This document shows, in pieces, positions 1-64,000 of a stretch of DNA of 64,000 bases (its first letter is position 1; each line of letters starts with the position of its first letter). Below the pieces are notes generated by a model. The model searched no databases and had not been told where the DNA came from. It saw only the letters and a list, made by a program, of their open reading frames with translations. The DNA comes from Bacteroidales bacterium. Lineage in GTDB: Bacteria; Bacteroidota; Bacteroidia; Bacteroidales; UBA932. A program made the position numbers and the translations under genes. The stretch is from contig JAFVWT010000004.1 in NCBI GenBank assembly GCA_017501525.1, positions 1-64,000 of the forward strand, written 5' to 3'.

Positions 1-458
1 AAGATAAAGGACAATAGATATACCTTTCTCCTATCCTGGACATGTTCAATGGAGAGATCATATCCTACACCATATCATACCATCCTGATCTTAAGATGGC
101 TATGAGCATGTTGGACAAAGCGTTCAGGAAGAGGGATATACCAGAAGGACTAATACTGCACTCTGATCAAGGATGGCACTATCAGCACCTGAGATATCAG
201 AAAGCATTGAAAGATAGAAATATAGTACAGAGTATGTCACGTAAAGGAAATTGTCTGGACAATGCAATGATGGAGAACTTCTTTGGACTTATGAAGTCTG
301 AATTGTTATATTTGCAGGAATGGGACAGCGTAGAACAGTTCTCGAAAGAACTTGTCAAGTACATACGCTACTACAATAATGATAGAATCAAACTGAGGCT
401 AAATGGAAAAAGCCCGGTGCAATACCGAGCTCTGTTCCAATCTAAGTCAGCCTCTTAA
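1..458 (+). pseudogene. IS3-family transposase (ORF B), 3' part, frame-disrupted
   Basis: C-terminal part of a DDE integrase-core transposase cut by the window edge. The stretch from 42 contains the second catalytic Asp in LHSDQGWHYQ and the catalytic Glu region NAMMENFFGLMKSE, followed by the usual YNNDRIKLRLNGKSPVQYR end of this family. Read backwards from the ATG at 42, the frame gives IYLSPILD, which is normal for the family, but then meets a TAG at 15-17. Family-like sequence (KIKDNR) is found at 1-18 in the other frame, so one base seems to be missing near 15-18. The first catalytic Asp would lie left of the window. Either the copy is dead or the base is a sequencing error. Identification as IS3 family is firm; the frameshift call is an inference from the protein pattern. 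Confidence 0.8.
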
Positions 459-491
459 TAATGTTAAACCGTCCAACTTTTGGGGGTCACA
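1..491 (+). mobile_element. IS3-family insertion sequence, right-hand portion
   Basis: The element comprises the transposase fragment plus a short right end. The terminal inverted repeat is visible at about 471-490, ending in TTTTGGGGGTCAC, which matches the TGACCCCCAAAA type of end common in IS3/IS150-like elements. The left end is outside the window. Immediately beyond the end, from about 494, the sequence becomes a copy of an intergenic repeat found again near 57.2 and 57.6 kb, so the element sits inside that repeat. The exact last base and the target duplication cannot be fixed with only one end in view. Confidence 0.7.
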
Positions 492-493
492 TC

Positions 494-530
494 ACCTTTA
501 AAGGGGGCTTTGGTCGCTGGCGCTCCTATG
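494..530 (-). repeat. Truncated copy of the dispersed intergenic repeat (see 57170-57860)
   Basis: Read on the minus strand this stretch runs AGGAGCGCCAGCGACCAAAG and then CCCCCTTAAAGG. It is closely similar to 57222-57259 and 57567-57605 on the plus strand. The copy stops at the IS end, in the middle of the CCCCCTTAAAAAGGGGG hairpin that the other copies retain. It is therefore probably the target into which the IS element inserted. Confidence 0.7.
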
Positions 531-555
531 TTTGGGATTTGAAGTTTTAGGATGA

Positions 556-759
556 TTTCTCTAAAAAAGAGAAATTATCTCTTATGCAAAGATATTATTA
601 TTTTCCTTATTTTAAACAAGTTACATGAACATTTTTCTAATATATTATTTACGATTTTAATCTTTAGGTTTACAATTTTCCTCAAAAAATCGTTACTGGT
701 AGGTTTATTCAATTAATTTCTAAGAATTTACGAATATGAATTTCTCTTTTTTAGAGATA
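556..759. promoter_or_regulatory. Predicted invertible promoter element 1
   Basis: A 19-bp perfect inverted repeat (558-576 and 739-757) encloses 162 bp. Each repeat is itself a two-arm site: TTTCTCT (556-562), spacer AAAAA (563-567), AGAGAAA (568-574). The right copy reads TTTCTCT (741-747), TTTTT (748-752), AGAGATA (753-759). This arm-spacer-arm layout is what tyrosine recombinases use. The enclosed DNA has a minus-strand promoter next to the left site, now pointing away from the lipoprotein gene at 1128. Inversion would turn it towards that gene, across a leader of about 370 nt. Phase variation is an inference; the repeats are directly visible. A nearly identical site pair occurs at 14102-14292. 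Confidence 0.75.
587..620 (-). promoter_or_regulatory. Bacteroides-type promoter inside invertible element 1
   Basis: The minus strand reads TATCTTTG at 594-587, a perfect TAnnTTTG -7 box. A CTTG/TTG element lies at 620-617, about 22 bp further upstream, close to the expected -33 position. Transcription would start near 580 and run leftwards through the inverted repeat towards the IS element. This orientation should leave the downstream lipoprotein gene silent. Confidence 0.55.
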
Positions 760-1127
760 TTCAAGTATTTGAGAAAAGCTATAAGATATGTTGAGGGGAA
801 AGGGGTTGAAAAACTGTGTGTTAAGTGTATCTTGTGGCTTTTGGGATTATTTTAGATTATAGTGTTTTTGTAAATAGAGAGTAAGCAGTAAATCAAGTCG
901 TTCTTTGGTGGTAGCTATGATTGATAAATAAATGATATAAGGTTATTTTGATCGCTTATGATGAAATTGTTACAATACTTTTCATAATTAATAGTGCTGC
1001 CACCTATGAACGATTTGTAAAAAGAACTTTGAGTTAGTGAATCTGTTTATCGGATTGTAAAGCTGTATGACATTATTTATTAAACATATTTAATTTAACC
1101 TTATTATTAATTTAAAATTAAGATTTT
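760..1127. other. Non-coding leader region before the beta-helix lipoprotein
   Basis: This is an AT-rich stretch of about 370 bp without a credible gene on either strand. It contains no perfect TAnnTTTG box on the plus strand; the closest is TATCTTG near 828. It may be the long 5' untranslated leader of the gene at 1128, transcribed when invertible element 1 is switched. No clear ribosome-binding site is seen; the ATG is preceded by an A/T-only stretch, as is usual in this phylum. Confidence 0.4.
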
Positions 1128-4052
1128 ATGAGAAAGTATTTTCTTTCATTCGTAGCATTGGCAGCAGGGCTGTTTGCTACTTCGTGTCAGGAAAGTATCG
1201 TTGAGCCTCAAGTGGCAGGCCCTACTACTTTCACTGTACAACTTCCCGAACAGATGGGAACTAAGGCTATCGGTGATGCCGAAAATGTAAACAAACTATT
1301 GGTAGAGGTATATCCTGCAGGTCAGGAAAACGCGATTTACCAAACTGTCAAAACAATTTCCCAAGGTAAAACAACCATTGAGTTGAGCCTTATTCAGGAT
1401 CAAGCCTATGATATCCTTTTCTGGGCACAGAAAAATGATGGATATGTAACTGTTACAGATGGTGAGTTCGGTTCGTTGAGAAATGTTCCTATGAACAATA
1501 AATTCTCTAACAATGACAATGGTGCAGCTTTCTTCCATGCTGAGAAAGGTTTTGTTCCCACAGGAGCTTCTAAAGAGGTGAAACTAAGACGTCCTTTTGC
1601 ACAATTGAATCTCGGAACAACAACAGAGAGTCTTAAGACAAATGCCGGAACTTTTGAATTGGTAAGTTCTCAAATCACTATTACTGGTGTTGCTACCTCA
1701 TTCGATGTTTTCTCAGGTGAAGGTTTTGGTAATGCAGATGTTAAATATGTGTATGAGAGTGCTAATGTTCCTAATGAAGACCTTACTATCGGAACTACTC
1801 CCAATACCACAACATACGACTATGTCTCAATGAACTATCTTTCAGTTCTTGGAAATGAGAAGGACCTTGTAACAGTTGATGCTACTATTGTTGTTAAGAA
1901 AGGTACTGAAGAACAAACCATTACCCATACATTCACTTCGGTTCCTGTTCAAGAGAACTACCGTACCAATATCGTAGGTAATCTTATCTCGTCAACCAAT
2001 GACTTCAATGTTATCATTGATGAAGGATGGGATGGTGAAGAATATAATTATATTGCTCCAGGTATCAAACTCGTTAATGGTGAATATCATATCGTTTCGG
2101 CTGAAGGTCTTTGGTCTATGGCTGAGTCTCTCAATGCATCAACAAAATCTACAGGTCATGACCTAAATGGTAAAACCATTAAACTTGCTGTCGATGTCGA
2201 TTTGCAAAATAAACCCTGGACCCCTATCAAGAGTTTCAAAAATAGTGGTGGAAAGGCTATTTTCGATGGTCAAGGCCATACTATTAAGAATTTGAATATT
2301 GAAAATTCATACAGAGGTGGTATTTTTGAATATGTAGTGGGTAGTATCAAGAATCTTAATCTTGATGGTGTAACTATTACAGCAACCCGTCAGGCAGGAG
2401 CGATTGTAGGACAGATTTATGGTAATATTACAGATTGCTCAGTCAATAACGTAAAAATTACTTTAACTCCTGAGTTCCTTAGTGAAGAAAATGTTTATGA
2501 CAATGGAGATAAGGTAGGAGCCCTTGCAGGTTTGGTAGGTGGAAAAGGTTATAGTTTTACAGGTAATAAAGCAACCAATGTAACCCTGTCAGCTTTCAGA
2601 GACCTAGGAGGTTTGATTGGAGCTGCTCATCCTTCCACTATTACAGGTAATACACTTGAAAACATTACACTCATTGTAAATAAGACCATATCATATACGG
2701 ATGAAAATGGTAATCCATATGAGGATAATGCTAATCAAGTGTTAGGTTCTCAAAGGGGAGGTGTCTCTACTGTTGAAGATAATACCGTAACCGGATATAA
2801 ATTGTTGTATATTGAAGCCTCAAATGATGAGACTTCTGAAGTTAAAGCTGCTGTAGAAGCTGCTCAAGAGGGTGAAACAGTGGTGATTCCTGATTCATAT
2901 CAAGGAACTCTTCCTATTCCTAATGAGAAAATAACTATTATCTGTGAGCCCGGAACTGTATTTGAGGGAACAAGTTCTTTGAATATAAAAGGTTCAACAT
3001 TAGTTGGTGCTACTTTTAAAAATGATAATGGTTCATCTGTAAGTGGAACTATTAATGGTGTATTTGAGGATTGTACATTTGATGGTTCTAATGGTCTAAG
3101 AAACTGCTATACAAGCGAGAATGTAATCTTTAGAAATTGCATTTTTGATGGCAATACTTACGGAGTCCATTTCGATGGTGGTGCTAATGAGATTACTTTT
3201 GAAGATTGTGAATTTAAAGGATGGAATTCATTTGCGAGAACAATTAAGAAAGTGACAATTAAGAACTCATCTTTTTATAAAAGTGGGTATGGACGATTGC
3301 GTTTTTATCAGGATGCTATTGTTGAAGGATGTACATTCTCAAATGATTTTCAAGGAATTGATTGTGGAAATGGTGGCGTTGAAAATCTTAAACTTACCAT
3401 TAAGTTTGATGGTTGTTCTGAAAACTTGTATGACCTTCTTGTAACAGGAACAGATAATAAATTTATCATAGATGGAACTCCATATTATTTCTTGGATGAG
3501 GATTCTAATTTTGATTTGAATGGTATTCAGGAGAATGGTCTTACTATAATCGGAGTTGGAGATGGTGTTAGAATCGCCAATACTACAAAATATGCATCTG
3601 GAAGTGCAACGGGTGCGATTTGGAAGGCAATTACTTTGGAAAACCTAACTCTAACTAACACAGTATATACTATGAGTGATGGAGGTAATTCAACTTTTAT
3701 CGATGTCACTTTTGAAAAAGGTGTTAGAGAGGCTTATGGTAAAGGTGTTAAGTTTACCCGTTGTATTTTTGGCTCAAGTGATGCTGGTTATGCTTTGCAT
3801 TTTCAAACAGATGGTTCAAGTGAGGGCGGTCTTATTGAATTAGCTGAGTGTGAATTTGGTGGTGGAAAAGTCCATCTTGGAGGTAAAAGAGCATATATCT
3901 TTTCAGGATGTTCATTCAAAGCCGGTACAGACTTCCAGGTGTGGTCTAACATAACACTTGAAAATTGCAATGTTGATGGTGTAGATGTAACATCTGAAAA
4001 TATCGAGACAATGTTCCCTAATTTGAATCTTGAGAAAGTAACTATCAAATAA
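1128..4052 (+). CDS. Large surface lipoprotein with DUF6562-like N-terminus and right-handed beta-helix C-terminus
   Basis: A 974-residue lipoprotein. An SPII signal peptide with lipobox FATSC places the lipidated Cys at residue 20. Residues of about 30-300 resemble the DUF6562/fimbrillin-like beta-sandwich of Bacteroidales (start TFTVQLPEQMGTKA, middle YDILFWAQ, FHAEKGF). From about residue 330 the chain turns into short repeated strands rich in Gly, Asn, Thr and Ile, such as IKNLNIENS, VTFED and FEDCTFDGSNG. This pattern is typical of a parallel beta-helix of the pectate-lyase/GLUG kind. The protein is probably exported to the cell surface, as an adhesin or glycan-binding stalk. It stands alone, behind an invertible promoter and ahead of a terminator. 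A polysaccharide lyase cannot be excluded, but no catalytic signature is evident. Confidence 0.75.
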   Translation: MRKYFLSFVALAAGLFATSCQESIVEPQVAGPTTFTVQLPEQMGTKAIGDAENVNKLLVEVYPAGQENAIYQTVKTISQGKTTIELSLIQDQAYDILFWAQKNDGYVTVTDGEFGSLRNVPMNNKFSNNDNGAAFFHAEKGFVPTGASKEVKLRRPFAQLNLGTTTESLKTNAGTFELVSSQITITGVATSFDVFSGEGFGNADVKYVYESANVPNEDLTIGTTPNTTTYDYVSMNYLSVLGNEKDLVTVDATIVVKKGTEEQTITHTFTSVPVQENYRTNIVGNLISSTNDFNVIIDEGWDGEEYNYIAPGIKLVNGEYHIVSAEGLWSMAESLNASTKSTGHDLNGKTIKLAVDVDLQNKPWTPIKSFKNSGGKAIFDGQGHTIKNLNIENSYRGGIFEYVVGSIKNLNLDGVTITATRQAGAIVGQIYGNITDCSVNNVKITLTPEFLSEENVYDNGDKVGALAGLVGGKGYSFTGNKATNVTLSAFRDLGGLIGAAHPSTITGNTLENITLIVNKTISYTDENGNPYEDNANQVLGSQRGGVSTVEDNTVTGYKLLYIEASNDETSEVKAAVEAAQEGETVVIPDSYQGTLPIPNEKITIICEPGTVFEGTSSLNIKGSTLVGATFKNDNGSSVSGTINGVFEDCTFDGSNGLRNCYTSENVIFRNCIFDGNTYGVHFDGGANEITFEDCEFKGWNSFARTIKKVTIKNSSFYKSGYGRLRFYQDAIVEGCTFSNDFQGIDCGNGGVENLKLTIKFDGCSENLYDLLVTGTDNKFIIDGTPYYFLDEDSNFDLNGIQENGLTIIGVGDGVRIANTTKYASGSATGAIWKAITLENLTLTNTVYTMSDGGNSTFIDVTFEKGVREAYGKGVKFTRCIFGSSDAGYALHFQTDGSSEGGLIELAECEFGGGKVHLGGKRAYIFSGCSFKAGTDFQVWSNITLENCNVDGVDVTSENIETMFPNLNLEKVTIK

Positions 4053-4081
4053 TTTTCAAAATTATTAAATATCAAATAATT

Positions 4082-4113
4082 AAGGTCGGCATATCAATTG
4101 TCGACCTTTTTTT
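4082..4113 (+). terminator. Rho-independent terminator of the beta-helix lipoprotein gene
   Basis: Seven-base stem AAGGTCG (4082-4088) pairs with CGACCTT (4102-4108), followed by a run of T to 4113. It begins 30 bp after the stop codon. Confidence 0.8.
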
Positions 4114-4364
4114 GCTCGTATGTTAGGTTGATTCTTGGTCAAGTTTGCCTTAGGCAGGGTGCATTACATTAATGAGACTAAATTAATAGATAATATCCAT
4201 TAATTGCAGTCGTTATACGTTATGTATATTTTGAGAAAGATTCTATTTGTAATGAGCAAATTTGGGTTGAACTATCTTTAGTCTCATAATATTGAGTAGT
4301 TCATTTTAATAGCATCTAAGGGATGCTTTGCTTGCGTCATACGGCATATATGGACTATAAAAAC
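4114..4364. other. Intergenic region without a recognisable gene
   Basis: About 250 bp of AT-rich DNA between the lipoprotein terminator and the tRNA terminator. Only weak structure is visible: a small hairpin AGCATC/GATGCT (4311-4327) and an 11-bp inverted repeat ATGAGACTAAA (4172-4182 and 4277-4287). Neither is backed by a promoter or gene. Confidence 0.5.
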
Positions 4365-4395
4365 AAAAGCACCCGTGAGTACCACAAGTGCTTTT
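4365..4395 (-). terminator. Terminator of the tRNA-Gln/tRNA-Met transcript
   Basis: Stem AAAAGCAC (4365-4372) pairs with GTGCTTTT (4388-4395). On the minus strand it follows the CCA end of the Met tRNA directly and is followed by a T-rich tract (TTTTGTTTTTAT). Confidence 0.75.
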
Positions 4396-4472
4396 TGGTA
4401 GCGAGACCCAGGATTGAACTGGGGACCTCATGATTATGAATCATGCGCTCTAACCAGCTGAGCTATCTCGCC
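4396..4472 (-). tRNA. tRNA-Met (CAT)
   Basis: A 77-nt cloverleaf on the minus strand. The acceptor 5' strand GGCGAGA (4472-4466) pairs with TCTCGCT, with a G-U pair at 1-72. The D arm is AGCTCAGCTGGTTAGAGC. The anticodon arm CATGA-TTCATAA-TCATG carries CAT, and the T arm GGTTCAA-type sequence is present as AGTTCAATCCTG. The 3' CCA is encoded. A lysidine-modified tRNA-Ile with the same anticodon cannot be ruled out from sequence alone, and the missing initiator features argue against tRNA-fMet. Confidence 0.9.
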
Positions 4473-4483
4473 ATATATGATTT

Positions 4484-4557
4484 TGGTTGAGCTACCAGGA
4501 GTCGAACCTAGATTTACAGAGCCAGAATCTGTCGTGCTGCCATTACACCATAGCTCA
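4484..4557 (-). tRNA. tRNA-Gln (CTG)
   Basis: A 74-nt cloverleaf on the minus strand with acceptor TGAGCTA/TAGCTCA, discriminator A and encoded CCA. The U1-A72 pair is characteristic of glutamine tRNAs. The anticodon loop TTCTGGC gives CTG. The T arm contains GGTTCGACTCC. It is 11 bp upstream of the Met tRNA and both are probably one transcript. Confidence 0.92.
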
Positions 4558-4614
4558 GTGAAATGGGACCGCAAAGATAGTGAAAATATGTTAAAAACAA
4601 ATTTTTTTTGAAAA

Positions 4615-5178
4615 TTATTCGCGAATTATTTTCACTTCGAAGTTCATACCGAGTTTTACAATTGACGAGGGTTTTCCTGTCGATTCGGTATCCATACTTT
4701 TGTCTACCTGGAAATTGATATTTTCCTTGAGTCTGGCCGATATTTCTTCATAAGTTTTAGGAGGATTCTCTCCTGAAATGTTTGCGGAGGTTGATACTAT
4801 GGGCTTTCCAAATTTTCTAATCATTTCTATGCAGAATTTTGATTTTGGAATTCGGATTGCAATGGAACCGTCTTCTGCCAGGGTGTTTTGCGCCAGATTT
4901 ATCCCCTCAGGATAGATGATTGTCATTGGTTTGTCGCTTACCTGATCAAGTGTTACAGCCATCTGAGGAATATCTTTGACAAAGCGGGCTACCATATCCA
5001 TGTCACTTGCTAGTATTATGAGACTTTTGGAATCACTTCTTCCTTTTATTTTAAATATTCTGTTAACGGCATCCTCATTTGTGGCATCACATCCTATACC
5101 CCAGATGGTATCAGTAGGGTATAATATAATTTCACCTTTGCGCAGGGCTGCTATTGCGTTTTCTATTTGTGTTTGCAT
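4615..5178 (-). CDS. tsaC: L-threonylcarbamoyladenylate synthase (Sua5/YrdC/TsaC family)
   Basis: A 187-residue protein of the YrdC fold. The family makes threonylcarbamoyl-AMP from threonine, bicarbonate and ATP for the t6A37 modification of ANN-decoding tRNAs in the cytoplasm. The ligand-binding core YPTDTIWGIG lies at residues 20-29 and KGR at 45-47, with the STSANISG motif near residue 125. The length fits the short TsaC form without the Sua5 C-terminal domain. The open frame extends to 5211, but that codon is TTG and would overlap the upstream gene; the ATG at 5178 is a better start. It is the last gene of a minus-strand operon headed by the gene at 9073. Confidence 0.9.
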   Translation of the reverse strand: MQTQIENAIAALRKGEIILYPTDTIWGIGCDATNEDAVNRIFKIKGRSDSKSLIILASDMDMVARFVKDIPQMAVTLDQVSDKPMTIIYPEGINLAQNTLAEDGSIAIRIPKSKFCIEMIRKFGKPIVSTSANISGENPPKTYEEISARLKENINFQVDKSMDTESTGKPSSIVKLGMNFEVKIIRE

Positions 5179-5188
5179 ATCGACATGT

Positions 5189-6271
5189 TTATTGAATTGT
5201 GAATTTGGCAAGGACAGGGTAGTGGTCTGAGAATTTTACCCTCCTTGTCTGGTGGTTGATAATATTATATGAATCTGGTGTGAGTATGTAGTCAATCCTT
5301 AGAAATGGCCATAGGGTTGTGTATGTTGCCGCAAATCCGTTTCCTGCCTCTTTAAATGTATCTTTTCTTCCTCTATAGAGTTCTCTGAATGAATATGACA
5401 TAGGAGTATCGTTGAAATCTCCGCAGATAATGGAATTGTATGGGCATTTGCGGATGTGTTCTATGACACTTTGAACCTGGTCGCTACGTTTGGAATTGGA
5501 TGTTTTTACCCGTTCGTGTACGTGTGCCATCTCTTGTGAGAATTCTTCATATGTCCCTGCAATTTTCTTAATCAGGGATGTCAGAGAAATGCTATTGGAT
5601 TCAAGATGAAGATTATACACTCTGGTGAGTTTATTGTCTATTTCAATGTCCACAAATGTTGCGAGGTTTGTGGTTTGCTCAAATGGTATCTTTCCCTGAA
5701 ACTTAATCGGGTATTTGCTCAATATTACATTCCCTACATAGTAGTTTCCTTTACTGAAGTGGAAAAATCTTTTCTGGGAGTAGGGGTAGTCAGGGAAATC
5801 CTTTCTGAGGGAATTTGTGTCTTTTGTCTTGAACTCCTGAAAAGTTATAATGTCCGGACTCGTCTCACTCACAAATGCTGAGATACTTTTAATGGTCTGG
5901 TCCGGAGAAATGGGTGATGACTGGAATCTGCCTACATTATATGTGAGCATTTTTATTTCTTTGCTTTCTGCAATAATCTCTTTGTTTGCAAATTGAAAGT
6001 AGAATTCTGCGAAAAATAGGGAGGGTAGAAGTGCCAGCAAAGGGATCCATCCCGCTTTGGAACGCCTTAGTACTGCAACTACAAGTAATGCAATATTGAT
6101 AAGGGCAATAGGTATGTAGTAGAGTCCGAAGAAACTTATAAGCGAAAAGTTTTGGGGATTGACGAATATTGAGAGGTAACTCAATATAAGCGCAACAGCA
6201 AATACTGTCAGAGTCAGTCTGAAAGAAATGCTGAAGAATGGCAATCTCCTTCTCTTTTTACTTTTTCCCAT
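5189..6271 (-). CDS. Membrane-anchored endonuclease/exonuclease/phosphatase-family protein
   Basis: A 360-residue protein. Three hydrophobic segments (about residues 16-36, 48-68 and 75-92) precede a domain of the EEP superfamily. The superfamily's metal-dependent core is visible: TYNVGRF near residue 110, ITFQEFK (metal-binding Glu), ICGDFND (catalytic Asp/Asn) and the C-terminal SDHYPV (catalytic His). Members cleave phosphodiesters or phosphomonoesters in nucleic acids, inositides or sphingolipids; the substrate here is unknown. The membrane anchor probably places the catalytic domain on the periplasmic side. The gene lies between the rhomboid protease and tsaC with short gaps and is probably co-transcribed. 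Confidence 0.8.
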   Translation of the reverse strand: MGKSKKRRRLPFFSISFRLTLTVFAVALILSYLSIFVNPQNFSLISFFGLYYIPIALINIALLVVAVLRRSKAGWIPLLALLPSLFFAEFYFQFANKEIIAESKEIKMLTYNVGRFQSSPISPDQTIKSISAFVSETSPDIITFQEFKTKDTNSLRKDFPDYPYSQKRFFHFSKGNYYVGNVILSKYPIKFQGKIPFEQTTNLATFVDIEIDNKLTRVYNLHLESNSISLTSLIKKIAGTYEEFSQEMAHVHERVKTSNSKRSDQVQSVIEHIRKCPYNSIICGDFNDTPMSYSFRELYRGRKDTFKEAGNGFAATYTTLWPFLRIDYILTPDSYNIINHQTRRVKFSDHYPVLAKFTIQ

Positions 6272-6278
6272 ATTTTAT

Positions 6279-6923
6279 TTAGTAATATAACCTGTTTTTC
6301 TTTTTCCAGTAGAGTATTAGGATTATTCCGAATATCATACCTCCCAAGTGGGCAAAGTGTGCAATATTTCCACCAGTGCCTGTGACTCCGAAAATGAATT
6401 CCATGACCCCGAAGATGAGTACCATCCATTTGGCTTTCATGGATATAGGAGGGAAGATGAATGATATGATGTTGTTCGGGAAGAGCATTCCGTATGCCAG
6501 TAACAGACCATAGATGGCTCCTGATGCACCAACGGTGGGGGTGTTGGCTATGATATATGCCTCATGCGGGATTGATGTCGTAATGATTTGAAGATACATC
6601 ACAAGTTCGTGAATGATTCCTGCCCCGATTCCTGTAACCATATAATAGAGGAAGAATTTCTTGGCTCCCCAGACATTTTCCAATACGCTACCAAACATGT
6701 AAAGAGAGAACATATTGAATAATAGATGGGAAAAGCCACCGTGCATGAACATATAACTGATGAATTGGAATGGATGGAACAATGGCGAACCAAAATAGTA
6801 TAGCGAGAATGTCTTATACATGAATGGCTCTGACACCATTGTAAATATCAACATAATGACATTTATGATGATGAGATTTTTCACCACCATCGGAACTCTT
6901 TGTCTATAACTGTAGTAATTCAT
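6279..6923 (-). CDS. Rhomboid-family intramembrane serine protease
   Basis: A 214-residue polytopic membrane protein of rhomboid type, which cuts transmembrane helices of substrate proteins within the inner membrane. The serine motif GASG is at residues 132-135 (Ser134) and the partner His is in AHLGG (His192). The conserved HLLFNMFSLYMFG helix carries Asn70, which belongs to the oxyanion hole. The length is typical of the compact six-helix bacterial form. Its ATG overlaps the mutL stop codon (TAATG), so the two are translationally linked. The substrate is unknown. Confidence 0.9.
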   Translation of the reverse strand: MNYYSYRQRVPMVVKNLIIINVIMLIFTMVSEPFMYKTFSLYYFGSPLFHPFQFISYMFMHGGFSHLLFNMFSLYMFGSVLENVWGAKKFFLYYMVTGIGAGIIHELVMYLQIITTSIPHEAYIIANTPTVGASGAIYGLLLAYGMLFPNNIISFIFPPISMKAKWMVLIFGVMEFIFGVTGTGGNIAHFAHLGGMIFGIILILYWKKKNRLYY

Positions 6924-8737
6924 TACAATCTTTTTTCTATTTCTTCATCTGTTATAATCTCCATAATTTTCTTTCCCGATGGAGATAATTCGGGCTCTGC
7001 ACAACAGAATAGGGAATCTACCAAAACTCGTGCCTGATTGCGTGACAGCCTTTTATCGCCACTGCGGGCAGTTGATTTTGCTAAGGAACGTGCCATGTTG
7101 TCGCGTCCGTGAGCCTTTGTTAGGAAGTCGCTCTGACATTCTTCAAATGTGACGATAAGGTTATCGATAATTTCTATTATACTTTTTTCGTCTGTTTCCA
7201 AACCTTCGGGCATTCCGTTTACAGATATGGTGTTCTCTCCTACGGTTGAAATGTCAAACCCCAGGGAATGTAATCTCTCGGGGGACTCCATCAAAAGGGA
7301 GTAGCGGGCAGGGGACAGTTCAATGGTTTGTGGGAAAAGAACCTGTTGGGCAATGGGTTGGGAATTGTCCAGATTGTAAAGATATTTTTCGTAGAAAATT
7401 CTCTCCTTGGCTCTGAATATATTGATGAGCATCATCCCCGAACGCACTGCGGTTACAATGTATTTATTGGAAAGTACAAGCGTGTTTTCATCGATGGTCT
7501 CCTTAGACTCAAAAATCTCTCCGTAACCATCTACGGCTGAGGCAATATTATATTTACTATCAAATTCACTATCACTCCGGTTTTTTTGTTCTGCTTCAAA
7601 ATTGAACTCAAAGTTGTCTGATTTGGCAGATTGAAATGGTTTTGGAATTGAATAAGCCGGAGATGACTTGAGTGTCGGTAGAATAGGGGTGTAATCTTTC
7701 GGAATATGAATCTCAGGAAGAGTGTCATGGTTGAAATCGATAGTGGGTACAAATGAATTCTTTCCAAGGGACTCTTTGACTAATGCTGTGAGAATTTCAA
7801 ACATCTCACTCTCATTCTCGAATTTTACTTCTGTCTTGGCAGGGTGGATGTTTACGTCGACATTTTCCGGGTTCGTTTCAAAAAATAGATAGTAAGATGG
7901 ATATGTTCCGTCAGGAATCAATTTGTCGTATCCTTTCATTATTGCCTTATGAAAGTATGGAGATTTGAAAAATCTTCCGTTTACGAAAAAATATTGATTT
8001 CCTGAACTCTTTCTGGCATCTTCCGGATGACCGATAAATCCTGAAACAGTTACGATGGATGAGCTGATGCCTATATCTACCAACTCTTTAATCATTTCCC
8101 TCCCTTCTATCTCTAGGATTCGTTGTTTTATATTATTTACCCTTTTGAGGTTGTATATGTCTTTACGATTGTGAACAAGTCTAAGATTAAGATCGTAGCG
8201 GCATAATGCAACTCGTACGAATTCTGTAATTATGTGTCTGAATTCGGCATTGTCCGATTTGAGAAATTTTCTCCTTGCCGGAATCTTGTAAAAGAGGTTA
8301 CGCACAGAAATATTGGTCCCTTCGGGTGTTGCCACTTCTTCTTTTGATATCAATTCCGAGCCAGCTAATGTTACTTCATATCCTGTATCATCTCCTCTCT
8401 TGCGACTTCTCAAAACAACCTCAGCAACGGCGGCAATGGAGGGAAGCGCTTCTCCTCGGAATCCATAAGTGTGGATAGAATTCAGATCTTCTGCATTGGA
8501 AATTTTTGATGTGGCATGTCTTTCAAAGCATAGCACTGCCTCATCGGGGGTCATTCCGCATCCATTGTCTATTACCTGGATTGAGGTTCTCCCGGCGTCT
8601 TCAATAATCACTGAGATTGTATCTGCTCCTGCATCTACACTATTTTCAATAAGCTCCTTAACAACAGAGGAGGGGCGTTGAACCACCTCTCCTGCTGCAA
8701 TAAGATTTGATATACCTGCGGGTAATACTTTAAGCAT
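6923..8737 (-). CDS. mutL: DNA mismatch repair protein MutL
   Basis: A 604-residue MutL that couples mismatch recognition by MutS to downstream excision. The N-terminal GHKL ATPase shows ELIENSVDAGAD (Glu28, Asn32), DNGCGM, HATSKI and TYGFRGEAL. A variable linker runs from about residue 335 to 415, before the C-terminal dimerisation domain. In that domain the usual DQHA-type metal-binding segment reads INIFRAKERI (around residue 430). The Asp and His are replaced, so latent endonuclease activity is doubtful. It is second in the operon behind a small membrane protein and is followed by the rhomboid gene with a 1-base overlap. Confidence 0.95.
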   Translation of the reverse strand: MLKVLPAGISNLIAAGEVVQRPSSVVKELIENSVDAGADTISVIIEDAGRTSIQVIDNGCGMTPDEAVLCFERHATSKISNAEDLNSIHTYGFRGEALPSIAAVAEVVLRSRKRGDDTGYEVTLAGSELISKEEVATPEGTNISVRNLFYKIPARRKFLKSDNAEFRHIITEFVRVALCRYDLNLRLVHNRKDIYNLKRVNNIKQRILEIEGREMIKELVDIGISSSIVTVSGFIGHPEDARKSSGNQYFFVNGRFFKSPYFHKAIMKGYDKLIPDGTYPSYYLFFETNPENVDVNIHPAKTEVKFENESEMFEILTALVKESLGKNSFVPTIDFNHDTLPEIHIPKDYTPILPTLKSSPAYSIPKPFQSAKSDNFEFNFEAEQKNRSDSEFDSKYNIASAVDGYGEIFESKETIDENTLVLSNKYIVTAVRSGMMLINIFRAKERIFYEKYLYNLDNSQPIAQQVLFPQTIELSPARYSLLMESPERLHSLGFDISTVGENTISVNGMPEGLETDEKSIIEIIDNLIVTFEECQSDFLTKAHGRDNMARSLAKSTARSGDKRLSRNQARVLVDSLFCCAEPELSPSGKKIMEIITDEEIEKRL

Positions 8738-8743
8738 GCTCCT

Positions 8744-9073
8744 TTATTTGAAAATTTCAAGGAATCTATGAAAATATTCTGCAAAATATACCAGGAAGAT
8801 GAAAAATATGGCCATAGATGCCAGACCTATTATCTTTCTGATATTTCCACCGAGGGCATGCTTTCTGTTTTTTATAGCCTCCTCTTGCCATGCTCCGCTG
8901 ATATATTTGCCGGGTTTGTAGTCTGGATCGTGCCATTGGCGCCCTTCACGAATGGCTTTTTCGCGCAATGCTTCCTGCTTCACCTTTTCCCGGTGCTCTT
9001 TTCTTTCGTCATAATATACAGGAGTATAGTTGAATACTCTGTGCTTTGGAGTTTTGAAAAAACTTATACCCAT
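8744..9073 (-). CDS. Small conserved-looking protein with one C-terminal membrane segment
   Basis: A 109-residue protein of unknown function. The first 75 residues are basic and charged (YYDERKEHREKVKQEALREK), with an amphipathic helical look. A single hydrophobic segment, IIGLASMAIFFIFLVYFA, follows at about residues 80-100, so it is probably a tail-anchored inner-membrane protein. It precedes mutL by 6 bp and has a perfect -7 box 20 bp upstream, which makes it the first gene of the operon. I do not recognise a named family, although proteins of this shape next to mutL are plausible for Bacteroidales. Confidence 0.7.
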   Translation of the reverse strand: MGISFFKTPKHRVFNYTPVYYDERKEHREKVKQEALREKAIREGRQWHDPDYKPGKYISGAWQEEAIKNRKHALGGNIRKIIGLASMAIFFIFLVYFAEYFHRFLEIFK

Positions 9074-9093
9074 AATTCCAATTCTTTATTTGG

Positions 9094-9101
9094 CAAATAT
9101 A
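9094..9101 (-). promoter_or_regulatory. -7 promoter box of the mutL operon
   Basis: The minus strand reads TATATTTG, a perfect TAnnTTTG box, 20 bp upstream of the ATG at 9073. No well-spaced TTTG -33 element was found. Confidence 0.5.
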
Positions 9102-9135
9102 ATCATTCTTGTCAAATTAAAACAGCTCAGTGGAC

Positions 9136-11736
9136 CTATTTCCCAAAAGCTCTCCTTATTAACTTTATAATTTCACAAACTATGAATATGCCTGCAGAGA
9201 GGGAGATTATCCAAATCCATTGTGTCATATTTAGGGAAACGACTTGGAACAGTGAAGCTACAGATGGAATTAACAATACCATGAGCATTAATCCAGCGAC
9301 CAATAACATCGCACCCAAAAGATATTTGTTTGAGAAAAGGTTTCTCAGTCCAAAATCTTTTCCACTTCTAATGCTGAAAATAATGGTCATCTGGCTAAAG
9401 GCAAGAGTTGCAAAGGTCATTGTTCTGGCGCACTCGACAGATGTCTTCATCCCTATGTAGTATGCAGTAAGTGAAACGATTGCGATTAGAATACCTTGGA
9501 GCAATACCCTGAATGTAAACTCTTTGGTAAATATTCCCTGGTTTGGTACAACCGGTTTTCTGCTCATAACATCTCTCTCTGCAGGGTCGAAACTCAATGC
9601 CAATGCCGGGAGTGAGTCTGTCACAAGGTTGATCCACAAAATATGAATCGGGAGGAGTGGTGTTACCAGATTTGCTAAAACTGCAATAAAAAGGACCAGT
9701 ACCTCACCGATATTTGTTGAGAGGAGAAATTGGATTGCCTTGAGGAGATTGTCATAGATTCTTCTCCCTTCTGATACAGCTGTGACAATTGTAGCAAAGT
9801 TGTCATCGGCCAAAACTACATCTGCTGCCTCTTTTGAAACGTCTGTGCCTGTAATGCCCATTGCAACACCTATGTCGGCGAGTTTTAGGGCGGGGGCATC
9901 GTTGACTCCGTCCCCTGTCATTGCTACAACATTTCCTTTGTTCTGGAAAGTTTGTACGATTCTTACTTTGTGCTCAGGGGCAACCCTTGCAAAAACTGAT
10001 GTATGATTTGCTACTTTAAGGAGCTCATCATCACTCATATTTGCCACTTCTGCACCCGTTAAAGCGATATCTCCATCCCTTTTTATTTTAAGTGATTCTG
10101 CAATAGCTTCTGCTGTAATCTTATGGTCTCCTGTGATCATAACCGGTCTGATCCCCGCTTGAACGGCTTGCTCGACGGCGAGTTTTACCTCTTCACGAGG
10201 AGGGTCGATCATCCCAAACAGACCACAGAATATAAGCTGGTTCTCAATGGTCTCCGACGAAATTACTTCAGGCAGTGTGTCGACCTCTTTGTAAGCTGTA
10301 GCAAGTACTCTTAGAGCTTTGGAGGCCATATCCATATTCTTATTCTCTATCTCTATAGCTACATCGCTGATCAGTGGATAGACCTCCCCGTTGCCAAAAT
10401 ATCTGTCACATCTTTGGAGTATTTCGTCTACACCCCCTTTTGTTGCAATAAAATAGCGATTTCCAACCTTGTGGATGGTTGTCATTAATTTTCTTTCGGA
10501 GTCAAAGGGTATTTCGGCAACTCTCGGATATTCCCTCTCCAATATCTCTTTGTCTAACCCTTTCTTAAGTCCAAAATCGACAATAGATGTCTCTGTAGGG
10601 TCGCCAATGGTTTTGACTCTCTCCCCCTCACGTGATATTTTGGTGTCATTTGATAATATACCTATTCTGATGGAGAGTTCTTCGTTGTCGCTGTCGCTCT
10701 CCACTATAGTCATTTTATTTTGAGTCAATGTCCCTGTTTTGTCGGAGCAAATCACAGTTGTGCTTCCAAGGGTCTCTACCGAGGGGAGATTTCTTACAAT
10801 GGCATTCCTTTTTGCCAAACGTTGGACCCCTATGGCAAGAACAATGGTCGATACGGCTGGTAACCCTTCCGGGATGGCTGCAGCGGCTAGACTTACTGCT
10901 GTCATAAACATAGTAAGTAGGTCGTTTCCATAGAGGATACCTACTATAAATATCAGAGCGCAGATAGCGAGGGCAGCGATGGCCAATGTTTTGCCAAGCT
11001 GGTCGAGCCGGTGCTGCATAGGGGTTTTAGTCTCAGGTACAGACTGAATCATCGATGCGATTTTTCCTATCTCGGTATTTTGTCCTATCGCAGTTACTAT
11101 CCCTTTGCCGTGACCGTATGTAACGTGACAAGAAGAATAGGCCATATTGAGACGGTCGCCCAAAGGGACATCTCCTTGAATCGGATTGCAGTCTTTCTCC
11201 ACAGGAAGTGATTCGCCGGTCAGGGCTGCCTCTTCGATCTTCAGGTTGGACTCATCTATTATCCTTAGGTCTGCAGGGATATTGTCCCCTGTCTCAAATA
11301 TTACAATATCCCCTCTAACAAGATATTTACTTTCAATAATTTGGGTCTTTCCATCCCTTATTACCTTGCACTTTGGCGCGGACATTCTTTCCAAAGCGTC
11401 CAGAGATTTCTCGGCTTTTGCCTCTTGTAGCATTCCGATGATGGCATTTAAAAATACAATCGTCAAGATAATGATGGCGTCGGTAAATCCTTCCCCATGA
11501 AGATATCCTATTATTCCCGATACGAGTGCCGCAACGAGTAGGACAATAATCATAAAGCTCTTGAATTGGCTGATGAATTTGACATAAAGGGAAGTGCGCT
11601 TTACCTTTTTAAATTCGTTAAGTCCTTGTTCATGAATTCTTTGTTGGGCCTGTTGTGATGACAGACCCTTAATCGGATCAGACTCGAGGTCTGAGCAAAC
11701 CTCTTCAGAGGTGAGTTGGTGATAATTTGTATTCAT
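9136..11736 (-). CDS. Cation-translocating P-type ATPase (calcium-type, P2)
   Basis: An 866-residue ion pump of the P2 (SERCA/PMCA-like) family in the inner membrane, which probably exports Ca2+. An N-terminal cation-ATPase domain (about residues 1-70) is followed by the actuator domain with TGES at 173-176. The M4 ion-site motif PEGLP is at 289-293, the phosphorylation motif DKTGT has Asp332, and the hinge TGDGVNDAPALK lies near residue 600. The M6 segment NLVTDSLPALAL carries the Asn and Asp expected of calcium pumps rather than Na/K or H pumps. The length is normal for bacterial members. It stands alone, divergent from the nucleoside transporter gene. Ion specificity is inferred from motifs only. 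Confidence 0.9.
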   Translation of the reverse strand: MNTNYHQLTSEEVCSDLESDPIKGLSSQQAQQRIHEQGLNEFKKVKRTSLYVKFISQFKSFMIIVLLVAALVSGIIGYLHGEGFTDAIIILTIVFLNAIIGMLQEAKAEKSLDALERMSAPKCKVIRDGKTQIIESKYLVRGDIVIFETGDNIPADLRIIDESNLKIEEAALTGESLPVEKDCNPIQGDVPLGDRLNMAYSSCHVTYGHGKGIVTAIGQNTEIGKIASMIQSVPETKTPMQHRLDQLGKTLAIAALAICALIFIVGILYGNDLLTMFMTAVSLAAAAIPEGLPAVSTIVLAIGVQRLAKRNAIVRNLPSVETLGSTTVICSDKTGTLTQNKMTIVESDSDNEELSIRIGILSNDTKISREGERVKTIGDPTETSIVDFGLKKGLDKEILEREYPRVAEIPFDSERKLMTTIHKVGNRYFIATKGGVDEILQRCDRYFGNGEVYPLISDVAIEIENKNMDMASKALRVLATAYKEVDTLPEVISSETIENQLIFCGLFGMIDPPREEVKLAVEQAVQAGIRPVMITGDHKITAEAIAESLKIKRDGDIALTGAEVANMSDDELLKVANHTSVFARVAPEHKVRIVQTFQNKGNVVAMTGDGVNDAPALKLADIGVAMGITGTDVSKEAADVVLADDNFATIVTAVSEGRRIYDNLLKAIQFLLSTNIGEVLVLFIAVLANLVTPLLPIHILWINLVTDSLPALALSFDPAERDVMSRKPVVPNQGIFTKEFTFRVLLQGILIAIVSLTAYYIGMKTSVECARTMTFATLAFSQMTIIFSIRSGKDFGLRNLFSNKYLLGAMLLVAGLMLMVLLIPSVASLFQVVSLNMTQWIWIISLSAGIFIVCEIIKLIRRAFGK

Positions 11737-11784
11737 ATTGTTTGAGAATCTAAGAACTACCTTCTTGACGCAATAAATATGCCA

Positions 11785-11814
11785 TTGTAAAATTGTGAAT
11801 TAAGGGTATATTTG
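11785..11814 (+). promoter_or_regulatory. Promoter of the nucleoside transporter gene
   Basis: The -33 element TTG lies at 11785-11787, followed by a 19-bp spacer and a perfect -7 box TATATTTG at 11807-11814. The ATG follows 20 bp later at 11835. This is one of the best matches to the Bacteroides consensus in the window. Confidence 0.7.
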
Positions 11815-11834
11815 TGCCATAAATGTAATCTATT

Positions 11835-13133
11835 ATGGGAAATAAGTTGAAATTGATTTTAATGAACTTCCTCCAATTTGCAGTTTGGGGGGCGTATTTG
11901 ACCAGTCAAGGAAGATATCTCGGTTCTGTTGGATTTGGAGATAAGATAGGTCTTTTCTACTCTGTTCAAGGGATTGTTTCCATTTTTATGCCGGCAATTA
12001 TGGGAATTATTGCCGATAAATGGATTCAGGCTCAAAGACTTTTGGGGCTATGTCATGCAGTGGCAGGAGGAGCTATGATTGCTGCAGGTCTATATGGCGT
12101 ATGGGCAGGAGCAAATGTTGAGTTTGTCACATTGTTTTCGTTGTATACATTGAGCGTTGCATTTTTTATGCCTACAATCGCAATTTCCAATTCAGTAGCT
12201 TACAATGTTCTGGAAAAATCAGGACTTGATCCGGTAAAAGATTTTCCACCAATCAGAATATGGGGTACAGTCGGATTTATTGTCTCAATGTGGTTTGTGG
12301 ATTTTGTAAAAATGGATGGTATCGCTTTCCAACTCTCTTCTATGCAATATGTTGTCTCAGGGGTTCTGGGTATTCTGTTAGGAATATATAGCTTTACTCT
12401 TCCTGAGTGTCCTGTAGTCAAAAGTGATGCGAAGAAATCTGTTGTAGAGGCAATGGGACTTAAAGCTTTCACATTGTTCAAGGATAAAAATATGGCGATA
12501 TTTTTCATCTTCTCCATGCTTCTCGGGGTAGCGTTGCAGATTACAAATGGTTTTGCCAATCCTTTTCTTGGGGATTTTGGAAATTTAGCTGAGTATGAGA
12601 CTTCTTTTGGTGTGAAACATTCAAACGTCCTAATATCTCTCTCTCAGGTGTCGGAAACATTGTGTATCCTCCTTATCCCTTTCTTCCTAAGACGCTTCGG
12701 TATTAAAAAAGTGATGCTCATAGCTATGTTTGCTTGGGTATTCCGTTTTGGATTCTTTGCTGTAGGTAATCCGGGAGGTGGAATATGGCTATTTGTTCTT
12801 TCTATGATAATATATGGTGTGGCATTTGACTTTTTCAATATATCAGGTTCGTTGTTTGTCAATGAAAACACCGATAAATCGATACGTTCGAGTGCGCAGG
12901 GACTCTTTATGTTGATGACCAATGGTATCGGTGCAGCTGTAGGAACATTGGGCGCACAATGGGTGGTCAATCTCCTCGTCAATTCCAAGAAAGTACCCTC
13001 TTCCGATGGCACGATAGATTGGACTGCGGTAATGAATGGTTGGTGTGATGCCTGGTATATTTTTGCGGCATACGCATTGGTTGTAGCTATTATGTTTGCT
13101 ATTTTATTCAAGTACAAACATAAGAAAGCCTAA
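11835..13133 (+). CDS. MFS nucleoside:H+ symporter (NupG/XapB-like)
   Basis: A 432-residue inner-membrane transporter with about 12 hydrophobic segments. The N-terminus (LILMNFLQFAVWGAYLTSQG) and FMPAIMGIIADKW are hallmarks of the nucleoside:proton symporter family, which imports ribo- and deoxyribonucleosides. The later AFDFFNISGSLFVNENTD and SSAQGLFMLMTNGIGA segments also fit. The gene is monocistronic with its own strong promoter; a palindromic repeat lies beyond the 3' end. The exact substrate cannot be read from the sequence. Confidence 0.88.
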   Translation: MGNKLKLILMNFLQFAVWGAYLTSQGRYLGSVGFGDKIGLFYSVQGIVSIFMPAIMGIIADKWIQAQRLLGLCHAVAGGAMIAAGLYGVWAGANVEFVTLFSLYTLSVAFFMPTIAISNSVAYNVLEKSGLDPVKDFPPIRIWGTVGFIVSMWFVDFVKMDGIAFQLSSMQYVVSGVLGILLGIYSFTLPECPVVKSDAKKSVVEAMGLKAFTLFKDKNMAIFFIFSMLLGVALQITNGFANPFLGDFGNLAEYETSFGVKHSNVLISLSQVSETLCILLIPFFLRRFGIKKVMLIAMFAWVFRFGFFAVGNPGGGIWLFVLSMIIYGVAFDFFNISGSLFVNENTDKSIRSSAQGLFMLMTNGIGAAVGTLGAQWVVNLLVNSKKVPSSDGTIDWTAVMNGWCDAWYIFAAYALVVAIMFAILFKYKHKKA

Positions 13134-13190
13134 GCTGTCATTATAAGGCCAACTTCCATAAATTCAATATTTCAGAAGTTGGAATACTAT

Positions 13191-13237
13191 AAGGGATGTT
13201 CTATAAATCACAGCAAAGTCTTTTATGGAACATCTCT
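13191..13237. repeat. Dispersed palindromic repeat R1, copy 1
   Basis: The 15-bp arm GGGATGTTCTATAAA pairs with TTTATGGAACATCTC across a 13-nt centre containing GCAAAGTC. The same palindrome recurs at 19180-19196 (half), 23054-23107, 23281-23329 and 42411-42451, always outside or at the very edge of genes. A separate short stem AACTTC/GAAGTT lies at 13151-13180. Confidence 0.7.
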
Positions 13238-13404
13238 TCTCTTATTAATTTGAATAGAAATATGTAGCTTAAGGCTTGCAAATCCCGAAAAAGCGTAGTT
13301 TACTGAGTGTAAATGAGCCTTTAGAGGGTGAGTGTAACGACAAAAAAGACCTTCTATTCACCCTCTGATTGTTTGAATGTATCGTATAGGATGACAATGA
13401 GATT

Positions 13405-13902
13405 CTATACCTCAATCATTTCCCATTCTCCTCCCCACAGTTCTATAAATTTTCGGAAGTCGTTGTTTGAAATTACCAATGATGCCGTATTGTCATTAGG
13501 GTGGAAACTTAAATTCTCAGATTGGAAAAGGTCCTTGTCTATAAATAATTTTACTTTTTTGTCGGGGTCATTGACAAGACCGAACAGAGACACTGAACCG
13601 GGAGTTGTTCCGAGATGTTTCTCCATTCTCTGCTCAGATGCAAAAGAGAGCTTTCCTTGATGAAGCATCTTTTCAAGCTGGTGGATGGGAAGTGTTTTAT
13701 GACATTCAAAAATTACCAGATAATGTTTGTTTCCTTTATGATTTCTGAAGAATAAGTTCTTGCAATGGGTTGAATCAATATTTTTCCAGTACTCCAGTGC
13801 TGACTCGATGGTGGGCAATGGAGGATGTTCATATATGCGGTATCTTATTCCCCATTGATCCAATTTTTCAAATACTTTGTTTCTCCTTTCTGTCTTTTCC
13901 AT
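13405..13902 (-). CDS. proX: YbaK/ProX-type aminoacyl-tRNA deacylase (prolyl-tRNA editing protein)
   Basis: A 165-residue single-domain protein of the INS-like editing superfamily, which hydrolyses mischarged tRNA such as Ala-tRNAPro in trans. Visible features are the N-terminal YRIYEHPPLPTIESALEYW, then CKNLFFRNHKGNKHYLVIF with the conserved Lys, and the GTTPGSVSLFGL loop that forms the pocket. The ATG at 13902 is the preferred start: the upstream extension to 13920 begins with TTG and would contain the -7 box at 13907-13914. The gene is divergent from the fimbria operon's switch region and probably monocistronic. Confidence 0.88.
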   Translation of the reverse strand: MEKTERRNKVFEKLDQWGIRYRIYEHPPLPTIESALEYWKNIDSTHCKNLFFRNHKGNKHYLVIFECHKTLPIHQLEKMLHQGKLSFASEQRMEKHLGTTPGSVSLFGLVNDPDKKVKLFIDKDLFQSENLSFHPNDNTASLVISNNDFRKFIELWGGEWEMIEV

Positions 13903-13906
13903 TTGA

Positions 13907-13914
13907 CAAAGATA
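13907..13914 (-). promoter_or_regulatory. -7 box directly upstream of proX
   Basis: The minus strand reads TATCTTTG, a perfect match, ending only 4 bp before the start codon at 13902. The transcript would be leaderless or nearly so. Confidence 0.45.
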
Positions 13915-14101
13915 GGTCAAATCTTTTAAAATCTATAATTTGTATCGTATTGAGATGGCTCTCCTGGTCTTTACTAAATTTCTCTTATTGATATATCTGA
14001 TTTTTCTGTCCTTTCAGAGATAATTGCTGTATGAACTCCTATGTTGAAATAAATTTTGTTGATTTAAAAGAAGTTTTTATATTTGTGATTAGTATTGTGG
14101 T

Positions 14102-14292
14102 TTTCTCTTAAGAAGAGAGTACGATAGTCCAATTCATCATAATTATTCCTTCTGGGAATGTGTCCATACCACGATTCCAAGCTGATATTTTTAATTTACT
14201 TACGGCTGTAGAATAGAGGAGTGTGAATACTGAACACAATAAATAGTTGAGTAATAATTTGTTTGCAAATGAATTTCTCTTCTTAAGAGAAA
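14102..14292. promoter_or_regulatory. Predicted invertible promoter element 2 (fimbria switch)
   Basis: A 17-bp perfect inverted repeat (14102-14118 and 14276-14292) encloses 157 bp. The left site is TTTCTCT (14102-14108), spacer TAAGA (14109-14113), AGAGAGT (14114-14120). The right site is TTTCTCT (14274-14280), TCTTA (14281-14285), AGAGAAA (14286-14292). The arms are the same as in element 1 at 556-759, while the spacer differs. The right end is 41 bp upstream of the first fimbria gene. A promoter-like sequence next to the right site points towards the genes, so this copy is read as ON. Invertible promoters are well established for surface loci in Bacteroides; inversion here is inferred, not shown. 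Confidence 0.78.
14252..14265 (+). promoter_or_regulatory. Candidate promoter within invertible element 2
   Basis: TAATAATTTGTTTG is an imperfect TAnnTTTG box placed 8 bp inside the right recombination site. The corresponding position of element 1 carries the perfect box TATCTTTG, also followed by CA. No good -33 element is visible, so an activator may be needed. If used, transcription would start near 14272, giving a leader of about 60 nt. Confidence 0.35.
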
Positions 14293-14333
14293 TGTGCGAG
14301 AGAACCATAATCACTATTTTTAAACTTAGACGT

Positions 14334-15647
14334 ATGAAGAAACTTTTCTTGGTATTGGTTGCTGCATTATATGCATACATAGCTGCTGCTCAGGACTCTG
14401 TTTCTGATTCTGTAGAAGTTCAGACAAGCGAGACTGTCGCAATCTATTTCCGACAGGGACATTATAATCTCGATTTGAGTTATCGTACAAATAAGGAATC
14501 TCTTGAGTCAATATATGCTCAGATGGCGGAGATCTATTATGATTCCACACGTTTTTTCAGGCATGTTCAGATTATATCCGGAACATCTCCTGAGGGTTCC
14601 TATTCCTTTAACCAGAGGTTGTCGAAGAATCGTCTGAATGCACTTAAGAACTATATACAGTCAAGATTGCCTATACCAGATTCGATTTTTGTGCAGGAGT
14701 CAAGAGGTATCAACTGGATAGATTTGATTGCGTTGGTAGAGGAGTCCGATATGCCGAATAAGGAAGATATGCTGCATATTTTACGGAATGTTCCTGAAAT
14801 AGAGGAGGTTGACGGCAGAGTGACATATCCTCGTAAAAAGGCGATGGAACAATTGGATGGAGGTAGACCGTATAGGTATATGTATAACCATTTTTTCCCT
14901 GTACTGAGGCAGTCTTGTGGTATTTTGTTTGCGGAAAAACCCATTCCGATCGAGCCTGTAGAAATACCTGATATATATGCTTTGACGGGGCTTGAGGTCG
15001 TGGTAGTATCTGAATATCCAAAGCCGGTCAAGTTTGTCAAACCCGATCCGGACCGTATAAAGTCACCATATCCTGAGCCTGATACAATCAGAGGCCCTAT
15101 CTTTGCTCTGAAGACAAATCTCCTTTCAGATCTTGCCCTTATTCCTCATATCGGAGCAGAAGTGTTTATTGCTGATGGGTGGACTCTTGCTGCCAACTGG
15201 TATTATGCTTGGTGGAAATCAGATCCTGTCCATTGGTATTGGAGAACTTATGGAGGTGATATGGCTGTAAGATGGTATTTTGGGGAGAAGAGTAAATGGA
15301 GAGTATTCAATGGTCATCACCTTGGACTTTTCGGGCAAATCTCTACCTACGATTTTGAATTGGGTGGCAATGGTATATTAGGTGACAAATGGAGTTGGGG
15401 AGTTGGTGTTGAATATGGTTATGCTATCCCTATTGCAAGACATTTGAATCTTGATTTTACCCTTGGTGTGGGGTATTTCGGCGGGGAATTTTACAAATAT
15501 GTTCCGATGGATACCCACTATGTATGGCAATCTACCAATAATCGACACTATTTCGGACCGACAAAACTTGAAGTTTCTCTTGTATGGGTTATCGGTGGAG
15601 GAAGTTACAATAAAAACAAAGAGGAGGTGAGTGATGAAAGCAAATAG
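14334..15647 (+). CDS. DUF3575 outer-membrane-associated protein of a fimbria operon
   Basis: A 437-residue exported protein, first in a four-gene operon. The signal peptide MKKLFLVLVAALYAYIAAAQ is cleaved near residue 20. Residues of about 30-120 form an OmpA-like or DUF3868-like region (VAIYFRQGHYNLD, IISGTSPEG, LSKNRLNALKNYI). Residues of about 240-430 match DUF3575, an outer-membrane beta-barrel-like domain (FALKTNLLSDLALIPHIGAE, WYYAWWKSDPVHWYW, MAVRWYFG). Such genes accompany DUF5119 and fimbrillin genes in Bacteroidales type V pilus clusters. The start at 14334 is chosen because the frame upstream begins with TTG inside the invertible segment. It overlaps the next gene by 14 bp. Confidence 0.85.
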   Translation: MKKLFLVLVAALYAYIAAAQDSVSDSVEVQTSETVAIYFRQGHYNLDLSYRTNKESLESIYAQMAEIYYDSTRFFRHVQIISGTSPEGSYSFNQRLSKNRLNALKNYIQSRLPIPDSIFVQESRGINWIDLIALVEESDMPNKEDMLHILRNVPEIEEVDGRVTYPRKKAMEQLDGGRPYRYMYNHFFPVLRQSCGILFAEKPIPIEPVEIPDIYALTGLEVVVVSEYPKPVKFVKPDPDRIKSPYPEPDTIRGPIFALKTNLLSDLALIPHIGAEVFIADGWTLAANWYYAWWKSDPVHWYWRTYGGDMAVRWYFGEKSKWRVFNGHHLGLFGQISTYDFELGGNGILGDKWSWGVGVEYGYAIPIARHLNLDFTLGVGYFGGEFYKYVPMDTHYVWQSTNNRHYFGPTKLEVSLVWVIGGGSYNKNKEEVSDESK

Positions 15648-16683
15648 AACCTTCATTCTTTCTTTGATTATCTTGCTACTACTTTCTTCTTGCAAGCACA
15701 AGGAGCTATGTCTTCATCATGTCCATTCAATTCCGGCAAAGGTAAATGTTGATTGGAGTATGTTTGAAGTGGAGCAAGTGCAGGGTATGACGGTCTATGC
15801 TTATTCACAGCAACATTCACAGACGGAGAAAGTTACAACAAATAATGTCGAATATGCAATGTTTGACCTTTTCCCTGATACTTATAATTTTCTAGTGCAC
15901 AACTATTCTCAGTCCGAGTTGTACACTCTGGAATTGCTTGATATGGATGATTACGATAATGCGAGGGTCTTTGCTGCGACAACCACTTCCCGTTGGTATA
16001 TGGTGAAATCTGAGGAGGAGGTAATAGCTCAGGAACCGCAATGGTTTGGTTTCGATCTTTCAGAACCGGTCGAAGTGACCCAGCAAATGGTGGATGAACA
16101 TTATGAAAGATTCTATCTGAAAGGAGGTGGAAATGAGAGTGATGAGAATGCTCCGGTTCTGACAACTCTTACACCTTCCAATATAGTTTATAACATCACT
16201 GTCACTATAAATAACATAGGGCAAATATACAACCTCAGTGATGTACGTGCTTCGATTTCAAGGATGGCAAGGGGTTATTACCTTACTAAGGGATACCGTA
16301 GTTCTGATATTGCTACATATATCCTTGAGGATTGGGAGATTACAAGGTCTGATTATGATCCGTCAATCGGTTCGGCCACGACCCACTTCCGGTGTTTTGG
16401 ATTACCTTATGGTCATGATGCGGAACCATCCGATAATATTCTTCTCTTGCAGGTGCTGCTTGTCGATTTGGAGACTATCGTTGAGATACCTATTCAGGTG
16501 GGTCATCTTTTCAGAGTGCCTCAGAGCATAGCTCCTAATGAGTTGCATTTGGAGTTAAATGTAGATTTGAACTATGATTTGCCCGATGTGCCTCCTGCCG
16601 AAGGTGGGGATGGCGGATTCAGCGCGACGGTAGATGACTGGGGCGATGAGATAGAGCATGAGATTGATTTACAGAATAAATGA
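15634..16683 (+). CDS. DUF5119-type fimbria-operon lipoprotein
   Basis: A 349-residue lipoprotein with SPII signal ILLLLSSC and the lipidated Cys at about residue 20. The mature start KHKELCLHHVHSIPAKVNVDW is followed by a beta-rich domain of the DUF5119 family, which is found beside fimbrillins and is thought to act as an anchor or accessory of the pilus. It begins at the ATG at 15634, which follows the strong ribosome-binding-like sequence GAGGAGGTGA, while the previous gene ends at 15647, so translation is coupled. Function is inferred from neighbourhood and family. Confidence 0.78.
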   Translation: MKANRTFILSLIILLLLSSCKHKELCLHHVHSIPAKVNVDWSMFEVEQVQGMTVYAYSQQHSQTEKVTTNNVEYAMFDLFPDTYNFLVHNYSQSELYTLELLDMDDYDNARVFAATTTSRWYMVKSEEEVIAQEPQWFGFDLSEPVEVTQQMVDEHYERFYLKGGGNESDENAPVLTTLTPSNIVYNITVTINNIGQIYNLSDVRASISRMARGYYLTKGYRSSDIATYILEDWEITRSDYDPSIGSATTHFRCFGLPYGHDAEPSDNILLLQVLLVDLETIVEIPIQVGHLFRVPQSIAPNELHLELNVDLNYDLPDVPPAEGGDGGFSATVDDWGDEIEHEIDLQNK

Positions 16684-16712
16684 AATAATAAATAATATAG
16701 TATTCAGAAGTT

Positions 16713-17807
16713 ATGAAGAATTTATTTAAAATGAGCATTCTTGCAACGACATTAGTGATGATGTCTGCCTGCTCAAAAAATGAAGTTATCGACTCTGTTG
16801 GGCAAGACAATAGAATCAGATTTTCTACTTACGTGGACAGAGCCCCTCAAAGTAAGGGACTGGTAACCAGTACCGATAATCTTGAAGTGCATGGATTCGG
16901 TGTATTGGCATACTATACTCATGAGTCGGATTGGAACCAGACATCACTCCCCAACTATATGTATAATACAAAGGTGTCGGGCGGTGACTGGTCGTATGAA
17001 CCAATCAAATATTGGCCAATAGCTACGGAAAAACTTTCTTTCTTTGCTTATGCACCTCATAATGATGCTAATAACGGAATTATACTCTCTGCAGTAGATA
17101 AGGCGGGAACTCCCACTTTTACCTATAAATTGCAGGATAATTGTGGAGTTGACATTGTTACTGATGTAGCAATGAACCGTTCGAGAGGAGACAGGAATAC
17201 AAAGGTGGAATTCAAATTCAACCATATTCTCTCTAAAATCAATTTTACAGCTTCGGATGGTGTAAATGACCCTAATACTCAGATCAATATCAAATCAGTA
17301 AAATTCTCTTCAGTGAAACTTGTAAAAGAGGATGTATATACATTCCCTATCATTGAGGATGAATTGGAACAGGGCTCATGGGCAAATTCTATCGCATCGG
17401 CATTTGCTCCGGCAAGTGGAGACCCTTTCTCTGAAATCATTGCCAACCAAACTTCATTGAACTATGGTGGAGTCTCTACAACAGATGGTATTGTGATATT
17501 GCCCAATAATGGTAAAAAAGTATCTATGTGCGCAAACGATCAATATCTGTTCCTGATTCCTGGTGATTATGAGTTTACAGTTACAATTGATTATGAGATT
17601 ATTACCAGAGACCATAATCTTGCTTCGGGATATGCTATTACCTCTGGTCAGATGAATGGTGTTTTACCTGCAGGAGCTATGAGACTTGAGCAAGGTAAGG
17701 CTTATGCGATAAACTTCAAGATTACAGAAAACGTACTTTCACCAATTGAATTCAGTGCCACTGTAACTGATTGGGACTCTACATCATCCACTGAGGTCCG
17801 TATATAA
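16713..17807 (+). CDS. Fimbrillin-family lipoprotein (probable pilus subunit)
   Basis: A 364-residue lipoprotein with SPII signal VMMSACSKNE. The mature part shows the fimbrillin-like pattern of Mfa1/FimA-type subunits: RIRFSTYVDRAPQSKG, FGVLAYYT, SYEPIKYWP, LSFFAYAP and FKFNHILSKINFTA. The C-terminal FSATVTDWD strand is usual for the family. Type V pilins are exported as lipoproteins, trimmed at the surface by an Arg- or Lys-specific protease, and polymerised by donor strand exchange. An R/K-rich processing site (RAPQSKG) lies about 40 residues after the Cys. It is the likely main subunit, being third in the operon. Confidence 0.85.
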   Translation: MKNLFKMSILATTLVMMSACSKNEVIDSVGQDNRIRFSTYVDRAPQSKGLVTSTDNLEVHGFGVLAYYTHESDWNQTSLPNYMYNTKVSGGDWSYEPIKYWPIATEKLSFFAYAPHNDANNGIILSAVDKAGTPTFTYKLQDNCGVDIVTDVAMNRSRGDRNTKVEFKFNHILSKINFTASDGVNDPNTQINIKSVKFSSVKLVKEDVYTFPIIEDELEQGSWANSIASAFAPASGDPFSEIIANQTSLNYGGVSTTDGIVILPNNGKKVSMCANDQYLFLIPGDYEFTVTIDYEIITRDHNLASGYAITSGQMNGVLPAGAMRLEQGKAYAINFKITENVLSPIEFSATVTDWDSTSSTEVRI

Positions 17808-17886
17808 TATCAGGAGGGTATTTGATATTGTTTATGGGGAACTGATATTTGATAATAGGCAGAAATTCCTCTAAATGTTTTGAATT

Positions 17887-18957
17887 ATGAACGCACTGAC
17901 TGACAGAACCTATTTGTGGAGGGTAATTGTGTTAATTTCTCTTCTCTCAACGACTTCTTGCAAAAAGGAGATAACAGCTCCTATTGCCTCGCACCCTATT
18001 TCATTTTCTGTAGAGGATGCGTGGCCTGAGCAGGTCTCGCGTGAACGTATGTCCGGTTACTACGAAGCAGGAGAGTTGTCAGGAGGGGTCTCTTATGCTG
18101 ACTCCTTATGGAGCATATCGGTATCAGAGCTTGACAGGGATGGAATTTCCCCTACAAAAGGTGTCCCTTTTACCACCGATAATATTGAGGAATTCTTTGT
18201 CTATTCTTATACAGAGGATGACGCTCCATATATGGAAGAACAGTTGGTTGAACGCAATGGGAATATTTGGGAATACGAGCCGGTTAAATATTGGCCTGAC
18301 GGAACTCTTGATTTCTACGCTTATGCAATATCCCGATTTAATAGAAATAATGTACGTAATGTAAGTTGTAGTGCTGACAGGGAACTCGGAAATTACAATA
18401 TGTCATTCTACTACTCTCTTCCACCCTCAGATATATACCAAAGTGTAGATGCTGAATATCAGTCAGATTTGATTTTTGTAATCAAACCGGATTGTACAAG
18501 GGAACAGGGGAGTGTCGATTTGCAATTCAAGCACCTTCTATCCTCAATATTGTTCCAAACCGGAGATGTTCCTGATGGTACAGTCAGAGTAAATTATATT
18601 GAGCTCTCAAATATTTACGGCAGATGCAATATTTCTATAAACTATAACGAGGACAATGGATTGAGCTACGGGTGGAATTATGTGGGTCAGCCTTATGAAA
18701 CATATTCGCAGTCTTTTCTCGATATAGATGGTGATGGCGGTAATGATAATGTAAGGGATAATCAGTTTATTACGGTTGACCCATGGAAAACATTTCTGAT
18801 GATTCCACAGGACTTTACTGAAGAAGCAGCAATAAATGTCTCTATAAGTGTGGATGGAGTCAATCGTCCTATTTATTCTATCCCTCTGGCTGAGGTTCAT
18901 CAAGATAAAGGCTGGTTGCCCGGAAAGCAATATATTTATACACTTAATTTCAAGTAG
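17887..18957 (+). CDS. Fimbrillin-family lipoprotein (probable minor or tip subunit)
   Basis: A 356-residue lipoprotein with signal LLSTTSCKKE, distantly similar to the upstream fimbrillin: ISFSVED at the mature start, EEFFVYSYTEDD, WEYEPVKYWPDGTLDFYAYA and LQFKHLLSSILFQT. It ends with LPGKQYIYTLNFK. The divergence and its last place in the operon suggest an accessory or tip component. A 79-bp gap separates it from the third gene, with AGGAGGG early in the gap but no terminator. A hairpin lies 36 bp after the stop codon, but its T-rich side favours the minus strand. Confidence 0.8.
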   Translation: MNALTDRTYLWRVIVLISLLSTTSCKKEITAPIASHPISFSVEDAWPEQVSRERMSGYYEAGELSGGVSYADSLWSISVSELDRDGISPTKGVPFTTDNIEEFFVYSYTEDDAPYMEEQLVERNGNIWEYEPVKYWPDGTLDFYAYAISRFNRNNVRNVSCSADRELGNYNMSFYYSLPPSDIYQSVDAEYQSDLIFVIKPDCTREQGSVDLQFKHLLSSILFQTGDVPDGTVRVNYIELSNIYGRCNISINYNEDNGLSYGWNYVGQPYETYSQSFLDIDGDGGNDNVRDNQFITVDPWKTFLMIPQDFTEEAAINVSISVDGVNRPIYSIPLAEVHQDKGWLPGKQYIYTLNFK

Positions 18958-18980
18958 CCGACTCCTTTCGGTATCTTCTC

Positions 18981-19087
18981 GGGAAAAAGAATGAGCGCCT
19001 TGTTTCACAACAGGCGCTCGACTTGTACTTAACCTAAAACTTAACCTATGAAACCAAAAAATATTGGGTTATGAAAACTATCCGTAT
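18981..19087 (-). ncRNA. Candidate small RNA, copy 1 (sigma-54-type promoter, terminator hairpin)
   Basis: On the minus strand a predicted RNA of about 100 nt starts near 19085. It contains the block 19053-19029 (TTTCATAGGTTAAGTTTTAG and five more bases) and ends in the perfect stem GAGCGCCT/AGGCGCTC (19019-18993) followed by ATTCTTTTTCCC. The same 25-nt block, hairpin position and promoter type recur at 23106-23217. No protein-coding potential is seen. It lies 190 bp beyond the end of the beta-propeller gene, so the hairpin may also end that transcript. Target and role are unknown. Confidence 0.55.
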
Positions 19088-19095
19088 AAATCAAT

Positions 19096-19111
19096 TGCAA
19101 ACACTGTGCCA
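19096..19111 (-). promoter_or_regulatory. Sigma-54-like -24/-12 promoter of small RNA copy 1
   Basis: The minus strand reads TGGCACAGTGTTTGCA. The -24 GG and -12 GC are separated by exactly 10 nt and the flanking bases match the consensus TGGCAC-N5-TTGCA. Confidence 0.6.
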
Positions 19112-19179
19112 CAATTTTGTGTGAGTTGAGAAAATGTTGTGCAAATGGTTACGACGTTTAGTGGGTTGGCTTAGGGGAA

Positions 19180-19196
19180 TTTATAGAACATCCCTT
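19180..19196. repeat. Half copy of palindromic repeat R1
   Basis: TTTATAGAACATCCCTT matches one arm of R1. It lies just beyond the stop codon of the beta-propeller lipoprotein gene. Confidence 0.6.
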
Positions 19197-19205
19197 AATT
19201 GTTCT

Positions 19206-20489
19206 TTAATTATTTCCTCCTGCAAAATCAATATTTCTCATAGGAAAGTGATAGGGCATGGTGCTTTCATTCCAGTTGGATCCTCCGTCTGTGGTGTATA
19301 ATATATACGAACTCAGTCCATCAGAATCGGTGAAAATTGCTGCTCCGCAGAAGCCGTCTCTGAGGAATGAAATATCTGTTACCTTATAGGAATTGTCAAA
19401 ATTATTTGGAAATACATTATTGAATACCCCCTCAGGTGTACTGGTATAAAGTGTACCTGCTTCAGATGCAGTTCTGATTGTCATATTCTCATGGACAGAG
19501 AGGGTATAGAGGGAATTTCCGCTACCAAGTGAACTTATACTCTTCCAGGTGAATCCCTGGTCATCACTCTCCATTAGTCCCAGCCCTGTATCTCCTGTAA
19601 GGATTAAGATGCCGTCACGTTCAGCGTATATGTCAGTGGCTTTTTGAATTCCGCTACTTCCGTTAATTGGGATAAATTCCCAGGAATTTCCTCCGTCTGA
19701 TGAATATTCCACAGCTGCACCTCCGTTTACTGATAATCCACATGCCCAGATCTCGTTACCGTTGTGGGTGGTCAGCGCAGAATAATATTTCATGTTTTCT
19801 GAGTTTATTGCCGTTTTCCAACTTTTTCCCCCATCACTTGAGCGGACAATTATAGAAGAGTCTGATGATGCGCACCAGATATTTTTACCATCTTTGGTTA
19901 TTACAGCTCCGTAGGATACTGCAGGTATTGATTGTGTTGCCACATTCTTCCATTCGTTCCCTCCGTCAGATGTGTATAGGATTGTTGGTTTACGGTGCGT
20001 TAGGTCGGGTTCTCCTACCACAAAACATTCTTTGTCATTGATTGTGCATACATCCAGGAGGTCTACTTCGGGAATCATAGATGGAGCCCCTTGTCTGACC
20101 CAATTCTGTCCCCCATTGGTGGTTCTTAAAATAGTTCCAAAGTAGGAATCAACTTCTCCGACAGCCCAACCGCAAATATCCAATTCCAGCTCTATTGTTG
20201 TGGTGTTTACGATATCCCTGGAAATGTTGAGGCGGGCAATGTAGTCAAAATATCCGTCTTTGCGGAAAGTTATCCCCTGCAGCCCCTCAGGGATGGTGTC
20301 GTATCTGAAGAAACCATCTGAGTTGGTGTAGATAGCAGAGTCTCCGTAGATGACAGCTACATTTGGCAATGCTCTGTCTGAGTTGCTTTTCTGATATACA
20401 AAGCCTTCAAGAGTACCGAGACCCGATGTGGGCCCTTTGCATCCGAATATGGTTAATATGGAAAAAGTGAGTATAAAAAATCGTTTCAT
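19206..20489 (-). CDS. Beta-propeller lipoprotein with YCF48/BNR-like repeats
   Basis: A 427-residue lipoprotein with signal LTIFGCKG (Cys at residue 17). Residues of about 27-95 form a carboxypeptidase-regulatory-like beta-sandwich (LEGFVYQKSNSDRALPNVAV, NSDGFFRYDTIPEG). The rest consists of at least six repeats of the type TTDGGxxW (TTNGGQNWVRQ, TSDGGNEWKN, SSDGGKSWKT, SSDGGNSWEF, SDDQGFTWKS, TTDGGSNWNE), a YCF48 or sialidase-like propeller without sialidase catalytic residues. It is probably exposed at the outer membrane. It is transcribed divergently from the FMN-riboswitch-controlled TonB receptor, 164 bp apart; a functional link is possible but unproven. Confidence 0.8.
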   Translation of the reverse strand: MKRFFILTFSILTIFGCKGPTSGLGTLEGFVYQKSNSDRALPNVAVIYGDSAIYTNSDGFFRYDTIPEGLQGITFRKDGYFDYIARLNISRDIVNTTTIELELDICGWAVGEVDSYFGTILRTTNGGQNWVRQGAPSMIPEVDLLDVCTINDKECFVVGEPDLTHRKPTILYTSDGGNEWKNVATQSIPAVSYGAVITKDGKNIWCASSDSSIIVRSSDGGKSWKTAINSENMKYYSALTTHNGNEIWACGLSVNGGAAVEYSSDGGNSWEFIPINGSSGIQKATDIYAERDGILILTGDTGLGLMESDDQGFTWKSISSLGSGNSLYTLSVHENMTIRTASEAGTLYTSTPEGVFNNVFPNNFDNSYKVTDISFLRDGFCGAAIFTDSDGLSSYILYTTDGGSNWNESTMPYHFPMRNIDFAGGNN

Positions 20490-20493
20490 CCTG

Positions 20494-20501
20494 CAAATTT
20501 A
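20494..20501 (-). promoter_or_regulatory. -7 box of the beta-propeller lipoprotein gene
   Basis: The minus strand reads TAAATTTG, a perfect TAnnTTTG box ending 4 bp before the ATG at 20489, again implying a near-leaderless mRNA. Confidence 0.45.
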
Positions 20502-20522
20502 TAAAAATGTAATTTTTTTTTA

Positions 20523-20530
20523 TACATTTG
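20523..20530 (+). promoter_or_regulatory. -7 promoter box upstream of the FMN riboswitch
   Basis: TACATTTG matches the -7 consensus perfectly and lies 13 bp before the start of the aptamer, as expected for a transcript that begins with the riboswitch. No clear -33 TTTG is seen. Confidence 0.55.
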
Positions 20531-20543
20531 CGCCGAAAATAAA

Positions 20544-20648
20544 TTTCAGGGCAGGGTGAAATTCCCGACCGGCGGTATAGTCCGCGAGCCTCAAGGGCCG
20601 ATCCGATGAGATTTCGGAACCGACAGTAAAGTCTGGATGAAAGAAGTT
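20544..20648 (+). promoter_or_regulatory. FMN riboswitch (RFN element)
   Basis: The highly conserved core is present in order: CAGGGTGAAATTCCC, GACCGGCGGTA, CCGCGAGCC, CCGATCCGATGAGATTTCGG, AACCGACAGTAAAGTCTGGATG and AAAGAAG. These are the P2-P6 strands of the RFN aptamer that binds flavin mononucleotide. The start codon of the TonB receptor is only about 6 bp beyond the element. There is no room for a separate terminator, so FMN most likely shuts off translation initiation. The downstream gene, a TonB-dependent receptor, is therefore expected to be repressed when flavin is plentiful. Confidence 0.95.
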
Positions 20649-20653
20649 TAGTT

Positions 20654-23011
20654 ATGAAAGTAAAATTTATCGCAACAGTTCTTGCGCTATTTTCATGCGC
20701 GTACTCTGCAGTGGCAGAGAGTAAAATCAAAGATCAGGATTCAACAGCAATTCTTCTTAATGAGGTCGTAGTATCGGCCGGTGTCTCTAATAAGCAGACT
20801 TCTCCTTTGAGGCTGAAGACTGTCTCTACTAATGAAATTCAAACTATATCAGTTGCCAGAACTTATCCAGAAATATTGTCTTCCACTCCGGGAATTTATG
20901 CTACGAGAGAGACTGGAAGTTATGGGGATGCAACTGTAAATATCCGAGGTTTCAAGCAGGAAAATATCTCAATACTTCTCAATGGTATTCCTATTTCCGG
21001 ATTAACTTCAGGAAGTATGTATTGGAACAACTGGATGGGACTCTCAGATGCTACCTCCATGATTCAGGTGCAAAAGGGGATAGGCGGCTCAATGCTGTCA
21101 GATAACTCTGTAGGAGGAACAATCAATATCATTACCATGAGTCCATCCCGTAAATTCAATGCCTCTGCAGGATATTATTATGCAGGATATGGAACACAGA
21201 AGGGGTTTGTAAATATCAACTCGGGAGATTTGGGCAAAGGTTGGGCATTTACGTTGTCAGGTTCCTATTCCTGGGGTTCAGGTTATGTCGAGTGTACAGA
21301 TGTGAGTGCGTGGTCTTATCTTGCCTCTATTAGCAAGAAGATAAACTCGGAACATTCACTCCTATTTACCGCCTTGGGCTCTCCTGAACAGCACTCCCAA
21401 CGTTCAACAAGACTCACATATCAGGAAATTGAAAAGTATGGGGTGGGATACAATAAAAACTGGGGTTGGTATCAGGGAAAAGAGAAGACCATAAGTCGGA
21501 ACAATTACTTCAAACCCTATTTTACCCTCAACCATTTCTATAATACTACTGATGATAAGGGTCGTAAGATTTCATTGACTTCTGCTCTCTATCTTGCAAT
21601 AGGCGATGGAGGTGGTTATTATACGGAAAGTAAAGGTAAAAAGATAATCTCTTTTCAAGGGGAGGATGGTCATATCGACTGGAATTCTGTTGTAGATTAT
21701 AATAAGTCGCAGGATATTGTGGATGGTGGACGACCTTCGCAAAATATTATGAGTGACTATCAGGCCGGGCATACCCAGGCTGGTGCGAAAAGTTCTTTCA
21801 TAATAGACTTCAATGATAGAATCTCTCTTGAAACAGGCCTTCATTACCAGCTTTATGCTACTTGGGAGAGGGAGCAGATTACCGACCTTCTTGGGGGTGA
21901 TTATTGGGTAGATGGTGATAAAGGTCAAAAAGTAGTGGGAGATTATATCCGAACATACAATGGTAGAAATATGCACTATGGAACCATTTATGGTATGGGT
22001 ACTTTTACACTTGGTGAAGATAAGGAGTGGATAATCAAAAGTGGAGTTTCTCTTAGTGGAGTGACTATGAGAAGATGGGATTCGTATAACTATACCCCTG
22101 AGGATAAATGGAGTGAACGTGCAAATGGTATAGGAGGAAGTTTTAAAGGTGGGGTATTGTACAAGGCTGATAAACACAACTCTTTATACCTCAATGCCGG
22201 ACTCTATAGCAGAGCTCCATACTATGGAGTTTATTTCGCGTCAGGCAATAATGCCATTTCAAAGGATATAAAGAACGAGAACAACATAATGGGAGAACTT
22301 GGGTACCGTTTTATTTATGATAATTTCGGTGCTGAGGCTACTTTCTATGCGGCTCTTTGGCAAAACAAGACTATTAAGAGTAACCCCTACAAACCCCTGG
22401 ATGAGGACCCGTACAGATTTATGGTGACCGGTCTGGATGCTTTCCATTATGGGGGTGAACTGGAGTTGTTTTATAGATGGGGAAAGGTTCTAAGGATAGA
22501 TGCTTTTGCCTCTATCGGCGACTGGAGATGGAAAAATGATGTACATGCGACTTTCTATGACCCTTATACTGAGGAACCTATTACCGATCCTATAGATATT
22601 TACAGCGACAATCTCCATGTAGGAGATGCACCGCAGACGCAGGTGGGAGCATCATTTGAGTTCCATCCGCTCAAGTTGACCAATATCCTCAATAGCGATA
22701 TATCATTCTCTATGCGTTGGAGTTATAATGATAGATTCTGGGCAGATTTTGATCCCATCAGCAGGACATCAGCGGATGACCGTTCAGACTCATATAGAAT
22801 CCCTGCATATCATCTTTTGGACTTGAGTGCAAGTTGGAGTCAAAAGATCCGCAATACAACTACGCTGACATTCTTTTTCAACTTGAACAATATCCTTGAT
22901 GCTGTCTATGTAGAGAGGGGAAAGGATGGTGCTAATCACGATATGGCAACCTTTACAGGTTATTGGGGGGCACCCAGAAATTACAATTTCGGAGTCAGAC
23001 TTACATTTTAG
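20654..23011 (+). CDS. TonB-dependent outer-membrane receptor, probably for riboflavin/flavins
   Basis: A 785-residue receptor. The signal peptide (about 22 residues, ending SAVAES) is followed by the plug domain with LNEVVVSAG, YPEILSSTPGIY, VNIRGFKQENISILLNGIP and VGGTINIIT. A 22-strand barrel follows, ending in a C-terminal Phe strand (YNFGVRLTF). It lacks the SusC-type N-terminal extension and has no SusD partner next to it, so it resembles small-molecule receptors. The FMN riboswitch immediately upstream indicates a flavin as the ligand; that assignment is an inference from regulation. It is monocistronic, with a repeat and a small-RNA candidate behind it. Confidence 0.9.
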   Translation: MKVKFIATVLALFSCAYSAVAESKIKDQDSTAILLNEVVVSAGVSNKQTSPLRLKTVSTNEIQTISVARTYPEILSSTPGIYATRETGSYGDATVNIRGFKQENISILLNGIPISGLTSGSMYWNNWMGLSDATSMIQVQKGIGGSMLSDNSVGGTINIITMSPSRKFNASAGYYYAGYGTQKGFVNINSGDLGKGWAFTLSGSYSWGSGYVECTDVSAWSYLASISKKINSEHSLLFTALGSPEQHSQRSTRLTYQEIEKYGVGYNKNWGWYQGKEKTISRNNYFKPYFTLNHFYNTTDDKGRKISLTSALYLAIGDGGGYYTESKGKKIISFQGEDGHIDWNSVVDYNKSQDIVDGGRPSQNIMSDYQAGHTQAGAKSSFIIDFNDRISLETGLHYQLYATWEREQITDLLGGDYWVDGDKGQKVVGDYIRTYNGRNMHYGTIYGMGTFTLGEDKEWIIKSGVSLSGVTMRRWDSYNYTPEDKWSERANGIGGSFKGGVLYKADKHNSLYLNAGLYSRAPYYGVYFASGNNAISKDIKNENNIMGELGYRFIYDNFGAEATFYAALWQNKTIKSNPYKPLDEDPYRFMVTGLDAFHYGGELELFYRWGKVLRIDAFASIGDWRWKNDVHATFYDPYTEEPITDPIDIYSDNLHVGDAPQTQVGASFEFHPLKLTNILNSDISFSMRWSYNDRFWADFDPISRTSADDRSDSYRIPAYHLLDLSASWSQKIRNTTTLTFFFNLNNILDAVYVERGKDGANHDMATFTGYWGAPRNYNFGVRLTF

Positions 23012-23053
23012 TTCTCCAATTGGGCTTCGCTTCGTTGAGTATGGGTGAGTATA

Positions 23054-23107
23054 GGAAGGTTTCTATTAATTCCATAAATCCCCGCAAAGTCATTTATAGA
23101 GCATCCC
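23054..23107. repeat. Palindromic repeat R1, copy 3
   Basis: Contains TTCTATTAATTCC and CCCCGCAAAGTCATTTATAG followed by AGCATCCCT. It shares the arms and the GCAAAGTC centre with the other R1 copies and lies 42 bp behind the TonB receptor gene. Confidence 0.65.
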
Positions 23108-23193
23108 TAAAGTAAAAAGGAACACTTGCAGACTACAAGTGTTCCTTTTACCATATTAACCTAAAACTTAACCTATGAAAAAACTATCTTGAC
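23106..23193 (-). ncRNA. Candidate small RNA, copy 2 (paralogue of 18981-19087)
   Basis: On the minus strand a predicted RNA of about 80 nt starts near 23191. It contains the same 25-nt block as copy 1 (23180-23156) and ends with the 14-bp perfect stem AAAAGGAACACTTG/CAAGTGTTCCTTTT (23149-23115) and a T tract. Both copies also share GATAGTTTT upstream of the block; copy 1 has about 27 extra nt in between. The terminator hairpins differ in sequence but not in position, which argues for selection on structure. Confidence 0.55.
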
Positions 23194-23202
23194 CAAAGAA
23201 TT

Positions 23203-23217
23203 TCAAATAGTGTGCCA
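23203..23217 (-). promoter_or_regulatory. Sigma-54-like promoter of small RNA copy 2
   Basis: The minus strand reads TGGCACACTATTTGA. The -24 element is perfect and the spacing is correct, but the -12 GC is GA here, so the promoter may be weaker. Confidence 0.45.
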
Positions 23218-23280
23218 AAGTCACGATGTTTCTGTAAGCCATAGGAAAGTTCTATAAAATATATCGGGTGCAAATGTTTT

Positions 23281-23329
23281 AAGGGAATTTCTATAAATTC
23301 TCCGCAAACTCTTTTATAGAGTGTACCTA
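23281..23329. repeat. Palindromic repeat R1, copy 4
   Basis: AAGGGAATTTCTATAAATTC, then TCCGCAAACTCTTTTATAGA. The arms are palindromic. The last bases reach the stop codon of the UDP-sugar dehydrogenase gene. Confidence 0.65.
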
Positions 23330-24604
23330 TAGTCTTTGGGTTACTATATTTCTATCGAATGTCCCCTTTACATCATAGATTGTACTGTTGGTGCATGTTA
23401 TCGATTTCAGGTCTATTTTCTGGAACTCTGAATGTGCTACACATATTACCACGGCATCGTAGCGGTTGTTGCAGATTAGGCTGAAGTCCTTAATGGGGCT
23501 TACACCATACTCATTTTCTGCTTCTTGAGAATCTACCCAGGGATCATAAATGTCTATGTTGTCCGTATATGAAAGAAGTGATTGGTATATATTTATAACC
23601 TTTGTATTTCTGATATCCGGGCAATTTTCCTTGAAAGTAAATCCCAGAATAAGAATCATTGAGTTTTTAACCATTATACCTCTCTGATTCATATTAAAAA
23701 CAACTCTCGATGCTACATAGCTTCCCATTGCATCATTTACCCTTCTCGATTCTGTCATAATCCGTGGAAGTATTCCATGGAATTGGGCTTTCTGTATCAA
23801 ATAATAGGGGTCTACACTTATACAATGTCCACCCACCAGGCCTGGTTTGAATGGAAGAAAATTCCATTTGGTCCCTGCTGCCTCAAGTACATCCAAAGTA
23901 TCAATTCCCAGAGCATTCATAATCATTGCAACTTCGTTCATAAAGGCGATATTGACATCCCTCTGTGAATTTTCAATGATTTTTGCTGCTTCTGCTACTT
24001 TTATTGAGGAGGCTCTGTATGTGCCATTCTCCAATACTGAATTATATAGCCTGTCGACTATCAATGCGCTCTGTGGGGTGGACCCTGAGGTAATCTTCTT
24101 TATCTTTTCAACGGTGTGTTCTTTGTCTCCAGGATTGATTCTCTCAGGCGAGTAACCCAAGAAGAAGTCTTTATTGAGGACTTTGCCTGATACCTTCTCT
24201 ATAATTGGGGCGCATATCTCTTCTGTAACTCCAGGATATACCGTTGACTCATAGATGATGATGTCCCCGTCACTGACGAAAGACCCTACTGTAGCACTTG
24301 CTTTTTCAAGGGGGCCTAAATCGGGGTAGTTGTTCTCATTTACGGGGGTAGGGACGGTGACGATATAAATATTGCAATCCTTAAGCATCTGAGGGTCATC
24401 AGTGCATACCAATCCGTTGCGGAATGCCTCCTCGACTCTGTTTTTGCTCACTTCGAGGGTACTGTCTTCCCCACTGTTCAGACTCCTGACCCTGCTTGAG
24501 TTGATGTCAAAGGCTATGACCGGATATTTTTTTGCAAACAGGCAAGCCAATGGGAATCCTACATAACCCAAACCGATAATTCCTATTTTATAACTCTTAT
24601 CCAT
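23327..24604 (-). CDS. UDP-sugar 6-dehydrogenase (TviB/WbpO-like nucleotide sugar dehydrogenase)
   Basis: A 425-residue cytoplasmic enzyme that oxidises C6 of a UDP-hexose or UDP-HexNAc to the uronic acid in two NAD-dependent steps, for capsule or lipopolysaccharide synthesis. The Rossmann motif GIIGLGYVG is at residues 9-17, with TVPTPVNENNYPDL and ESTVYPGVTEE following. The catalytic Cys is in GGHCISVDPYYL (about residue 260), and the C-terminal domain has LGFTFKENCPDIRNTK. The sequence resembles the Vi-antigen TviB/CapL group, which uses UDP-GlcNAc or UDP-GalNAc. No other capsule gene is adjacent. Its ATG abuts the nitroreductase stop, so it appears to be the tail of the efflux operon. Confidence 0.88.
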   Translation of the reverse strand: MDKSYKIGIIGLGYVGFPLACLFAKKYPVIAFDINSSRVRSLNSGEDSTLEVSKNRVEEAFRNGLVCTDDPQMLKDCNIYIVTVPTPVNENNYPDLGPLEKASATVGSFVSDGDIIIYESTVYPGVTEEICAPIIEKVSGKVLNKDFFLGYSPERINPGDKEHTVEKIKKITSGSTPQSALIVDRLYNSVLENGTYRASSIKVAEAAKIIENSQRDVNIAFMNEVAMIMNALGIDTLDVLEAAGTKWNFLPFKPGLVGGHCISVDPYYLIQKAQFHGILPRIMTESRRVNDAMGSYVASRVVFNMNQRGIMVKNSMILILGFTFKENCPDIRNTKVINIYQSLLSYTDNIDIYDPWVDSQEAENEYGVSPIKDFSLICNNRYDAVVICVAHSEFQKIDLKSITCTNSTIYDVKGTFDRNIVTQRL

Positions 24605-25225
24605 CTACTTTAGAATCAATTCATCCAACTTTCTTTTTGGAACATGATGTGTTCCATCCTCTTCTCTCCAGTATTTGTACTCTCCGTTCGTCATATCATC
24701 TACTACAACTACCTCTTTTGGTTTGCCTAATGCCAGTACTTGAATAATTTGCATATTTTCAGGCAATGATATGATTTGTGCCAATCGGTCTCTTTTTACT
24801 GTAGCAATGATACAACCTCCGTAACCCAGTTCGACAGCCTGGAGCATCATACTTTGGGCCGCAATCCCATCGTCACAGAGGAATCCGGGTGCAATATTCT
24901 TGTCGAGAATCTGGACAATATATGCAGAGGGCCTTTCCCCTTCTTGTGGTCCGGACCATTGTGTAAGGTAGCCCGCCCATCCGAGAGTTTCAAAAATCTC
25001 TCCATTTGTGGCAGGATTATTACAGATATAGTATTTTAAGGGTTGCACATTTTTCCCACTTGGTGAAAGTCTTGCTGCATTGACTATTTTATGCAATTCT
25101 TCTGTGGAAATCTGTACGTTCTGGTAAAAACGCCTGTAACTTCTGTTTTTGGCGATAGCTTCCTCTACTGTCATGGTATCTGTTTTTAGGAACTTTATAT
25201 CTTTTAGCAACTTCCATAAACCCAT
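24605..25225 (-). CDS. Nitroreductase-family flavoprotein
   Basis: A 206-residue FMN-dependent oxidoreductase of the nitroreductase fold. Typical features are EAIAKNRSYRRF (phosphate-binding Arg residues), AARLSPSGKNVQPLKYYI, DDGIAAQSMMLQAVELGYGG and the C-terminal ALGKPKE. Members reduce quinones, nitroaromatics or act in dehalogenation; the substrate is unknown. The internal Met at about residue 18 (TMTVEEAI) is an alternative start. It lies between the outer-membrane efflux protein gene and the UDP-sugar dehydrogenase gene with minimal spacing. Confidence 0.85.
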   Translation of the reverse strand: MGLWKLLKDIKFLKTDTMTVEEAIAKNRSYRRFYQNVQISTEELHKIVNAARLSPSGKNVQPLKYYICNNPATNGEIFETLGWAGYLTQWSGPQEGERPSAYIVQILDKNIAPGFLCDDGIAAQSMMLQAVELGYGGCIIATVKRDRLAQIISLPENMQIIQVLALGKPKEVVVVDDMTNGEYKYWREEDGTHHVPKRKLDELILK

Positions 25226-25257
25226 ATGTTATCAAATCTTACATACGATGGTCCCTT

Positions 25258-26664
25258 TTATTTTTCCTCTATCCGGTTCTTTTCGAGGGATGGGTTGCTC
25301 CATCCGCCTCCAAGAGCTCTGTATAAATCAATATGGTTGTCAATCAGTTCATTAAGAGCTTGGATATAAGATAGCTGAGCATTGAATACACCCTCTTGTG
25401 CCGAGAGTACGTCAAGATAAGTGGCATATCCGTTTACAAGAAGTTCGTATGAGTATTCGTATGCTTTTTCCAAGGCGATGAACTGTTTGTATAGAAGTTC
25501 TGCTTTCTGGTTGTTATTGTGTAAAGATGATAGGGTGTTGGAAACTTCCATACCTGCACCAAGTACACACTCTTTAAATTCTATAATTGCAATTTCATAC
25601 TCTTTCAGAGCGACATCTTTTTGTGTTCTCAATGCTCTACCATTGAAAATAGGTTGTGTGAGCCCGCCAATGACACCCCATACCAGAGAGGTGGGAAGGT
25701 TGAACCACTGATCCATTTGGGCTGCATCTGTGGAGATGTTGCCTGACAGGGTCAGTGAAGGGTACATGGCCGCTACTGCTGAGTTATAGCTGTGCAACGA
25801 ACTCTGAAGCATATTTTCGGCGGCAAGAATGTCCGGACGGTTTCTTAGCAGGGCTATCGGAAGTCCGGTTTTTGCCTGAGGAAATCTAATCTCAGAGAGG
25901 TCTGTTATCTCCCGTCTCTGTATCGGGGCAGGAGTTTTGCCGATCAGATAACAAATATAATTCTCTGCCTGGGTGATGGCCTGGTTTATCTCCGGCAAAT
26001 ATGTCTGAGCTGTAAGAAGTTGTGATTCTGCTTGTAAAACAGCCACTTCATTGACTACTGCTGATTCTTTCAGATCTTTGACAGTCTGAAGATAATTTTC
26101 CCTGTTGGCAATAGTCTCTATGACAAATTTCTTCTGGGCATCCAATGCGAGCAATTGGAAGTAGCTCTTTGCAATATTTGCAATCAGCTCAGTCTGGATT
26201 GCATTTTTTGTATTTTCCTGTGAGAGCAATTTCTGGAATTGGGCTCTTTTGGCTTTTGAAAGTTTACCCCATATATCTATTTCCCATGAGGCCGAAATGC
26301 CTATGGTAAAGTATGGAGCAGTCTGGGCGGAAAGATTTTGTTTTCCATAAGAGACTCCAGCAGAAGCGCTCAAATCTGGAGCTATTTCCCATTTGCTTTT
26401 TTTGAAATATGCACTTTGTTGCTCAATTCTCTTATATGCTATTTCCAGGTCGTAGTTTCCTGCAAGGGCGCTATCAATAAGTCTGCAAAGGAGTGTATCC
26501 TTGTAGAAGTCTCTCCACTCTATTTTTGATACATCGAATGTGGTGTCAGACTCTGAGAAATCTCTAATCAATTCTTCTGCAGGTATATCAGGGCGTTCAT
26601 ATTTCACTGCGCAGGAAGAGAGAGCCCCGACTGCGATAAGTAGTCCGATAATTAATTTTTTCAT
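25258..26664 (-). CDS. TolC/OprM-like outer-membrane efflux lipoprotein (NodT family)
   Basis: A 468-residue outer-membrane channel of an RND tripartite pump. The lipoprotein signal ends ALSSCAVKYERP (Cys at about residue 18), as in OprM. Two OEP repeats of long alpha-helical hairpin and beta strands are visible (IEQQSAYFKKSKWEIAPDLS; LPIALLRNRPDILAAENMLQ; YPSLTLSGN). The RPDI and PSLTLSG signatures are characteristic of the family. It starts within the end of the RND transporter gene (ATGA overlap, 4 bp), so it is translated from the same mRNA. Confidence 0.92.
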   Translation of the reverse strand: MKKLIIGLLIAVGALSSCAVKYERPDIPAEELIRDFSESDTTFDVSKIEWRDFYKDTLLCRLIDSALAGNYDLEIAYKRIEQQSAYFKKSKWEIAPDLSASAGVSYGKQNLSAQTAPYFTIGISASWEIDIWGKLSKAKRAQFQKLLSQENTKNAIQTELIANIAKSYFQLLALDAQKKFVIETIANRENYLQTVKDLKESAVVNEVAVLQAESQLLTAQTYLPEINQAITQAENYICYLIGKTPAPIQRREITDLSEIRFPQAKTGLPIALLRNRPDILAAENMLQSSLHSYNSAVAAMYPSLTLSGNISTDAAQMDQWFNLPTSLVWGVIGGLTQPIFNGRALRTQKDVALKEYEIAIIEFKECVLGAGMEVSNTLSSLHNNNQKAELLYKQFIALEKAYEYSYELLVNGYATYLDVLSAQEGVFNAQLSYIQALNELIDNHIDLYRALGGGWSNPSLEKNRIEEK

Positions 26665-29600
26665 TTCGCACCTCCTATTCTTTCATCCAATCGTTGGAAA
26701 ATGATATACATAATGGGGATAACCAGGACTCCGAACAATGTTCCGACAAACATACCTCCTGCAGCAGCTATACCGATAGATTTGTTTCCTATGGCTCCTG
26801 CACCACTTTCTGTACAGAGTGGAATCATACCGAAGATGAAAGCAAATGAGGTCATCAGAATAGGACGAAGTCTTGCTTTTGCTCCATCGAGTGCCGCATC
26901 CTTTATAGACATCCCTTGCTCGTGCCGCTGTTTTGCGAACTCTACAATCAGGATACCATTCTTTGCGAGCAGACCTATAAGCATAATCATCGCTACTTGG
27001 ACATATATGTTGTTGTCTATTCCAAACATATTGATAAAGATGAATATACCTCCAATACCTATTACAAGTGGCAACATTACTGACATAGGAAGTATGTAGC
27101 TATTATATTGTGCCGCAAGTATCAGGTATACAAATATGAAACACAACAGGAATATTAGTCCTTGCTCTCCTGAAGAATTAATCTCTTCTCTTGTCAGACC
27201 TGTAAATTCATATCCATATCCGTTAGGAAGATTTTCAGCCACTTCGTTGATTGCAGAAATCGCATCACCTGTCGAGTATCCTGGATTTGGAGCACCTGTA
27301 ATGGTTGCAGCTGTAAATAGGTTGAAACGTGTCAGGGATTCGGGGCCATAGACCCTCTTGAAATCTATTACTGTACTGACCGGAACCATTTCCCCATAAG
27401 CATTTCTTACCTTTATGGCGTTGATAGATAGTAAGTTGTCTCTAAATTCGGGGGCAGCCTGTATTACTACTCTGTAATATTTTGTGAACCTGTTGAAGTC
27501 TGATACAATGTTTCCTCCGTAGTATGACTGCAATGTGTTGAACAAATCTTTAATGGATATACCTGCAAGTTTGCACTTGTCTACATTGACATCAAACTCA
27601 TACTGAGGGTAATTGATATTGAAAGCAGATGTAGTATACTGAATCTCTTTCCGAGAATTCAATTGGTTCATAAAGTCTTGCTGCACTGTGTAGAAATTCT
27701 CGAGGGAACCTCCGGTCTTGTCTTGAAGTTGGATTTCAAAACCTGATGCCGCCCCGAAACCGGGTACGGTCGGAGGGATAAAGAAGAGTATTTTGCCTTC
27801 CTTTATCTCGGATGTTTTTTCCTTTAGGGTATTTATCACATCTGTGATAGTGATACCTTCCCTCTCTTCCCAATTTACCAGAGACATTACCATCAGACCG
27901 CTTGAACCGCTGTTTACTCCACTTAGCAAACTGGTTCCGGCAACCGACATCCTCTCTTCTATCTGGGGGATTTCATTGCATATATTGTCTATCTGAGTCA
28001 ATACACCTTTGGTCCTCTCCAATGATGCCCCTTCAGGAAGTGTTACATCAACCATGATTATCCCCTGGTCCTCGTCAGGAATAAAGGCAGAAGGAGTGGA
28101 GCGCATAAGTAGCACGAGAACTACTGCAAATATTGCGAGGATTGCTACAGGTATAATTTTCTTTTTTGAGAAAAATCCCAGAAGTGAGGTATATTTCTCA
28201 GTGAAGGAATCAAAGGCTGTATTGAATGCTATAGCACTTCTGCTCAAGAAACCTTTTTTCTTATCGTGTGCGGGCTTGATGAATATGGCACATAGTACAG
28301 GACTTAAGGTCAGAGCATTAAGCGCAGATAAAAGTACTGCAGAAGCAAGTGTTAAGGCAAATTGTTTGTAAAAGACTCCTGTTGGACCACCCATGAAACT
28401 TACAGGGACAAACACAGCTGACATTACCAATGAAATGGAAATAATTGCAGTGGAGATCTCTCCCATGGCATCAGATGTCGCCTTGTAGCTGCTCTTTTCC
28501 CCTGCGTGTAGCTTTGCATGGACTGCTTCGACGACTACAATGGCATCATCGACAACAATTCCGATTGCCAGAACCATCGCAAAGAGGGTAAGCATATTGA
28601 TTGAAAAACCGAACAGTTGCAGACAGAAAAATGCTCCGATAAGTGCAACAACTGCTGAAATACTTGGAATGATGGTGGATTTAAGGTCCTGAAGGAATAC
28701 AAGAACTACGAGGAAGACCAGAATGAATGCTTCAAACAAAGTTTTGAGCACCTGGTGAATTGAGGCATTCAAGAAGATGTTGGTATTGTATGGTGATGCC
28801 CATTTCATACCTTCGGGGAAATCTTCAGAGGCCTTATCCAGTGTAGCAATCAGGTTTTCAATCACCTCTTTAGCATTAGAACCGGCCATCTGATATATAC
28901 TGAGGGCAGTGCCTGGATGACCTTTGGACGTATTGTATGTTGAGGTGTTGAATGCGTTGAGTTCAACTCTGGCAACATCTTTGAGTTTGAGAATTCTGCC
29001 GTCGGGGTATGCCTTTATTACAATATTCTCATACTCTGATGGTTCTACAAATTTACCCTTGTATTTGATGGTGTATTCAAATGCGGTGGGACTATCCTGA
29101 CCAAATTTACCTGGAGCAGCTTCGATATTTTGCTCTTTGATTGCAGCTTCGATGTCTGATGGCATCAGATTAAGGGAAGCCATTTTATCAGGGTCCATCC
29201 ACACTTTTATAGAATAGTCTCCCGCTCCGAAGACATTCACACGCCCAACACCATTTACTCGTTGTAGTTCAGGCAAGACATTGATTCTGACATAGTTTTC
29301 TACAAAGACAGCATCATAGTCCGGGTTCTCGGAAAAGAATGATACCATCATCAGGATAGTGTTTTGCATCTTTTCCGTCGTTATACCATAAGTGGTAACT
29401 GCACTTGGCAATTTGCTTGTGGCAGCAGAAACCCTGTTCTGTACATTTACAGCCGCCATATCTGCATCGGCTCCCAATTCAAAGTAGACCTGAATTGTGG
29501 CATTTCCATCATTACTTGCAGTAGAAGTCATGTAGGTCATTCCTTCCACTCCATTAATCTGCTCTTCCAGGGGCGCAATTACACTTTTAAGTACCACATC

Positions 29601-29762
29601 AGCATTTGCTCCGCTATAATTTGTGGTGACTTGCACCATCGGAGGGGCAATGTCGGGGTAAGTGGTTATCGGTAATGTCAGCAGACCCAAAGCCCCTGCA
29701 ATAACTATGATTATCGAAATGACAGTGGCCAGAACCGGCTTTTTCAAAATATCTTTAAACAT
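26661..29762 (-). CDS. RND multidrug efflux transporter (AcrB/HAE1 type)
   Basis: A 1033-residue inner-membrane proton antiporter. It has 12 transmembrane helices and two large periplasmic loops. The N-terminus MFKDILKKPVLATVISIIIV and TLPITTYPDIAPPMVQVTT are typical of HAE1. TM4 carries the paired Asp residues of the proton relay in AIGIVVDDAIVVVEAV. GLLAKNGILIVEFAKQ in TM11 and the porter-domain YNTSKGHPGTALSIYQMAGSN-type strand also fit. It exports hydrophobic toxic compounds; the substrate range is not readable. The operon order is adaptor, pump, outer-membrane channel. Confidence 0.95.
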   Translation of the reverse strand: MFKDILKKPVLATVISIIIVIAGALGLLTLPITTYPDIAPPMVQVTTNYSGANADVVLKSVIAPLEEQINGVEGMTYMTSTASNDGNATIQVYFELGADADMAAVNVQNRVSAATSKLPSAVTTYGITTEKMQNTILMMVSFFSENPDYDAVFVENYVRINVLPELQRVNGVGRVNVFGAGDYSIKVWMDPDKMASLNLMPSDIEAAIKEQNIEAAPGKFGQDSPTAFEYTIKYKGKFVEPSEYENIVIKAYPDGRILKLKDVARVELNAFNTSTYNTSKGHPGTALSIYQMAGSNAKEVIENLIATLDKASEDFPEGMKWASPYNTNIFLNASIHQVLKTLFEAFILVFLVVLVFLQDLKSTIIPSISAVVALIGAFFCLQLFGFSINMLTLFAMVLAIGIVVDDAIVVVEAVHAKLHAGEKSSYKATSDAMGEISTAIISISLVMSAVFVPVSFMGGPTGVFYKQFALTLASAVLLSALNALTLSPVLCAIFIKPAHDKKKGFLSRSAIAFNTAFDSFTEKYTSLLGFFSKKKIIPVAILAIFAVVLVLLMRSTPSAFIPDEDQGIIMVDVTLPEGASLERTKGVLTQIDNICNEIPQIEERMSVAGTSLLSGVNSGSSGLMVMSLVNWEEREGITITDVINTLKEKTSEIKEGKILFFIPPTVPGFGAASGFEIQLQDKTGGSLENFYTVQQDFMNQLNSRKEIQYTTSAFNINYPQYEFDVNVDKCKLAGISIKDLFNTLQSYYGGNIVSDFNRFTKYYRVVIQAAPEFRDNLLSINAIKVRNAYGEMVPVSTVIDFKRVYGPESLTRFNLFTAATITGAPNPGYSTGDAISAINEVAENLPNGYGYEFTGLTREEINSSGEQGLIFLLCFIFVYLILAAQYNSYILPMSVMLPLVIGIGGIFIFINMFGIDNNIYVQVAMIMLIGLLAKNGILIVEFAKQRHEQGMSIKDAALDGAKARLRPILMTSFAFIFGMIPLCTESGAGAIGNKSIGIAAAGGMFVGTLFGVLVIPIMYIIFQRLDERIGGAK

Positions 29763-29799
29763 CTATTTTAAAGTTTTGTAGGGTTTTAATAATGGTACT

Positions 29800-30906
29800 T
29801 TAACTTTTAGGTGTAATTACCATCCCTTCCTTGAGCCTGTTAATCCCTTCTGTGACAATTTTAGTACCGGGCTCAATGCCTGTGACTACATAATTGTTTC
29901 CTGAGACTCCTTCTACAGAAACTGTTTTGCGGCTTACTGTGTTCTCAGGGGTTAATGTATAAACTATAATTTTGTCCTGTAGTTCGTAGGTGGCACTCTG
30001 AGGAATGACTATACATCCGTGATAAGTAAATGGAAATCTGAGTATTCCGCTACTTCCTGAAAGAATTGCAAGGTCGGGGTTTGGAAATATCACCTTCAAT
30101 TGGATAGAACCGGTATTTCTGTCAATTATTCCGGTGGCTGAGGCAAGTGCCCCTTTGTATTTGTATTGTGAACCGTCGGGAAGGATCAATTCGATATTAT
30201 CTTTTCTTTGAGGTTTGTAACTTCCTTCCTCCATAGCTTTTCTTCTGAGGGGTGTCAATTTCTTTTCATCAAAAGAGAAGTATGCAGCGACATCTCCATC
30301 GCTTGAAACGGTAGTAATGGCATCTGCCGCTGAGGGAGACAAGAGTGAACCCTCTCTTATGTAGATACGACCTAAAACTCCATCAGTAGGGGATGTTATA
30401 TTGGTGTAGCTTAATGTAATCTGTGCATTTTCATATTTGGCTTTAGCCTGTTCATATTGTGCTTTTGCAGCTTTGAGATTGCTCTGTGCTGTCTCCAATT
30501 CAAAATTGCTTATGATCCCTTTCTCTACAAGTGGGGTCAGTTTCACAATTTCGAGTTCAACATTACTCTGGTTGGCAGCAGCGGCCTCCATTGCTGCATA
30601 GGCGGCATTCACATCCTGTTGGTAATCGGAATCATCTATTTTGACAATCAGATCTCCTTTTTTGACAGTAGTTCCTTCTTGTTTTGCAATGCTTTTTACA
30701 TATCCTGTAATCTTCGGGCGTATTTCCACCATAGTATTGCTTTGGATGATTGTGGAATACTCATTGTAGACTACAGCAGAGCAAGTATCTAAAGTGAGAA
30801 CTTTAAATGCCGGCGGGGCGGTGGTCTGTGGCTCTTTGTTTCCACACGAGGTGGTCGTGATAGCCACTGATAATATTATTGCTATTATTGGAAATATCTT
30901 CTTCAT
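29800..30906 (-). CDS. RND efflux periplasmic adaptor (membrane fusion protein)
   Basis: A 368-residue lipoprotein with signal AITTTSCGNKE (Cys at about residue 21). The AcrA-like order is visible: a lipoyl half (VEIRPKITGYVKSIAKQEG), an alpha-helical hairpin (residues of about 95-150, ESNLKAAKAQYEQAKAKYE-type heptads), the second lipoyl half (ITSPTDGVLGRIYIREGSLL) and beta-barrel and membrane-proximal domains (GSIQLKVIFPNPD, VTGIEPGTKIVTEGINRL). It joins the pump to the outer-membrane channel. It starts 20 bp after the cyclophilin gene. Confidence 0.93.
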   Translation of the reverse strand: MKKIFPIIAIILSVAITTTSCGNKEPQTTAPPAFKVLTLDTCSAVVYNEYSTIIQSNTMVEIRPKITGYVKSIAKQEGTTVKKGDLIVKIDDSDYQQDVNAAYAAMEAAAANQSNVELEIVKLTPLVEKGIISNFELETAQSNLKAAKAQYEQAKAKYENAQITLSYTNITSPTDGVLGRIYIREGSLLSPSAADAITTVSSDGDVAAYFSFDEKKLTPLRRKAMEEGSYKPQRKDNIELILPDGSQYKYKGALASATGIIDRNTGSIQLKVIFPNPDLAILSGSSGILRFPFTYHGCIVIPQSATYELQDKIIVYTLTPENTVSRKTVSVEGVSGNNYVVTGIEPGTKIVTEGINRLKEGMVITPKS

Positions 30907-30926
30907 AATTTCTATTGTATCACCTT

Positions 30927-31616
30927 TTAATTTATGGGGTTGATTGAGATGATTCTCACATCCTTGATCGGCTGGTCATATCTGTTGGTCCTTATGGCAG
31001 CAATCTTGTCGATAACCTCAAAACCACCGATTGTTTCACCGAAAATGGTATATGCTCCATCGAGGTGTTGACAATGTTCGGGATTATGGACAATATAGAA
31101 TTGTGAACCGGAAGATTCCCGTTTCGGATTTGAAATATCACCTTGACGGGCAGCGGCCAAAGCGCCTTTCTTATGTGTATATTGCGGAAGTATTTCTGCG
31201 GGAATTGTATATCCGGGGCCACCTGTTCCGAACATATTGACATTTGTTGAATCCTTTGTAAGGGGGTCTCCTGTCTGAATCATGAAACCATATATAATTC
31301 TGTGAAATAGAATGTTGTCATAGAATTTCTCAGAGGCAAGCTTTATGAAATTGTCTCTATGTAATGGTGTGTCTTTGTATAGTAAAACAACTATAGTCCC
31401 TTCTGTAGTATGAATTTGAAATATTGGCTCATCGGGTAGATTGTCGTAACTGAACCTTGCAGTGCTATCTTGTTCCATTGTGTTTTTCTCCTTTATTATT
31501 GTTGTGTCATTTCCGTTAGTATCGTTCTTTGATTCTTCTTTTGTGGCATTGTTACCGCATGATTGTAGCATAATTGATGTTATTATAAAAATCAGGCCAA
31601 AAATTTTTGATTTCAT
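30927..31616 (-). CDS. Cyclophilin-type peptidyl-prolyl cis-trans isomerase lipoprotein
   Basis: A 229-residue lipoprotein with signal SIMLQSCGNNA (Cys at residue 20). A Ser/Thr/Asp-rich linker follows, then a cyclophilin domain from about residue 65. Core motifs are HRDNFIKLA, ILFHRIIYGFMIQTGDP (with the catalytic Arg), SSGSQFYIVH and AYTIFGETIGGFEVIDKIA. The enzyme catalyses proline isomerisation in exported proteins. It is the first gene of the efflux operon on the minus strand, which may help fold the efflux components, though that is speculation. Confidence 0.92.
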   Translation of the reverse strand: MKSKIFGLIFIITSIMLQSCGNNATKEESKNDTNGNDTTIIKEKNTMEQDSTARFSYDNLPDEPIFQIHTTEGTIVVLLYKDTPLHRDNFIKLASEKFYDNILFHRIIYGFMIQTGDPLTKDSTNVNMFGTGGPGYTIPAEILPQYTHKKGALAAARQGDISNPKRESSGSQFYIVHNPEHCQHLDGAYTIFGETIGGFEVIDKIAAIRTNRYDQPIKDVRIISINPIN

Positions 31617-31764
31617 ATCGTGTTTCTTTATATTTGGATTTAGAAATCGTTTTAGTTTTTAATGACGTTCTAAAATGGTTTGTTGAAAAATTTCAATTAA
31701 ATGGATATGCGATAAAAGGAAGCATTAAGTCACATATACATCATATCATGCAAATATAGTATTA

Positions 31765-34068
31765 ATGAAACGATATTTAGCTATTTTTCTTGTTTTATTC
31801 TTATCAATACTGACTTATGCGCAGTCGGTCGGACTTGTTTTGAGTGGTGGTGGAGCAAAAGGACTTTCCCATATCGGTGTTATCAAGGCTTTAGAGGAAA
31901 ATAATATTCCAATAGACTATATATCAGGTACTTCAATAGGTTCTATAGTTGGTGGTATGTATGCGATAGGCCTTTCTCCCGACGATATGATCAGAATTAT
32001 CAAAAGTGATGAGTTTCTATCGTGGTACAAAGGTAGAATCGAGGACGAGTTCTATATGAGTATATATACAGGTTATCCCACACCTGCAATGGCAACTCTG
32101 GATCTTATGATGAAGGATTCCAAGCTAAAAGTTTCGCTACCCTCCAGTATTGTCTCTCCTTATCCTATGGATATAGCTGTCGTTCAACTGTTTGCGAATT
32201 CGTCAGCTGCTGCAGGATATGATTTCAATAATTTGATGATTCCTTTCTTTTGTGTTGCGTCTGATGTGCTAAAGAAAGAGCAGTATGTAGCCGTCAAAGG
32301 AGACCTGGGCTCCTCAATCAGAGCCTCAATGACTTTTCCTGCCTATTTCAAGCCGATTTTGATAGACTCAGTGCTCCTTTTTGATGGAGGTTTCTATAAC
32401 AATTTTCCATGGAAGGAGATGGAGCAGATACACTCTCCTGATGTGATAATAGGGGTAAAATGTGTGAAAGGGGAGAAGATGAATCCGGATCAGGACAATG
32501 TGTATGCTCAAATAGAGACAATGATGACCGTAGATACCGATTATAATATCCCTGAGGACAAAGGAATTCTCATTGAGGGGGTTTACGATTACTCATTGCT
32601 CGAGTTTGATAAAGTGGATGAATTGGTGCAGATGGGGTATGACAATGCCATGGCTATGATGGATCAGATAAAGTCACGGATTGCGCGTCGTCGTGATGTC
32701 TCTGAAGTGGATTCCAGCAGGGTAGCCTTCAGAAAGAAATGCTATGATCTCAAATTTACAGATGTGCAGGTTGAGGGGGATTTCAGCGATGCCAAAAAGA
32801 AATATATAATCTCAACTGTTACAGATAAGAAAGATACAGTATCGTTTGAAGATGCGAAGAGAGGATATTTCCGAATATTGTCAACCAATACCTTGAATAC
32901 ATTTTATCCTACCGCCAAGATAAACGAGGGTGATTCCACATTCTCCTTGAAATTTTTAGCTACCCCAAACAATGTCCTTTCAATCTCTGTTGGGGGAAAT
33001 ATTTCATCTACATCATTGATGCAGGGTTTTCTGGGGCTTTCTCATACCCATTTTGCCAGACACCCCTGGAATGCTGCCCTGAATATGGATATAGGACAGT
33101 TATATTCGGGTATAGGATTATATTTCAGACAACATATAGGGATAAAACCATTGTTTATATATGAGTTGATGTTGAATTTCCACCAGTTTGACTATTTCTC
33201 CAGTTCTCAAAGTCTTCTGTTATCCCAATCCCTTTCGTTGAATGTCAAAGAGTCAGAGAAATATGGAACGTTTAATGCTGCTCTACCCATATCTACGAGA
33301 CGTAATCTGTTGTTGGAGCTGGGGTTCAGTTTAGGTGCTAATAAATATACATATTATCCAACTCCAAATTTTACAAAATACGATGAGCCTGATGTTACTC
33401 ATCTGCGGTACTTCACTCCCCGTTTGAGAATTGCTCAATCTACTTTGAACTATAATATGTATCCTACTCAAGGTAAAAAGAGGTTGTGGGAGTTCAGATA
33501 TGTCTTAAGTGAGGAAGAACATACTGATGGGACGGTAGTCGAAGATAACCTGCCAGTCTTGAAACCTGTCAAGCATGTGTTCCAGACAAGACTCAAGTTT
33601 GAGGACTATTATAATCTCTCCAAGTGGTTTTCTCTGGGGTATCAGTTGGATATAACCATATCATCACCAATGGAGATGAATGACTATATCTCTACAATAT
33701 TGGTTACCCCTGCATTCCAGCCCACTCTTCATAGTCGCACACTGCTTCTTCCCAATTACCGTGCGCCTATCTATGCAGGAGTGGCCGTCTCTCCTATCAT
33801 TAAATTTTCTGAAACAGTATTTTTCCATATTACGGGGGCATATTTCCAGCCTTACAGACAATTGGTGAGGACTGCAAATGCCGATTTCAAATATTCAGAG
33901 ATTATTCCGGTAGGTGGATTTATGGGAAATATCGCTTTAGTATGGCAGTCTCCAATCGGTCCTGTCTCACTCTCGTGTGCCTATTATGACAAAGCGGAGC
34001 ATGCCAAGTGGTATCCATCCTTTAATATAGGTTTTTTAATATTTAGAGAGCACGGCCTTAAGAATTAA
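31765..34068 (+). CDS. Patatin-like phospholipase with C-terminal outer-membrane barrel
   Basis: A 767-residue protein of the PlpD-like type V secretion class. A signal peptide (about 20 residues, ending TYAQ) precedes a patatin domain. The oxyanion GGGAKGLSHIG is at residues 28-38, the nucleophile Ser57 is in GTSIGS, and the dyad Asp lies in DGGFYNNF near residue 208. A POTRA-like segment (about 325-400) and a 16-strand barrel similar to Omp85/BamA follow (residues of about 410-767, ending in a beta strand). The enzyme is expected to hydrolyse acyl esters of phospholipids at the surface or periplasm. Five bp separate it from the flippase gene. Confidence 0.88.
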   Translation: MKRYLAIFLVLFLSILTYAQSVGLVLSGGGAKGLSHIGVIKALEENNIPIDYISGTSIGSIVGGMYAIGLSPDDMIRIIKSDEFLSWYKGRIEDEFYMSIYTGYPTPAMATLDLMMKDSKLKVSLPSSIVSPYPMDIAVVQLFANSSAAAGYDFNNLMIPFFCVASDVLKKEQYVAVKGDLGSSIRASMTFPAYFKPILIDSVLLFDGGFYNNFPWKEMEQIHSPDVIIGVKCVKGEKMNPDQDNVYAQIETMMTVDTDYNIPEDKGILIEGVYDYSLLEFDKVDELVQMGYDNAMAMMDQIKSRIARRRDVSEVDSSRVAFRKKCYDLKFTDVQVEGDFSDAKKKYIISTVTDKKDTVSFEDAKRGYFRILSTNTLNTFYPTAKINEGDSTFSLKFLATPNNVLSISVGGNISSTSLMQGFLGLSHTHFARHPWNAALNMDIGQLYSGIGLYFRQHIGIKPLFIYELMLNFHQFDYFSSSQSLLLSQSLSLNVKESEKYGTFNAALPISTRRNLLLELGFSLGANKYTYYPTPNFTKYDEPDVTHLRYFTPRLRIAQSTLNYNMYPTQGKKRLWEFRYVLSEEEHTDGTVVEDNLPVLKPVKHVFQTRLKFEDYYNLSKWFSLGYQLDITISSPMEMNDYISTILVTPAFQPTLHSRTLLLPNYRAPIYAGVAVSPIIKFSETVFFHITGAYFQPYRQLVRTANADFKYSEIIPVGGFMGNIALVWQSPIGPVSLSCAYYDKAEHAKWYPSFNIGFLIFREHGLKN

Positions 34069-34073
34069 TTGAA

Positions 34074-35579
34074 ATGAAGAACAGTTCCATTTTAAAGAAA
34101 CTTGCAGGGGAGACGGCAGTGTATGGTGTCAGTACAATTGTTGCCCGTTTCTTGAATTTCCTCTTTGTCCCGCTATACACATATACTTTGTCGACAGAAG
34201 ATTATGGTGTTGTGACAGAATTCATGTCATATATAGCCATATTGCAGGTACTTTTGACAATGGGGCTTGAGACGGGGTGTTTCCGTCTTGCCAATAAGGA
34301 TGGCCTCAATCCTATAAAGGTTTTTTCAAGTGCTTTATGGAGTGTAACTGTGGTCTCTGCATTGTTCCTGTTGGGGATGCTTCTATTCAACAAGCCTTTG
34401 AGTGCGGCTATGGGGTATCCGGACTACCGGCAATGCTATATCTATATAGGACTTATACTTTTCTCGGACTCCATTACATCTGTCCTTTTTGCAAAATTGC
34501 GGTTTGATACTAAAGCGTGGAAATTTGCAATCTTTAAAGTCATTAAAATTTTTACTGAGACCTGTTCAAATCTCTTTCTTTTCCTCCTTTTCCCAAAGAT
34601 TGCGGTTGCATATCCCGATAATTTTCTTCTGAATTTCGTTCCTCCAACACCTGATTTCTCTTATCCGATATTCTCAATAGTGATAAGTGCAGTGGTGGCC
34701 CTTGTCATATTCATACCTGATATTATAAGATTGGGATTCAATTTTGACTCCAAGATATTCAAAGGATTGATGAGGTACTCCCTCCCATTGATGGTTGCGG
34801 GACTTCCGGGGGTGATGAACGATTTTATGGATAGAGTCCTTTTCAGGTTTTTCAATGTTGACGATACATTATGGCGAAGTGATTTAGGAATATACCAGGC
34901 AGCTGTGAAGGTGGCAGTGATAATGTCCCTTTTCGTGCAGACTTTCAGATTTGCCTCGGAACCATTCTTCTTTGCAAGGGCTAAGGAGAGAGATGTCAGG
35001 AAGACATATGCGGTAATAATGGAATATTTTGTGGCATTCTGTATGCTGATTTTCTTGGGGGTGGTGCTATATATAGATGTGTTACAATATATTGTGGGTA
35101 AAGATTTTCGAGTAGGGATGGATATCGTCCCGGTGATGCTCATATCTTACATGATGATGGGGATGCTTTTCAATATATCTATGTGGTACAAGCTTTCCGA
35201 TAAATCTTCTTACGCAATATACATAACACTCTCAGGACTGTTGGTTACAATTGTAATCAATGTACTGTTTTTGCCAAAATATTCATACTATGCCGCAGCT
35301 TGGGGACATTTCTTCAGCTATCTGATAATGATGATTGTAAGTGTATTGCTCGGAAGAAAGCATTATCATATTCCTTACAGGTGGGGCAAAATTATTGTGG
35401 TAGTGATGTATGCTCTGTTATTATATACTCTATCTTCTCTTGTTCCGCTATCATGGACATTGGCTTTGCGCCTGGGTCTCAATACAATCTTGATTTTAAT
35501 CTACATAGCAGGGTATCTGCTTTTTGAAAAATATATGAATAAGTATGAAAGTAAAAATCGTCAACAAGTCAACTCTTGA
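34074..35579 (+). CDS. Polysaccharide flippase / Wzx-like MOP-superfamily exporter
   Basis: A 501-residue integral membrane protein with about 12-14 hydrophobic segments. The N-terminus [20 protein letters not shown] and [14 protein letters not shown] are typical of the PST/Wzx flippases, which turn lipid-linked oligosaccharide from the cytoplasmic to the periplasmic leaflet. The middle carries [20 protein letters not shown], the conserved substrate-cavity helix. The cargo is unknown. The last 35 bp overlap the start of the dUTPase gene in another frame. It forms a run with the patatin, dut, murF and glycosyltransferase genes that looks like one operon. Confidence 0.85.
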
Positions 35580-35979
35580 TTTACCTGCATATTCAACTCC
35601 TTACTCTGCAGGTATGGATCTTCGTGCTGATATAGCAGAGCCGATAACTCTTTCTCCATTGGAGAGGGTAATGGTTCCTACAGGACTCCATATAGAACTT
35701 CCCGCCGGTTACGAGGCGCAGGTACGACCCCGTAGTGGTTTGGCTGCCAAATTCGGAATTACAGTTTTAAACTCTCCGGGAACGATAGATGCAGATTATA
35801 GAGGTGAAATAAAGGTTATTCTGGTAAATCTTTCCAATGAATCATTTGTGATAAATCGTGGCGAGAGAATTGCCCAAATGGTCATTGCACGTTACGAGCA
35901 GATAGAGTGGGAGAGTGTTAGTGAACTTTCCGATAGTGAGAGAGGAGAGGGGGGATTTGGTTCAACGGGTAAAGAATAG
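35545..35979 (+). CDS. dut: Deoxyuridine 5'-triphosphate nucleotidohydrolase
   Basis: A 144-residue trimeric dUTPase that converts dUTP to dUMP and pyrophosphate, keeping uracil out of DNA and feeding thymidylate synthesis. All five motifs are present: [34 protein letters not shown] with the catalytic Asp, [10 protein letters not shown], and the C-terminal [10 protein letters not shown] arm. The length is typical. Its start lies inside the flippase gene (35-bp overlap). Confidence 0.96.
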
Positions 35980-35985
35980 TGAAAT

Positions 35986-37332
35986 ATGTTGGATTTTAAT
36001 ACTTTAGAGAGGCTGTACCAATCATTTCTCGTTTGTGGAAATGTGACGACTGATAGTCGTAGAATTGAGTCCGGAGCTATGTTTTTTGCCCTGAAAGGGG
36101 AGAACTTTGATGGAAATGAATTTGCTCTTGCTGCTATAGAGAGTGGCGCAGGGGCAGTTGTGGTCTCTAAGGAATCTCCATTTGCCCAAAAATTATCACA
36201 AAAGGAGTGTAGGGCAGATATCTTTCTCGTTGAGGATACTCTGGAGACTCTGCAGACCCTTGCGAGGTATCATCGTTCCCATTTCAATATCCCTGTCATT
36301 GCCCTTACCGGTACTAATGGAAAAACTACTACTAAGGAACTTTTGAGTGTTGTCCTCTCCCGAAAATTCGATGTAACATACACTTTGGGTAATCTGAACA
36401 ATCATATAGGTGTCCCATTGACCCTTTTGAGACTTACAGAACAGACCCGGATGGCTGTTATTGAGATGGGGGCAAACCATCCCGGGGAGATTGCCCTGCT
36501 GATGAGTATAGCGCTTCCAAATTATGGCCTCGTAACAAATGTAGGAAAGGCCCATCTGGAGGGTTTTGGCTCATTTGAGGGTGTGAAGAGGGCTAAAGGT
36601 GAAATGTATGATTACCTGCAGCGGACAGCTGATATGGTATTCTACAATTGTGATGATGAGAATATCTGTGAGATGGTCAGTGAGCGCCCCGACCTGAATA
36701 GGACTCCCTATGGGCTTCAATACAATAGTGCTGAAATTTTACCGGCATCGCAAAACGAACCATTCTTAAGGATGAAATGTGTCGTCGATTCCCAGGAGGT
36801 ATTTATCTCATCCAGACTTGTCGGAGGGTATAACGCAAATAATATTCTGGCAGCAGTTACGGTTGGGCAATTCTTTGGAGTCCCGATTCAGGATTGCGTC
36901 GAGGCAATTAATGGCTATATCCCATCCAATCATAGGTCGCAGGCAGAATATACAGGCAATAATTTCCTGATTCTCGATACTTATAATGCTAATCCCTCGA
37001 GCATGAAAGCCTCACTCGAAAATTTCTCCAAAACTAACTTTAACAATAAGGTGATAGTGTTGGGAGATATGCTTGAACTCGGTCCTGAATCTCTTAATGA
37101 ACACCGCAGGGTGATCGAACTTTTAGGTACTGTCGAATTTGAAAAGTGTTATCTTGTAGGAGGTGAGTTCTCAAAAGGGGCAGCCGGTATTGATATACCT
37201 GACTCTATCTCTTTGTTTGAGGATGTATATGCTTTAAAAAGATACTTTGAAGAGGAGCCGATAAAGGGGAAGACTGTATTGATAAAGGGTTCAAACGGCA
37301 TAAAACTGCCATTGTTAAAAGAGGTGTTGTGA
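35986..37332 (+). CDS. murF: UDP-N-acetylmuramoyl-tripeptide:D-alanyl-D-alanine ligase
   Basis: A 448-residue Mur ligase that adds D-Ala-D-Ala to the UDP-MurNAc-tripeptide in the cytoplasm, using ATP. The N-terminal MurF-specific segment TDSRRIESGAMFFALKGENFDG is followed by the P loop ALTGTNGKTTTKELL, the central GNLNNHIGVPLTLLRL and EMGANHPGEI, and the C-terminal domain starting at ILDTYNANPSSMKASL. It lies 6 bp after dut and 1 bp before the glycosyltransferase gene. Confidence 0.96.
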   Translation: MLDFNTLERLYQSFLVCGNVTTDSRRIESGAMFFALKGENFDGNEFALAAIESGAGAVVVSKESPFAQKLSQKECRADIFLVEDTLETLQTLARYHRSHFNIPVIALTGTNGKTTTKELLSVVLSRKFDVTYTLGNLNNHIGVPLTLLRLTEQTRMAVIEMGANHPGEIALLMSIALPNYGLVTNVGKAHLEGFGSFEGVKRAKGEMYDYLQRTADMVFYNCDDENICEMVSERPDLNRTPYGLQYNSAEILPASQNEPFLRMKCVVDSQEVFISSRLVGGYNANNILAAVTVGQFFGVPIQDCVEAINGYIPSNHRSQAEYTGNNFLILDTYNANPSSMKASLENFSKTNFNNKVIVLGDMLELGPESLNEHRRVIELLGTVEFEKCYLVGGEFSKGAAGIDIPDSISLFEDVYALKRYFEEEPIKGKTVLIKGSNGIKLPLLKEVL

Positions 37333-37333
37333 T

Positions 37334-38338
37334 ATGGGGGTCGCAGTAGTCATTTTGAACTGGAATGGAAAGGGGTTTCTCGAAAAATTCCTTCCCGGTG
37401 TATTGAAGAATAGCTCTGTGGGAGATGGAAAAAATAGTCTGATTGTAGCAGATAATGGCTCGGAAGATGGGTCTGTGGAGTGGATTCGAGGAAATTTTCC
37501 CGAAGTAGGGATAATAGAATTGGATAAGAACTATGGATTTACAGGGGGATACAATAGAGCTTATGAGCAAATCAGATCCAATTCAGAAAAGTTTGATTAT
37601 TATCTTCTTCTAAATTCCGATATCGAAGTGACTCCGGGTTGGGTGGATTCGTTGGTCTCTTTTATGGAATCGCATCCTCGATGTGGCGCCTGTGCCCCTA
37701 AAATTAGGTGTTATGGTGCGCCTGACTATTTTGAACATGCCGGAGCGGCAGGTGGGTTCCTGGATTGGTTTTATCTCCCTTATTGTCGGGGCCGTATTCT
37801 TGGGACGGTAGAGAAGGACTTGGGACAATATGATGAGTCTATACAGTGTTTCTGGGCCTCAGGAGCGGCATTTATGATAAGAAGTGAACTGTGGTGGCAG
37901 TTGGGAGGTCTTGATGAACTGTTTTTTGCCCACATGGAGGAGATTGATCTGTGTTGGAGACTGCAGCTTGCAGGGTGGCAGATATGGTCTGTTTCTGACT
38001 CTGTTGTATTTCATGTGGGGGGTGGAACTTTGCCAAATAATTCTCCACGTAAGATTTACTTCAATTTCAGGAACAATCTTCTGATGATGTACAAGAATTT
38101 ACCTCAAACCTCCCGTAACAGGAAGATTCTTTTCAGGCAATCAGTCGATGGACTTTTTGGGGTATTGTATATGGTGATGGGTAAAGTCTCCTATACAAAG
38201 ATGATAATAAAGGCTCACAAGGATTTCAGGAGATTGAAAGGACAAATGAAATTTAGCCCTCAATTATATCCGGTTTCTCGTTCACGTAAAATGCTCCCCT
38301 TATTAGTGCTCAAAAAGCTTTGCAGAGGACATTCATAG
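37334..38338 (+). CDS. Family 2 glycosyltransferase (rhamnosyltransferase-like)
   Basis: A 334-residue GT-A glycosyltransferase. Motifs in order are VVILNWNGKGFLEKFL (nucleotide binding), VADNGSEDGS, NYGFTGGYNRAY, LLNSDIEVTPGWVD (DxD-like metal site, SDIE), and ASGAAFMIRSELW with LFFAHMEEIDLCWRLQL. The last is typical of dTDP-rhamnose-type and similar GT2 enzymes. The acceptor may be a cell-surface glycan, in keeping with the flippase upstream. It is the last gene of the run and ends before a strong bidirectional terminator. Confidence 0.9.
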   Translation: MGVAVVILNWNGKGFLEKFLPGVLKNSSVGDGKNSLIVADNGSEDGSVEWIRGNFPEVGIIELDKNYGFTGGYNRAYEQIRSNSEKFDYYLLLNSDIEVTPGWVDSLVSFMESHPRCGACAPKIRCYGAPDYFEHAGAAGGFLDWFYLPYCRGRILGTVEKDLGQYDESIQCFWASGAAFMIRSELWWQLGGLDELFFAHMEEIDLCWRLQLAGWQIWSVSDSVVFHVGGGTLPNNSPRKIYFNFRNNLLMMYKNLPQTSRNRKILFRQSVDGLFGVLYMVMGKVSYTKMIIKAHKDFRRLKGQMKFSPQLYPVSRSRKMLPLLVLKKLCRGHS

Positions 38339-38376
38339 AGGTGGTATAAAGCGGGACAATATTAGGTATATAAATG

Positions 38377-38410
38377 AAAAGAGGTTGACTTTATCTTGTC
38401 AACCTCTTTT
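38377..38410. terminator. Bidirectional terminator between the glycosyltransferase gene and rplI
   Basis: A 13-bp perfect stem AAAAGAGGTTGAC (38377-38389) pairs with GTCAACCTCTTTT (38398-38410) over an 8-nt loop. A tracts on one side and T tracts on the other serve both converging transcripts. Confidence 0.88.
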
Positions 38411-38431
38411 ATATTAGTGTAAATCAAATGA

Positions 38432-38890
38432 TTACTCTGCGTCTGTAGCAACAACTTCTACTTTAACTTCAGCTTTGATATCTTTGTAGCATTTAACAAC
38501 TACATCATAGATACCTGCTTCTTTGATGTTGTCCATACCAACGATGGTAATGTTTCTGCGGTCGATTTCAATACCCATTTCAACAAGTGCTTCTGCAATT
38601 TGGATATTGTTAACAGAACCGAAAAGTTTACCATTTGAGCTGGCTTTAGCTGAAACTTTAAGTGCAACTGCATTGATTTTAGCTGCAAGAGCTTCTGCGT
38701 CAGCGCGGAATTTAGCCTCTTTGTGAGCTCTTTGTCTAAGATTTTCAGCGTGTACTTTTTTAGCTGATGCTGTAGCAAGGATAGCCATTCCCTGAGGAAT
38801 AAGGTAGTTGGTAGCGTATCCGTTTTTTACTTTTACGATGTCATCTTTGTGGCCAAGGTTGGCAACGTCTTGTTTCAAAATAATTTCCAT
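38432..38890 (-). CDS. rplI: 50S ribosomal protein L9
   Basis: A 152-residue L9, which binds domain V of 23S rRNA near the L1 stalk. The N-terminal signature MEIILKQDVANLGHKDDIVKVKNGYATNYLIPQGMA is intact across residues 1-36, followed by the connecting helix and a C-terminal domain (FGSVNNIQIAEAL). The slightly Ala/Glu-rich C-terminal tail ends VEVVATDAE. It is third in the rpsF-rpsR-rplI operon, 12 bp after rpsR. Confidence 0.97.
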   Translation of the reverse strand: MEIILKQDVANLGHKDDIVKVKNGYATNYLIPQGMAILATASAKKVHAENLRQRAHKEAKFRADAEALAAKINAVALKVSAKASSNGKLFGSVNNIQIAEALVEMGIEIDRRNITIVGMDNIKEAGIYDVVVKCYKDIKAEVKVEVVATDAE

Positions 38891-38902
38891 ACTATCTCCT
38901 CC

Positions 38903-39169
38903 TTATTTCAATAGGTCAGTTACATAAGGTAGCAAAGCGAGGTGACGAGCACGTTTAACAGCTTGAGCTACTTTTCTTTGGAATTTCAATGAGGTTCCGG
39001 TAAGACGACGAGGAAGAATTTTACCTTGCTCGTTAAGGAATCTCTTAAGGAATTCTGCATCCTTATAATCTACATATTTGATATGTGCTTTTTTGAAGCG
39101 ACAATATTTTTTCTTTTTAACCTCTACTGTAGGAGGGTTCAAAAAGCGAATTTCGTTATTTACTGCCAT
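38903..39169 (-). CDS. rpsR: 30S ribosomal protein S18
   Basis: An 88-residue S18, which pairs with S6 on the platform of the small subunit. The conserved core [21 protein letters not shown], then [28 protein letters not shown], is intact. A short N-terminal extension ([16 protein letters not shown]) precedes [12 protein letters not shown]. Three bp separate it from rpsF. Confidence 0.97.
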
Positions 39170-39172
39170 GGT

Positions 39173-39529
39173 TTATTCCTCCTTGTTGTTAGATTGTTCT
39201 TTTCTGTTGTTGCGTCTACGCTCTGAGTAAGCGATAGAGTTCTTGTCCATTACAAAAGTAAGGAAACGAAGAATTCTTTCATCACGTCTGTACTGAGTTT
39301 CAAGTTTAGCAATAAACTGAGAATCAGCTTTGAATTCAAACAAATGATAGAATCCTGTGGTTTTTTTCTGGATAGGGTAAGCAAGTTTTCTTAGACCCCA
39401 GTCCTCTTCGTTCACAATTTCACCACCTTCAGATGTGATGAAATCACGATACTTGGCAACCGCTTCCTTCATCTGGTCATCAGACAAAACGGGAGTTGCA
39501 ATGAAAACGGTTTCGTACTGTTTTAACAT
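39173..39529 (-). CDS. rpsF: 30S ribosomal protein S6
   Basis: A 118-residue S6 beginning [16 protein letters not shown], with [25 protein letters not shown] in the middle and a basic Asn/Glu-rich tail ([15 protein letters not shown]). First gene of the operon. A complete promoter lies upstream at 39586-39616 and a GC-rich hairpin at the very start of the predicted mRNA, suggesting autoregulation by S6:S18. Confidence 0.97.
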
Positions 39530-39559
39530 CCTGATTTTAATTTAATTAGTTAATAAATA

Positions 39560-39584
39560 AGCCCTTTCGGATTTCGAAAGGGCT
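39560..39584 (-). promoter_or_regulatory. Leader hairpin of the rpsF operon (possible S6:S18 site)
   Basis: Stem AGCCCTTTCG (39560-39569) pairs with CGAAAGGGCT (39575-39584) around a 5-nt loop. It begins right after the -7 box of the rpsF promoter, so it forms the 5' end of the mRNA, 30 nt before the ATG. S6:S18 complexes bind hairpins of this kind in several phyla, usually with a CCG motif; CCG occurs on the minus strand at the loop-stem border. It could instead serve as the pepD terminator, as its minus-strand side is followed by TTATTTATT. Confidence 0.45.
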
Positions 39585-39585
39585 G

Positions 39586-39616
39586 CAAATATAGTAATTA
39601 TCATTCAATTAACAAA
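39586..39616 (-). promoter_or_regulatory. Promoter of the rpsF-rpsR-rplI operon
   Basis: Minus strand: -33 TTTG at 39616-39613, a 19-bp spacer, then -7 TATATTTG at 39593-39586. This is a perfect match to the Bacteroides consensus and overlaps the pepD 3' flank. Confidence 0.8.
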
Positions 39617-39620
39617 ATAA

Positions 39621-41075
39621 TTACTTTACAGGGATGTTTTTAAGAACCTCTACCATCCATTCCCAGAAGATTTTTACACTTGGAATATACAATCTTTCGT
39701 CGGGTGAGTGGGGAGACATTAGGGTAGGACCACAAGAAATCATATCCCAATGAGGATAATTTGTAGAGAGTATACCACATTCAAGACCTGCGTGAATAGC
39801 TTTTACCTCAGGCTCTTTTCCAAACATTTTTTGATATGTCTCTTTCATGGTAATCAAGATAGCTGAGTTCATATTGGGTTGCCATCCTGAATATCCACCC
39901 TTGAATTTGATTTCAGCTCCTGCGAGTTCAAAAGTAGCTCTAATAGAGTCTCTTAGTGCGTATTTGGCAGAATCTGTAGAACCTCTCATAAGAGTTATTA
40001 TATTGATTCTTCCGTTGCCGGTCTTCACGATAGCAAGGTTGTTTGAAGTCTCAACGAGGTTTGGCATGGCAAGGCTCATTCTATCAACATTGCAAGGGCA
40101 GGCACAAATAGCTTTTAGGGCACGCAATGCAACCTCAGAAGGGATTGCTTTTTTAGCGGGAGCTACCTTTTCGAGCTTGATTTCGAGGTTTGGCTCAATT
40201 AGGGCATACTCATTTTTAACTTCAGCTGTTACCTTCTTGACGAGTGATTTTACCTTATTTACATTCTTAGGATCGATAGCTATCTCTGCGAATGCTTCAC
40301 GAGGGATTGCATTTCTCATATTTCCACCGTTGAAAGAGATAAGTTCTCCTTTAAGGTCTCTGACAATGGGTAGCACCATACGGGTAGTAATCTTATTTGA
40401 GTTTCCACGACCTTCGTTGATCTCCATTCCTGAGTGACCTCCACGTAGTCCTTTGACTGTAATGGCGTATGTTTCAAAACCTTTTTCTACAGCTACAGAA
40501 CTGTACTTGAAGGTAGCTTCAGCATCAAGACCACCAGCACAACCAACATATAGTTCACCTTCGGTTTCAGAGTCGAGGTTGATAAGAATATCCCCTTTGA
40601 GCAGACCACCTTTAAGGGCATTCGCACCGGTCATACCGGTCTCTTCATCTATGGTGAATAGGGCCTCAACGGGACCGTGTACAAGGTCTGTCGCTTCAAG
40701 AATTGCCATCGCTACAGCACAACCTATACCGTTGTCGGCGCCGAGGGTTGTACCTTTGGCTTTGCACCAGTCTCCATCAATGTATGTCTCTACAGGGTCA
40801 TTCTCCCAGTCGTGTTGAACATCATTATTGTTTTGGGGAACCATATCAACGTGTCCTTGAAGGATGATTCCTTTGCGGTTCTCCATACCGGGAGTAGCCG
40901 GTTTTCTGATAATTATGTTTCCAACTTCGTCTTTTATTGTCTCAAGACCAAGACTTTTACCGAAGTTTTCCATATATTCAACCACTTTTCCCTCTTTTTT
41001 AGATGGACGTGGAATCTGAGTTAATGCGTAGAAATGTTTCCAAACGCGTTCGGGATTCAAATTTGCTATAGTCAT
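39621..41075 (-). CDS. pepD: Aminoacyl-histidine dipeptidase (PepD, M20 family)
   Basis: A 484-residue zinc peptidase that splits Xaa-His and other dipeptides in the cytoplasm. The M20 metal sites are visible: ILQGHVDMVPQ (His, catalytic Asp), GTTLGADNGIGCA (bridging Asp), FTIDEETGMTGA (catalytic Glu-Glu), INLDSETEGE, and the late AIHAGLECG with the final metal-binding His. The lid domain lies between residues of about 205 and 380. The N-terminus PERVWKHFYALTQIPRPSKKE is a hallmark of PepD. The length is normal. Confidence 0.95.
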   Translation of the reverse strand: MTIANLNPERVWKHFYALTQIPRPSKKEGKVVEYMENFGKSLGLETIKDEVGNIIIRKPATPGMENRKGIILQGHVDMVPQNNNDVQHDWENDPVETYIDGDWCKAKGTTLGADNGIGCAVAMAILEATDLVHGPVEALFTIDEETGMTGANALKGGLLKGDILINLDSETEGELYVGCAGGLDAEATFKYSSVAVEKGFETYAITVKGLRGGHSGMEINEGRGNSNKITTRMVLPIVRDLKGELISFNGGNMRNAIPREAFAEIAIDPKNVNKVKSLVKKVTAEVKNEYALIEPNLEIKLEKVAPAKKAIPSEVALRALKAICACPCNVDRMSLAMPNLVETSNNLAIVKTGNGRINIITLMRGSTDSAKYALRDSIRATFELAGAEIKFKGGYSGWQPNMNSAILITMKETYQKMFGKEPEVKAIHAGLECGILSTNYPHWDMISCGPTLMSPHSPDERLYIPSVKIFWEWMVEVLKNIPVK

Positions 41076-41145
41076 AATGTTATACTTTGTAAATTGCAGG
41101 TACTCCTATAAATACCTTTTTTAAATATTGATAATTTCTTATTTA

Positions 41146-42237
41146 TTATTTTACTGTTACACTTAGAGGAAATGACAGTTGTTCTCCTTTTTGGTAAACG
41201 GCAACTCTTGATTGGAGTATAAGTTCTTGTCCGTCAAATATCTTTATATTGCAGATGGCAGGAACCCTGTATGTGATATCACTTCTCGAAGATGCACTTT
41301 TGACAGCTTTACCGTTTTGTTTTACTTCCGGTTCTGTAACAATTGTTTCACTTTCGCTGTGGAATGTTTCAGGAATTACTTCAAGGATTATAGGGCGTCC
41401 TTCGATCATGTCAGCATGTAAAAGACCAGATGTCTCTGAAAATCTGAATGCAACAATCATTTCCTCTTCAGATGAGTTCTCGGGGAGAACATCAAATGAC
41501 ATCTTTTGGACATGGGTGTCCACTGTACCGATAAATAACGCCATATACTCCTGTTCAAGTCTGTTCAATTCTGCAATTGCAGAGCCAAGGGCCTCTCCGC
41601 TGAATGTAGCATCTGTATCACCAGTGATAATCTCAAATCTTTTGGTCCTGATGGACATTATCATATTTGCAGCTTCCTGTGCCTTTTTCTCTATACTTTT
41701 CTCTACGACTTGCGATACGGTAGAGGAAACCCTATCGTATCCTCCTTGCTCATTTTTCTGTCTGTGATATAATGTTGTTTGGGCAACTGTCAGATTCTCA
41801 GTCGCTTCAAGGGCTTCAACCTCAAAATTTGCAAGAGAAGGGAATCTCCAATATTCTCCGTTCCCTTTATATTGGTCAGAAAGGATAATAACTCCCTGAG
41901 AAGTCATTTTAAAAAATGAAAGAGGGGCTAACTCACTCTCAAATCCACTTAAATTTGCAACATAACTGACGCTCTTGTCTGCTTCAATCATAGGCTTTAA
42001 TCCAATGCTCATCAGTGTATATCTGGTCTGAGCAGACTCAGGAACTTCAATTCCAAGAAATTTTTGGGCATATTCTGAGTAGATGCCTGGGGTGTATCTC
42101 TCGCAGAATGCCTCTACTGTCAGATGCAGGTTTGTTTTAGGTAGTGAGTATCTTACAACTCCGCCCTCATTTTGTTGTTGTGCCCATATCCCAATAGTGG
42201 ACAATAGGGTAATGACTGTTATTAATAATCTTTTCAT
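41146..42237 (-). CDS. DUF4831-family exported protein
   Basis: A 363-residue exported protein with signal peptide MKRLLITVITLLSTIGIWAQ. The mature chain begins QQNEGGVVRYSLPKTNLHLTVEA and contains the family-like SYVANLSGFESELAP and RTKRFEIITGDTDATFSGEALGSAI. DUF4831 proteins are common in Bacteroidales and have no known function; the beta-rich composition suggests an envelope role. The open frame runs from a TTG at 42243, but the ATG at 42237 is used here. An R2 repeat ends 13 bp upstream of the ATG. Confidence 0.8.
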   Translation of the reverse strand: MKRLLITVITLLSTIGIWAQQQNEGGVVRYSLPKTNLHLTVEAFCERYTPGIYSEYAQKFLGIEVPESAQTRYTLMSIGLKPMIEADKSVSYVANLSGFESELAPLSFFKMTSQGVIILSDQYKGNGEYWRFPSLANFEVEALEATENLTVAQTTLYHRQKNEQGGYDRVSSTVSQVVEKSIEKKAQEAANMIMSIRTKRFEIITGDTDATFSGEALGSAIAELNRLEQEYMALFIGTVDTHVQKMSFDVLPENSSEEEMIVAFRFSETSGLLHADMIEGRPIILEVIPETFHSESETIVTEPEVKQNGKAVKSASSRSDITYRVPAICNIKIFDGQELILQSRVAVYQKGEQLSFPLSVTVK

Positions 42238-42249
42238 AATCAATGATTT

Positions 42250-42379
42250 GCTTTAAGGAACTTCTATAAATTCCACGTTTTATATATTATAAAGGTTCAT
42301 CTGTAAAACTTTTGCGCGCTTTATGTTTTTTCTTGTAATCTTCAGCTCTTTCTTTCATTCACATAGCCCCGCTATGCTC
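42250..42379 (-). repeat. Composite dispersed repeat R2, copy a
   Basis: On the minus strand it starts GAGCATAGCGGGGCTATGTG, continues with AAGAAAGAGCTGAAGATTAC, GCGCAAAAGTTTTACAG and ends AAAACGTGGAATTTATAGAA. It is alignable over about 110 nt with 44472-44572 and 57868-57973 on the plus strand. The end is just upstream of the DUF4831 gene. Confidence 0.65.
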
Positions 42380-42410
42380 ATTCAATAAAAACCTAAATCT
42401 TCTCAAAGAA

Positions 42411-42451
42411 AAATTCATAAATCGCTGCAAAGTTATTTATAGAACTTCCTT
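42411..42451. repeat. Palindromic repeat R1, copy 5
   Basis: ATTCATAAATCGCTGCAAAG followed by TTATTTATAGAACTTCCTTT shares the arm and GCAAAG centre of R1. The repeat covers the stop codon region of the acyltransferase gene. Confidence 0.55.
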
Positions 42452-43335
42452 TTTGTTTTCCACCTTCGGTGGCTCCATAGCCAGGTGTGTTTGTTGTTTT
42501 GTATATCTTCTTCCAGATATTTTGCAAATGTTTTGGTGATTTCTCCCTTTGGCATTAATGAGGCATCTTCGCAGATGAGTCTGAGCACTGCGGTGTTATC
42601 TCTTCTACCTCTTCTGACTACTCCGCAGTAGACTACAGGCATACCGACTTTTGAGGCAATGTATTCGGGACCTTCAAGCATATATGTGGTCTGATTGAGG
42701 AATTCCACCTTGTAGTCGCTCTCCCTGGCAGAGGGGCATTGGTCGCAAATAAAAAAGAATACATTTTTGCCTTCTTTCTCTCTGAGTATGTGCCGTATGA
42801 TATTTTTTGACTCGATTATCGAACATGCGTCATGTTTTTGGCGTATCTTGTTTATAACCATGTGGGCCAGTTTGCTTGATGGTTTTTTGTAAACATAAGT
42901 AAAACTCTTGTTTTCAATATTCATACCATAGAATTCCTTTAGGTCAGGAAGTCCTGTAAACAATTCCCAATTGCCAATGTGCCCCAGCATTACAGCGACA
43001 TTTTTCCTTTTGTTGTAAGCATTTTCCAATACTTCTATCCCCTCTATTTTCACCTGTCGTCCAATCTCTTCCCGTGATGCAGAATATGCCCATACAGATT
43101 CTGCAATTGTATCTGCCAGAAATGTATAAAACTCTTTGGCAATCTTCTCAAGTTCCTTGTAATTGAGTTCTGGAAATGATCTCGAAAGATTTATCAATAT
43201 GGTGGAGTATCTGTATTTGAATACTTTACAAAGTAAAAATGATAATATGTCGGAGAAAAAGTAGTGTACCCTCAATGGTAGTAGAGAGACCACTTTAAGA
43301 GAAAATATTATGATATAATATCCGATTTTAACCAT
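42433..43335 (-). CDS. LpxL/HtrB-family lipid A (lysophospholipid) acyltransferase
   Basis: A 300-residue inner-membrane-associated acyltransferase. It has an N-terminal hydrophobic anchor and the HX4E catalytic motif in MLGHIGNWELF (about residue 118). The conserved FFICDQCPSARESDYKVEFLN (lipid A acyltransferase signature) and the late PEYIASKVGMPVVYCGVVRR follow. It is expected to add a secondary acyl chain to lipid A, using acyl-ACP. The gene is monocistronic; its 3' end lies within an R1 palindrome. Confidence 0.9.
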   Translation of the reverse strand: MVKIGYYIIIFSLKVVSLLPLRVHYFFSDILSFLLCKVFKYRYSTILINLSRSFPELNYKELEKIAKEFYTFLADTIAESVWAYSASREEIGRQVKIEGIEVLENAYNKRKNVAVMLGHIGNWELFTGLPDLKEFYGMNIENKSFTYVYKKPSSKLAHMVINKIRQKHDACSIIESKNIIRHILREKEGKNVFFFICDQCPSARESDYKVEFLNQTTYMLEGPEYIASKVGMPVVYCGVVRRGRRDNTAVLRLICEDASLMPKGEITKTFAKYLEEDIQNNKHTWLWSHRRWKTKRKFYK

Positions 43336-43533
43336 ATCTTACAAAGATACATAAATGGTACCAAATCTAAAATAGATATGATATAAAAATGAGTGGAGTC
43401 CGATAAAAGACTAAATGGTGATTCATATAAGTCCCATTTGGTAGTAATATCTGAATGGGCCAATAGTTCGGTACATTTTTGACATTGATGTGTGGGAACT
43501 ATGTTTCTCTTTTCTGATGTGTAGCTATGCAAT
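43336..43533. other. Intergenic region upstream of the acyltransferase gene
   Basis: About 200 bp without a credible gene. It holds the presumed promoter of the acyltransferase gene, but no clear TAnnTTTG box was recognised on the minus strand. Confidence 0.4.
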
Positions 43534-43571
43534 AAGAGGGCAGCTCTCCATATTACGGAAACTGCCCTCTT
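43534..43571 (-). terminator. Terminator downstream of the LysR gene
   Basis: A 10-bp perfect stem AAGAGGGCAG (43534-43543) pairs with CTGCCCTCTT (43562-43571). It lies 50 bp after the LysR-like gene on the minus strand. Confidence 0.65.
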
Positions 43572-43621
43572 TAGTAGTCATGGCTGTTCTATAATTCCCT
43601 GACGGGATTTGTAGAGGCCTA

Positions 43622-44221
43622 TTATTTATGAGTCTTGCAACTCATGATAAAGTTTTCAATCGATTCAACTTTTCTGTTATGTTTGTCGAAAATCATATAA
43701 ATGGTGCTCATAGGGTAGTCTGAGCCTGTTATATTGATAGTGGCAAATATGTTTGTCTGTCTTGTATCACTTGGGCTAAGTGTAAATGCGATATCAATTG
43801 CCTTGCTTTGTAGCAAATCTTCCATTTCCTCATCTTCCCTTTCCAGAATTGTTATAGTTGTGGAAGGATATATTTTACAGAATGATTCTGCGAGTCTTGG
43901 CAGAAGAGCCTTTGCAATAACAGTTGATGCTGCTATATTCAGATGTTTATGGGTTTCAGCAGGTTGGGGAACCAATTCGCGATGGGCACAGGCATATAAA
44001 TGTAAAATCCTCTCTGCGTAGTCCAATAATATTTTTCCTTTTTCAGTGAGGACTACCTGACCTTTCTTACGGATAAAGACTTGATCATGGATGTCATTTT
44101 CTATTTCTGCGATGTGGCTACTGACTGCTGGTTGGGTAATTCCGAGTTCTTTGGCAGCTTTAGTAAAATTACCCTTGATGGCACAAGTGTAAAATACCTT
44201 TAGTCTGAAATCATTTAGCAT
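43622..44221 (-). CDS. Shortened LysR-family transcriptional regulator
   Basis: Only 199 residues, where the family usually has about 300. The N-terminal winged helix is complete (DFRLKVFYTCAIKGNFTKAAKELGITQPAVSSHIAEIEN, residues 4-42) and the linker helix is present. The effector domain begins normally (LNIAASTVIAKALLPRLAESF, IYPSTTITIL, AIDIAFTLSP). At about residue 158 it jumps to a segment like the very C-terminus of such regulators (TIYMIFDKHNRKVESIENFI). Roughly 95 residues of the middle lobe seem to be missing without loss of frame. The protein could still bind DNA but probably not a normal ligand. No divergent target gene is seen upstream. Confidence 0.75.
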   Translation of the reverse strand: MLNDFRLKVFYTCAIKGNFTKAAKELGITQPAVSSHIAEIENDIHDQVFIRKKGQVVLTEKGKILLDYAERILHLYACAHRELVPQPAETHKHLNIAASTVIAKALLPRLAESFCKIYPSTTITILEREDEEMEDLLQSKAIDIAFTLSPSDTRQTNIFATINITGSDYPMSTIYMIFDKHNRKVESIENFIMSCKTHK

Positions 44222-44471
44222 AATAAATAGGTTTTAGTATGAATAAGTATGTAATTTGTTTTTGGTTTCTTTATCAGAGTTTTATATGATTTTCAAATAT
44301 AGCATATATTATCGATATATACAATATATTTTGAGAAAAAGTACTCTGATACGGGTATTTTATAAGTTTCTTGAACAGCTGTTGCAGAATATTCTCTTGT
44401 TGGAACTTTTAGAGAGGGGCTATAAAAGACTTTGCGAAGATTTATGTGAATTTTTCAGAGAGGAGTTACGG

Positions 44472-44572
44472 GAGCATAGCGTGAAAGAAAGGTGGAAAGA
44501 TTCTGGGGTAAAACACAAAGGAAGCAAAAGGTTTTGAATCCTGTATTTAAGAGGTGGGCTTTATAGATGTTA
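44472..44572 (+). repeat. Composite dispersed repeat R2, copy b
   Basis: GAGCATAGCGTGAAAGAAAG, then GCAAAAGGTTTTGAATCCTG, and the end GGGCTTTATAGATGTT. It is more diverged than copies a and c but follows the same order of blocks. Confidence 0.55.
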
Positions 44573-44700
44573 CTTTAAATGCATGTTGTAAGGGTAAGGG
44601 ATGGAGGCATGCTTACATTCCTATGGGGAAGCCTAAACGGAATTTAGTTTCCATTCAGGTCATTTACGGCTCGAACGGGCATCTTAATTTATCAGGTATG

Positions 44701-44757
44701 GGATGACATTATGGGTCCGATTTGGTCAGGAATGACGTTATAGGTCCGATTGGGTAG
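44701..44757 (+). repeat. Two-unit tandem repeat of about 28 bp
   Basis: GGATGACATTATGGGTCCGA and TTTGGTCA are followed by GGAATGACGTTATAGGTCCG and ATTGGGTAG. The two units differ by a few substitutions and one inserted base. Confidence 0.65.
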
Positions 44758-44764
44758 GTTTACA

Positions 44765-45472
44765 TTATTGGGGCAAGAAACGGAAGATAATTTCGCCGGC
44801 TTGTCTCTCTTTGTCTTTGGATTTTTCAAATCTTGATAGCTTTGCTGCCCTAAGTGCTTCTTCTCGCAGACAGTTGTCAGCAGATGATACCTCTTCTATA
44901 ATTTTAGTCTGTATCACCTTTCCGTTTTTATCAACTATAATGCTTACAGCAATATCGCCGCCTCCGTAGCATTTGTATGCGGGTATTCTCGGCTTCCTTG
45001 TCATTTTTCTCCCGTCAAGTGAGTACGAGAGAACAGAAGGACCTTTATATTCTTCCTTTTTTGAGTCATCCTCAGATTTACCCACTGCAATATCATCGGG
45101 TGAGTCTTCATTTTTAAGAGCCTCTCTCTTGGAGGCATTGAGTCTCTCCTGAAGTCTGCGGGCTTCGTCATACACTTCATTGGGATTTGAATGGCGGTCA
45201 TCTTTCAAATTCTGAGTGGATGCATCTACCACCACATTTCTGGGGGTTTGCCCTTTTGCGGCGGCAATCATTCTGTCAAGTTCCTCGCTGACACTTTGGG
45301 CCATTTGCTCCTGCTGTTTCTGCTTTTCAAGTTCCTCGTATTTGGTGAAATCGAGTACAAATGAAGTCTCCTTACTTACTTGAAGATTTATTGAATAGAG
45401 AAGGAATACAATTATAAGGACAAGGTGGAATATTATCGTGAGATATAATCCTGCCTTGTCCTCTTTTTCCAT
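44765..45472 (-). CDS. TonB-like energy transducer with C-terminal TonB domain
   Basis: A 235-residue protein anchored by one N-terminal hydrophobic helix (GLYLTIIFHLVLIIVFLLYSI). A charged, Gln/Lys/Asp-rich periplasmic spacer of about 120 residues follows. The C-terminal domain (about residues 150-235) resembles the TonB family: RKPRIPAYKCYGGGDIAVSIIVDKNGKVIQTKI, ending with AAKLSRFEKSKDKERQAGEIIFRF. It probably couples the proton motive force, via ExbB/ExbD, to an outer-membrane receptor. The frame extends to a TTG at 45508 inside udk; the ATG at 45472 is preferred and lies 10 bp after the udk stop, so the two are co-transcribed. Confidence 0.82.
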   Translation of the reverse strand: MEKEDKAGLYLTIIFHLVLIIVFLLYSINLQVSKETSFVLDFTKYEELEKQKQQEQMAQSVSEELDRMIAAAKGQTPRNVVVDASTQNLKDDRHSNPNEVYDEARRLQERLNASKREALKNEDSPDDIAVGKSEDDSKKEEYKGPSVLSYSLDGRKMTRKPRIPAYKCYGGGDIAVSIIVDKNGKVIQTKIIEEVSSADNCLREEALRAAKLSRFEKSKDKERQAGEIIFRFLPQ

Positions 45473-45482
45473 CTTTGGAAGA

Positions 45483-46097
45483 TTATTTATCTTTAATTGC
45501 TTTTTCAATGGTCGCTATTAAAATATCTATTCCTACTTTATTGTGCCCTCCCTGCGGAAGAATCAAATCGGCATACCGTTTTGTGGGTTCAATGAATTGC
45601 AGATGCATAGGTTTGACCGTCTTTTCATATCTTTCCAAAACATTTGCCACACTTTTCCCCCTTTCAAGAATGTCTCGTGATATTACCCTTACGAGTCTGT
45701 CATCGGGATCGGCATCCACAAAGACCAGAATATCCAGCAACTTTCTGAGTTCACTATTTGTGAAGATAAGAATTCCCTCTATTATAATGATTTGTGCCGG
45801 AGAGACCTTGACTGTCTCATCGCATCTTGTGCAAGTGATGTATGAGTAAGTGGGTTGTTCAACTGCTTTTCCTCTCTTAAGTTCTTTAAGATGCTCAATC
45901 AGAAGATCAAAATCAATCGCATCAGGATGGTCAAAATTCAATTTCTGTCTCTCTTGCAGTGGAATGTCAGAGTTGTCCTTGTAGTATGAATCCTGAGGAA
46001 TTACCACAACTTCACTCTCTTTGAACTTCTCGGTAATTTTCTTTACAACAGTTGTCTTACCGGAACCAGTTCCACCGGCGATACCTATTATCAACAT
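45483..46097 (-). CDS. udk: Uridine kinase
   Basis: A 204-residue P-loop kinase that phosphorylates uridine and cytidine in pyrimidine salvage. The Walker A motif GIAGGTGSGKTTVVKKI is at residues 5-21. DSYYKDNSDIPLQ, NFDHPDAIDFDLL and the later RVISRDILERGKS are hallmarks of the family. The length is normal. It lies 32 bp after asnS and precedes a TonB-like gene. Confidence 0.95.
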   Translation of the reverse strand: MLIIGIAGGTGSGKTTVVKKITEKFKESEVVVIPQDSYYKDNSDIPLQERQKLNFDHPDAIDFDLLIEHLKELKRGKAVEQPTYSYITCTRCDETVKVSPAQIIIIEGILIFTNSELRKLLDILVFVDADPDDRLVRVISRDILERGKSVANVLERYEKTVKPMHLQFIEPTKRYADLILPQGGHNKVGIDILIATIEKAIKDK

Positions 46098-46129
46098 ATT
46101 AATCAGTTATTGGAGGGTTAGGACAATTT

Positions 46130-47524
46130 CTAAAAATCTGCAGATTTCGGAGTTCTTGGGAATGGAATTACGTCACGGATATTCTGCATACCTGTTACAA
46201 ATAGGAGCAGTCTCTCAAATCCCAATCCAAAGCCACTATGAGGAGCGGTACCGAAACGACGAGTGTCGATATACCACCATAGATTTGTAGTATCCATTCC
46301 TAGCTCTTCAATTCTCTTTGTGAGTTTCTCATACGAGCTTTCCCTTTCAGAACCTCCTATGATTTCACCAATCTTAGGGAATAATACATCCATTGCCCTT
46401 ACAGTCTTGCCATCATCGTTCTGTTTCATGTAGAATGCTTTGATGTCTTTAGGGTAGTCTGTAAGAATTACCGGCTTTTTGAAGTGTTTTTCGACAAGAT
46501 ATCGTTCGTGTTCACTCTGCAAGTCTACTCCCCAATGAACAGGATACTCGAATTTTTCTCCTGACGCCTCAAGTATTTTAATCCCTTCGGTATAAGTCAG
46601 GCGGACAAACTCTGTTCCTATAACACTCTTTAGTCTGTCGATAAGCTCTTTATCAAACATATTGTTCAAGAACTGAAGGTCGTCTGCACAATTGTCTAAT
46701 GCATACTGAACAAGATATTTGATGAACTCTTCAGCCAGGTCCATATTGTCTTCTATCTCATAAAATGCCATTTCAGGTTCAATCATCCAGAACTCTGCAA
46801 GGTGTCTCGGGGTATTTGAGTTTTCAGCTCTGAAAGTTGGACCGAATGTGTAAATATTTCCAAGAGCCATAGCTCCAAGTTCACCTTCAAGCTGTCCGCT
46901 TACAGTCAAACTGGTGTGTCTTCCAAAAAAGTCTTGGGTGTAATCAATTTTGCCTTCTTCGTTTCGTGGTGTGTTCTCAATATCAAGGGTTGTCACCTGA
47001 AACATTGCACCAGCACCTTCTGCATCAGATGCAGTGATAAGGGGGGTGTGAAGATAGCAGAAACCTTTGTCATTGAAGAATTTATGAATAGCAAATGCCA
47101 TTGCGTGGCGAATTCTCAACACTGCTCCAAAGGTATTTGTCCTAGGACGAAGATGAGCAATTTCTCTGAGAAATTCCATGCTGTGTCCTTTTTTCTGAAG
47201 AGGATATTTTTCTGGATCGGCTGTTCCGTAGAGTTCTATATTCTTTGCAAGAATTTCCACTTTTTGTCCGCTGCCTTGAGATTCAACCAATTGACCGGTG
47301 ACTGCAAGACAAGCACCGGTAGTGATACTTTTTAGCAATTCTTCTGAAAAATTGCCTGAGTGGTCGCAAACAATCTGTATATTGTTGATGGTCGAACCAT
47401 CGTTTAGAGCTATGAATGAAATGTTTTTGTTGCCTCTTTTGGTTCTGACCCAACCTTTTGCTGTTACTTCTACTCCTGGAGCCATTGCCAATAACTCCGC
47501 GATTCTTTGTCTTTTAGGTGTCAT
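46130..47524 (-). CDS. asnS: Asparaginyl-tRNA synthetase
   Basis: A 464-residue class IIb synthetase that charges tRNAAsn. The N-terminal OB fold ([25 protein letters not shown]) recognises the anticodon. Motif 2 ([26 protein letters not shown]) and motif 3 ([15 protein letters not shown]) are intact. [16 protein letters not shown] is typical of AsnRS. With a dedicated AsnRS present, the transamidation route to Asn-tRNA is not needed. Confidence 0.97.
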
Positions 47525-47565
47525 ATTATTGTAATTTATTTCTTATTTCTTAGAAGATTTCTTTA

Positions 47566-48771
47566 CTAGAATTCAATTCCCATAGCCTGACATATCTTTT
47601 TGGGAATATCTGTGTTGTCCATTCTTCCACTGAAGAGTTCGCTGGATGCTCCAATTGCAAATATAGGGACATTTGCAGCTGAATGGTCGGCAGTGCTCCA
47701 TCCTATATGAGCCCTTTTGGAAGCCTCTTCTACAAGGGTGATCTCACTCTTCGATATGTGCTCCGTAGATGACTGTTGAAAATCAAGCTCTTTGAGGAAA
47801 ATGTTGTATCCCTTTTCGTACCCTAAAGCAAGTCCACCGGTTTCGTGGTCTGCTGTAACAATTATTAGAGTCTGGTCAGGGTATTGTCTGTAAAATTCGA
47901 GTGCCACTTCTATTGCCTCTGCAAAGTCAAGCACCTCCAAAGCTGTAGTTTTGGTGTCGTTAGCGTGTGACGACCAGTCAATTCTACCACCTTCGGACAT
48001 AAAGAAGAATCCCTTTTCGCCGGTAGAAAGAACCTCTATACCTGCTCGAACGATTTCAGCATGTGTCAAGTCGGAGGAATCTCTGTCAATTGCATAAGGA
48101 AGACTGTTAATCTCCGGTCTCTTGTTGTGGGTATAGAATACTTTTTCGCCTCTATGCCCTTTCTTATTCCATGCTTCTTTCCCGAAGATTACTTCATACC
48201 CGTCTCTCTTTAATAATTTATATATAGATTTTTTTGTGTTGTCTTCTCCTTTGTAGTCAATAATGCCTCCACCACCAAAGAATTCAAATTCACTCTCGGT
48301 GATTTCAAGTGCAATATCGTAATAATTACTCCTGCTGCAGTTATGTCCATAAAATGCTGCAGGTGTTGCGTGATTCAGTCCGACTGTTGAACTGATACCT
48401 ACTTTATATCCCTCTTCGTGGATTTTGTAGGCTATACTTTTCAATTCTTCAGAACAATCGGCATTTACACCAATTGCTCCATTTTTTGATTTCTCACCTG
48501 TGGCGAGAGCTGTCCCTGCTGCCGCTGAATCTGTGATAAGATTTGTGGCAGAAAAGGTCGTAGCCATTCCCAATACAGGAAAATTCGAGAAAGATATGGC
48601 CTTGGGCCCTTTTTCTCTGTTAATGTAACCATTATAATATTCGGCTAAGGACACATGGTTGAATCCCATTCCATCTCCGATAAAGTAAAATACATATTTT
48701 GGCTTGTTCTCAGCTGTAAGAAGCAGTGGACAAATTAGAGTGATAATAAATAACAGTATTCTTTTTTTCAT
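47566..48771 (-). CDS. Alkaline phosphatase (PhoA family)
   Basis: A 401-residue exported phosphomonoesterase. The signal peptide MKKRILLFIITLICPLLLTA is followed by the metal-binding IGDGMGFNHV (Asp33). The phosphoserine motif LITDSAAAGTALATG has Asp81-Ser82; the later ADHETGGLALG and WSTADHSAANVPIFAIG carry the zinc and magnesium ligands. It is expected to release phosphate from organic monoesters in the periplasm. The frame extends to a TTG at 48804; the ATG at 48771 directly precedes the signal peptide and is taken as the start. Confidence 0.92.
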   Translation of the reverse strand: MKKRILLFIITLICPLLLTAENKPKYVFYFIGDGMGFNHVSLAEYYNGYINREKGPKAISFSNFPVLGMATTFSATNLITDSAAAGTALATGEKSKNGAIGVNADCSEELKSIAYKIHEEGYKVGISSTVGLNHATPAAFYGHNCSRSNYYDIALEITESEFEFFGGGGIIDYKGEDNTKKSIYKLLKRDGYEVIFGKEAWNKKGHRGEKVFYTHNKRPEINSLPYAIDRDSSDLTHAEIVRAGIEVLSTGEKGFFFMSEGGRIDWSSHANDTKTTALEVLDFAEAIEVALEFYRQYPDQTLIIVTADHETGGLALGYEKGYNIFLKELDFQQSSTEHISKSEITLVEEASKRAHIGWSTADHSAANVPIFAIGASSELFSGRMDNTDIPKKICQAMGIEF

Positions 48772-48873
48772 TCTGTGAACTTGTACTTTTTTATCTGACG
48801 ACAATTGTTGTCTATCTTCAAAGATAGGCTATAATATTTGAATGATGAAATAATCATTCAGTTTTCTTATAAA

Positions 48874-48907
48874 AATGGGTGTCCCATCATATCATGAGCC
48901 ACCCATT
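48874..48907 (-). terminator. Terminator of the exbB-exbD operon
   Basis: An 8-bp stem AATGGGTG (48874-48881) pairs with CACCCATT (48900-48907), and the minus strand continues with TTTTAT. It lies 21 bp after the last gene of the operon. Confidence 0.7.
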
Positions 48908-48928
48908 CTTATGTTTAATCAAGAATTA

Positions 48929-49405
48929 TTAGTAGTTAGTAACTACTTTTTTTCTTGCTGCATACATTATCTTAAGTGCAGAACAACGACGAAGTTCTTG
49001 TTTTACGTCTGTTACAATACCCATATATGTACCTTCATCAATTTTTAGTGAAATGGTCATAAATTCGCGGTCAGCTTCGCTAAGAGCTTCACGTTCAGCA
49101 GCCACAAAGTGGCGGATATCTTCTACAGTCTTGAATGAATCGTTCAACTGTATACGTGAGTCTGTACCGAATTGACTTTGGTATTGACTTGTCGGACTTC
49201 CGATATAAATGTAAGAAGACAAATCTTTTCTCTCAAGTTTTGTAACCTCTGTTGCATCAGGTAATTTTACATTTACCATGCGGTCTGTTTGACGCATGCT
49301 GGTAGATACCATGAAGAACATCAAGATCATAAACACGATGTCCGGGAGAGAAGCAGTACTGATTCCTGGTGTTTCTTTACCACCTTTTTTTAGAAATTTT
49401 GCCAT
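48929..49405 (-). CDS. ExbD/TolR-family protein
   Basis: A 158-residue protein with one N-terminal transmembrane helix (PDIVFMILMFFMVSTSM, with the conserved proton-relay Asp) and a periplasmic domain. ExbD forms the rotor or plug in the ExbB pentamer and powers TonB or Tol. The second of two ExbD paralogues, 19 bp behind the first; it is the last gene of a four-gene operon. Confidence 0.9.
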   Translation of the reverse strand: MAKFLKKGGKETPGISTASLPDIVFMILMFFMVSTSMRQTDRMVNVKLPDATEVTKLERKDLSSYIYIGSPTSQYQSQFGTDSRIQLNDSFKTVEDIRHFVAAEREALSEADREFMTISLKIDEGTYMGIVTDVKQELRRCSALKIMYAARKKVVTNY

Positions 49406-49424
49406 ATATTGTTTCCTCCTCTGA

Positions 49425-50006
49425 TTATTTCTTACTTACATCTTTAGGTTCTGACTCAGAAATTCTGTTAGGGATGGCTTTACGAACAATTTCCTGCTCT
49501 TCAGCGCTAAGGTCATTATATACCTTTCCGAAATTGCTTTTAGCGAACTGATCTCTGATATTGTTGAGAGCTTTCACAAGTATGTTCTGGATCTCAACAT
49601 ATTTCTTGTACGAGCTTGAACGGTCGTTCTGAAGGGAAATAATACCTTCAGATACAGGATACTCTCCGAAACCCTCGATATTTTCGATCTTCTTTGAAGG
49701 AAGTTTGTCACTATCGGTAGGGTTTGTTAAGAATTCCACTACGATTTCTTCAAGTTGTGCATCAGAGTAAATCACTTCACCGCCTGCCATAACGCCGTCC
49801 TTTGAGTTGATCTTAACGTCAAGGATATTACGACGGTTTACTTTCAAGTCTTGCACCTGTTGGTCTTCACTCGGCATAGGAGGAAGACGTCTTGAAAGAC
49901 CTGTTTCTGCGTCCATCGTAGTCACCATCAAGAAGAAAATCAACATTAGGAACGATATGTCCGCCATCGAACCGCCGTTTATTTCAGGTGTTTTTTTAGA
50001 TGCCAT
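49425..50006 (-). CDS. ExbD/TolR-family protein (first paralogue)
   Basis: A 193-residue ExbD with transmembrane helix MADISFLMLIFFLMVTTMD, carrying the conserved Asp. Its periplasmic part is longer than in the sister gene at 48929. Tandem exbD genes of unequal length are typical of Bacteroidota. The gene starts 7 bp after the small membrane-protein gene. Confidence 0.9.
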   Translation of the reverse strand: MASKKTPEINGGSMADISFLMLIFFLMVTTMDAETGLSRRLPPMPSEDQQVQDLKVNRRNILDVKINSKDGVMAGGEVIYSDAQLEEIVVEFLTNPTDSDKLPSKKIENIEGFGEYPVSEGIISLQNDRSSSYKKYVEIQNILVKALNNIRDQFAKSNFGKVYNDLSAEEQEIVRKAIPNRISESEPKDVSKK

Positions 50007-50013
50007 AATTTAA

Positions 50014-50472
50014 CTATCTGTTCTGAAAAATTTTTCTTAAGCTACCCCAGATCAATGCCACGAACGAACCACCAAGAAGGAAGTATGTAAGGTTTAGAAG
50101 GGTATCAGTCATTTTAAGTTCTCCGGCTGTAGGAGGTGTTGCAATATTTACTGCTACAGGTTCTCCGCTAGCAAGGATATAAGATACAACTACCAATACG
50201 ATAGTAAGGAGCAGTAAAAATCCTGTTTTCTTCAACGCTTTGCGATTTCCAACCATATTGATTACAGAAAGAAGGATTACCAATATGATGGCAGCAAACA
50301 GAAGGAGGTAGGTCCAACCAAGTAGACCGTCCAACATATTTGTTGAAGATATGGCTGCTGAAAGGTTACTTAGAGCGTAGATGCCGGTTGAATTCTGTAC
50401 ATAGAATACAGCAAGCACTACTACTGAAAGTGTCAGCAGACTTATCATTAATATTTTTAGAAATTTAGACAT
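50014..50472 (-). CDS. Four-helix membrane protein of the exb cluster
   Basis: A 152-residue protein with four hydrophobic segments (residues of about 5-27, 50-72, 80-101 and 122-146), with no catalytic motif. It sits between exbB and exbD in the operon with gaps of 9 and 7 bp, so it is very likely a component or assembly factor of the motor. Function is not established. Confidence 0.75.
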   Translation of the reverse strand: MSKFLKILMISLLTLSVVVLAVFYVQNSTGIYALSNLSAAISSTNMLDGLLGWTYLLLFAAIILVILLSVINMVGNRKALKKTGFLLLLTIVLVVVSYILASGEPVAVNIATPPTAGELKMTDTLLNLTYFLLGGSFVALIWGSLRKIFQNR

Positions 50473-50481
50473 ATTCAGATA

Positions 50482-51276
50482 TTACTTGTTTTGGAATTTA
50501 ACTAACATATCAACTAGGGAGATAGAAGCATCTTCCATTGAAACTACGATAGAGTCAACTTTAGAGATAAGATAGTTATAGAATACTTGAAGAATGATCG
50601 CAGCGATAAGACCACCTACGGTAGTAATAAGAGCCACTTTCATACCTCCTGCTACAAGGGTAGGAGAAATGTCACCGGCAGCTTGGATTTGGTCAAATGC
50701 TTGGATCATACCAATAACGGTACCCATGAAACCGAGCATAGGAGCAATCGCGATGAACAAGGTAATCCAAGAAAGTCCGCTTTCAAGAAGACCCATTTGA
50801 ACAGAACCATAAGAAGTGATGGTTTTTTCTACTGTTTCAATACCTTCATCCATTCTCAAAAGACCTTGATAGAAGATAGAAGCAACAGGACCACGGGTGT
50901 TGCGGCAAACCTCTTTTGCTTTTTCTACACCACCTTCATTAAGAGCTTTTTCAACATTCTTTAATAATTTTTCTGTGTTGGTGCTTGCAAGGTTAAGATA
51001 GATAATTCTCTCGATTGCAATAGCCAAACCCAAAATCAAACAGGCAATAACTGTAGCCATGAAACCAGCGCCACCTTCGATGAATTTAGTTTTAAGAGCT
51101 TGGTGAATAGGAACTTCATTAACGGGAGCCTCTTCTTCTGTAGCAACTTCCGCAGGTGTTTCTACAGCCTCAACAACCTCAGATGTTACTTCAGTAGTAC
51201 CATCTTGTGCAGATGCGTATTGCGCAGAGAGTGTCATAAGACCTGCAACTGCCAAAAACATGAAAATTTTTTTCAT
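50482..51276 (-). CDS. exbB: ExbB/TolQ/MotA-family proton channel protein
   Basis: A 264-residue inner-membrane protein. It begins with a cleavable-looking signal peptide (LMTLSAQYASAQ) and a short acidic periplasmic segment, then three membrane helices. The conserved SWITLFIAIAPMLGFMGTVIGMIQAFDQI and GMKVALITTVGGLIAAIILQVFYN segments are ExbB/TolQ hallmarks. With ExbD it converts the proton motive force to energise TonB receptors such as the one at 20654. First gene of the operon. Confidence 0.93.
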   Translation of the reverse strand: MKKIFMFLAVAGLMTLSAQYASAQDGTTEVTSEVVEAVETPAEVATEEEAPVNEVPIHQALKTKFIEGGAGFMATVIACLILGLAIAIERIIYLNLASTNTEKLLKNVEKALNEGGVEKAKEVCRNTRGPVASIFYQGLLRMDEGIETVEKTITSYGSVQMGLLESGLSWITLFIAIAPMLGFMGTVIGMIQAFDQIQAAGDISPTLVAGGMKVALITTVGGLIAAIILQVFYNYLISKVDSIVVSMEDASISLVDMLVKFQNK

Positions 51277-51382
51277 AAAATTATTGATTAGTTTTTAAAT
51301 AAATTATTAAATAGTTTTTGTTAAAATCTTAATAGTCCTACAAATAAGTGCCAAAAATAGAAATTATTTTTATAAAAAGCCA

Positions 51383-52417
51383 CTATTCAGATATTTCTCC
51401 GCAAAGATTTTTTTCGAGAAACAATCTAACATCCTTATTGTCAGGGTATTGACCTAATAAAAATAATAACTTGGCCATTGCGGCTTCTGTAGTTATGTCG
51501 GACCCTCCTATAACACCTATATCTTTCAGTGACTTACCTGTAGAATATGCTCCCATGTCTACTTTTCCGGCATGGCATTGTGTTACGTTGAGGATGATGA
51601 TACCTTTGTCAATGGCCTCTTTAATACATTCTGTAAACCATTTTCCGGAGGGAGCATTACCGGATCCGAATGTCTCGAGAATCACCGCTCTGATACCCTT
51701 GATTGATAGCATCGATTCCAGAATGTCCTTCCTGAGTCCGGGAGTTATCTTAATAATAAGGGCAGATGGATCCATATTTGTCCTGACCTGCAGTTGCTTG
51801 CCCCATTCCTTAGGGTAGTTGATAAACTGGGTATTGTATTTGATGTGGATTCCTACATCAGCCAATACAGGATAGTTGGCAGAGCGGAATGCTCTGAAGT
51901 TTTCGGCATTGTATTTTGTGGTTCTGTTACCTCTATAGAGATGGCTCTCAAAATAGATGCAGACTTCCGGAACCATAGGATGGCCCTGGGAGTCTTTTGC
52001 CGCCGCAATCTCAATAGATGAGATTAGGTTCTCCTTTCCGTCTGTGCGCAGCATCCCTATTGGCAGCTGGCTGCCTGTAAAGATTATAGGTTTTTCGTTG
52101 TTGCTGAGCATAAAACTGATGGCCGATGCAGAGAATGACATTGTATCTGTTCCGTGTAGGATTACAAAGCCATCATATTTCTCATAGTTTTGTTCCAGTA
52201 GTTCTGCGAGGTGCTTCCAAAAAGGTATATCTACATCAGATGAGTCAATTACAGGATTAAAGGAGTAGGTCTCTATGTTGTATCCGAATTTTCTGAGTTC
52301 GGGCATCTCTTCAAGAATCTGTGAGAAGTCAAAAGGTCTGAGGTCAAATGAAATGGGGTCTTGTTTCATCCCAATTGTCCCCCCTGTATAAATCAAAAGG
52401 ATAGAAGTGTTGTCCAT
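51383..52417 (-). CDS. ansA: Type I (cytoplasmic) L-asparaginase
   Basis: A 344-residue asparaginase that hydrolyses asparagine to aspartate and ammonia. The first catalytic Thr is in ILLIYTGGTIGM (residues 6-17) and the second Thr-Asp in LHGTDTMSFSASAISFML; the Lys is in the later ILNVTQCHAGKVDM region. No signal peptide is visible, so it belongs to the cytoplasmic type. It lies 3 bp after the TatD gene. Confidence 0.93.
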   Translation of the reverse strand: MDNTSILLIYTGGTIGMKQDPISFDLRPFDFSQILEEMPELRKFGYNIETYSFNPVIDSSDVDIPFWKHLAELLEQNYEKYDGFVILHGTDTMSFSASAISFMLSNNEKPIIFTGSQLPIGMLRTDGKENLISSIEIAAAKDSQGHPMVPEVCIYFESHLYRGNRTTKYNAENFRAFRSANYPVLADVGIHIKYNTQFINYPKEWGKQLQVRTNMDPSALIIKITPGLRKDILESMLSIKGIRAVILETFGSGNAPSGKWFTECIKEAIDKGIIILNVTQCHAGKVDMGAYSTGKSLKDIGVIGGSDITTEAAMAKLLFLLGQYPDNKDVRLFLEKNLCGEISE

Positions 52418-52420
52418 AAG

Positions 52421-53194
52421 CTATATCAGATTAAACAGTTTTTTTGCATTTTGGGTGGTTATCTGCTGAACTGATGTGACAGGGCATTTTTTTATCTCTG
52501 CAATTTTTTCAGCTATATAAATAAGGTATGATGGTTCATTTCTTTTGCCACGGTGCGGAGTGGGGGTGAGCCAGGGGGAGTCCGTTTCGAGTAGGATGTC
52601 CTCCAATGGAATATCTGCGAGGGTGGATGCGATGGATGCTTTTTTGTAGGTAATAACCCCTCCGATACCTACTTTATAATCTCCGTATTGCTTTATCCGG
52701 TGGTAAGTCTCTATGCTGCCGGAGAAAGCATGGAATACCCCTGCGGGAAGGGAATTCTCCTTTTTTAGAATCTCCATACATTCGAATAGAATATCATGGG
52801 CATCTCTAATATGTATAATTACAGGAAGTGAGAGTTTGTGTGCAAGCTTCATTTGCCTGATGAATGCTTCTTTCTGTTCATTCAGAAACTCTTTGCTCCA
52901 ATAGCAATCGAGTCCGATTTCCCCTATAGCTATTGGCATTTTGTCAGAAATTCTGTCATTGACCAGCTGCAGTTCCTCTTCCCAGGATTGGTTTACGGAC
53001 GTGGGATGTAGTCCCCACGCAATATGTCCCATAGAACCGAGCAATTGCTTGCATCTGTCCATCCGTTCAAAAACTGAGGAGTCAATACCGGGAAGAATGA
53101 ATTGTTTGACCCCTGCAGCTAATGCTCCGGCGAGGACCTCGTTGAAGTCTTCATCGAAGGCTTCGTCATACAAATGTGTATGAGTATCAATCAT
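52421..53194 (-). CDS. tatD: TatD-family metal-dependent hydrolase
   Basis: A 257-residue TIM-barrel hydrolase. The metal-binding HxH is in IDTHTHLYDEAF, followed by GEIGLDCYW, VIIHIRDAHD, GVFHAFSGS and the final LLETDSPWLTP. Members act as 3'-5' exonucleases or deacylases. The ATG at 53194 overlaps the dprA stop (ATGA), which favours it over the TTG at 53200. Confidence 0.93.
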   Translation of the reverse strand: MIDTHTHLYDEAFDEDFNEVLAGALAAGVKQFILPGIDSSVFERMDRCKQLLGSMGHIAWGLHPTSVNQSWEEELQLVNDRISDKMPIAIGEIGLDCYWSKEFLNEQKEAFIRQMKLAHKLSLPVIIHIRDAHDILFECMEILKKENSLPAGVFHAFSGSIETYHRIKQYGDYKVGIGGVITYKKASIASTLADIPLEDILLETDSPWLTPTPHRGKRNEPSYLIYIAEKIAEIKKCPVTSVQQITTQNAKKLFNLI

Positions 53195-54309
53195 AAGCAA
53201 ATATGGTAGTAGCCGTAAATATCAATTTCAATGATTTGTTCCATCTCCAATTCGGTTACAGCCGATAGTATTTTGGAAGGTTCCTCATTGCATCTGTCAA
53301 TCAATGAGGGAAGGTCAAGGTACAAATCAGCCGTTAAAGTTAATATAATATTTCGTTTTATACCATCATATTGGCTCAATAAATTCTCAATTTTTGACTT
53401 TTTCCCTTTCCCGGTTATTTTAACATTCCATCCCAAATCCTGACAAATCTCTTCGGAGCAGGTTATGAGTTTTGCTATATTATGGCCTATGAGGGTGTTA
53501 CATCCCTGAGAAGAAATGTCATCTGCTCTGCCTGGAACAGCATAAACTTCTCTGCTGTAGGAGTTGGCAATGCTTGCAGTGACCATCCCTCCCCCTTGAA
53601 TCCTCGATTCGATAAGCAAAGTTGCCTCACAGAGCCCTGCAATTATTCTGTTTCTCTGGAGGAAGTGATGAGGTTTGGTCAATGTCCCTCTATTGTACTC
53701 CGAGACCAATAGTCCGGATTGTTCAATCCTTTTGCTGTAGTTGTAATGCGATTGGGGGTAGATATGCTCAAGTGAGGTTCCTAAAACGGCAATTGTGTCG
53801 CATCCGTATTCTAAGGCACACTTATGTGCGCAAATATCTATTCCGTATGCCAATCCGCTGACAATTATTGGCTTGGGACTGAGATGGGATAGACCTCTGA
53901 TTATCTCTGAACAAATGTTGAGTCCATATGGAGTGGGCTTTCGGGTTCCAACCACTGCTATCATTCTTTGGCTCTGAAGAATCTCTTTTCCTCTTGAAAA
54001 GAGGAGAAGAGGTGCATCCGGACACTCTTTTAATCGCTTGGGATATGTGCTATCGTTGTAGTAAGTCATTGTTATCCCGTTTGCCAGATTCCATTCAACT
54101 TCTGCTGCGCACTCCTGAAGCATCTTTTTGTTGTTTAATGCAGAAATATATTTCTCGTTGTTGCCGAATACTTCCCTCATTTTACTTTCAGAACAGTTGA
54201 AAATCTGACTTGGATAGTCAAACTGCTCTGCGATTCTCACTCCCGCTCTCCCTTTTCCGCACAGCACTCTGTTAAGTGCGCAGGCGTATGTCAATTCGTT
54301 GAACTCCAT
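53191..54309 (-). CDS. dprA: DNA-processing protein DprA (Smf)
   Basis: A 372-residue protein that loads RecA onto single-stranded DNA during natural transformation. The extended Rossmann fold is visible: VVGTRKPTPYGL, VSGLAYGIDICAHKCAL, AVLGTSLEHIYP, RNRIIAGLCEATLLIES, GGGMVTASIANSYSREVYAVPG. A C-terminal winged-helix (DML1-like) region follows. An N-terminal SAM-like helical part precedes it. A perfect -7 box lies 5 bp before the ATG. Confidence 0.93.
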   Translation of the reverse strand: MEFNELTYACALNRVLCGKGRAGVRIAEQFDYPSQIFNCSESKMREVFGNNEKYISALNNKKMLQECAAEVEWNLANGITMTYYNDSTYPKRLKECPDAPLLLFSRGKEILQSQRMIAVVGTRKPTPYGLNICSEIIRGLSHLSPKPIIVSGLAYGIDICAHKCALEYGCDTIAVLGTSLEHIYPQSHYNYSKRIEQSGLLVSEYNRGTLTKPHHFLQRNRIIAGLCEATLLIESRIQGGGMVTASIANSYSREVYAVPGRADDISSQGCNTLIGHNIAKLITCSEEICQDLGWNVKITGKGKKSKIENLLSQYDGIKRNIILTLTADLYLDLPSLIDRCNEEPSKILSAVTELEMEQIIEIDIYGYYHICL

Positions 54310-54314
54310 ACTTA

Positions 54315-54322
54315 CAAAAGTA
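54315..54322 (-). promoter_or_regulatory. -7 box directly upstream of dprA
   Basis: The minus strand reads TACTTTTG, a perfect box 5 bp before the start codon, another near-leaderless configuration. Confidence 0.45.
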
Positions 54323-54354
54323 GTTTTCCTCTCTTGAGAACATGATAAAATAAA

Positions 54355-54380
54355 AAAACGGAGCTAAAAATCTCCGTTTT
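54355..54380 (-). terminator. Terminator of the sigma/anti-sigma gene pair
   Basis: A 9-bp stem AAAACGGAG (54355-54363) pairs with CTCCGTTTT (54372-54380), and the minus strand continues with TTTTATTTTATC. It lies 72 bp beyond the anti-sigma gene. Confidence 0.8.
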
Positions 54381-54452
54381 AAAAATTTTGAGAAAAAATG
54401 AATTTCCAAATAATTCTCTGAATATCTTGTTTCTGAATGACTGAAATTCAGA

Positions 54453-54890
54453 TTAGTTCTTTTTTAATTCGTAGTGGTACTCCTCTTTATATAATATTTT
54501 TCTATTGGCTACGGTATCTTTATGGCTAAGAGAATCAACGGAGAAGACCGGATTTTCGAGTACCCGTTCCTGTGGAGAAAGAGGGGTCAGCACTTTGTCA
54601 GCGCCATTATTGACAGAGGTGTAGACGAAAAATGAAATTCCTGCCAGCACAATAAGGGATGCAGCCACTTTGAAATAGACAGCTGTGCCACGGCTCTTAT
54701 TTTTTACAGCAACATTCTCTTCATCCTTGAAGAATCCGTTGTGCAGAGCTCTAAGATTCTTGAGTTTTTTGCGGCATTCAGGACATTGGCTCAGGTGCTC
54801 CTGAATGTTGTTTTCTTCTTCGGTAGTCAGTCTGTTTGAGATATATAAGCCAAGACGTTCTATATCTATGTGTGTATGTTCAGATTTCAT
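54453..54890 (-). CDS. Putative anti-sigma factor (zinc-finger HC2 type, membrane-anchored)
   Basis: A 145-residue protein. The N-terminal zinc-binding motif is His32-x3-Cys36-x2-Cys39 (EHLSQCPECRKKL), as in ZAS anti-sigma factors, followed by a basic stretch and one transmembrane helix (about residues 70-92, VAASLIVLAGISFFVYTSV). About 50 periplasmic residues remain. Its ATG overlaps the stop of the sigma-like gene by 4 bp, a typical sigma/anti-sigma arrangement. The inducing signal is unknown. Confidence 0.75.
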   Translation of the reverse strand: MKSEHTHIDIERLGLYISNRLTTEEENNIQEHLSQCPECRKKLKNLRALHNGFFKDEENVAVKNKSRGTAVYFKVAASLIVLAGISFFVYTSVNNGADKVLTPLSPQERVLENPVFSVDSLSHKDTVANRKILYKEEYHYELKKN

Positions 54891-56056
54891 AATTTCTCCT
54901 TTAATAGTTTGTAGTACCTTTTAAGTAAGGTCTCCTTTACTCTTTTTATTTCTTGGCGTACTTGAGCAGTGCGTCTGATCAAATCAAGCCCTTTTTGTTC
55001 TCCATAATATCTGGTGACAATCTGTTCGTATGGGAGTTCATCTATGTAGTGGAGAAATAATTTCTCGATTTTATCCTCCAATCCTCTTATAAGCTCTTTG
55101 TGTAAGGGGTGTTCCTTATTGTAGAGGATCACTATGAAGTATCCTCTGACAGAACTCTCATCACTGATGTCAATATAATTGGAAAATCTGAAAGAATGTG
55201 ACGGAAAATTTTTAATTGTTGTTATCGGATTGTCAAAGAAATTCTCAATTTTACTATCCTCTATTTTATATTCCAACGAATCAATCGGAAGGGGTTCATT
55301 CTTTCTCTTTCTGAACTTCTCTTTGTTTTTGTTCTTGATGATACCCACTGCGTATGAAATTATGGCTTTGGCAGTTAGAGGTTTGGACATGATTCCTGTC
55401 GTGACCGCTTTGTTTATTGTCAGGCATGTGTCACTCCACAAGTCGTGAGTGTTGTTGTCGGCGGTGGTTTTGGACATCTGATAGCAAATGGCGTTGCAGA
55501 TACCTCTGAGTTTTATGTAAAATTTTTCCCATATAAAGGGGTCGTTTTGTTCCATTTGACTGATTATAGCCTCTTGGCTTATTGGAAAATGTCTGGAAAT
55601 GACCTCTTTGCACCATTGCTCCAATTCAGTTGGGTGGCCAAATGTGATAAAGGGATTCATTTCCAATGTATAAATTTCCTCAAAGTGTTTCTTTGATAGT
55701 CCATACGAAACAGAGTCATTCTCAGCAGAGAGGTATTTGTCGCTATCGGTCAGCTCATTCATTTTCTTTGTATGTGCAAGATGGACTTTCATCAATGAAA
55801 AAATCATGTTTTCAAAACGGATATCGTTGATGTGTTCCCTGCAGAATTTGCTGAATCCTTTCTCTCTGTAGTAGTTTCTAATAACGTCTGTTTTCCGTAG
55901 GCTCAATGGTGTATGCCCTTTTTCTGCCAATTGTGACATCAGCGATTGTGCATCGTTAATGAGTCTTTGAGGATCAGTGAATCCCATTCTGTCCAGATGG
56001 TACCTTTCACACTCCTTTGTTAAAATCTCAATGATAATCTGATCTGTTCTCTTCAT
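54887..56056 (-). CDS. Divergent sigma-factor-like protein
   Basis: A 389-residue protein, much longer than the ECF sigma factors (about 180) that usually pair with zinc-finger anti-sigma factors. The N-terminal 170 residues form a helical region I cannot assign. A sigma region 2-like helix set follows (PFIWEKFYIKLRGICNAICYQ, then DLWSDTCLTINKAV). A region 4-like helix-turn-helix is at the end (LPYEQIVTRYYG, then RRTAQVRQEIKRVKETLLKRY). The frame extends to a TTG at 56080; the ATG at 56056 is used. Downstream gene overlap with the anti-sigma gene supports a transcription role. Assignment as a sigma factor is moderate. Confidence 0.6.
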   Translation of the reverse strand: MKRTDQIIIEILTKECERYHLDRMGFTDPQRLINDAQSLMSQLAEKGHTPLSLRKTDVIRNYYREKGFSKFCREHINDIRFENMIFSLMKVHLAHTKKMNELTDSDKYLSAENDSVSYGLSKKHFEEIYTLEMNPFITFGHPTELEQWCKEVISRHFPISQEAIISQMEQNDPFIWEKFYIKLRGICNAICYQMSKTTADNNTHDLWSDTCLTINKAVTTGIMSKPLTAKAIISYAVGIIKNKNKEKFRKRKNEPLPIDSLEYKIEDSKIENFFDNPITTIKNFPSHSFRFSNYIDISDESSVRGYFIVILYNKEHPLHKELIRGLEDKIEKLFLHYIDELPYEQIVTRYYGEQKGLDLIRRTAQVRQEIKRVKETLLKRYYKLLKEKL

Positions 56057-56090
56057 ATTTTTGTCTGACCTTCTGTTCAAATGGAAGAAC

Positions 56091-57137
56091 TTATTGGATT
56101 CCTCTCACCTTCTTCTCCCAATTCCATGCTGACAGGAGTATATCTTCAATTGGGGTTTGTGCGCTCCAGCCAAGCACTTCATTAGCTTTGGAGGGATCGG
56201 CCCAAACCTTTACAACATCACCGGGCCTTCTCTGTGCAAAGGAGTAGGGTAATGTTACGGCAGTAGTCTTTATGAAGTTCTGTACCAATTCCAAAACGGA
56301 GAGTCCTTTTCCTGTTCCGATGTTGAAAATCTCAAATTTGTCAGCGCTATTGTTTTCGTCAATCAAACGTTCTACAGCTGCTATATGTGCCTTTGCCAAG
56401 TCGCAGACATAGATATAATCTCTTATGCAGGTTCCGTCAGGGGTGTCGTAGTCATTTCCCCATATCTTCAATTCCTGTCTCACTCCTGCAGCTGTTTGAG
56501 TGATAAATGGTACAAGGTTTTGGGGAACCCCGGAGGGCATCTCTCCAATCAATGCGGAGGGGTGTGCACCTATCGGGTTAAAATATCTGAGTGCAATAGC
56601 TTTTAGCCAGGGGTAGGCCTTTGTTGAGTCTTTTAGTATATCCTCACACATTTGTTTTGTTCTGCCGTAAGGAGATGTAGCCTCTTTTACAGGGGCACTT
56701 TCGCTGATTGGCAGATTTTCAGGATCAGGTTCGCCATAAACGGTGCAGGATGAGGAAAATACAATTGCTCCTTTACCGCATTTGCTGTATGAGAGTTCAA
56801 TCAGGTTGATCAGAGACTGGAGATTGTTTCTGAAGTAATCTATCGGTTTGGAAACACTTTCTCCTACAGCTTTATAGGCCGCGAAATGGATTGCAGCAAT
56901 GATGTCGGGATATTGATCAAATACTCTTTCGAAATCTTCCTTGTTGCTGCAGTCAAGGCAAATGAATGGTATCGTTTTGTGAACAATTTTTTCAATTGAA
57001 TCCAATACGGATGGTGAGGAGTTGTGGAAATTGTCCACTCCCACAACGTCATATCCGGCATTTATAAGTTCCACTATTGTATGGGAACCGATATAACCTG
57101 TCGCGCCGGTCACAAGAACTCTTCCCTTATTTTTCAT
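56091..57137 (-). CDS. galE: UDP-glucose 4-epimerase
   Basis: A 348-residue short-chain dehydrogenase-type epimerase that interconverts UDP-glucose and UDP-galactose. NAD-binding GATGYIGSHT is at residues 11-20; the catalytic Ser-Ser-Cys-Thr and Tyr-Lys are in FSSSCTVYG and PYGRTKQMCE. The GalE-specific ALRYFNPIGAHPSALIGE and RRPGDVVKVWADPSKA are present. The length is normal. It is 34 bp upstream of the sigma-like gene, same strand. Upstream lies the repeat cluster at 57170-57860. Confidence 0.96.
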   Translation of the reverse strand: MKNKGRVLVTGATGYIGSHTIVELINAGYDVVGVDNFHNSSPSVLDSIEKIVHKTIPFICLDCSNKEDFERVFDQYPDIIAAIHFAAYKAVGESVSKPIDYFRNNLQSLINLIELSYSKCGKGAIVFSSSCTVYGEPDPENLPISESAPVKEATSPYGRTKQMCEDILKDSTKAYPWLKAIALRYFNPIGAHPSALIGEMPSGVPQNLVPFITQTAAGVRQELKIWGNDYDTPDGTCIRDYIYVCDLAKAHIAAVERLIDENNSADKFEIFNIGTGKGLSVLELVQNFIKTTAVTLPYSFAQRRPGDVVKVWADPSKANEVLGWSAQTPIEDILLSAWNWEKKVRGIQ

Positions 57138-57169
57138 TTTTTAAAAATTTGGGGTAAATATACATAACA

Positions 57170-57522
57170 AGCGAGTGAAAAGCAAAGCACCAGCATTGAT
57201 TTTTGCAACGAGCGCATAGAAGCGCAGGAGCGCAGCGACTAAAGCCCCTTCAAAGGGGGCCCGGGTTGTAAAAAAGAAGGAAGCGGCCAAGCCGCAATCC
57301 TTCGAAAATCCCAACACAACCACCCTCAGTCTCAACCACCACATCCAGGGTAAAACCACACTCTACCACTAACCAGATACCCAAAGGAACATTGATCGTC
57401 ATAGGTTTGGTTTTTATGATTAAGAGATTCCTTAGGCCCACGGGATCCCTTAGGTCCTCGAGATCCCCGAGATCCCCGATCAGGTCGGGGATGACTTCGT
57501 CAGGTCGGGGATGACATCGTCA
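57170..57522 (+). repeat. Intergenic repeat unit, copy 1
   Basis: A unit of about 350 bp: AGGAGCGCAGCGACTAAAG, a C/G-rich hairpin around CCCCTTCAAAGGGGGC, GAAGGAAGCGGCC, ACCAGATACCCAAAGGAACA, then short repeats of GGTCGGGGATGAC. Copy 2 repeats the same order of blocks directly behind it, and a fragment is found at 494-530. On the minus strand both units hold an open frame with NVPLGIWLV, but no initiation signal or protein family supports a gene. Confidence 0.75.
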
Positions 57523-57540
57523 CATTTAGCGACCATTTAT

Positions 57541-57860
57541 AGACAAACCCAAAAGCAAAACACAAGAGCGTAGGAGCGCAGCGACTAATGCCCCCTTAAA
57601 AAGGGGGTATGGGGGTTGTAAAAGAGAAGGAAGCGGCAATATAGCCGCGACCCTTCGAAAAGCCAAACACCACCACCCTCCATTCCAACCACTGCCTCCA
57701 AGGTAGAACCACCCCCCTCCCACCAACCAGATACCCAAAGGAACATTAACCTCCTTTGCCTTGATTTTTATGTTCCCGAGGTCCCCGAGATCCCCGATCA
57801 AGTCGGGGATGACTTCGTTAGGTCGGGGATGACTTCGTCAGGTCTGTGGATGACTTCTTT
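57541..57860 (+). repeat. Intergenic repeat unit, copy 2
   Basis: AGGAGCGCAGCGACTAATGC, hairpin CCCCCTTAAAAAGGGGG, GAAGGAAGCGGCAATATAG, ACCAGATACCCAAAGGAACA, and GGTCGGGGATGAC units. It differs from copy 1 by substitutions and small indels. Confidence 0.75.
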
Positions 57861-57867
57861 TTATATC

Positions 57868-57973
57868 ATGCTATGTGATTGAAATAAAGAGGATAAGATT
57901 TCAAACAATAGGGCTGGGAATGCAAAAGTTTTGGAATTTGACCCTTAAAACGTGGATTTTATAGAAGTTTCCT
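57868..57973 (+). repeat. Composite dispersed repeat R2, copy c
   Basis: GCTATGTGATTGAAATAAAG, then TGCAAAAGTTTTGGAATTTG, and the end AAAACGTGGATTTTATAGAA. It aligns with 42379-42250 (minus). It ends 2 bp before the -7 box of rpiB. Confidence 0.65.
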
Positions 57974-57974
57974 A

Positions 57975-57982
57975 TAATTTTG
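57975..57982 (+). promoter_or_regulatory. -7 promoter box of the rpiB-truB transcript
   Basis: TAATTTTG is a perfect TAnnTTTG box 25 bp before the rpiB ATG. No TTTG is seen at -33 within the R2 copy that precedes it. Confidence 0.5.
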
Positions 57983-58007
57983 CCCTGAAATTAAATCTCT
58001 TGAAAAT

Positions 58008-58436
58008 ATGATAGGAATAGCATGTGACCACGCAGGTTACCTTATGAAAGAAGAATTGAAAGTGTTTCTCAGTGAAAAAGGTTACCAGATTAAGGATTTT
58101 GGCACCAATTCAGAAGAAAGTATGGATTATCCCGATGTAGCTCATCCGTTGGCAGAAAGCGTCGAAAGCGGTGAATGTGAATTTGGAATTGCTCTTTGCG
58201 GTTCAGGAAATGGTATCAGCATGACATTGAACAAGCATCAGCAAATCAGAGCAGCATTGTGCTGGAATACTGAGCTGGCCTCTTTGGCAAAGCAGCATAA
58301 CAATGCAAATATCCTCTCATTGCCTGCACGATTCATATCACTTGACCAGGCAAAGAATATAGTTTGTGCATATATTGAGGCATCTTTTGAGGGTGGCAGG
58401 CACCTTAGAAGGGTAGAAAAAATAGCTTGCAAATAG
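58008..58436 (+). CDS. rpiB: Ribose 5-phosphate isomerase B
   Basis: A 142-residue isomerase that interconverts ribose 5-phosphate and ribulose 5-phosphate in the pentose phosphate pathway. The start IGIACDHAGY, the catalytic Cys in ALCGSGNGISMTLNKH (about residue 66), and the later NIVCAYIEASFEGGRHLRRVEKI match the RpiB/LacAB family. The length is normal. Five bp separate it from truB. Confidence 0.95.
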   Translation: MIGIACDHAGYLMKEELKVFLSEKGYQIKDFGTNSEESMDYPDVAHPLAESVESGECEFGIALCGSGNGISMTLNKHQQIRAALCWNTELASLAKQHNNANILSLPARFISLDQAKNIVCAYIEASFEGGRHLRRVEKIACK

Positions 58437-58441
58437 ATATA

Positions 58442-59191
58442 ATGGGGAATTTCAGTGTTGTAGGCAAAGATAATTTTGCTTCTTTTGATCCCCGGCCCTC
58501 GGAACATCCTCAGGGCTATGTTATAGTTTTGGACAAACCATACGAATGGACTTCTGCAGATGCAGTGCGCAAGATTAAGTTCGCCCTTCAAAGGAAGTAT
58601 AAATTAAAGAATCTTAAGGTCGGGCATGCGGGTACTCTGGATCCGTTGGCTACAGGATTGCTTGCTGTGTGTGTGGGAAAGGCAACCAAGTCGTCGGAGG
58701 CGTTGCAACAACAGCCGAAATCGTATCTGGCACAGGTTACTTTTGGTGCGACAACTCCATCTTTTGATAAAGAAAAGGAGATAGATGCAACCTATCCTTT
58801 TGAGCATATCACAAAGGAAAAGATCGAGGATGTAATGAAGAAATTTATTGGTGTGCAGGATCAGTTGCCTCCGATCTATTCTGCAAAATATATAGATGGT
58901 ATCAGGGCATATGAGAAAGCTCGTTTGGGTGAAGATGTTGAGCTGAAAAGTTCCAGAATTGAGATTTATTCAATGGAATTGATAGATTATACCGCTCCGA
59001 CTCTCACTCTTTCAGTCCGTTGCAGTAAAGGAACATATATAAGAGCTATAGCAAGGGATCTTGGTGTAGCTCTGGAGAGTGGGGCATATCTGACCGGTTT
59101 GCAACGCACATCTTCCGGCTCTTTCTCAATAGAGAATGCTTTAAGTATGAAAGAAGTTTCAGAATTGTTTAGCAGGGATGAAACTTTTTAA
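58442..59191 (+). CDS. truB: tRNA pseudouridine(55) synthase
   Basis: A 249-residue enzyme that makes pseudouridine 55 in the T loop of tRNAs. The catalytic Asp is in [15 protein letters not shown]; the family motifs [35 protein letters not shown] and [15 protein letters not shown] are present. It lacks the C-terminal PUA domain of longer forms. The ATG at 58442 is preferred to the TTG at 58427, which would overlap rpiB. Confidence 0.95.
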
Positions 59192-59214
59192 AAGACTGTT
59201 CGTATAATTTTTGT

Positions 59215-60267
59215 ATGAAACTTTCACAATTTAATTATTCTCTGACTCAAGATCAGATAGCACAATACCCTGCAGAGTACAGGGACGAGTCACGCCTCTT
59301 GGTTCTTCATAAAAAGACCGGCGAGATAGAACATAAAATTTTTAAAGAAATTACCCAGTATTGCAGTCCCGGGGATATTTTTGTATTCAATAATACTAAG
59401 GTTTTTCCTGCCCGTCTGAAAGGAAATAAGGAGAAGACAGGTGCAGAGATTGAGGTTTTCTTGCTTAGAGAGTTGAACAGGGATCAGCGTCTCTGGGATG
59501 TACTTGTAGATCCTGCCCGTAAGATCAGAATTGGCAATAAGCTCTATTTTGGTGAAAATGACTCACTTGTAGCAGAGGTTATAGATAATACAACATCTCG
59601 TGGAAGGACTTTGAGATTTCTCTATGATGGACCATACGAGGAGTTTAAATCGACTCTCTATTCAATGGGTGAAATTCCTCTCCCAAGGTATGTCCGTCCC
59701 AATGTCGAGCCTATTGACAACGAACGTTTCCAATCTATTTTTGCAAAGGAAGAAGGTGCGGTGGCATCTCCTGCAGCAGGATTGCACTTCAGTCGTGAGG
59801 TGTTCAAACGAATGGAAATAGAAGATATCAATGTCGAGTATATTACTCTTCACATGGGTTTGGGACATTTCAGGACTGTGGATGTTGAGGATTTGTCCAA
59901 ACATAAAATTGATTCTGAAAGGGTTATCATCACAGAGGAAGCAGCGGAGAATATCAACAAGGCAAAAATAAGCGGAAAAAAGGTTTTCGCTGTCGGTGTT
60001 ACTGTGGTAAGGGCTCTTGAGACACCTGTGACCACAACCAGACAACTGAAACCTTTTGATGGCTGGACAAACAAGTTCATATTCCCTCCTTACTCATTCT
60101 CGATTCCTGATGCAATGGTTACAAATTTCCATATGCCGGGTTCTACAATGTTGATGTCGGCAGCATCATTTGGAGGTTTCGATAATGTAATGAGAGCCTA
60201 CAAAGAGGCTCTCGATAAGGGATATAAATTTGGTATGTATGGTGATGCAATGCTTATTATCGATTAA
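59215..60267 (+). CDS. queA: S-adenosylmethionine:tRNA ribosyltransferase-isomerase
   Basis: A 350-residue enzyme that builds epoxyqueuosine on tRNA by transferring the ribosyl moiety of SAM to preQ1 at position 34. The start [68 protein letters not shown] and [16 protein letters not shown] are conserved. The tail overlaps the end of gltX on the other strand by 11 bp, so the two transcripts collide. It is 23 bp after truB. Confidence 0.95.
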
Positions 60268-61822
60268 TTGTCGATAAAGCATTGCTGATTCTTACATTGA
60301 ATTCATCTACACCGATTAAAGCAATTATATCGGCGACACCTGGCCCTTTGGACGCGCCTACTATGGCAAGTCGGAGGGCATTCATTATTTTACCCATTGG
60401 GGCTCCTTTTTCGGTAATGAATGTATGAATTTGCTCTTCTATATTCTCTTTTTGGAATGGTTCAATTCCGGCAATCATTTCCGAAATCTCATTGACTAAG
60501 GGAAGTATCTCGTCTTTCCAGAATTTCTTGATGCTGGTAGCATCATATTCTGTGGGTCTTTCAAAGAAGAAATGTGTAAGTTCCCAGAAATCGGATACGA
60601 AGTGGGCTCTGTCCCTTACTGACGATATTATTTTTTCAACCCATTCGGCATTCGGATTCTCTATTCCCTTTTTAGAGAGTATTGGTAGGAATTGTTCACA
60701 TAATTCTTTATTGCTCTTTTGACGCAAGTATTCTTGATTGAACCATTTTGCATTGTCGGGATTGAATCTTGCCCCAGATTTTACAACTCTATCCAAAGAG
60801 AAACATTTTACAAGTTCTTCCAAAGAGAAAATTTCCTGTTCAGTTCCTGGGTTCCAACCAAGTAGGGCAATAAGATTGACAAATGCTTCCGGATAGTAGC
60901 CGTCTTCACGGTACCCGCGAGATATTTCCCCGGTTGCCGATACCCATTCCAAAGGAAATACGGGAAATCCGAGTCTGTCTCCGTCGCGTTTGCTTAATTT
61001 TCCTTTGCCATCAGGTTTTAGAAGGAGTGACAAATGTGCAAACTCAGGTTGTGTGTCCTGCCATCCGAATGCTTCATACAGCATATAGTGAAGCGGTAGG
61101 GATGGGAGCCATTCTTCTCCCCTGATTACATGTGACACCTCCATAAGATGGTCATCCACGATATTGGCAAGATGGTATGTAGGGAGCTGGTCTGCCGCTT
61201 TCCATAGCACTTTGTCGTCGAGAGTAGCAGTATTGATTTCAATCTCACCTCTAATCAGGTCATTCATCTTAACGACTCTGTTTTCGGGGTTTTTGAATCT
61301 TATGGTCCAATGATTTTCCTCCTCAAGTCTTTTTTTGCACTCCTCTGCATCCATGTTTAATGATGTTCTGAAGGAGAGTCTGTTGGCATGACCATACACA
61401 AAAGTTTCTCCTTTTGCTTCGCATTCTTTGCGGCGGGCATCTATTTCTTCAGGAGTATCAAAAGCGTAATATGCAAAACCGTTTTTTACCAATTCTTCTG
61501 CGTATTGGCGGTATAGTGGTTTCCTTTGTGACTGTCTGTAGGGAGCATGTGGATGCTTTTCCGATTTGGTTTCCACTACTTTGCCATTTTCATCTATTCC
61601 TTCGTCAGGAGTAATTCCGCACCAAGCAAGTGAGCGGATAATATACTCTTCTGCACCTGGAACGAATCGGTTGGAATCTGTATCCTCTATTCGGAGAATG
61701 AAGTCACCACCATGCTGTTTGGCGAAGAAGTAGTTGTACAATGCAGTTCTCATGCCTCCCATGTGAAGCGGACCTGTAGGGCTGGGGGCAAATCTTACTC
61801 TTACTCGTCTGTTGTTATTCAT
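60257..61822 (-). CDS. gltX: Glutamyl-tRNA synthetase
   Basis: A 521-residue class I synthetase. The HIGH signature is [20 protein letters not shown] (residues 11-30) and the KMSKS variant is KLSKRDGDR. The C-terminal anticodon-binding domain is present. The length is typical for Bacteroidota. The first 8 bp overlap the end of ftsZ and the last 11 bp the end of queA. Position behind the division genes suggests co-transcription. Confidence 0.96.
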
Positions 61823-63077
61823 TTGCTTGTTCCTCTTTAATTCGTTGTTCTCTTGCTCTAGTCAATCGTGATAGGGCTGTTTCATTCTCATAATCTGAGA
61901 TATTTATATCGTCAGTATAAATCGATATATCATTGATATTTATATGCCTTAGATTTCCTGTAGAGGCAGTATTGTCATTGTTGATCAGTGGGGTGAGTTC
62001 TATGCGGTTGGAGTCTTCAGGGGTATCTTCCACTGTAATCAGATTTTCCTCTGATATTTTGTTTTTTATCACTCTCGGCGGTTCAAAGTGCATAGTGAAC
62101 CCTGTTGCCACCACTGTAATGCTGATGCTGCCGGGCTCTAAGCTGTTGTCAATTACAACTCCTCTCTTGAATTTTTCTATATCTTTACCGGTGTACTCTT
62201 TGATGTACTCCATTATCGCTTTCAATTCAGCAGCTTTTATACCATCATTTTCATTTGAGGAGATATTCACAAGGGCATTTTTCGCAGTTCTGAGGTCGAA
62301 ATCATTTAATAGTGGAGATTTGAATGCTTCTTCGACAGCTTCCATTGCACGGTTTTCACCAAATCCTTTTCCCATACCCATAAGTGCCATTCCACTATCT
62401 TTCATAACCATCTTGACATCAGCCATATCAACATTGATATGTCCTCTGACGGTGATAATTTCTGTTATTCCTTTCACTGCAGTGGTAAGGACATTGTCAG
62501 CCTCTTTCAGAGCTGATATGAAGTCTATCTGACCATAGATGTCATATATCTTCTCGTTGTCTATGATTAGAAGTGAGTCAACATATTTTTTGAGTTCCTC
62601 AAGTCCATTATATGCTCTGTTAAGTGTCTCATATCCGTCATCTTTGAATGGGGTGGTAACTACTCCGATTGTCAGCAGTCCCATCTCCCGGGATACTTTT
62701 GCTATGACGGGTGCAGCACCTGTACCTGTACCACCACCCATACCGGCAGTGATAAAGACCATCTCAATATTGCTTCCGATAGATTTTTTGATCTCCTCTA
62801 TAGACTCTATAGCTGCATTTCTCCCTTTCTCAGGATCACAACCTGCACCTAACCCTTTGGTGAGTACGGTACCAAGTTGGAGCTTGTCAATTGCGGGGAA
62901 GCCATCAAGGGCCTGTTTGTCTGTGTTGCAGATCAGGAACTCTACATCTTTGATCCCTTCTTCATACATTCGGCAAACTGCATTGCTTCCACCTCCTCCC
63001 ACTCCAATAACTTTGATGCGGGCAGTATTGAAATCAATATTTTGGGGGACTAATTCATCTTCTATATACTGTGCCAT
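61815..63077 (-). CDS. ftsZ: Cell division protein FtsZ
   Basis: A 420-residue tubulin-like GTPase that forms the division ring. GTP-binding motifs are GVGGGGSNAVCRM (residues 25-37) and MGGGTGTGAAPVIA (about residues 113-126), with the T7 loop synergy segment in the GHINVDMADVKMVM region. A variable linker after about residue 330 leads to a tail, ISDYENETALSRLTRAREQ. This tail departs from the usual P-x-x-x-R C-terminal peptide that binds FtsA. It follows ftsA directly in the cluster. Confidence 0.97.
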   Translation of the reverse strand: MAQYIEDELVPQNIDFNTARIKVIGVGGGGSNAVCRMYEEGIKDVEFLICNTDKQALDGFPAIDKLQLGTVLTKGLGAGCDPEKGRNAAIESIEEIKKSIGSNIEMVFITAGMGGGTGTGAAPVIAKVSREMGLLTIGVVTTPFKDDGYETLNRAYNGLEELKKYVDSLLIIDNEKIYDIYGQIDFISALKEADNVLTTAVKGITEIITVRGHINVDMADVKMVMKDSGMALMGMGKGFGENRAMEAVEEAFKSPLLNDFDLRTAKNALVNISSNENDGIKAAELKAIMEYIKEYTGKDIEKFKRGVVIDNSLEPGSISITVVATGFTMHFEPPRVIKNKISEENLITVEDTPEDSNRIELTPLINNDNTASTGNLRHININDISIYTDDINISDYENETALSRLTRAREQRIKEEQANE

Positions 63078-63151
63078 AATCAGTCTCTTTTATAGTTTTC
63101 AGTAAATGTGTGTTGCGATGATAACATTTGTTTCATGCAAAAAAAATGTAC

Positions 63152-64000
63152 TTATGCTTCATTATCTGAAGCAGTTGATTTGAAAATATCCGAAAGGGAG
63201 AATTTAAATCCTTTCTTCTTCTCCTGTTTCTTTTTCTTTCCGTTTGCAGAGTTATTCGTATTATTTCCGGATGCAGCGTTAGCGGGATCATCCTCAGTTT
63301 TCTCACCCCAGATATTGGTAAATTCAAGTTCACTCTCCTGAGGTTCGTTTTTGCTATCTGCAGCTCCGAGCAATATAAGTCCCACTGCAGTTGCTGCGGC
63401 AGGCTTGTAAATGTCATTGAGGGATGTGTTCAGAATATTCTGATTTCCGGGCATTGCAAGTCTGACATTCATCTTGCTTATTTCTTTTGCAAGACTCTGA
63501 ATATGGTTGAGGGATGAAGAACCTCCGGTAATCACTATATTCTTGACTTTATCCTTGTAGCCTGACTTCTCAAGTTCGTGAAGAGCGGTGGCGATAATTT
63601 CACAAACTCTCGCCTCGATGGTTGCTGCCAGCAGTTTACATGGAATCTCCTGGGTAATATTGCCCATTTTGTCCTTGATACCTATATGCTTATTCTGAGG
63701 GGCCTGTTCACTAAGACAAGAACCCTGCTGTCTTTTAAGCAATTCCGCATTTTTAAAGGAAACAGAGCAAGTCTGCCTTATGTCCATGCTGATAGCATTT
63801 CCACCAAAGGGAATTATCGCAATATGTCTGATTATATGGTCGTAATATATAATCACATCAGATGTTCCTGCCCCAATATCAATCATAAGCACGCCGAGTT
63901 CTTTCTCGTCTTCGGTCAATACTGCTTCAGCTGAGGCTATTGGGCTGAGAATCATTTTCTTGATTGAAAGATTAGCTCTGTTTAGAACAGATCTTGTATG
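63152..64000 (-). CDS. ftsA: Cell division protein FtsA (C-terminal part, cut by the window end)
   Basis: About 283 codons of the 3' end are visible; the frame is open to the last base (HTRSVLNRANLSIKKMILSP). This actin-like ATPase tethers FtsZ to the membrane. The phosphate-2 motif MIDIGAGTSDVIIY and adenosine motif NIVITGGSSSLNHI are present. A low-complexity Asn/Lys stretch precedes an amphipathic C-terminal helix (KFSLSDIFKS) suited for membrane binding. An apparent start at 63955 is an internal Met. It ends 74 bp before ftsZ. Confidence 0.93.
   Translation of the reverse strand, partial: HTRSVLNRANLSIKKMILSPIASAEAVLTEDEKELGVLMIDIGAGTSDVIIYYDHIIRHIAIIPFGGNAISMDIRQTCSVSFKNAELLKRQQGSCLSEQAPQNKHIGIKDKMGNITQEIPCKLLAATIEARVCEIIATALHELEKSGYKDKVKNIVITGGSSSLNHIQSLAKEISKMNVRLAMPGNQNILNTSLNDIYKPAAATAVGLILLGAADSKNEPQESELEFTNIWGEKTEDDPANAASGNNTNNSANGKKKKQEKKKGFKFSLSDIFKSTASDNEA

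Follow-up and report, generated by a model that had tools for sequence, protein, structure and literature searches.

A single DNA-flipping enzyme encoded elsewhere in the genome probably switches at least eight surface-protein promoters in this gut-type Bacteroidales bacterium, two of them in the window analyzed (the whole stretch of 64,000 nucleotides). Elements 1 and 2 of the window are, with good likelihood, phase switches belonging to a set of eight loci served in trans by one unlinked enzyme, with exchange between sites of matched spacers. In each, a short promoter-bearing segment, framed by two sites in inverted orientation (core TCTCT-N5-AGAGA), would flip and thereby turn ON or OFF the surface gene or fimbrial operon that lies downstream. 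A single unlinked recombinase (C16:84510-85430) would act on all eight loci, and strands would be exchanged in the central 5 bp, or perhaps 5-7 bp, a stretch that both sites of a given switch would need to have in common. We infer inversion in this strain, the role of the C16 enzyme and a block between loci with mismatched spacers. Overall, the interpretation given in an earlier note on this DNA was partly supported.

The earlier note had described two switches with one site design and differing 5-bp spacers, mismatches in one arm of two sites, and no further complete site, all of which held: exactly four sites matched TTTCTCT-N5-AGAGAAA with up to two mismatches in the 64-kb window. Element 1 is bounded by site 1L (556..574, forward strand, TTTCTCT-AAAAA-AGAGAAA, no mismatches) and site 1R (741..759, reverse strand, 1L inverted with one mismatch, spacer AAAAA on its own strand), which enclose a putative invertible segment of 166 bp (575..740). 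Element 2 lies between site 2L (14102..14120, forward strand, TTTCTCT-TAAGA-AGAGAGT, two mismatches) and site 2R (14274..14292, reverse strand, 2L inverted with intact arms and no mismatches), with a putative invertible segment of 153 bp (14121..14273). The spacers AAAAA (element 1) and TAAGA (element 2) were each reverse-complemented at the partner site. Shuffled versions of the window held 0.76 sites on average, and four or more were reached in 2 of 100 shuffles, so that lone sites of this design are just modestly above chance.

The predicted target of element 1 is a gene for a 974-aa lipoprotein-like product (1128..4052, forward strand), termed so from a reading of its N-terminus, with weak DUF6562 and beta-helix matches. 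Downstream of element 2, a fimbrial operon, all on the forward strand, encodes a DUF3575 protein (14334..15647, first gene), a DUF5119 protein (15631..16683) and two Mfa_like_1 fimbrillins (16713..17807 and 17887..18957).

A genome-wide search for further site pairs, as suggested in the earlier note, yielded eight complete inverted pairs on six contigs of this 1.53-Mb genome and a single further site where a contig ends. The pair pattern, which ignored the spacer (CTCT-N5-AGAG-N150..180-CTCT-N5-AGAG), matched eight times in this genome, while the reversed control pattern gave no match in the 19 genomes searched; paired sites of this kind greatly exceed chance expectation. Eight other genomes of this search had a match, and in three of them (G005, G014 and G016) the spacers did not match, so these look like chance. 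In an even sample of 249 genomes of the family, own genome included, pairs at 150-180 bp spacing were found in 10 (eight in this genome, two in one other, one in each of eight others), against a match in 1 of 249 for the reversed control; owing to this spacing limit the survey misses, for instance, three G018 pairs. The pairs of this genome flank segments of 153-168 bp, each between two sites, and stand before DUF6562-like genes at seven loci and before the fimbrial operon at element 2. None of the eight own loci had the arrangement of a shufflon (three or more sites per locus, coding cassettes moved). A locus in another genome (L156) does resemble a shufflon.

A Bacteroides-type -7 box, TANNTTTG, lay 38-40 bp from one segment end in seven of the eight segments, pointing toward the own gene in two and away from it in five; a -33-like motif was listed for three of these seven strict boxes (E1, C5 and C15b). 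The box of element 1, TATCTTTG (587..594, reverse strand), points away from the gene at 1128, which would correspond to the OFF orientation. The strict-match scan of the eight segments gave no box in element 2, where a degenerate -7-like sequence, ATAATTTG (14254..14261, forward strand), occupies the position of TANNTTTG in the other seven switches and faces the operon, a tentative counterpart of the box. The C14 and C15a segments were 83% identical with one of them flipped and 40% otherwise; judging from this comparison, they appear to be paralogous switches captured in opposite orientations. C14 is also a mosaic, its upstream flank resembling C5 and its segment C15a, which hints at exchange; because the upstream part is a dispersed repeat, no exchange is claimed.

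Spacers were identical within all eight own pairs, with 0 of 40 spacer positions differing against 14 of 112 arm positions, and shuffled pairings gave matching spacers everywhere in 34 of 20,000 trials. Among relatives, identical spacers were found in 44 of 45 pairs chosen by their arms only, and the exception (L164) also has another pair with matching spacers. Partial agreement within these pairs extended to a few inner-side bases. Since the spacer is identical within pairs, yet variable between loci, inference from the sequences supports it as the likely place of strand exchange, and spacer homology within one switch appears well supported.

Four spacer classes occurred in the genome: AAAAA was found at five loci (lone C18 site included) and AAATA (reverse: TATTT) at two. 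A spacer was common to 7 of the 28 pairings of the eight complete loci, so that spacers were not unique per locus. The proposals that different spacers keep loci apart and that they serve as unique addresses are thus supported only in part. In G018, two spacer classes accompany one detected relative of the enzyme; G013 has three spacers, but several recombinase relatives. Contig ends at AAAAA loci were considered as a sign of exchange between loci and set aside, the upstream dispersed repeat (41 matches) explaining them equally well.

In line with the earlier note, no tyrosine recombinase was found in the window, all five PF00589 matches obtained by profile search of the whole genome (C1:224749, C1:244020, C7:37784, C16:15739 and C16:84951) lying outside it. 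For the unlinked, trans-acting tyrosine recombinase that had been postulated, a plausible candidate is a 307-aa tyrosine recombinase (C16:84510-85430), the best found, which is unlinked to the switches and whose relatives adjoin the same site. It matched PF00589 (3.6e-10) and the SAM-like N-terminal domain PF13102 (3.3e-18). Residues K182, R255, H278 and Y287, which we tentatively read as catalytic, were invariant in a five-row alignment; when the candidate was aligned to 4a8e, a Ser took the place of the first Arg and a Tyr that of the first His in HxxR. No site pair was found beside the candidate in its own genome, and no PF00239 serine recombinase was matched in the profile search of this 82.8% complete genome. 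In the tree the enzyme grouped with L156 (97/93), a placement to be read with caution given the flagged long branch of L156 and a bootstrap that had not converged.

Relatives of the candidate were examined at 80 named loci, the best 80 of at least 486 confirmed relatives, some being near-duplicates. An inverted TCTCT-N5-AGAGA pair with identical spacers, as the count required, occurred within 700 bp downstream of the relative at 51 of these 80 loci; at the same 80 loci, none occurred within 700 bp upstream or in 613,356 bp elsewhere. A motif-free search for inverted repeats recovered the TCTCT-N5-AGAGA core at 45 of the 80, always downstream, which refines the site core in relatives to arms of 5 bp. 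The spacer-agnostic set in named relatives comprised 45 pairs (43 unique); its arm conservation is by construction, as sites were picked by their arms. Of the 29 relatives without a pair within 700 bp, the sequence available downstream was shorter than 700 bp for eight, and sites were spaced more widely in two (L138 and L156); follow-up of the 29 genomes behind pairless loci took in six. Within the genus, a pair was present at 7 of 30 recombinase loci with short flanks. N5 is not universal, since the recombinases of L171 and G015 adjoin a repeat whose centre is a palindrome of 6 bases (TCCGGA). The relative in L138 stands at a DUF3575-DUF5119-Mfa_like_1 operon resembling that of element 2, and one in G013 adjoins a DUF3575 gene that has two DUF6562 genes behind it. 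Linked members of the family also occur in cultivable commensals, among them Bacteroides xylanisolvens (L119) and Phocaeicola plebeius (L118).

Since every site is itself near-palindromic, the inverted pairs could be protein-binding palindromes or terminator-like repeats that do not recombine. This is very improbable given the narrowly spaced inverted pairing, the spacer identity within pairs, the -7 box at one end of seven of the eight segments, the paralogs in opposite orientation and the recombinase adjoining sites in many relatives. Real switches flipped by another recombinase are unlikely, though a less distant prospect: the assembly is a draft, 82.8% complete, from which a further recombinase may therefore be missing, and four tyrosine recombinases are present besides the candidate. 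Of these, however, C16:15739 is XerD by cut-off and C1:224309 is XerC-like (below cut-off), while C7 and C1:244020 are integrases of 410-411 aa that share 29% and 25% identity, respectively, with the candidate; among relatives, the type seen to adjoin the site is C16:84510, in an adjacency comparison made for that type only. XerC/XerD were rejected as the enzyme, one lone site with no partner seen lying near the XerC-like gene. Sites C7:41436 and C7:47353, near the C7 integrase, were rejected as a long-range pair because their spacers differ, among the matches listed.

An explanation of the spacer differences that is compatible with a single trans-acting enzyme, and that we somewhat favor, is neutral drift of matched pairs, copied when switches duplicate, with no selection for insulation. 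The five AAAAA loci form one paralogous group that also has the upstream dispersed repeat in common, spacers are shared between loci as described, and 23 kinds of spacer occur among the 43 unique pairs between genomes. Drifted spacers may nevertheless insulate too, and those loci whose spacers differ (four classes in this genome, two in G018) would be kept separate regardless. More tentatively, the spacers may form a natural address code, in which one trans recombinase flips at least eight switches, differing spacers separate unlinked groups and same-spacer paralogs may exchange segments. If true, such a code would be nature's parallel to the engineered orthogonal lox sites, and would have arisen when a recombinase usually bound to a single switch took on genome-wide regulation. 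The genome offers a natural test case for how one recombinase could serve many loci and leave the chromosome unrearranged, with four spacer classes, some of them shared, in a small genome. A large Bacteroidales recombinase family is tied to a simple, readable site, and such switches can therefore be sought from sequence alone.

One invertase serving many loci is already known (Mpi, Tsr0667, Tsr19 and RecV; Tsr0667 is, judging from its name, a tyrosine recombinase). In the available portions of the sources, Tsr19 (BF2766) and Tsr0667 of Bacteroides fragilis invert several promoters or regions, distant ones included, and resemble the present system in multi-promoter inversion, surface molecules and TAnnTTTG promoters (PMC4747536). 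Tsr19 sits near one target, whereas the candidate here adjoins none; that portion of PMC4747536 describes no family of sites with multiple spacer classes, the likeness being one of description. Mpi, the master invertase of B. fragilis, likewise acts on many regions (13, of which seven are polysaccharide promoters; PMC4747536, PMC5903667), but is a serine recombinase, a type (PF00239) not found here. RecV of Clostridioides difficile is also one tyrosine recombinase for several switches, but its inverted repeats are mostly unrelated and other recombinases may contribute (PMC5903667), whereas one core is common here. In gut Bacteroidota, inverton groups have inverted repeats statistically tied to nearby integrase families (PMC11892184), and the TCTCT-N5-AGAGA site may or may not be one of these groups. 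Engineered orthogonal lox sites similarly combine identical arms with recombination that depends on spacer identity; their spacers are palindromic and tested for cross-reaction (PMC10850332), whereas the natural 5-bp spacers are shared by some loci and their insulation is putative. What is apparently unusual is that an enzyme type often tied to one switch would serve eight unlinked ones, with four spacer classes.

The four sites described in the earlier note were all recovered in the window, with 0, 1, 2 and 0 mismatches to TTTCTCT-N5-AGAGAAA, and formed one inverted pair in element 1 (556 and 741) and one in element 2 (14102 and 14274), with start-to-start distances of 185 and 172 bp, respectively. 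A spacer-agnostic search of the draft genome (1.53 Mb, 19 contigs, 82.8% complete), whose contig 1 begins with the 64-kb window, brought out the further pairs anticipated by that note, with eight pairs in total and none for the reversed control pattern. Spacer AAAAA was found at C1:559 (site 556), C5:109234, C14:265 and C15:1150 (site 1147), AAATA at C4:7308 and, reversed, at C15:50934 (site 50931), TAAGA at C1:14105 (site 14102) and AAGTA at C16:99966. A ninth, single site (spacer AAAAA) was located at C18:75; as the contig ends 75 bp away, any partner beyond would be invisible. Pairs at this spacing occurred in 10 of 249 genomes sampled from the family (eight pairs in this genome, two in one other and one in each of eight others), and the reversed control matched 1 of 249. 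Eight other genomes of the genus matched the pair pattern, five with matching and three with non-matching spacers.

Segments between paired sites, predicted to be invertible, were 153-168 bp long in the eight switches. Once oriented to the target gene, seven of the eight displayed the Bacteroides-type -7 box TANNTTTG at 38-40 bp from one segment end, three of these boxes being listed with a -33-like motif. The box was directed at the target gene at C14 and C15b, and away from it at element 1, C4, C5, C15a and C16 (C15a and C15b being the two switches on C15), the ON/OFF assignment at C16 being less sure because the other side holds another open frame. Element 2, as read, had only ATAATTTG at the equivalent position, directed at the operon. 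Segments of C14 and C15a were 83% identical when one was flipped and 40% when unflipped; they may be related segments caught in opposite orientation, the closest approach here to seeing inversion.

DUF6562 genes were the most frequent targets, a switch pair lying upstream of 7 of the 11 matches in the genome (E up to 0.1; eight over the curated cut-off), including three below the cut-off. Three of the four remaining matches had no site within one mismatch in the flank examined, and the fourth had a lone site. At C1:222000-224309 (loci L030 and L176), a DUF6562 gene divergent from a XerC-like gene showed a single unpaired TCTCT-N5-AGAGG site together with a -7 box pointing towards the gene, perhaps a switch that has lost the second site. 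Genes behind element 2 (DUF3575, DUF5119 and two Mfa_like_1) made up a fimbrial set.

The unlinked tyrosine recombinase proposed earlier has a candidate at C16:84510-85430, encoding 307 aa with Phage_int_SAM_5 and Phage_integrase domains. It was one of five tyrosine recombinases in the genome, of which one passed the XerD cut-off and one was XerC-like; no PF00239 serine recombinase was found in this 82.8% complete assembly. The best 80 of 486 relatives shared 50-59% identity with the candidate and were nearly all labelled as Bacteroidales or kin. A TCTCT-N5-AGAGA pair lay at most 700 bp downstream of the recombinase gene in 51 of these 80 loci, within 700 bp upstream in none, and nowhere in their remaining 613,356 bp. 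A motif-free inverted-repeat search labelled the core in 45 of the 80 loci, downstream every time. Among the 29 loci lacking a pair, the sequence of eight ended within 700 bp, and L138 and L156 had sites spaced wider.

Same-genus recombinase loci with short flanks had a pair in 7 of 30 cases, spread over six genomes (G002, G003, G007, G012, G013 and G017). In G018, the sole detected relative was on C77 and the three pairs were all on other contigs. Of six genomes with the enzyme lacking a nearby pair, G252 and G253 each had, at another place in the genome, an inverted same-spacer pair less than 500 bp apart; those of G249 and G250 were spaced wider. The switch-like pair at G252:C14:197170/197346 had spacer AAGTA, as on C16 here, and the recombinase of that genome (L111) had no pair within 5 kb downstream.

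In the recombinase family alignment (A1), a Tyr appears to occupy the position of the first His in the HxxR motif, and a Ser that of the usual first Arg; IntDOT has a similar Ser. The repeat beside the L171 recombinase had a 6-base palindromic centre: fully palindromic TCCGGA-centred sites occurred twice by the recombinase, near 3860-4000 in L171 and at 7575 and 7716 in L093 (G015), and the G013 counterpart had a 5-base TCCGG centre, which makes the TCCGGA form a variant in site length. In a more divergent branch (38-39% identity; L053, L064, L065 and L066, from same-genus genomes), the sites had arms GCCGTCTCT or GTTTCT and AGAGACGG and lay near genes that, from ORF reading, look like polysaccharide-export and antiterminator types.

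Among the relatives' pairs chosen by arms only, spacers were identical in 44 of 45, and the sole exception had a second pair with matching spacers. Between loci, centre bases 1-4 differed in 39-71% of comparisons and base 5 in 5%; within a pair, each centre base differed in 0-2% and the outer flanks in 51-81%. Within-pair differences in this genome affected 0 of 40 centre positions and 14 of 112 arm positions. Such identity would be expected if strands are exchanged in the centre, and does not amount to a demonstration of insulation by differing spacers. The idea of spacers as locus addresses was only partly supported: four classes coexist in the genome, and 7 of 28 locus pairs had a common spacer. 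As the AAAAA loci are also paralogous to one another and share an upstream repeat, spacers seem to have been inherited along with duplication.

An intergenic repeat dispersed through the genome (41 matches, most copies about 150 bp long) abutted the AAAAA switches; its copies in the window were at 495-555, 57226-57375 and 57571-57729. The 3' part of a transposase gene with rve domains (42-490), IS3-like in our reading, ended just ahead of the truncated copy upstream of element 1.

Some relatives were found at fimbrial loci. In L138, the recombinase gene stood at a DUF3575-DUF5119-Mfa_like_1 operon (38% and 24% identity to the element 2 operon for DUF3575 and DUF5119, respectively), and in G013 at a DUF3575 gene with two DUF6562 genes behind it. 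These contexts suggest that the recombinase was likely tied ancestrally to one fimbrial switch, the candidate being unlinked here, an order of events that we infer. The L138 gene was itself enclosed (1-1193) by a pair of inverted sites at a distance of 1175 bp, and this arrangement lay upstream of the operon. In L156 (Prevotella), three same-spacer sites at 304, 2090 and 3841, near the recombinase, surrounded two genes, of which one or both are Mfa-like; this arrangement looks like an adhesin shufflon.

In the literature consulted, which took in few subscription papers, natural spacer classes served by a single invertase do not appear to have been described. For engineered lox sites, orthogonality is known to depend on the spacer (PMC10850332). 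Three master invertases are described in B. fragilis (Mpi, Tsr0667 and Tsr19; PMC4747536), with RecV as the C. difficile counterpart (PMC5903667), and inverton groups have been linked to invertase groups (PMC11892184).
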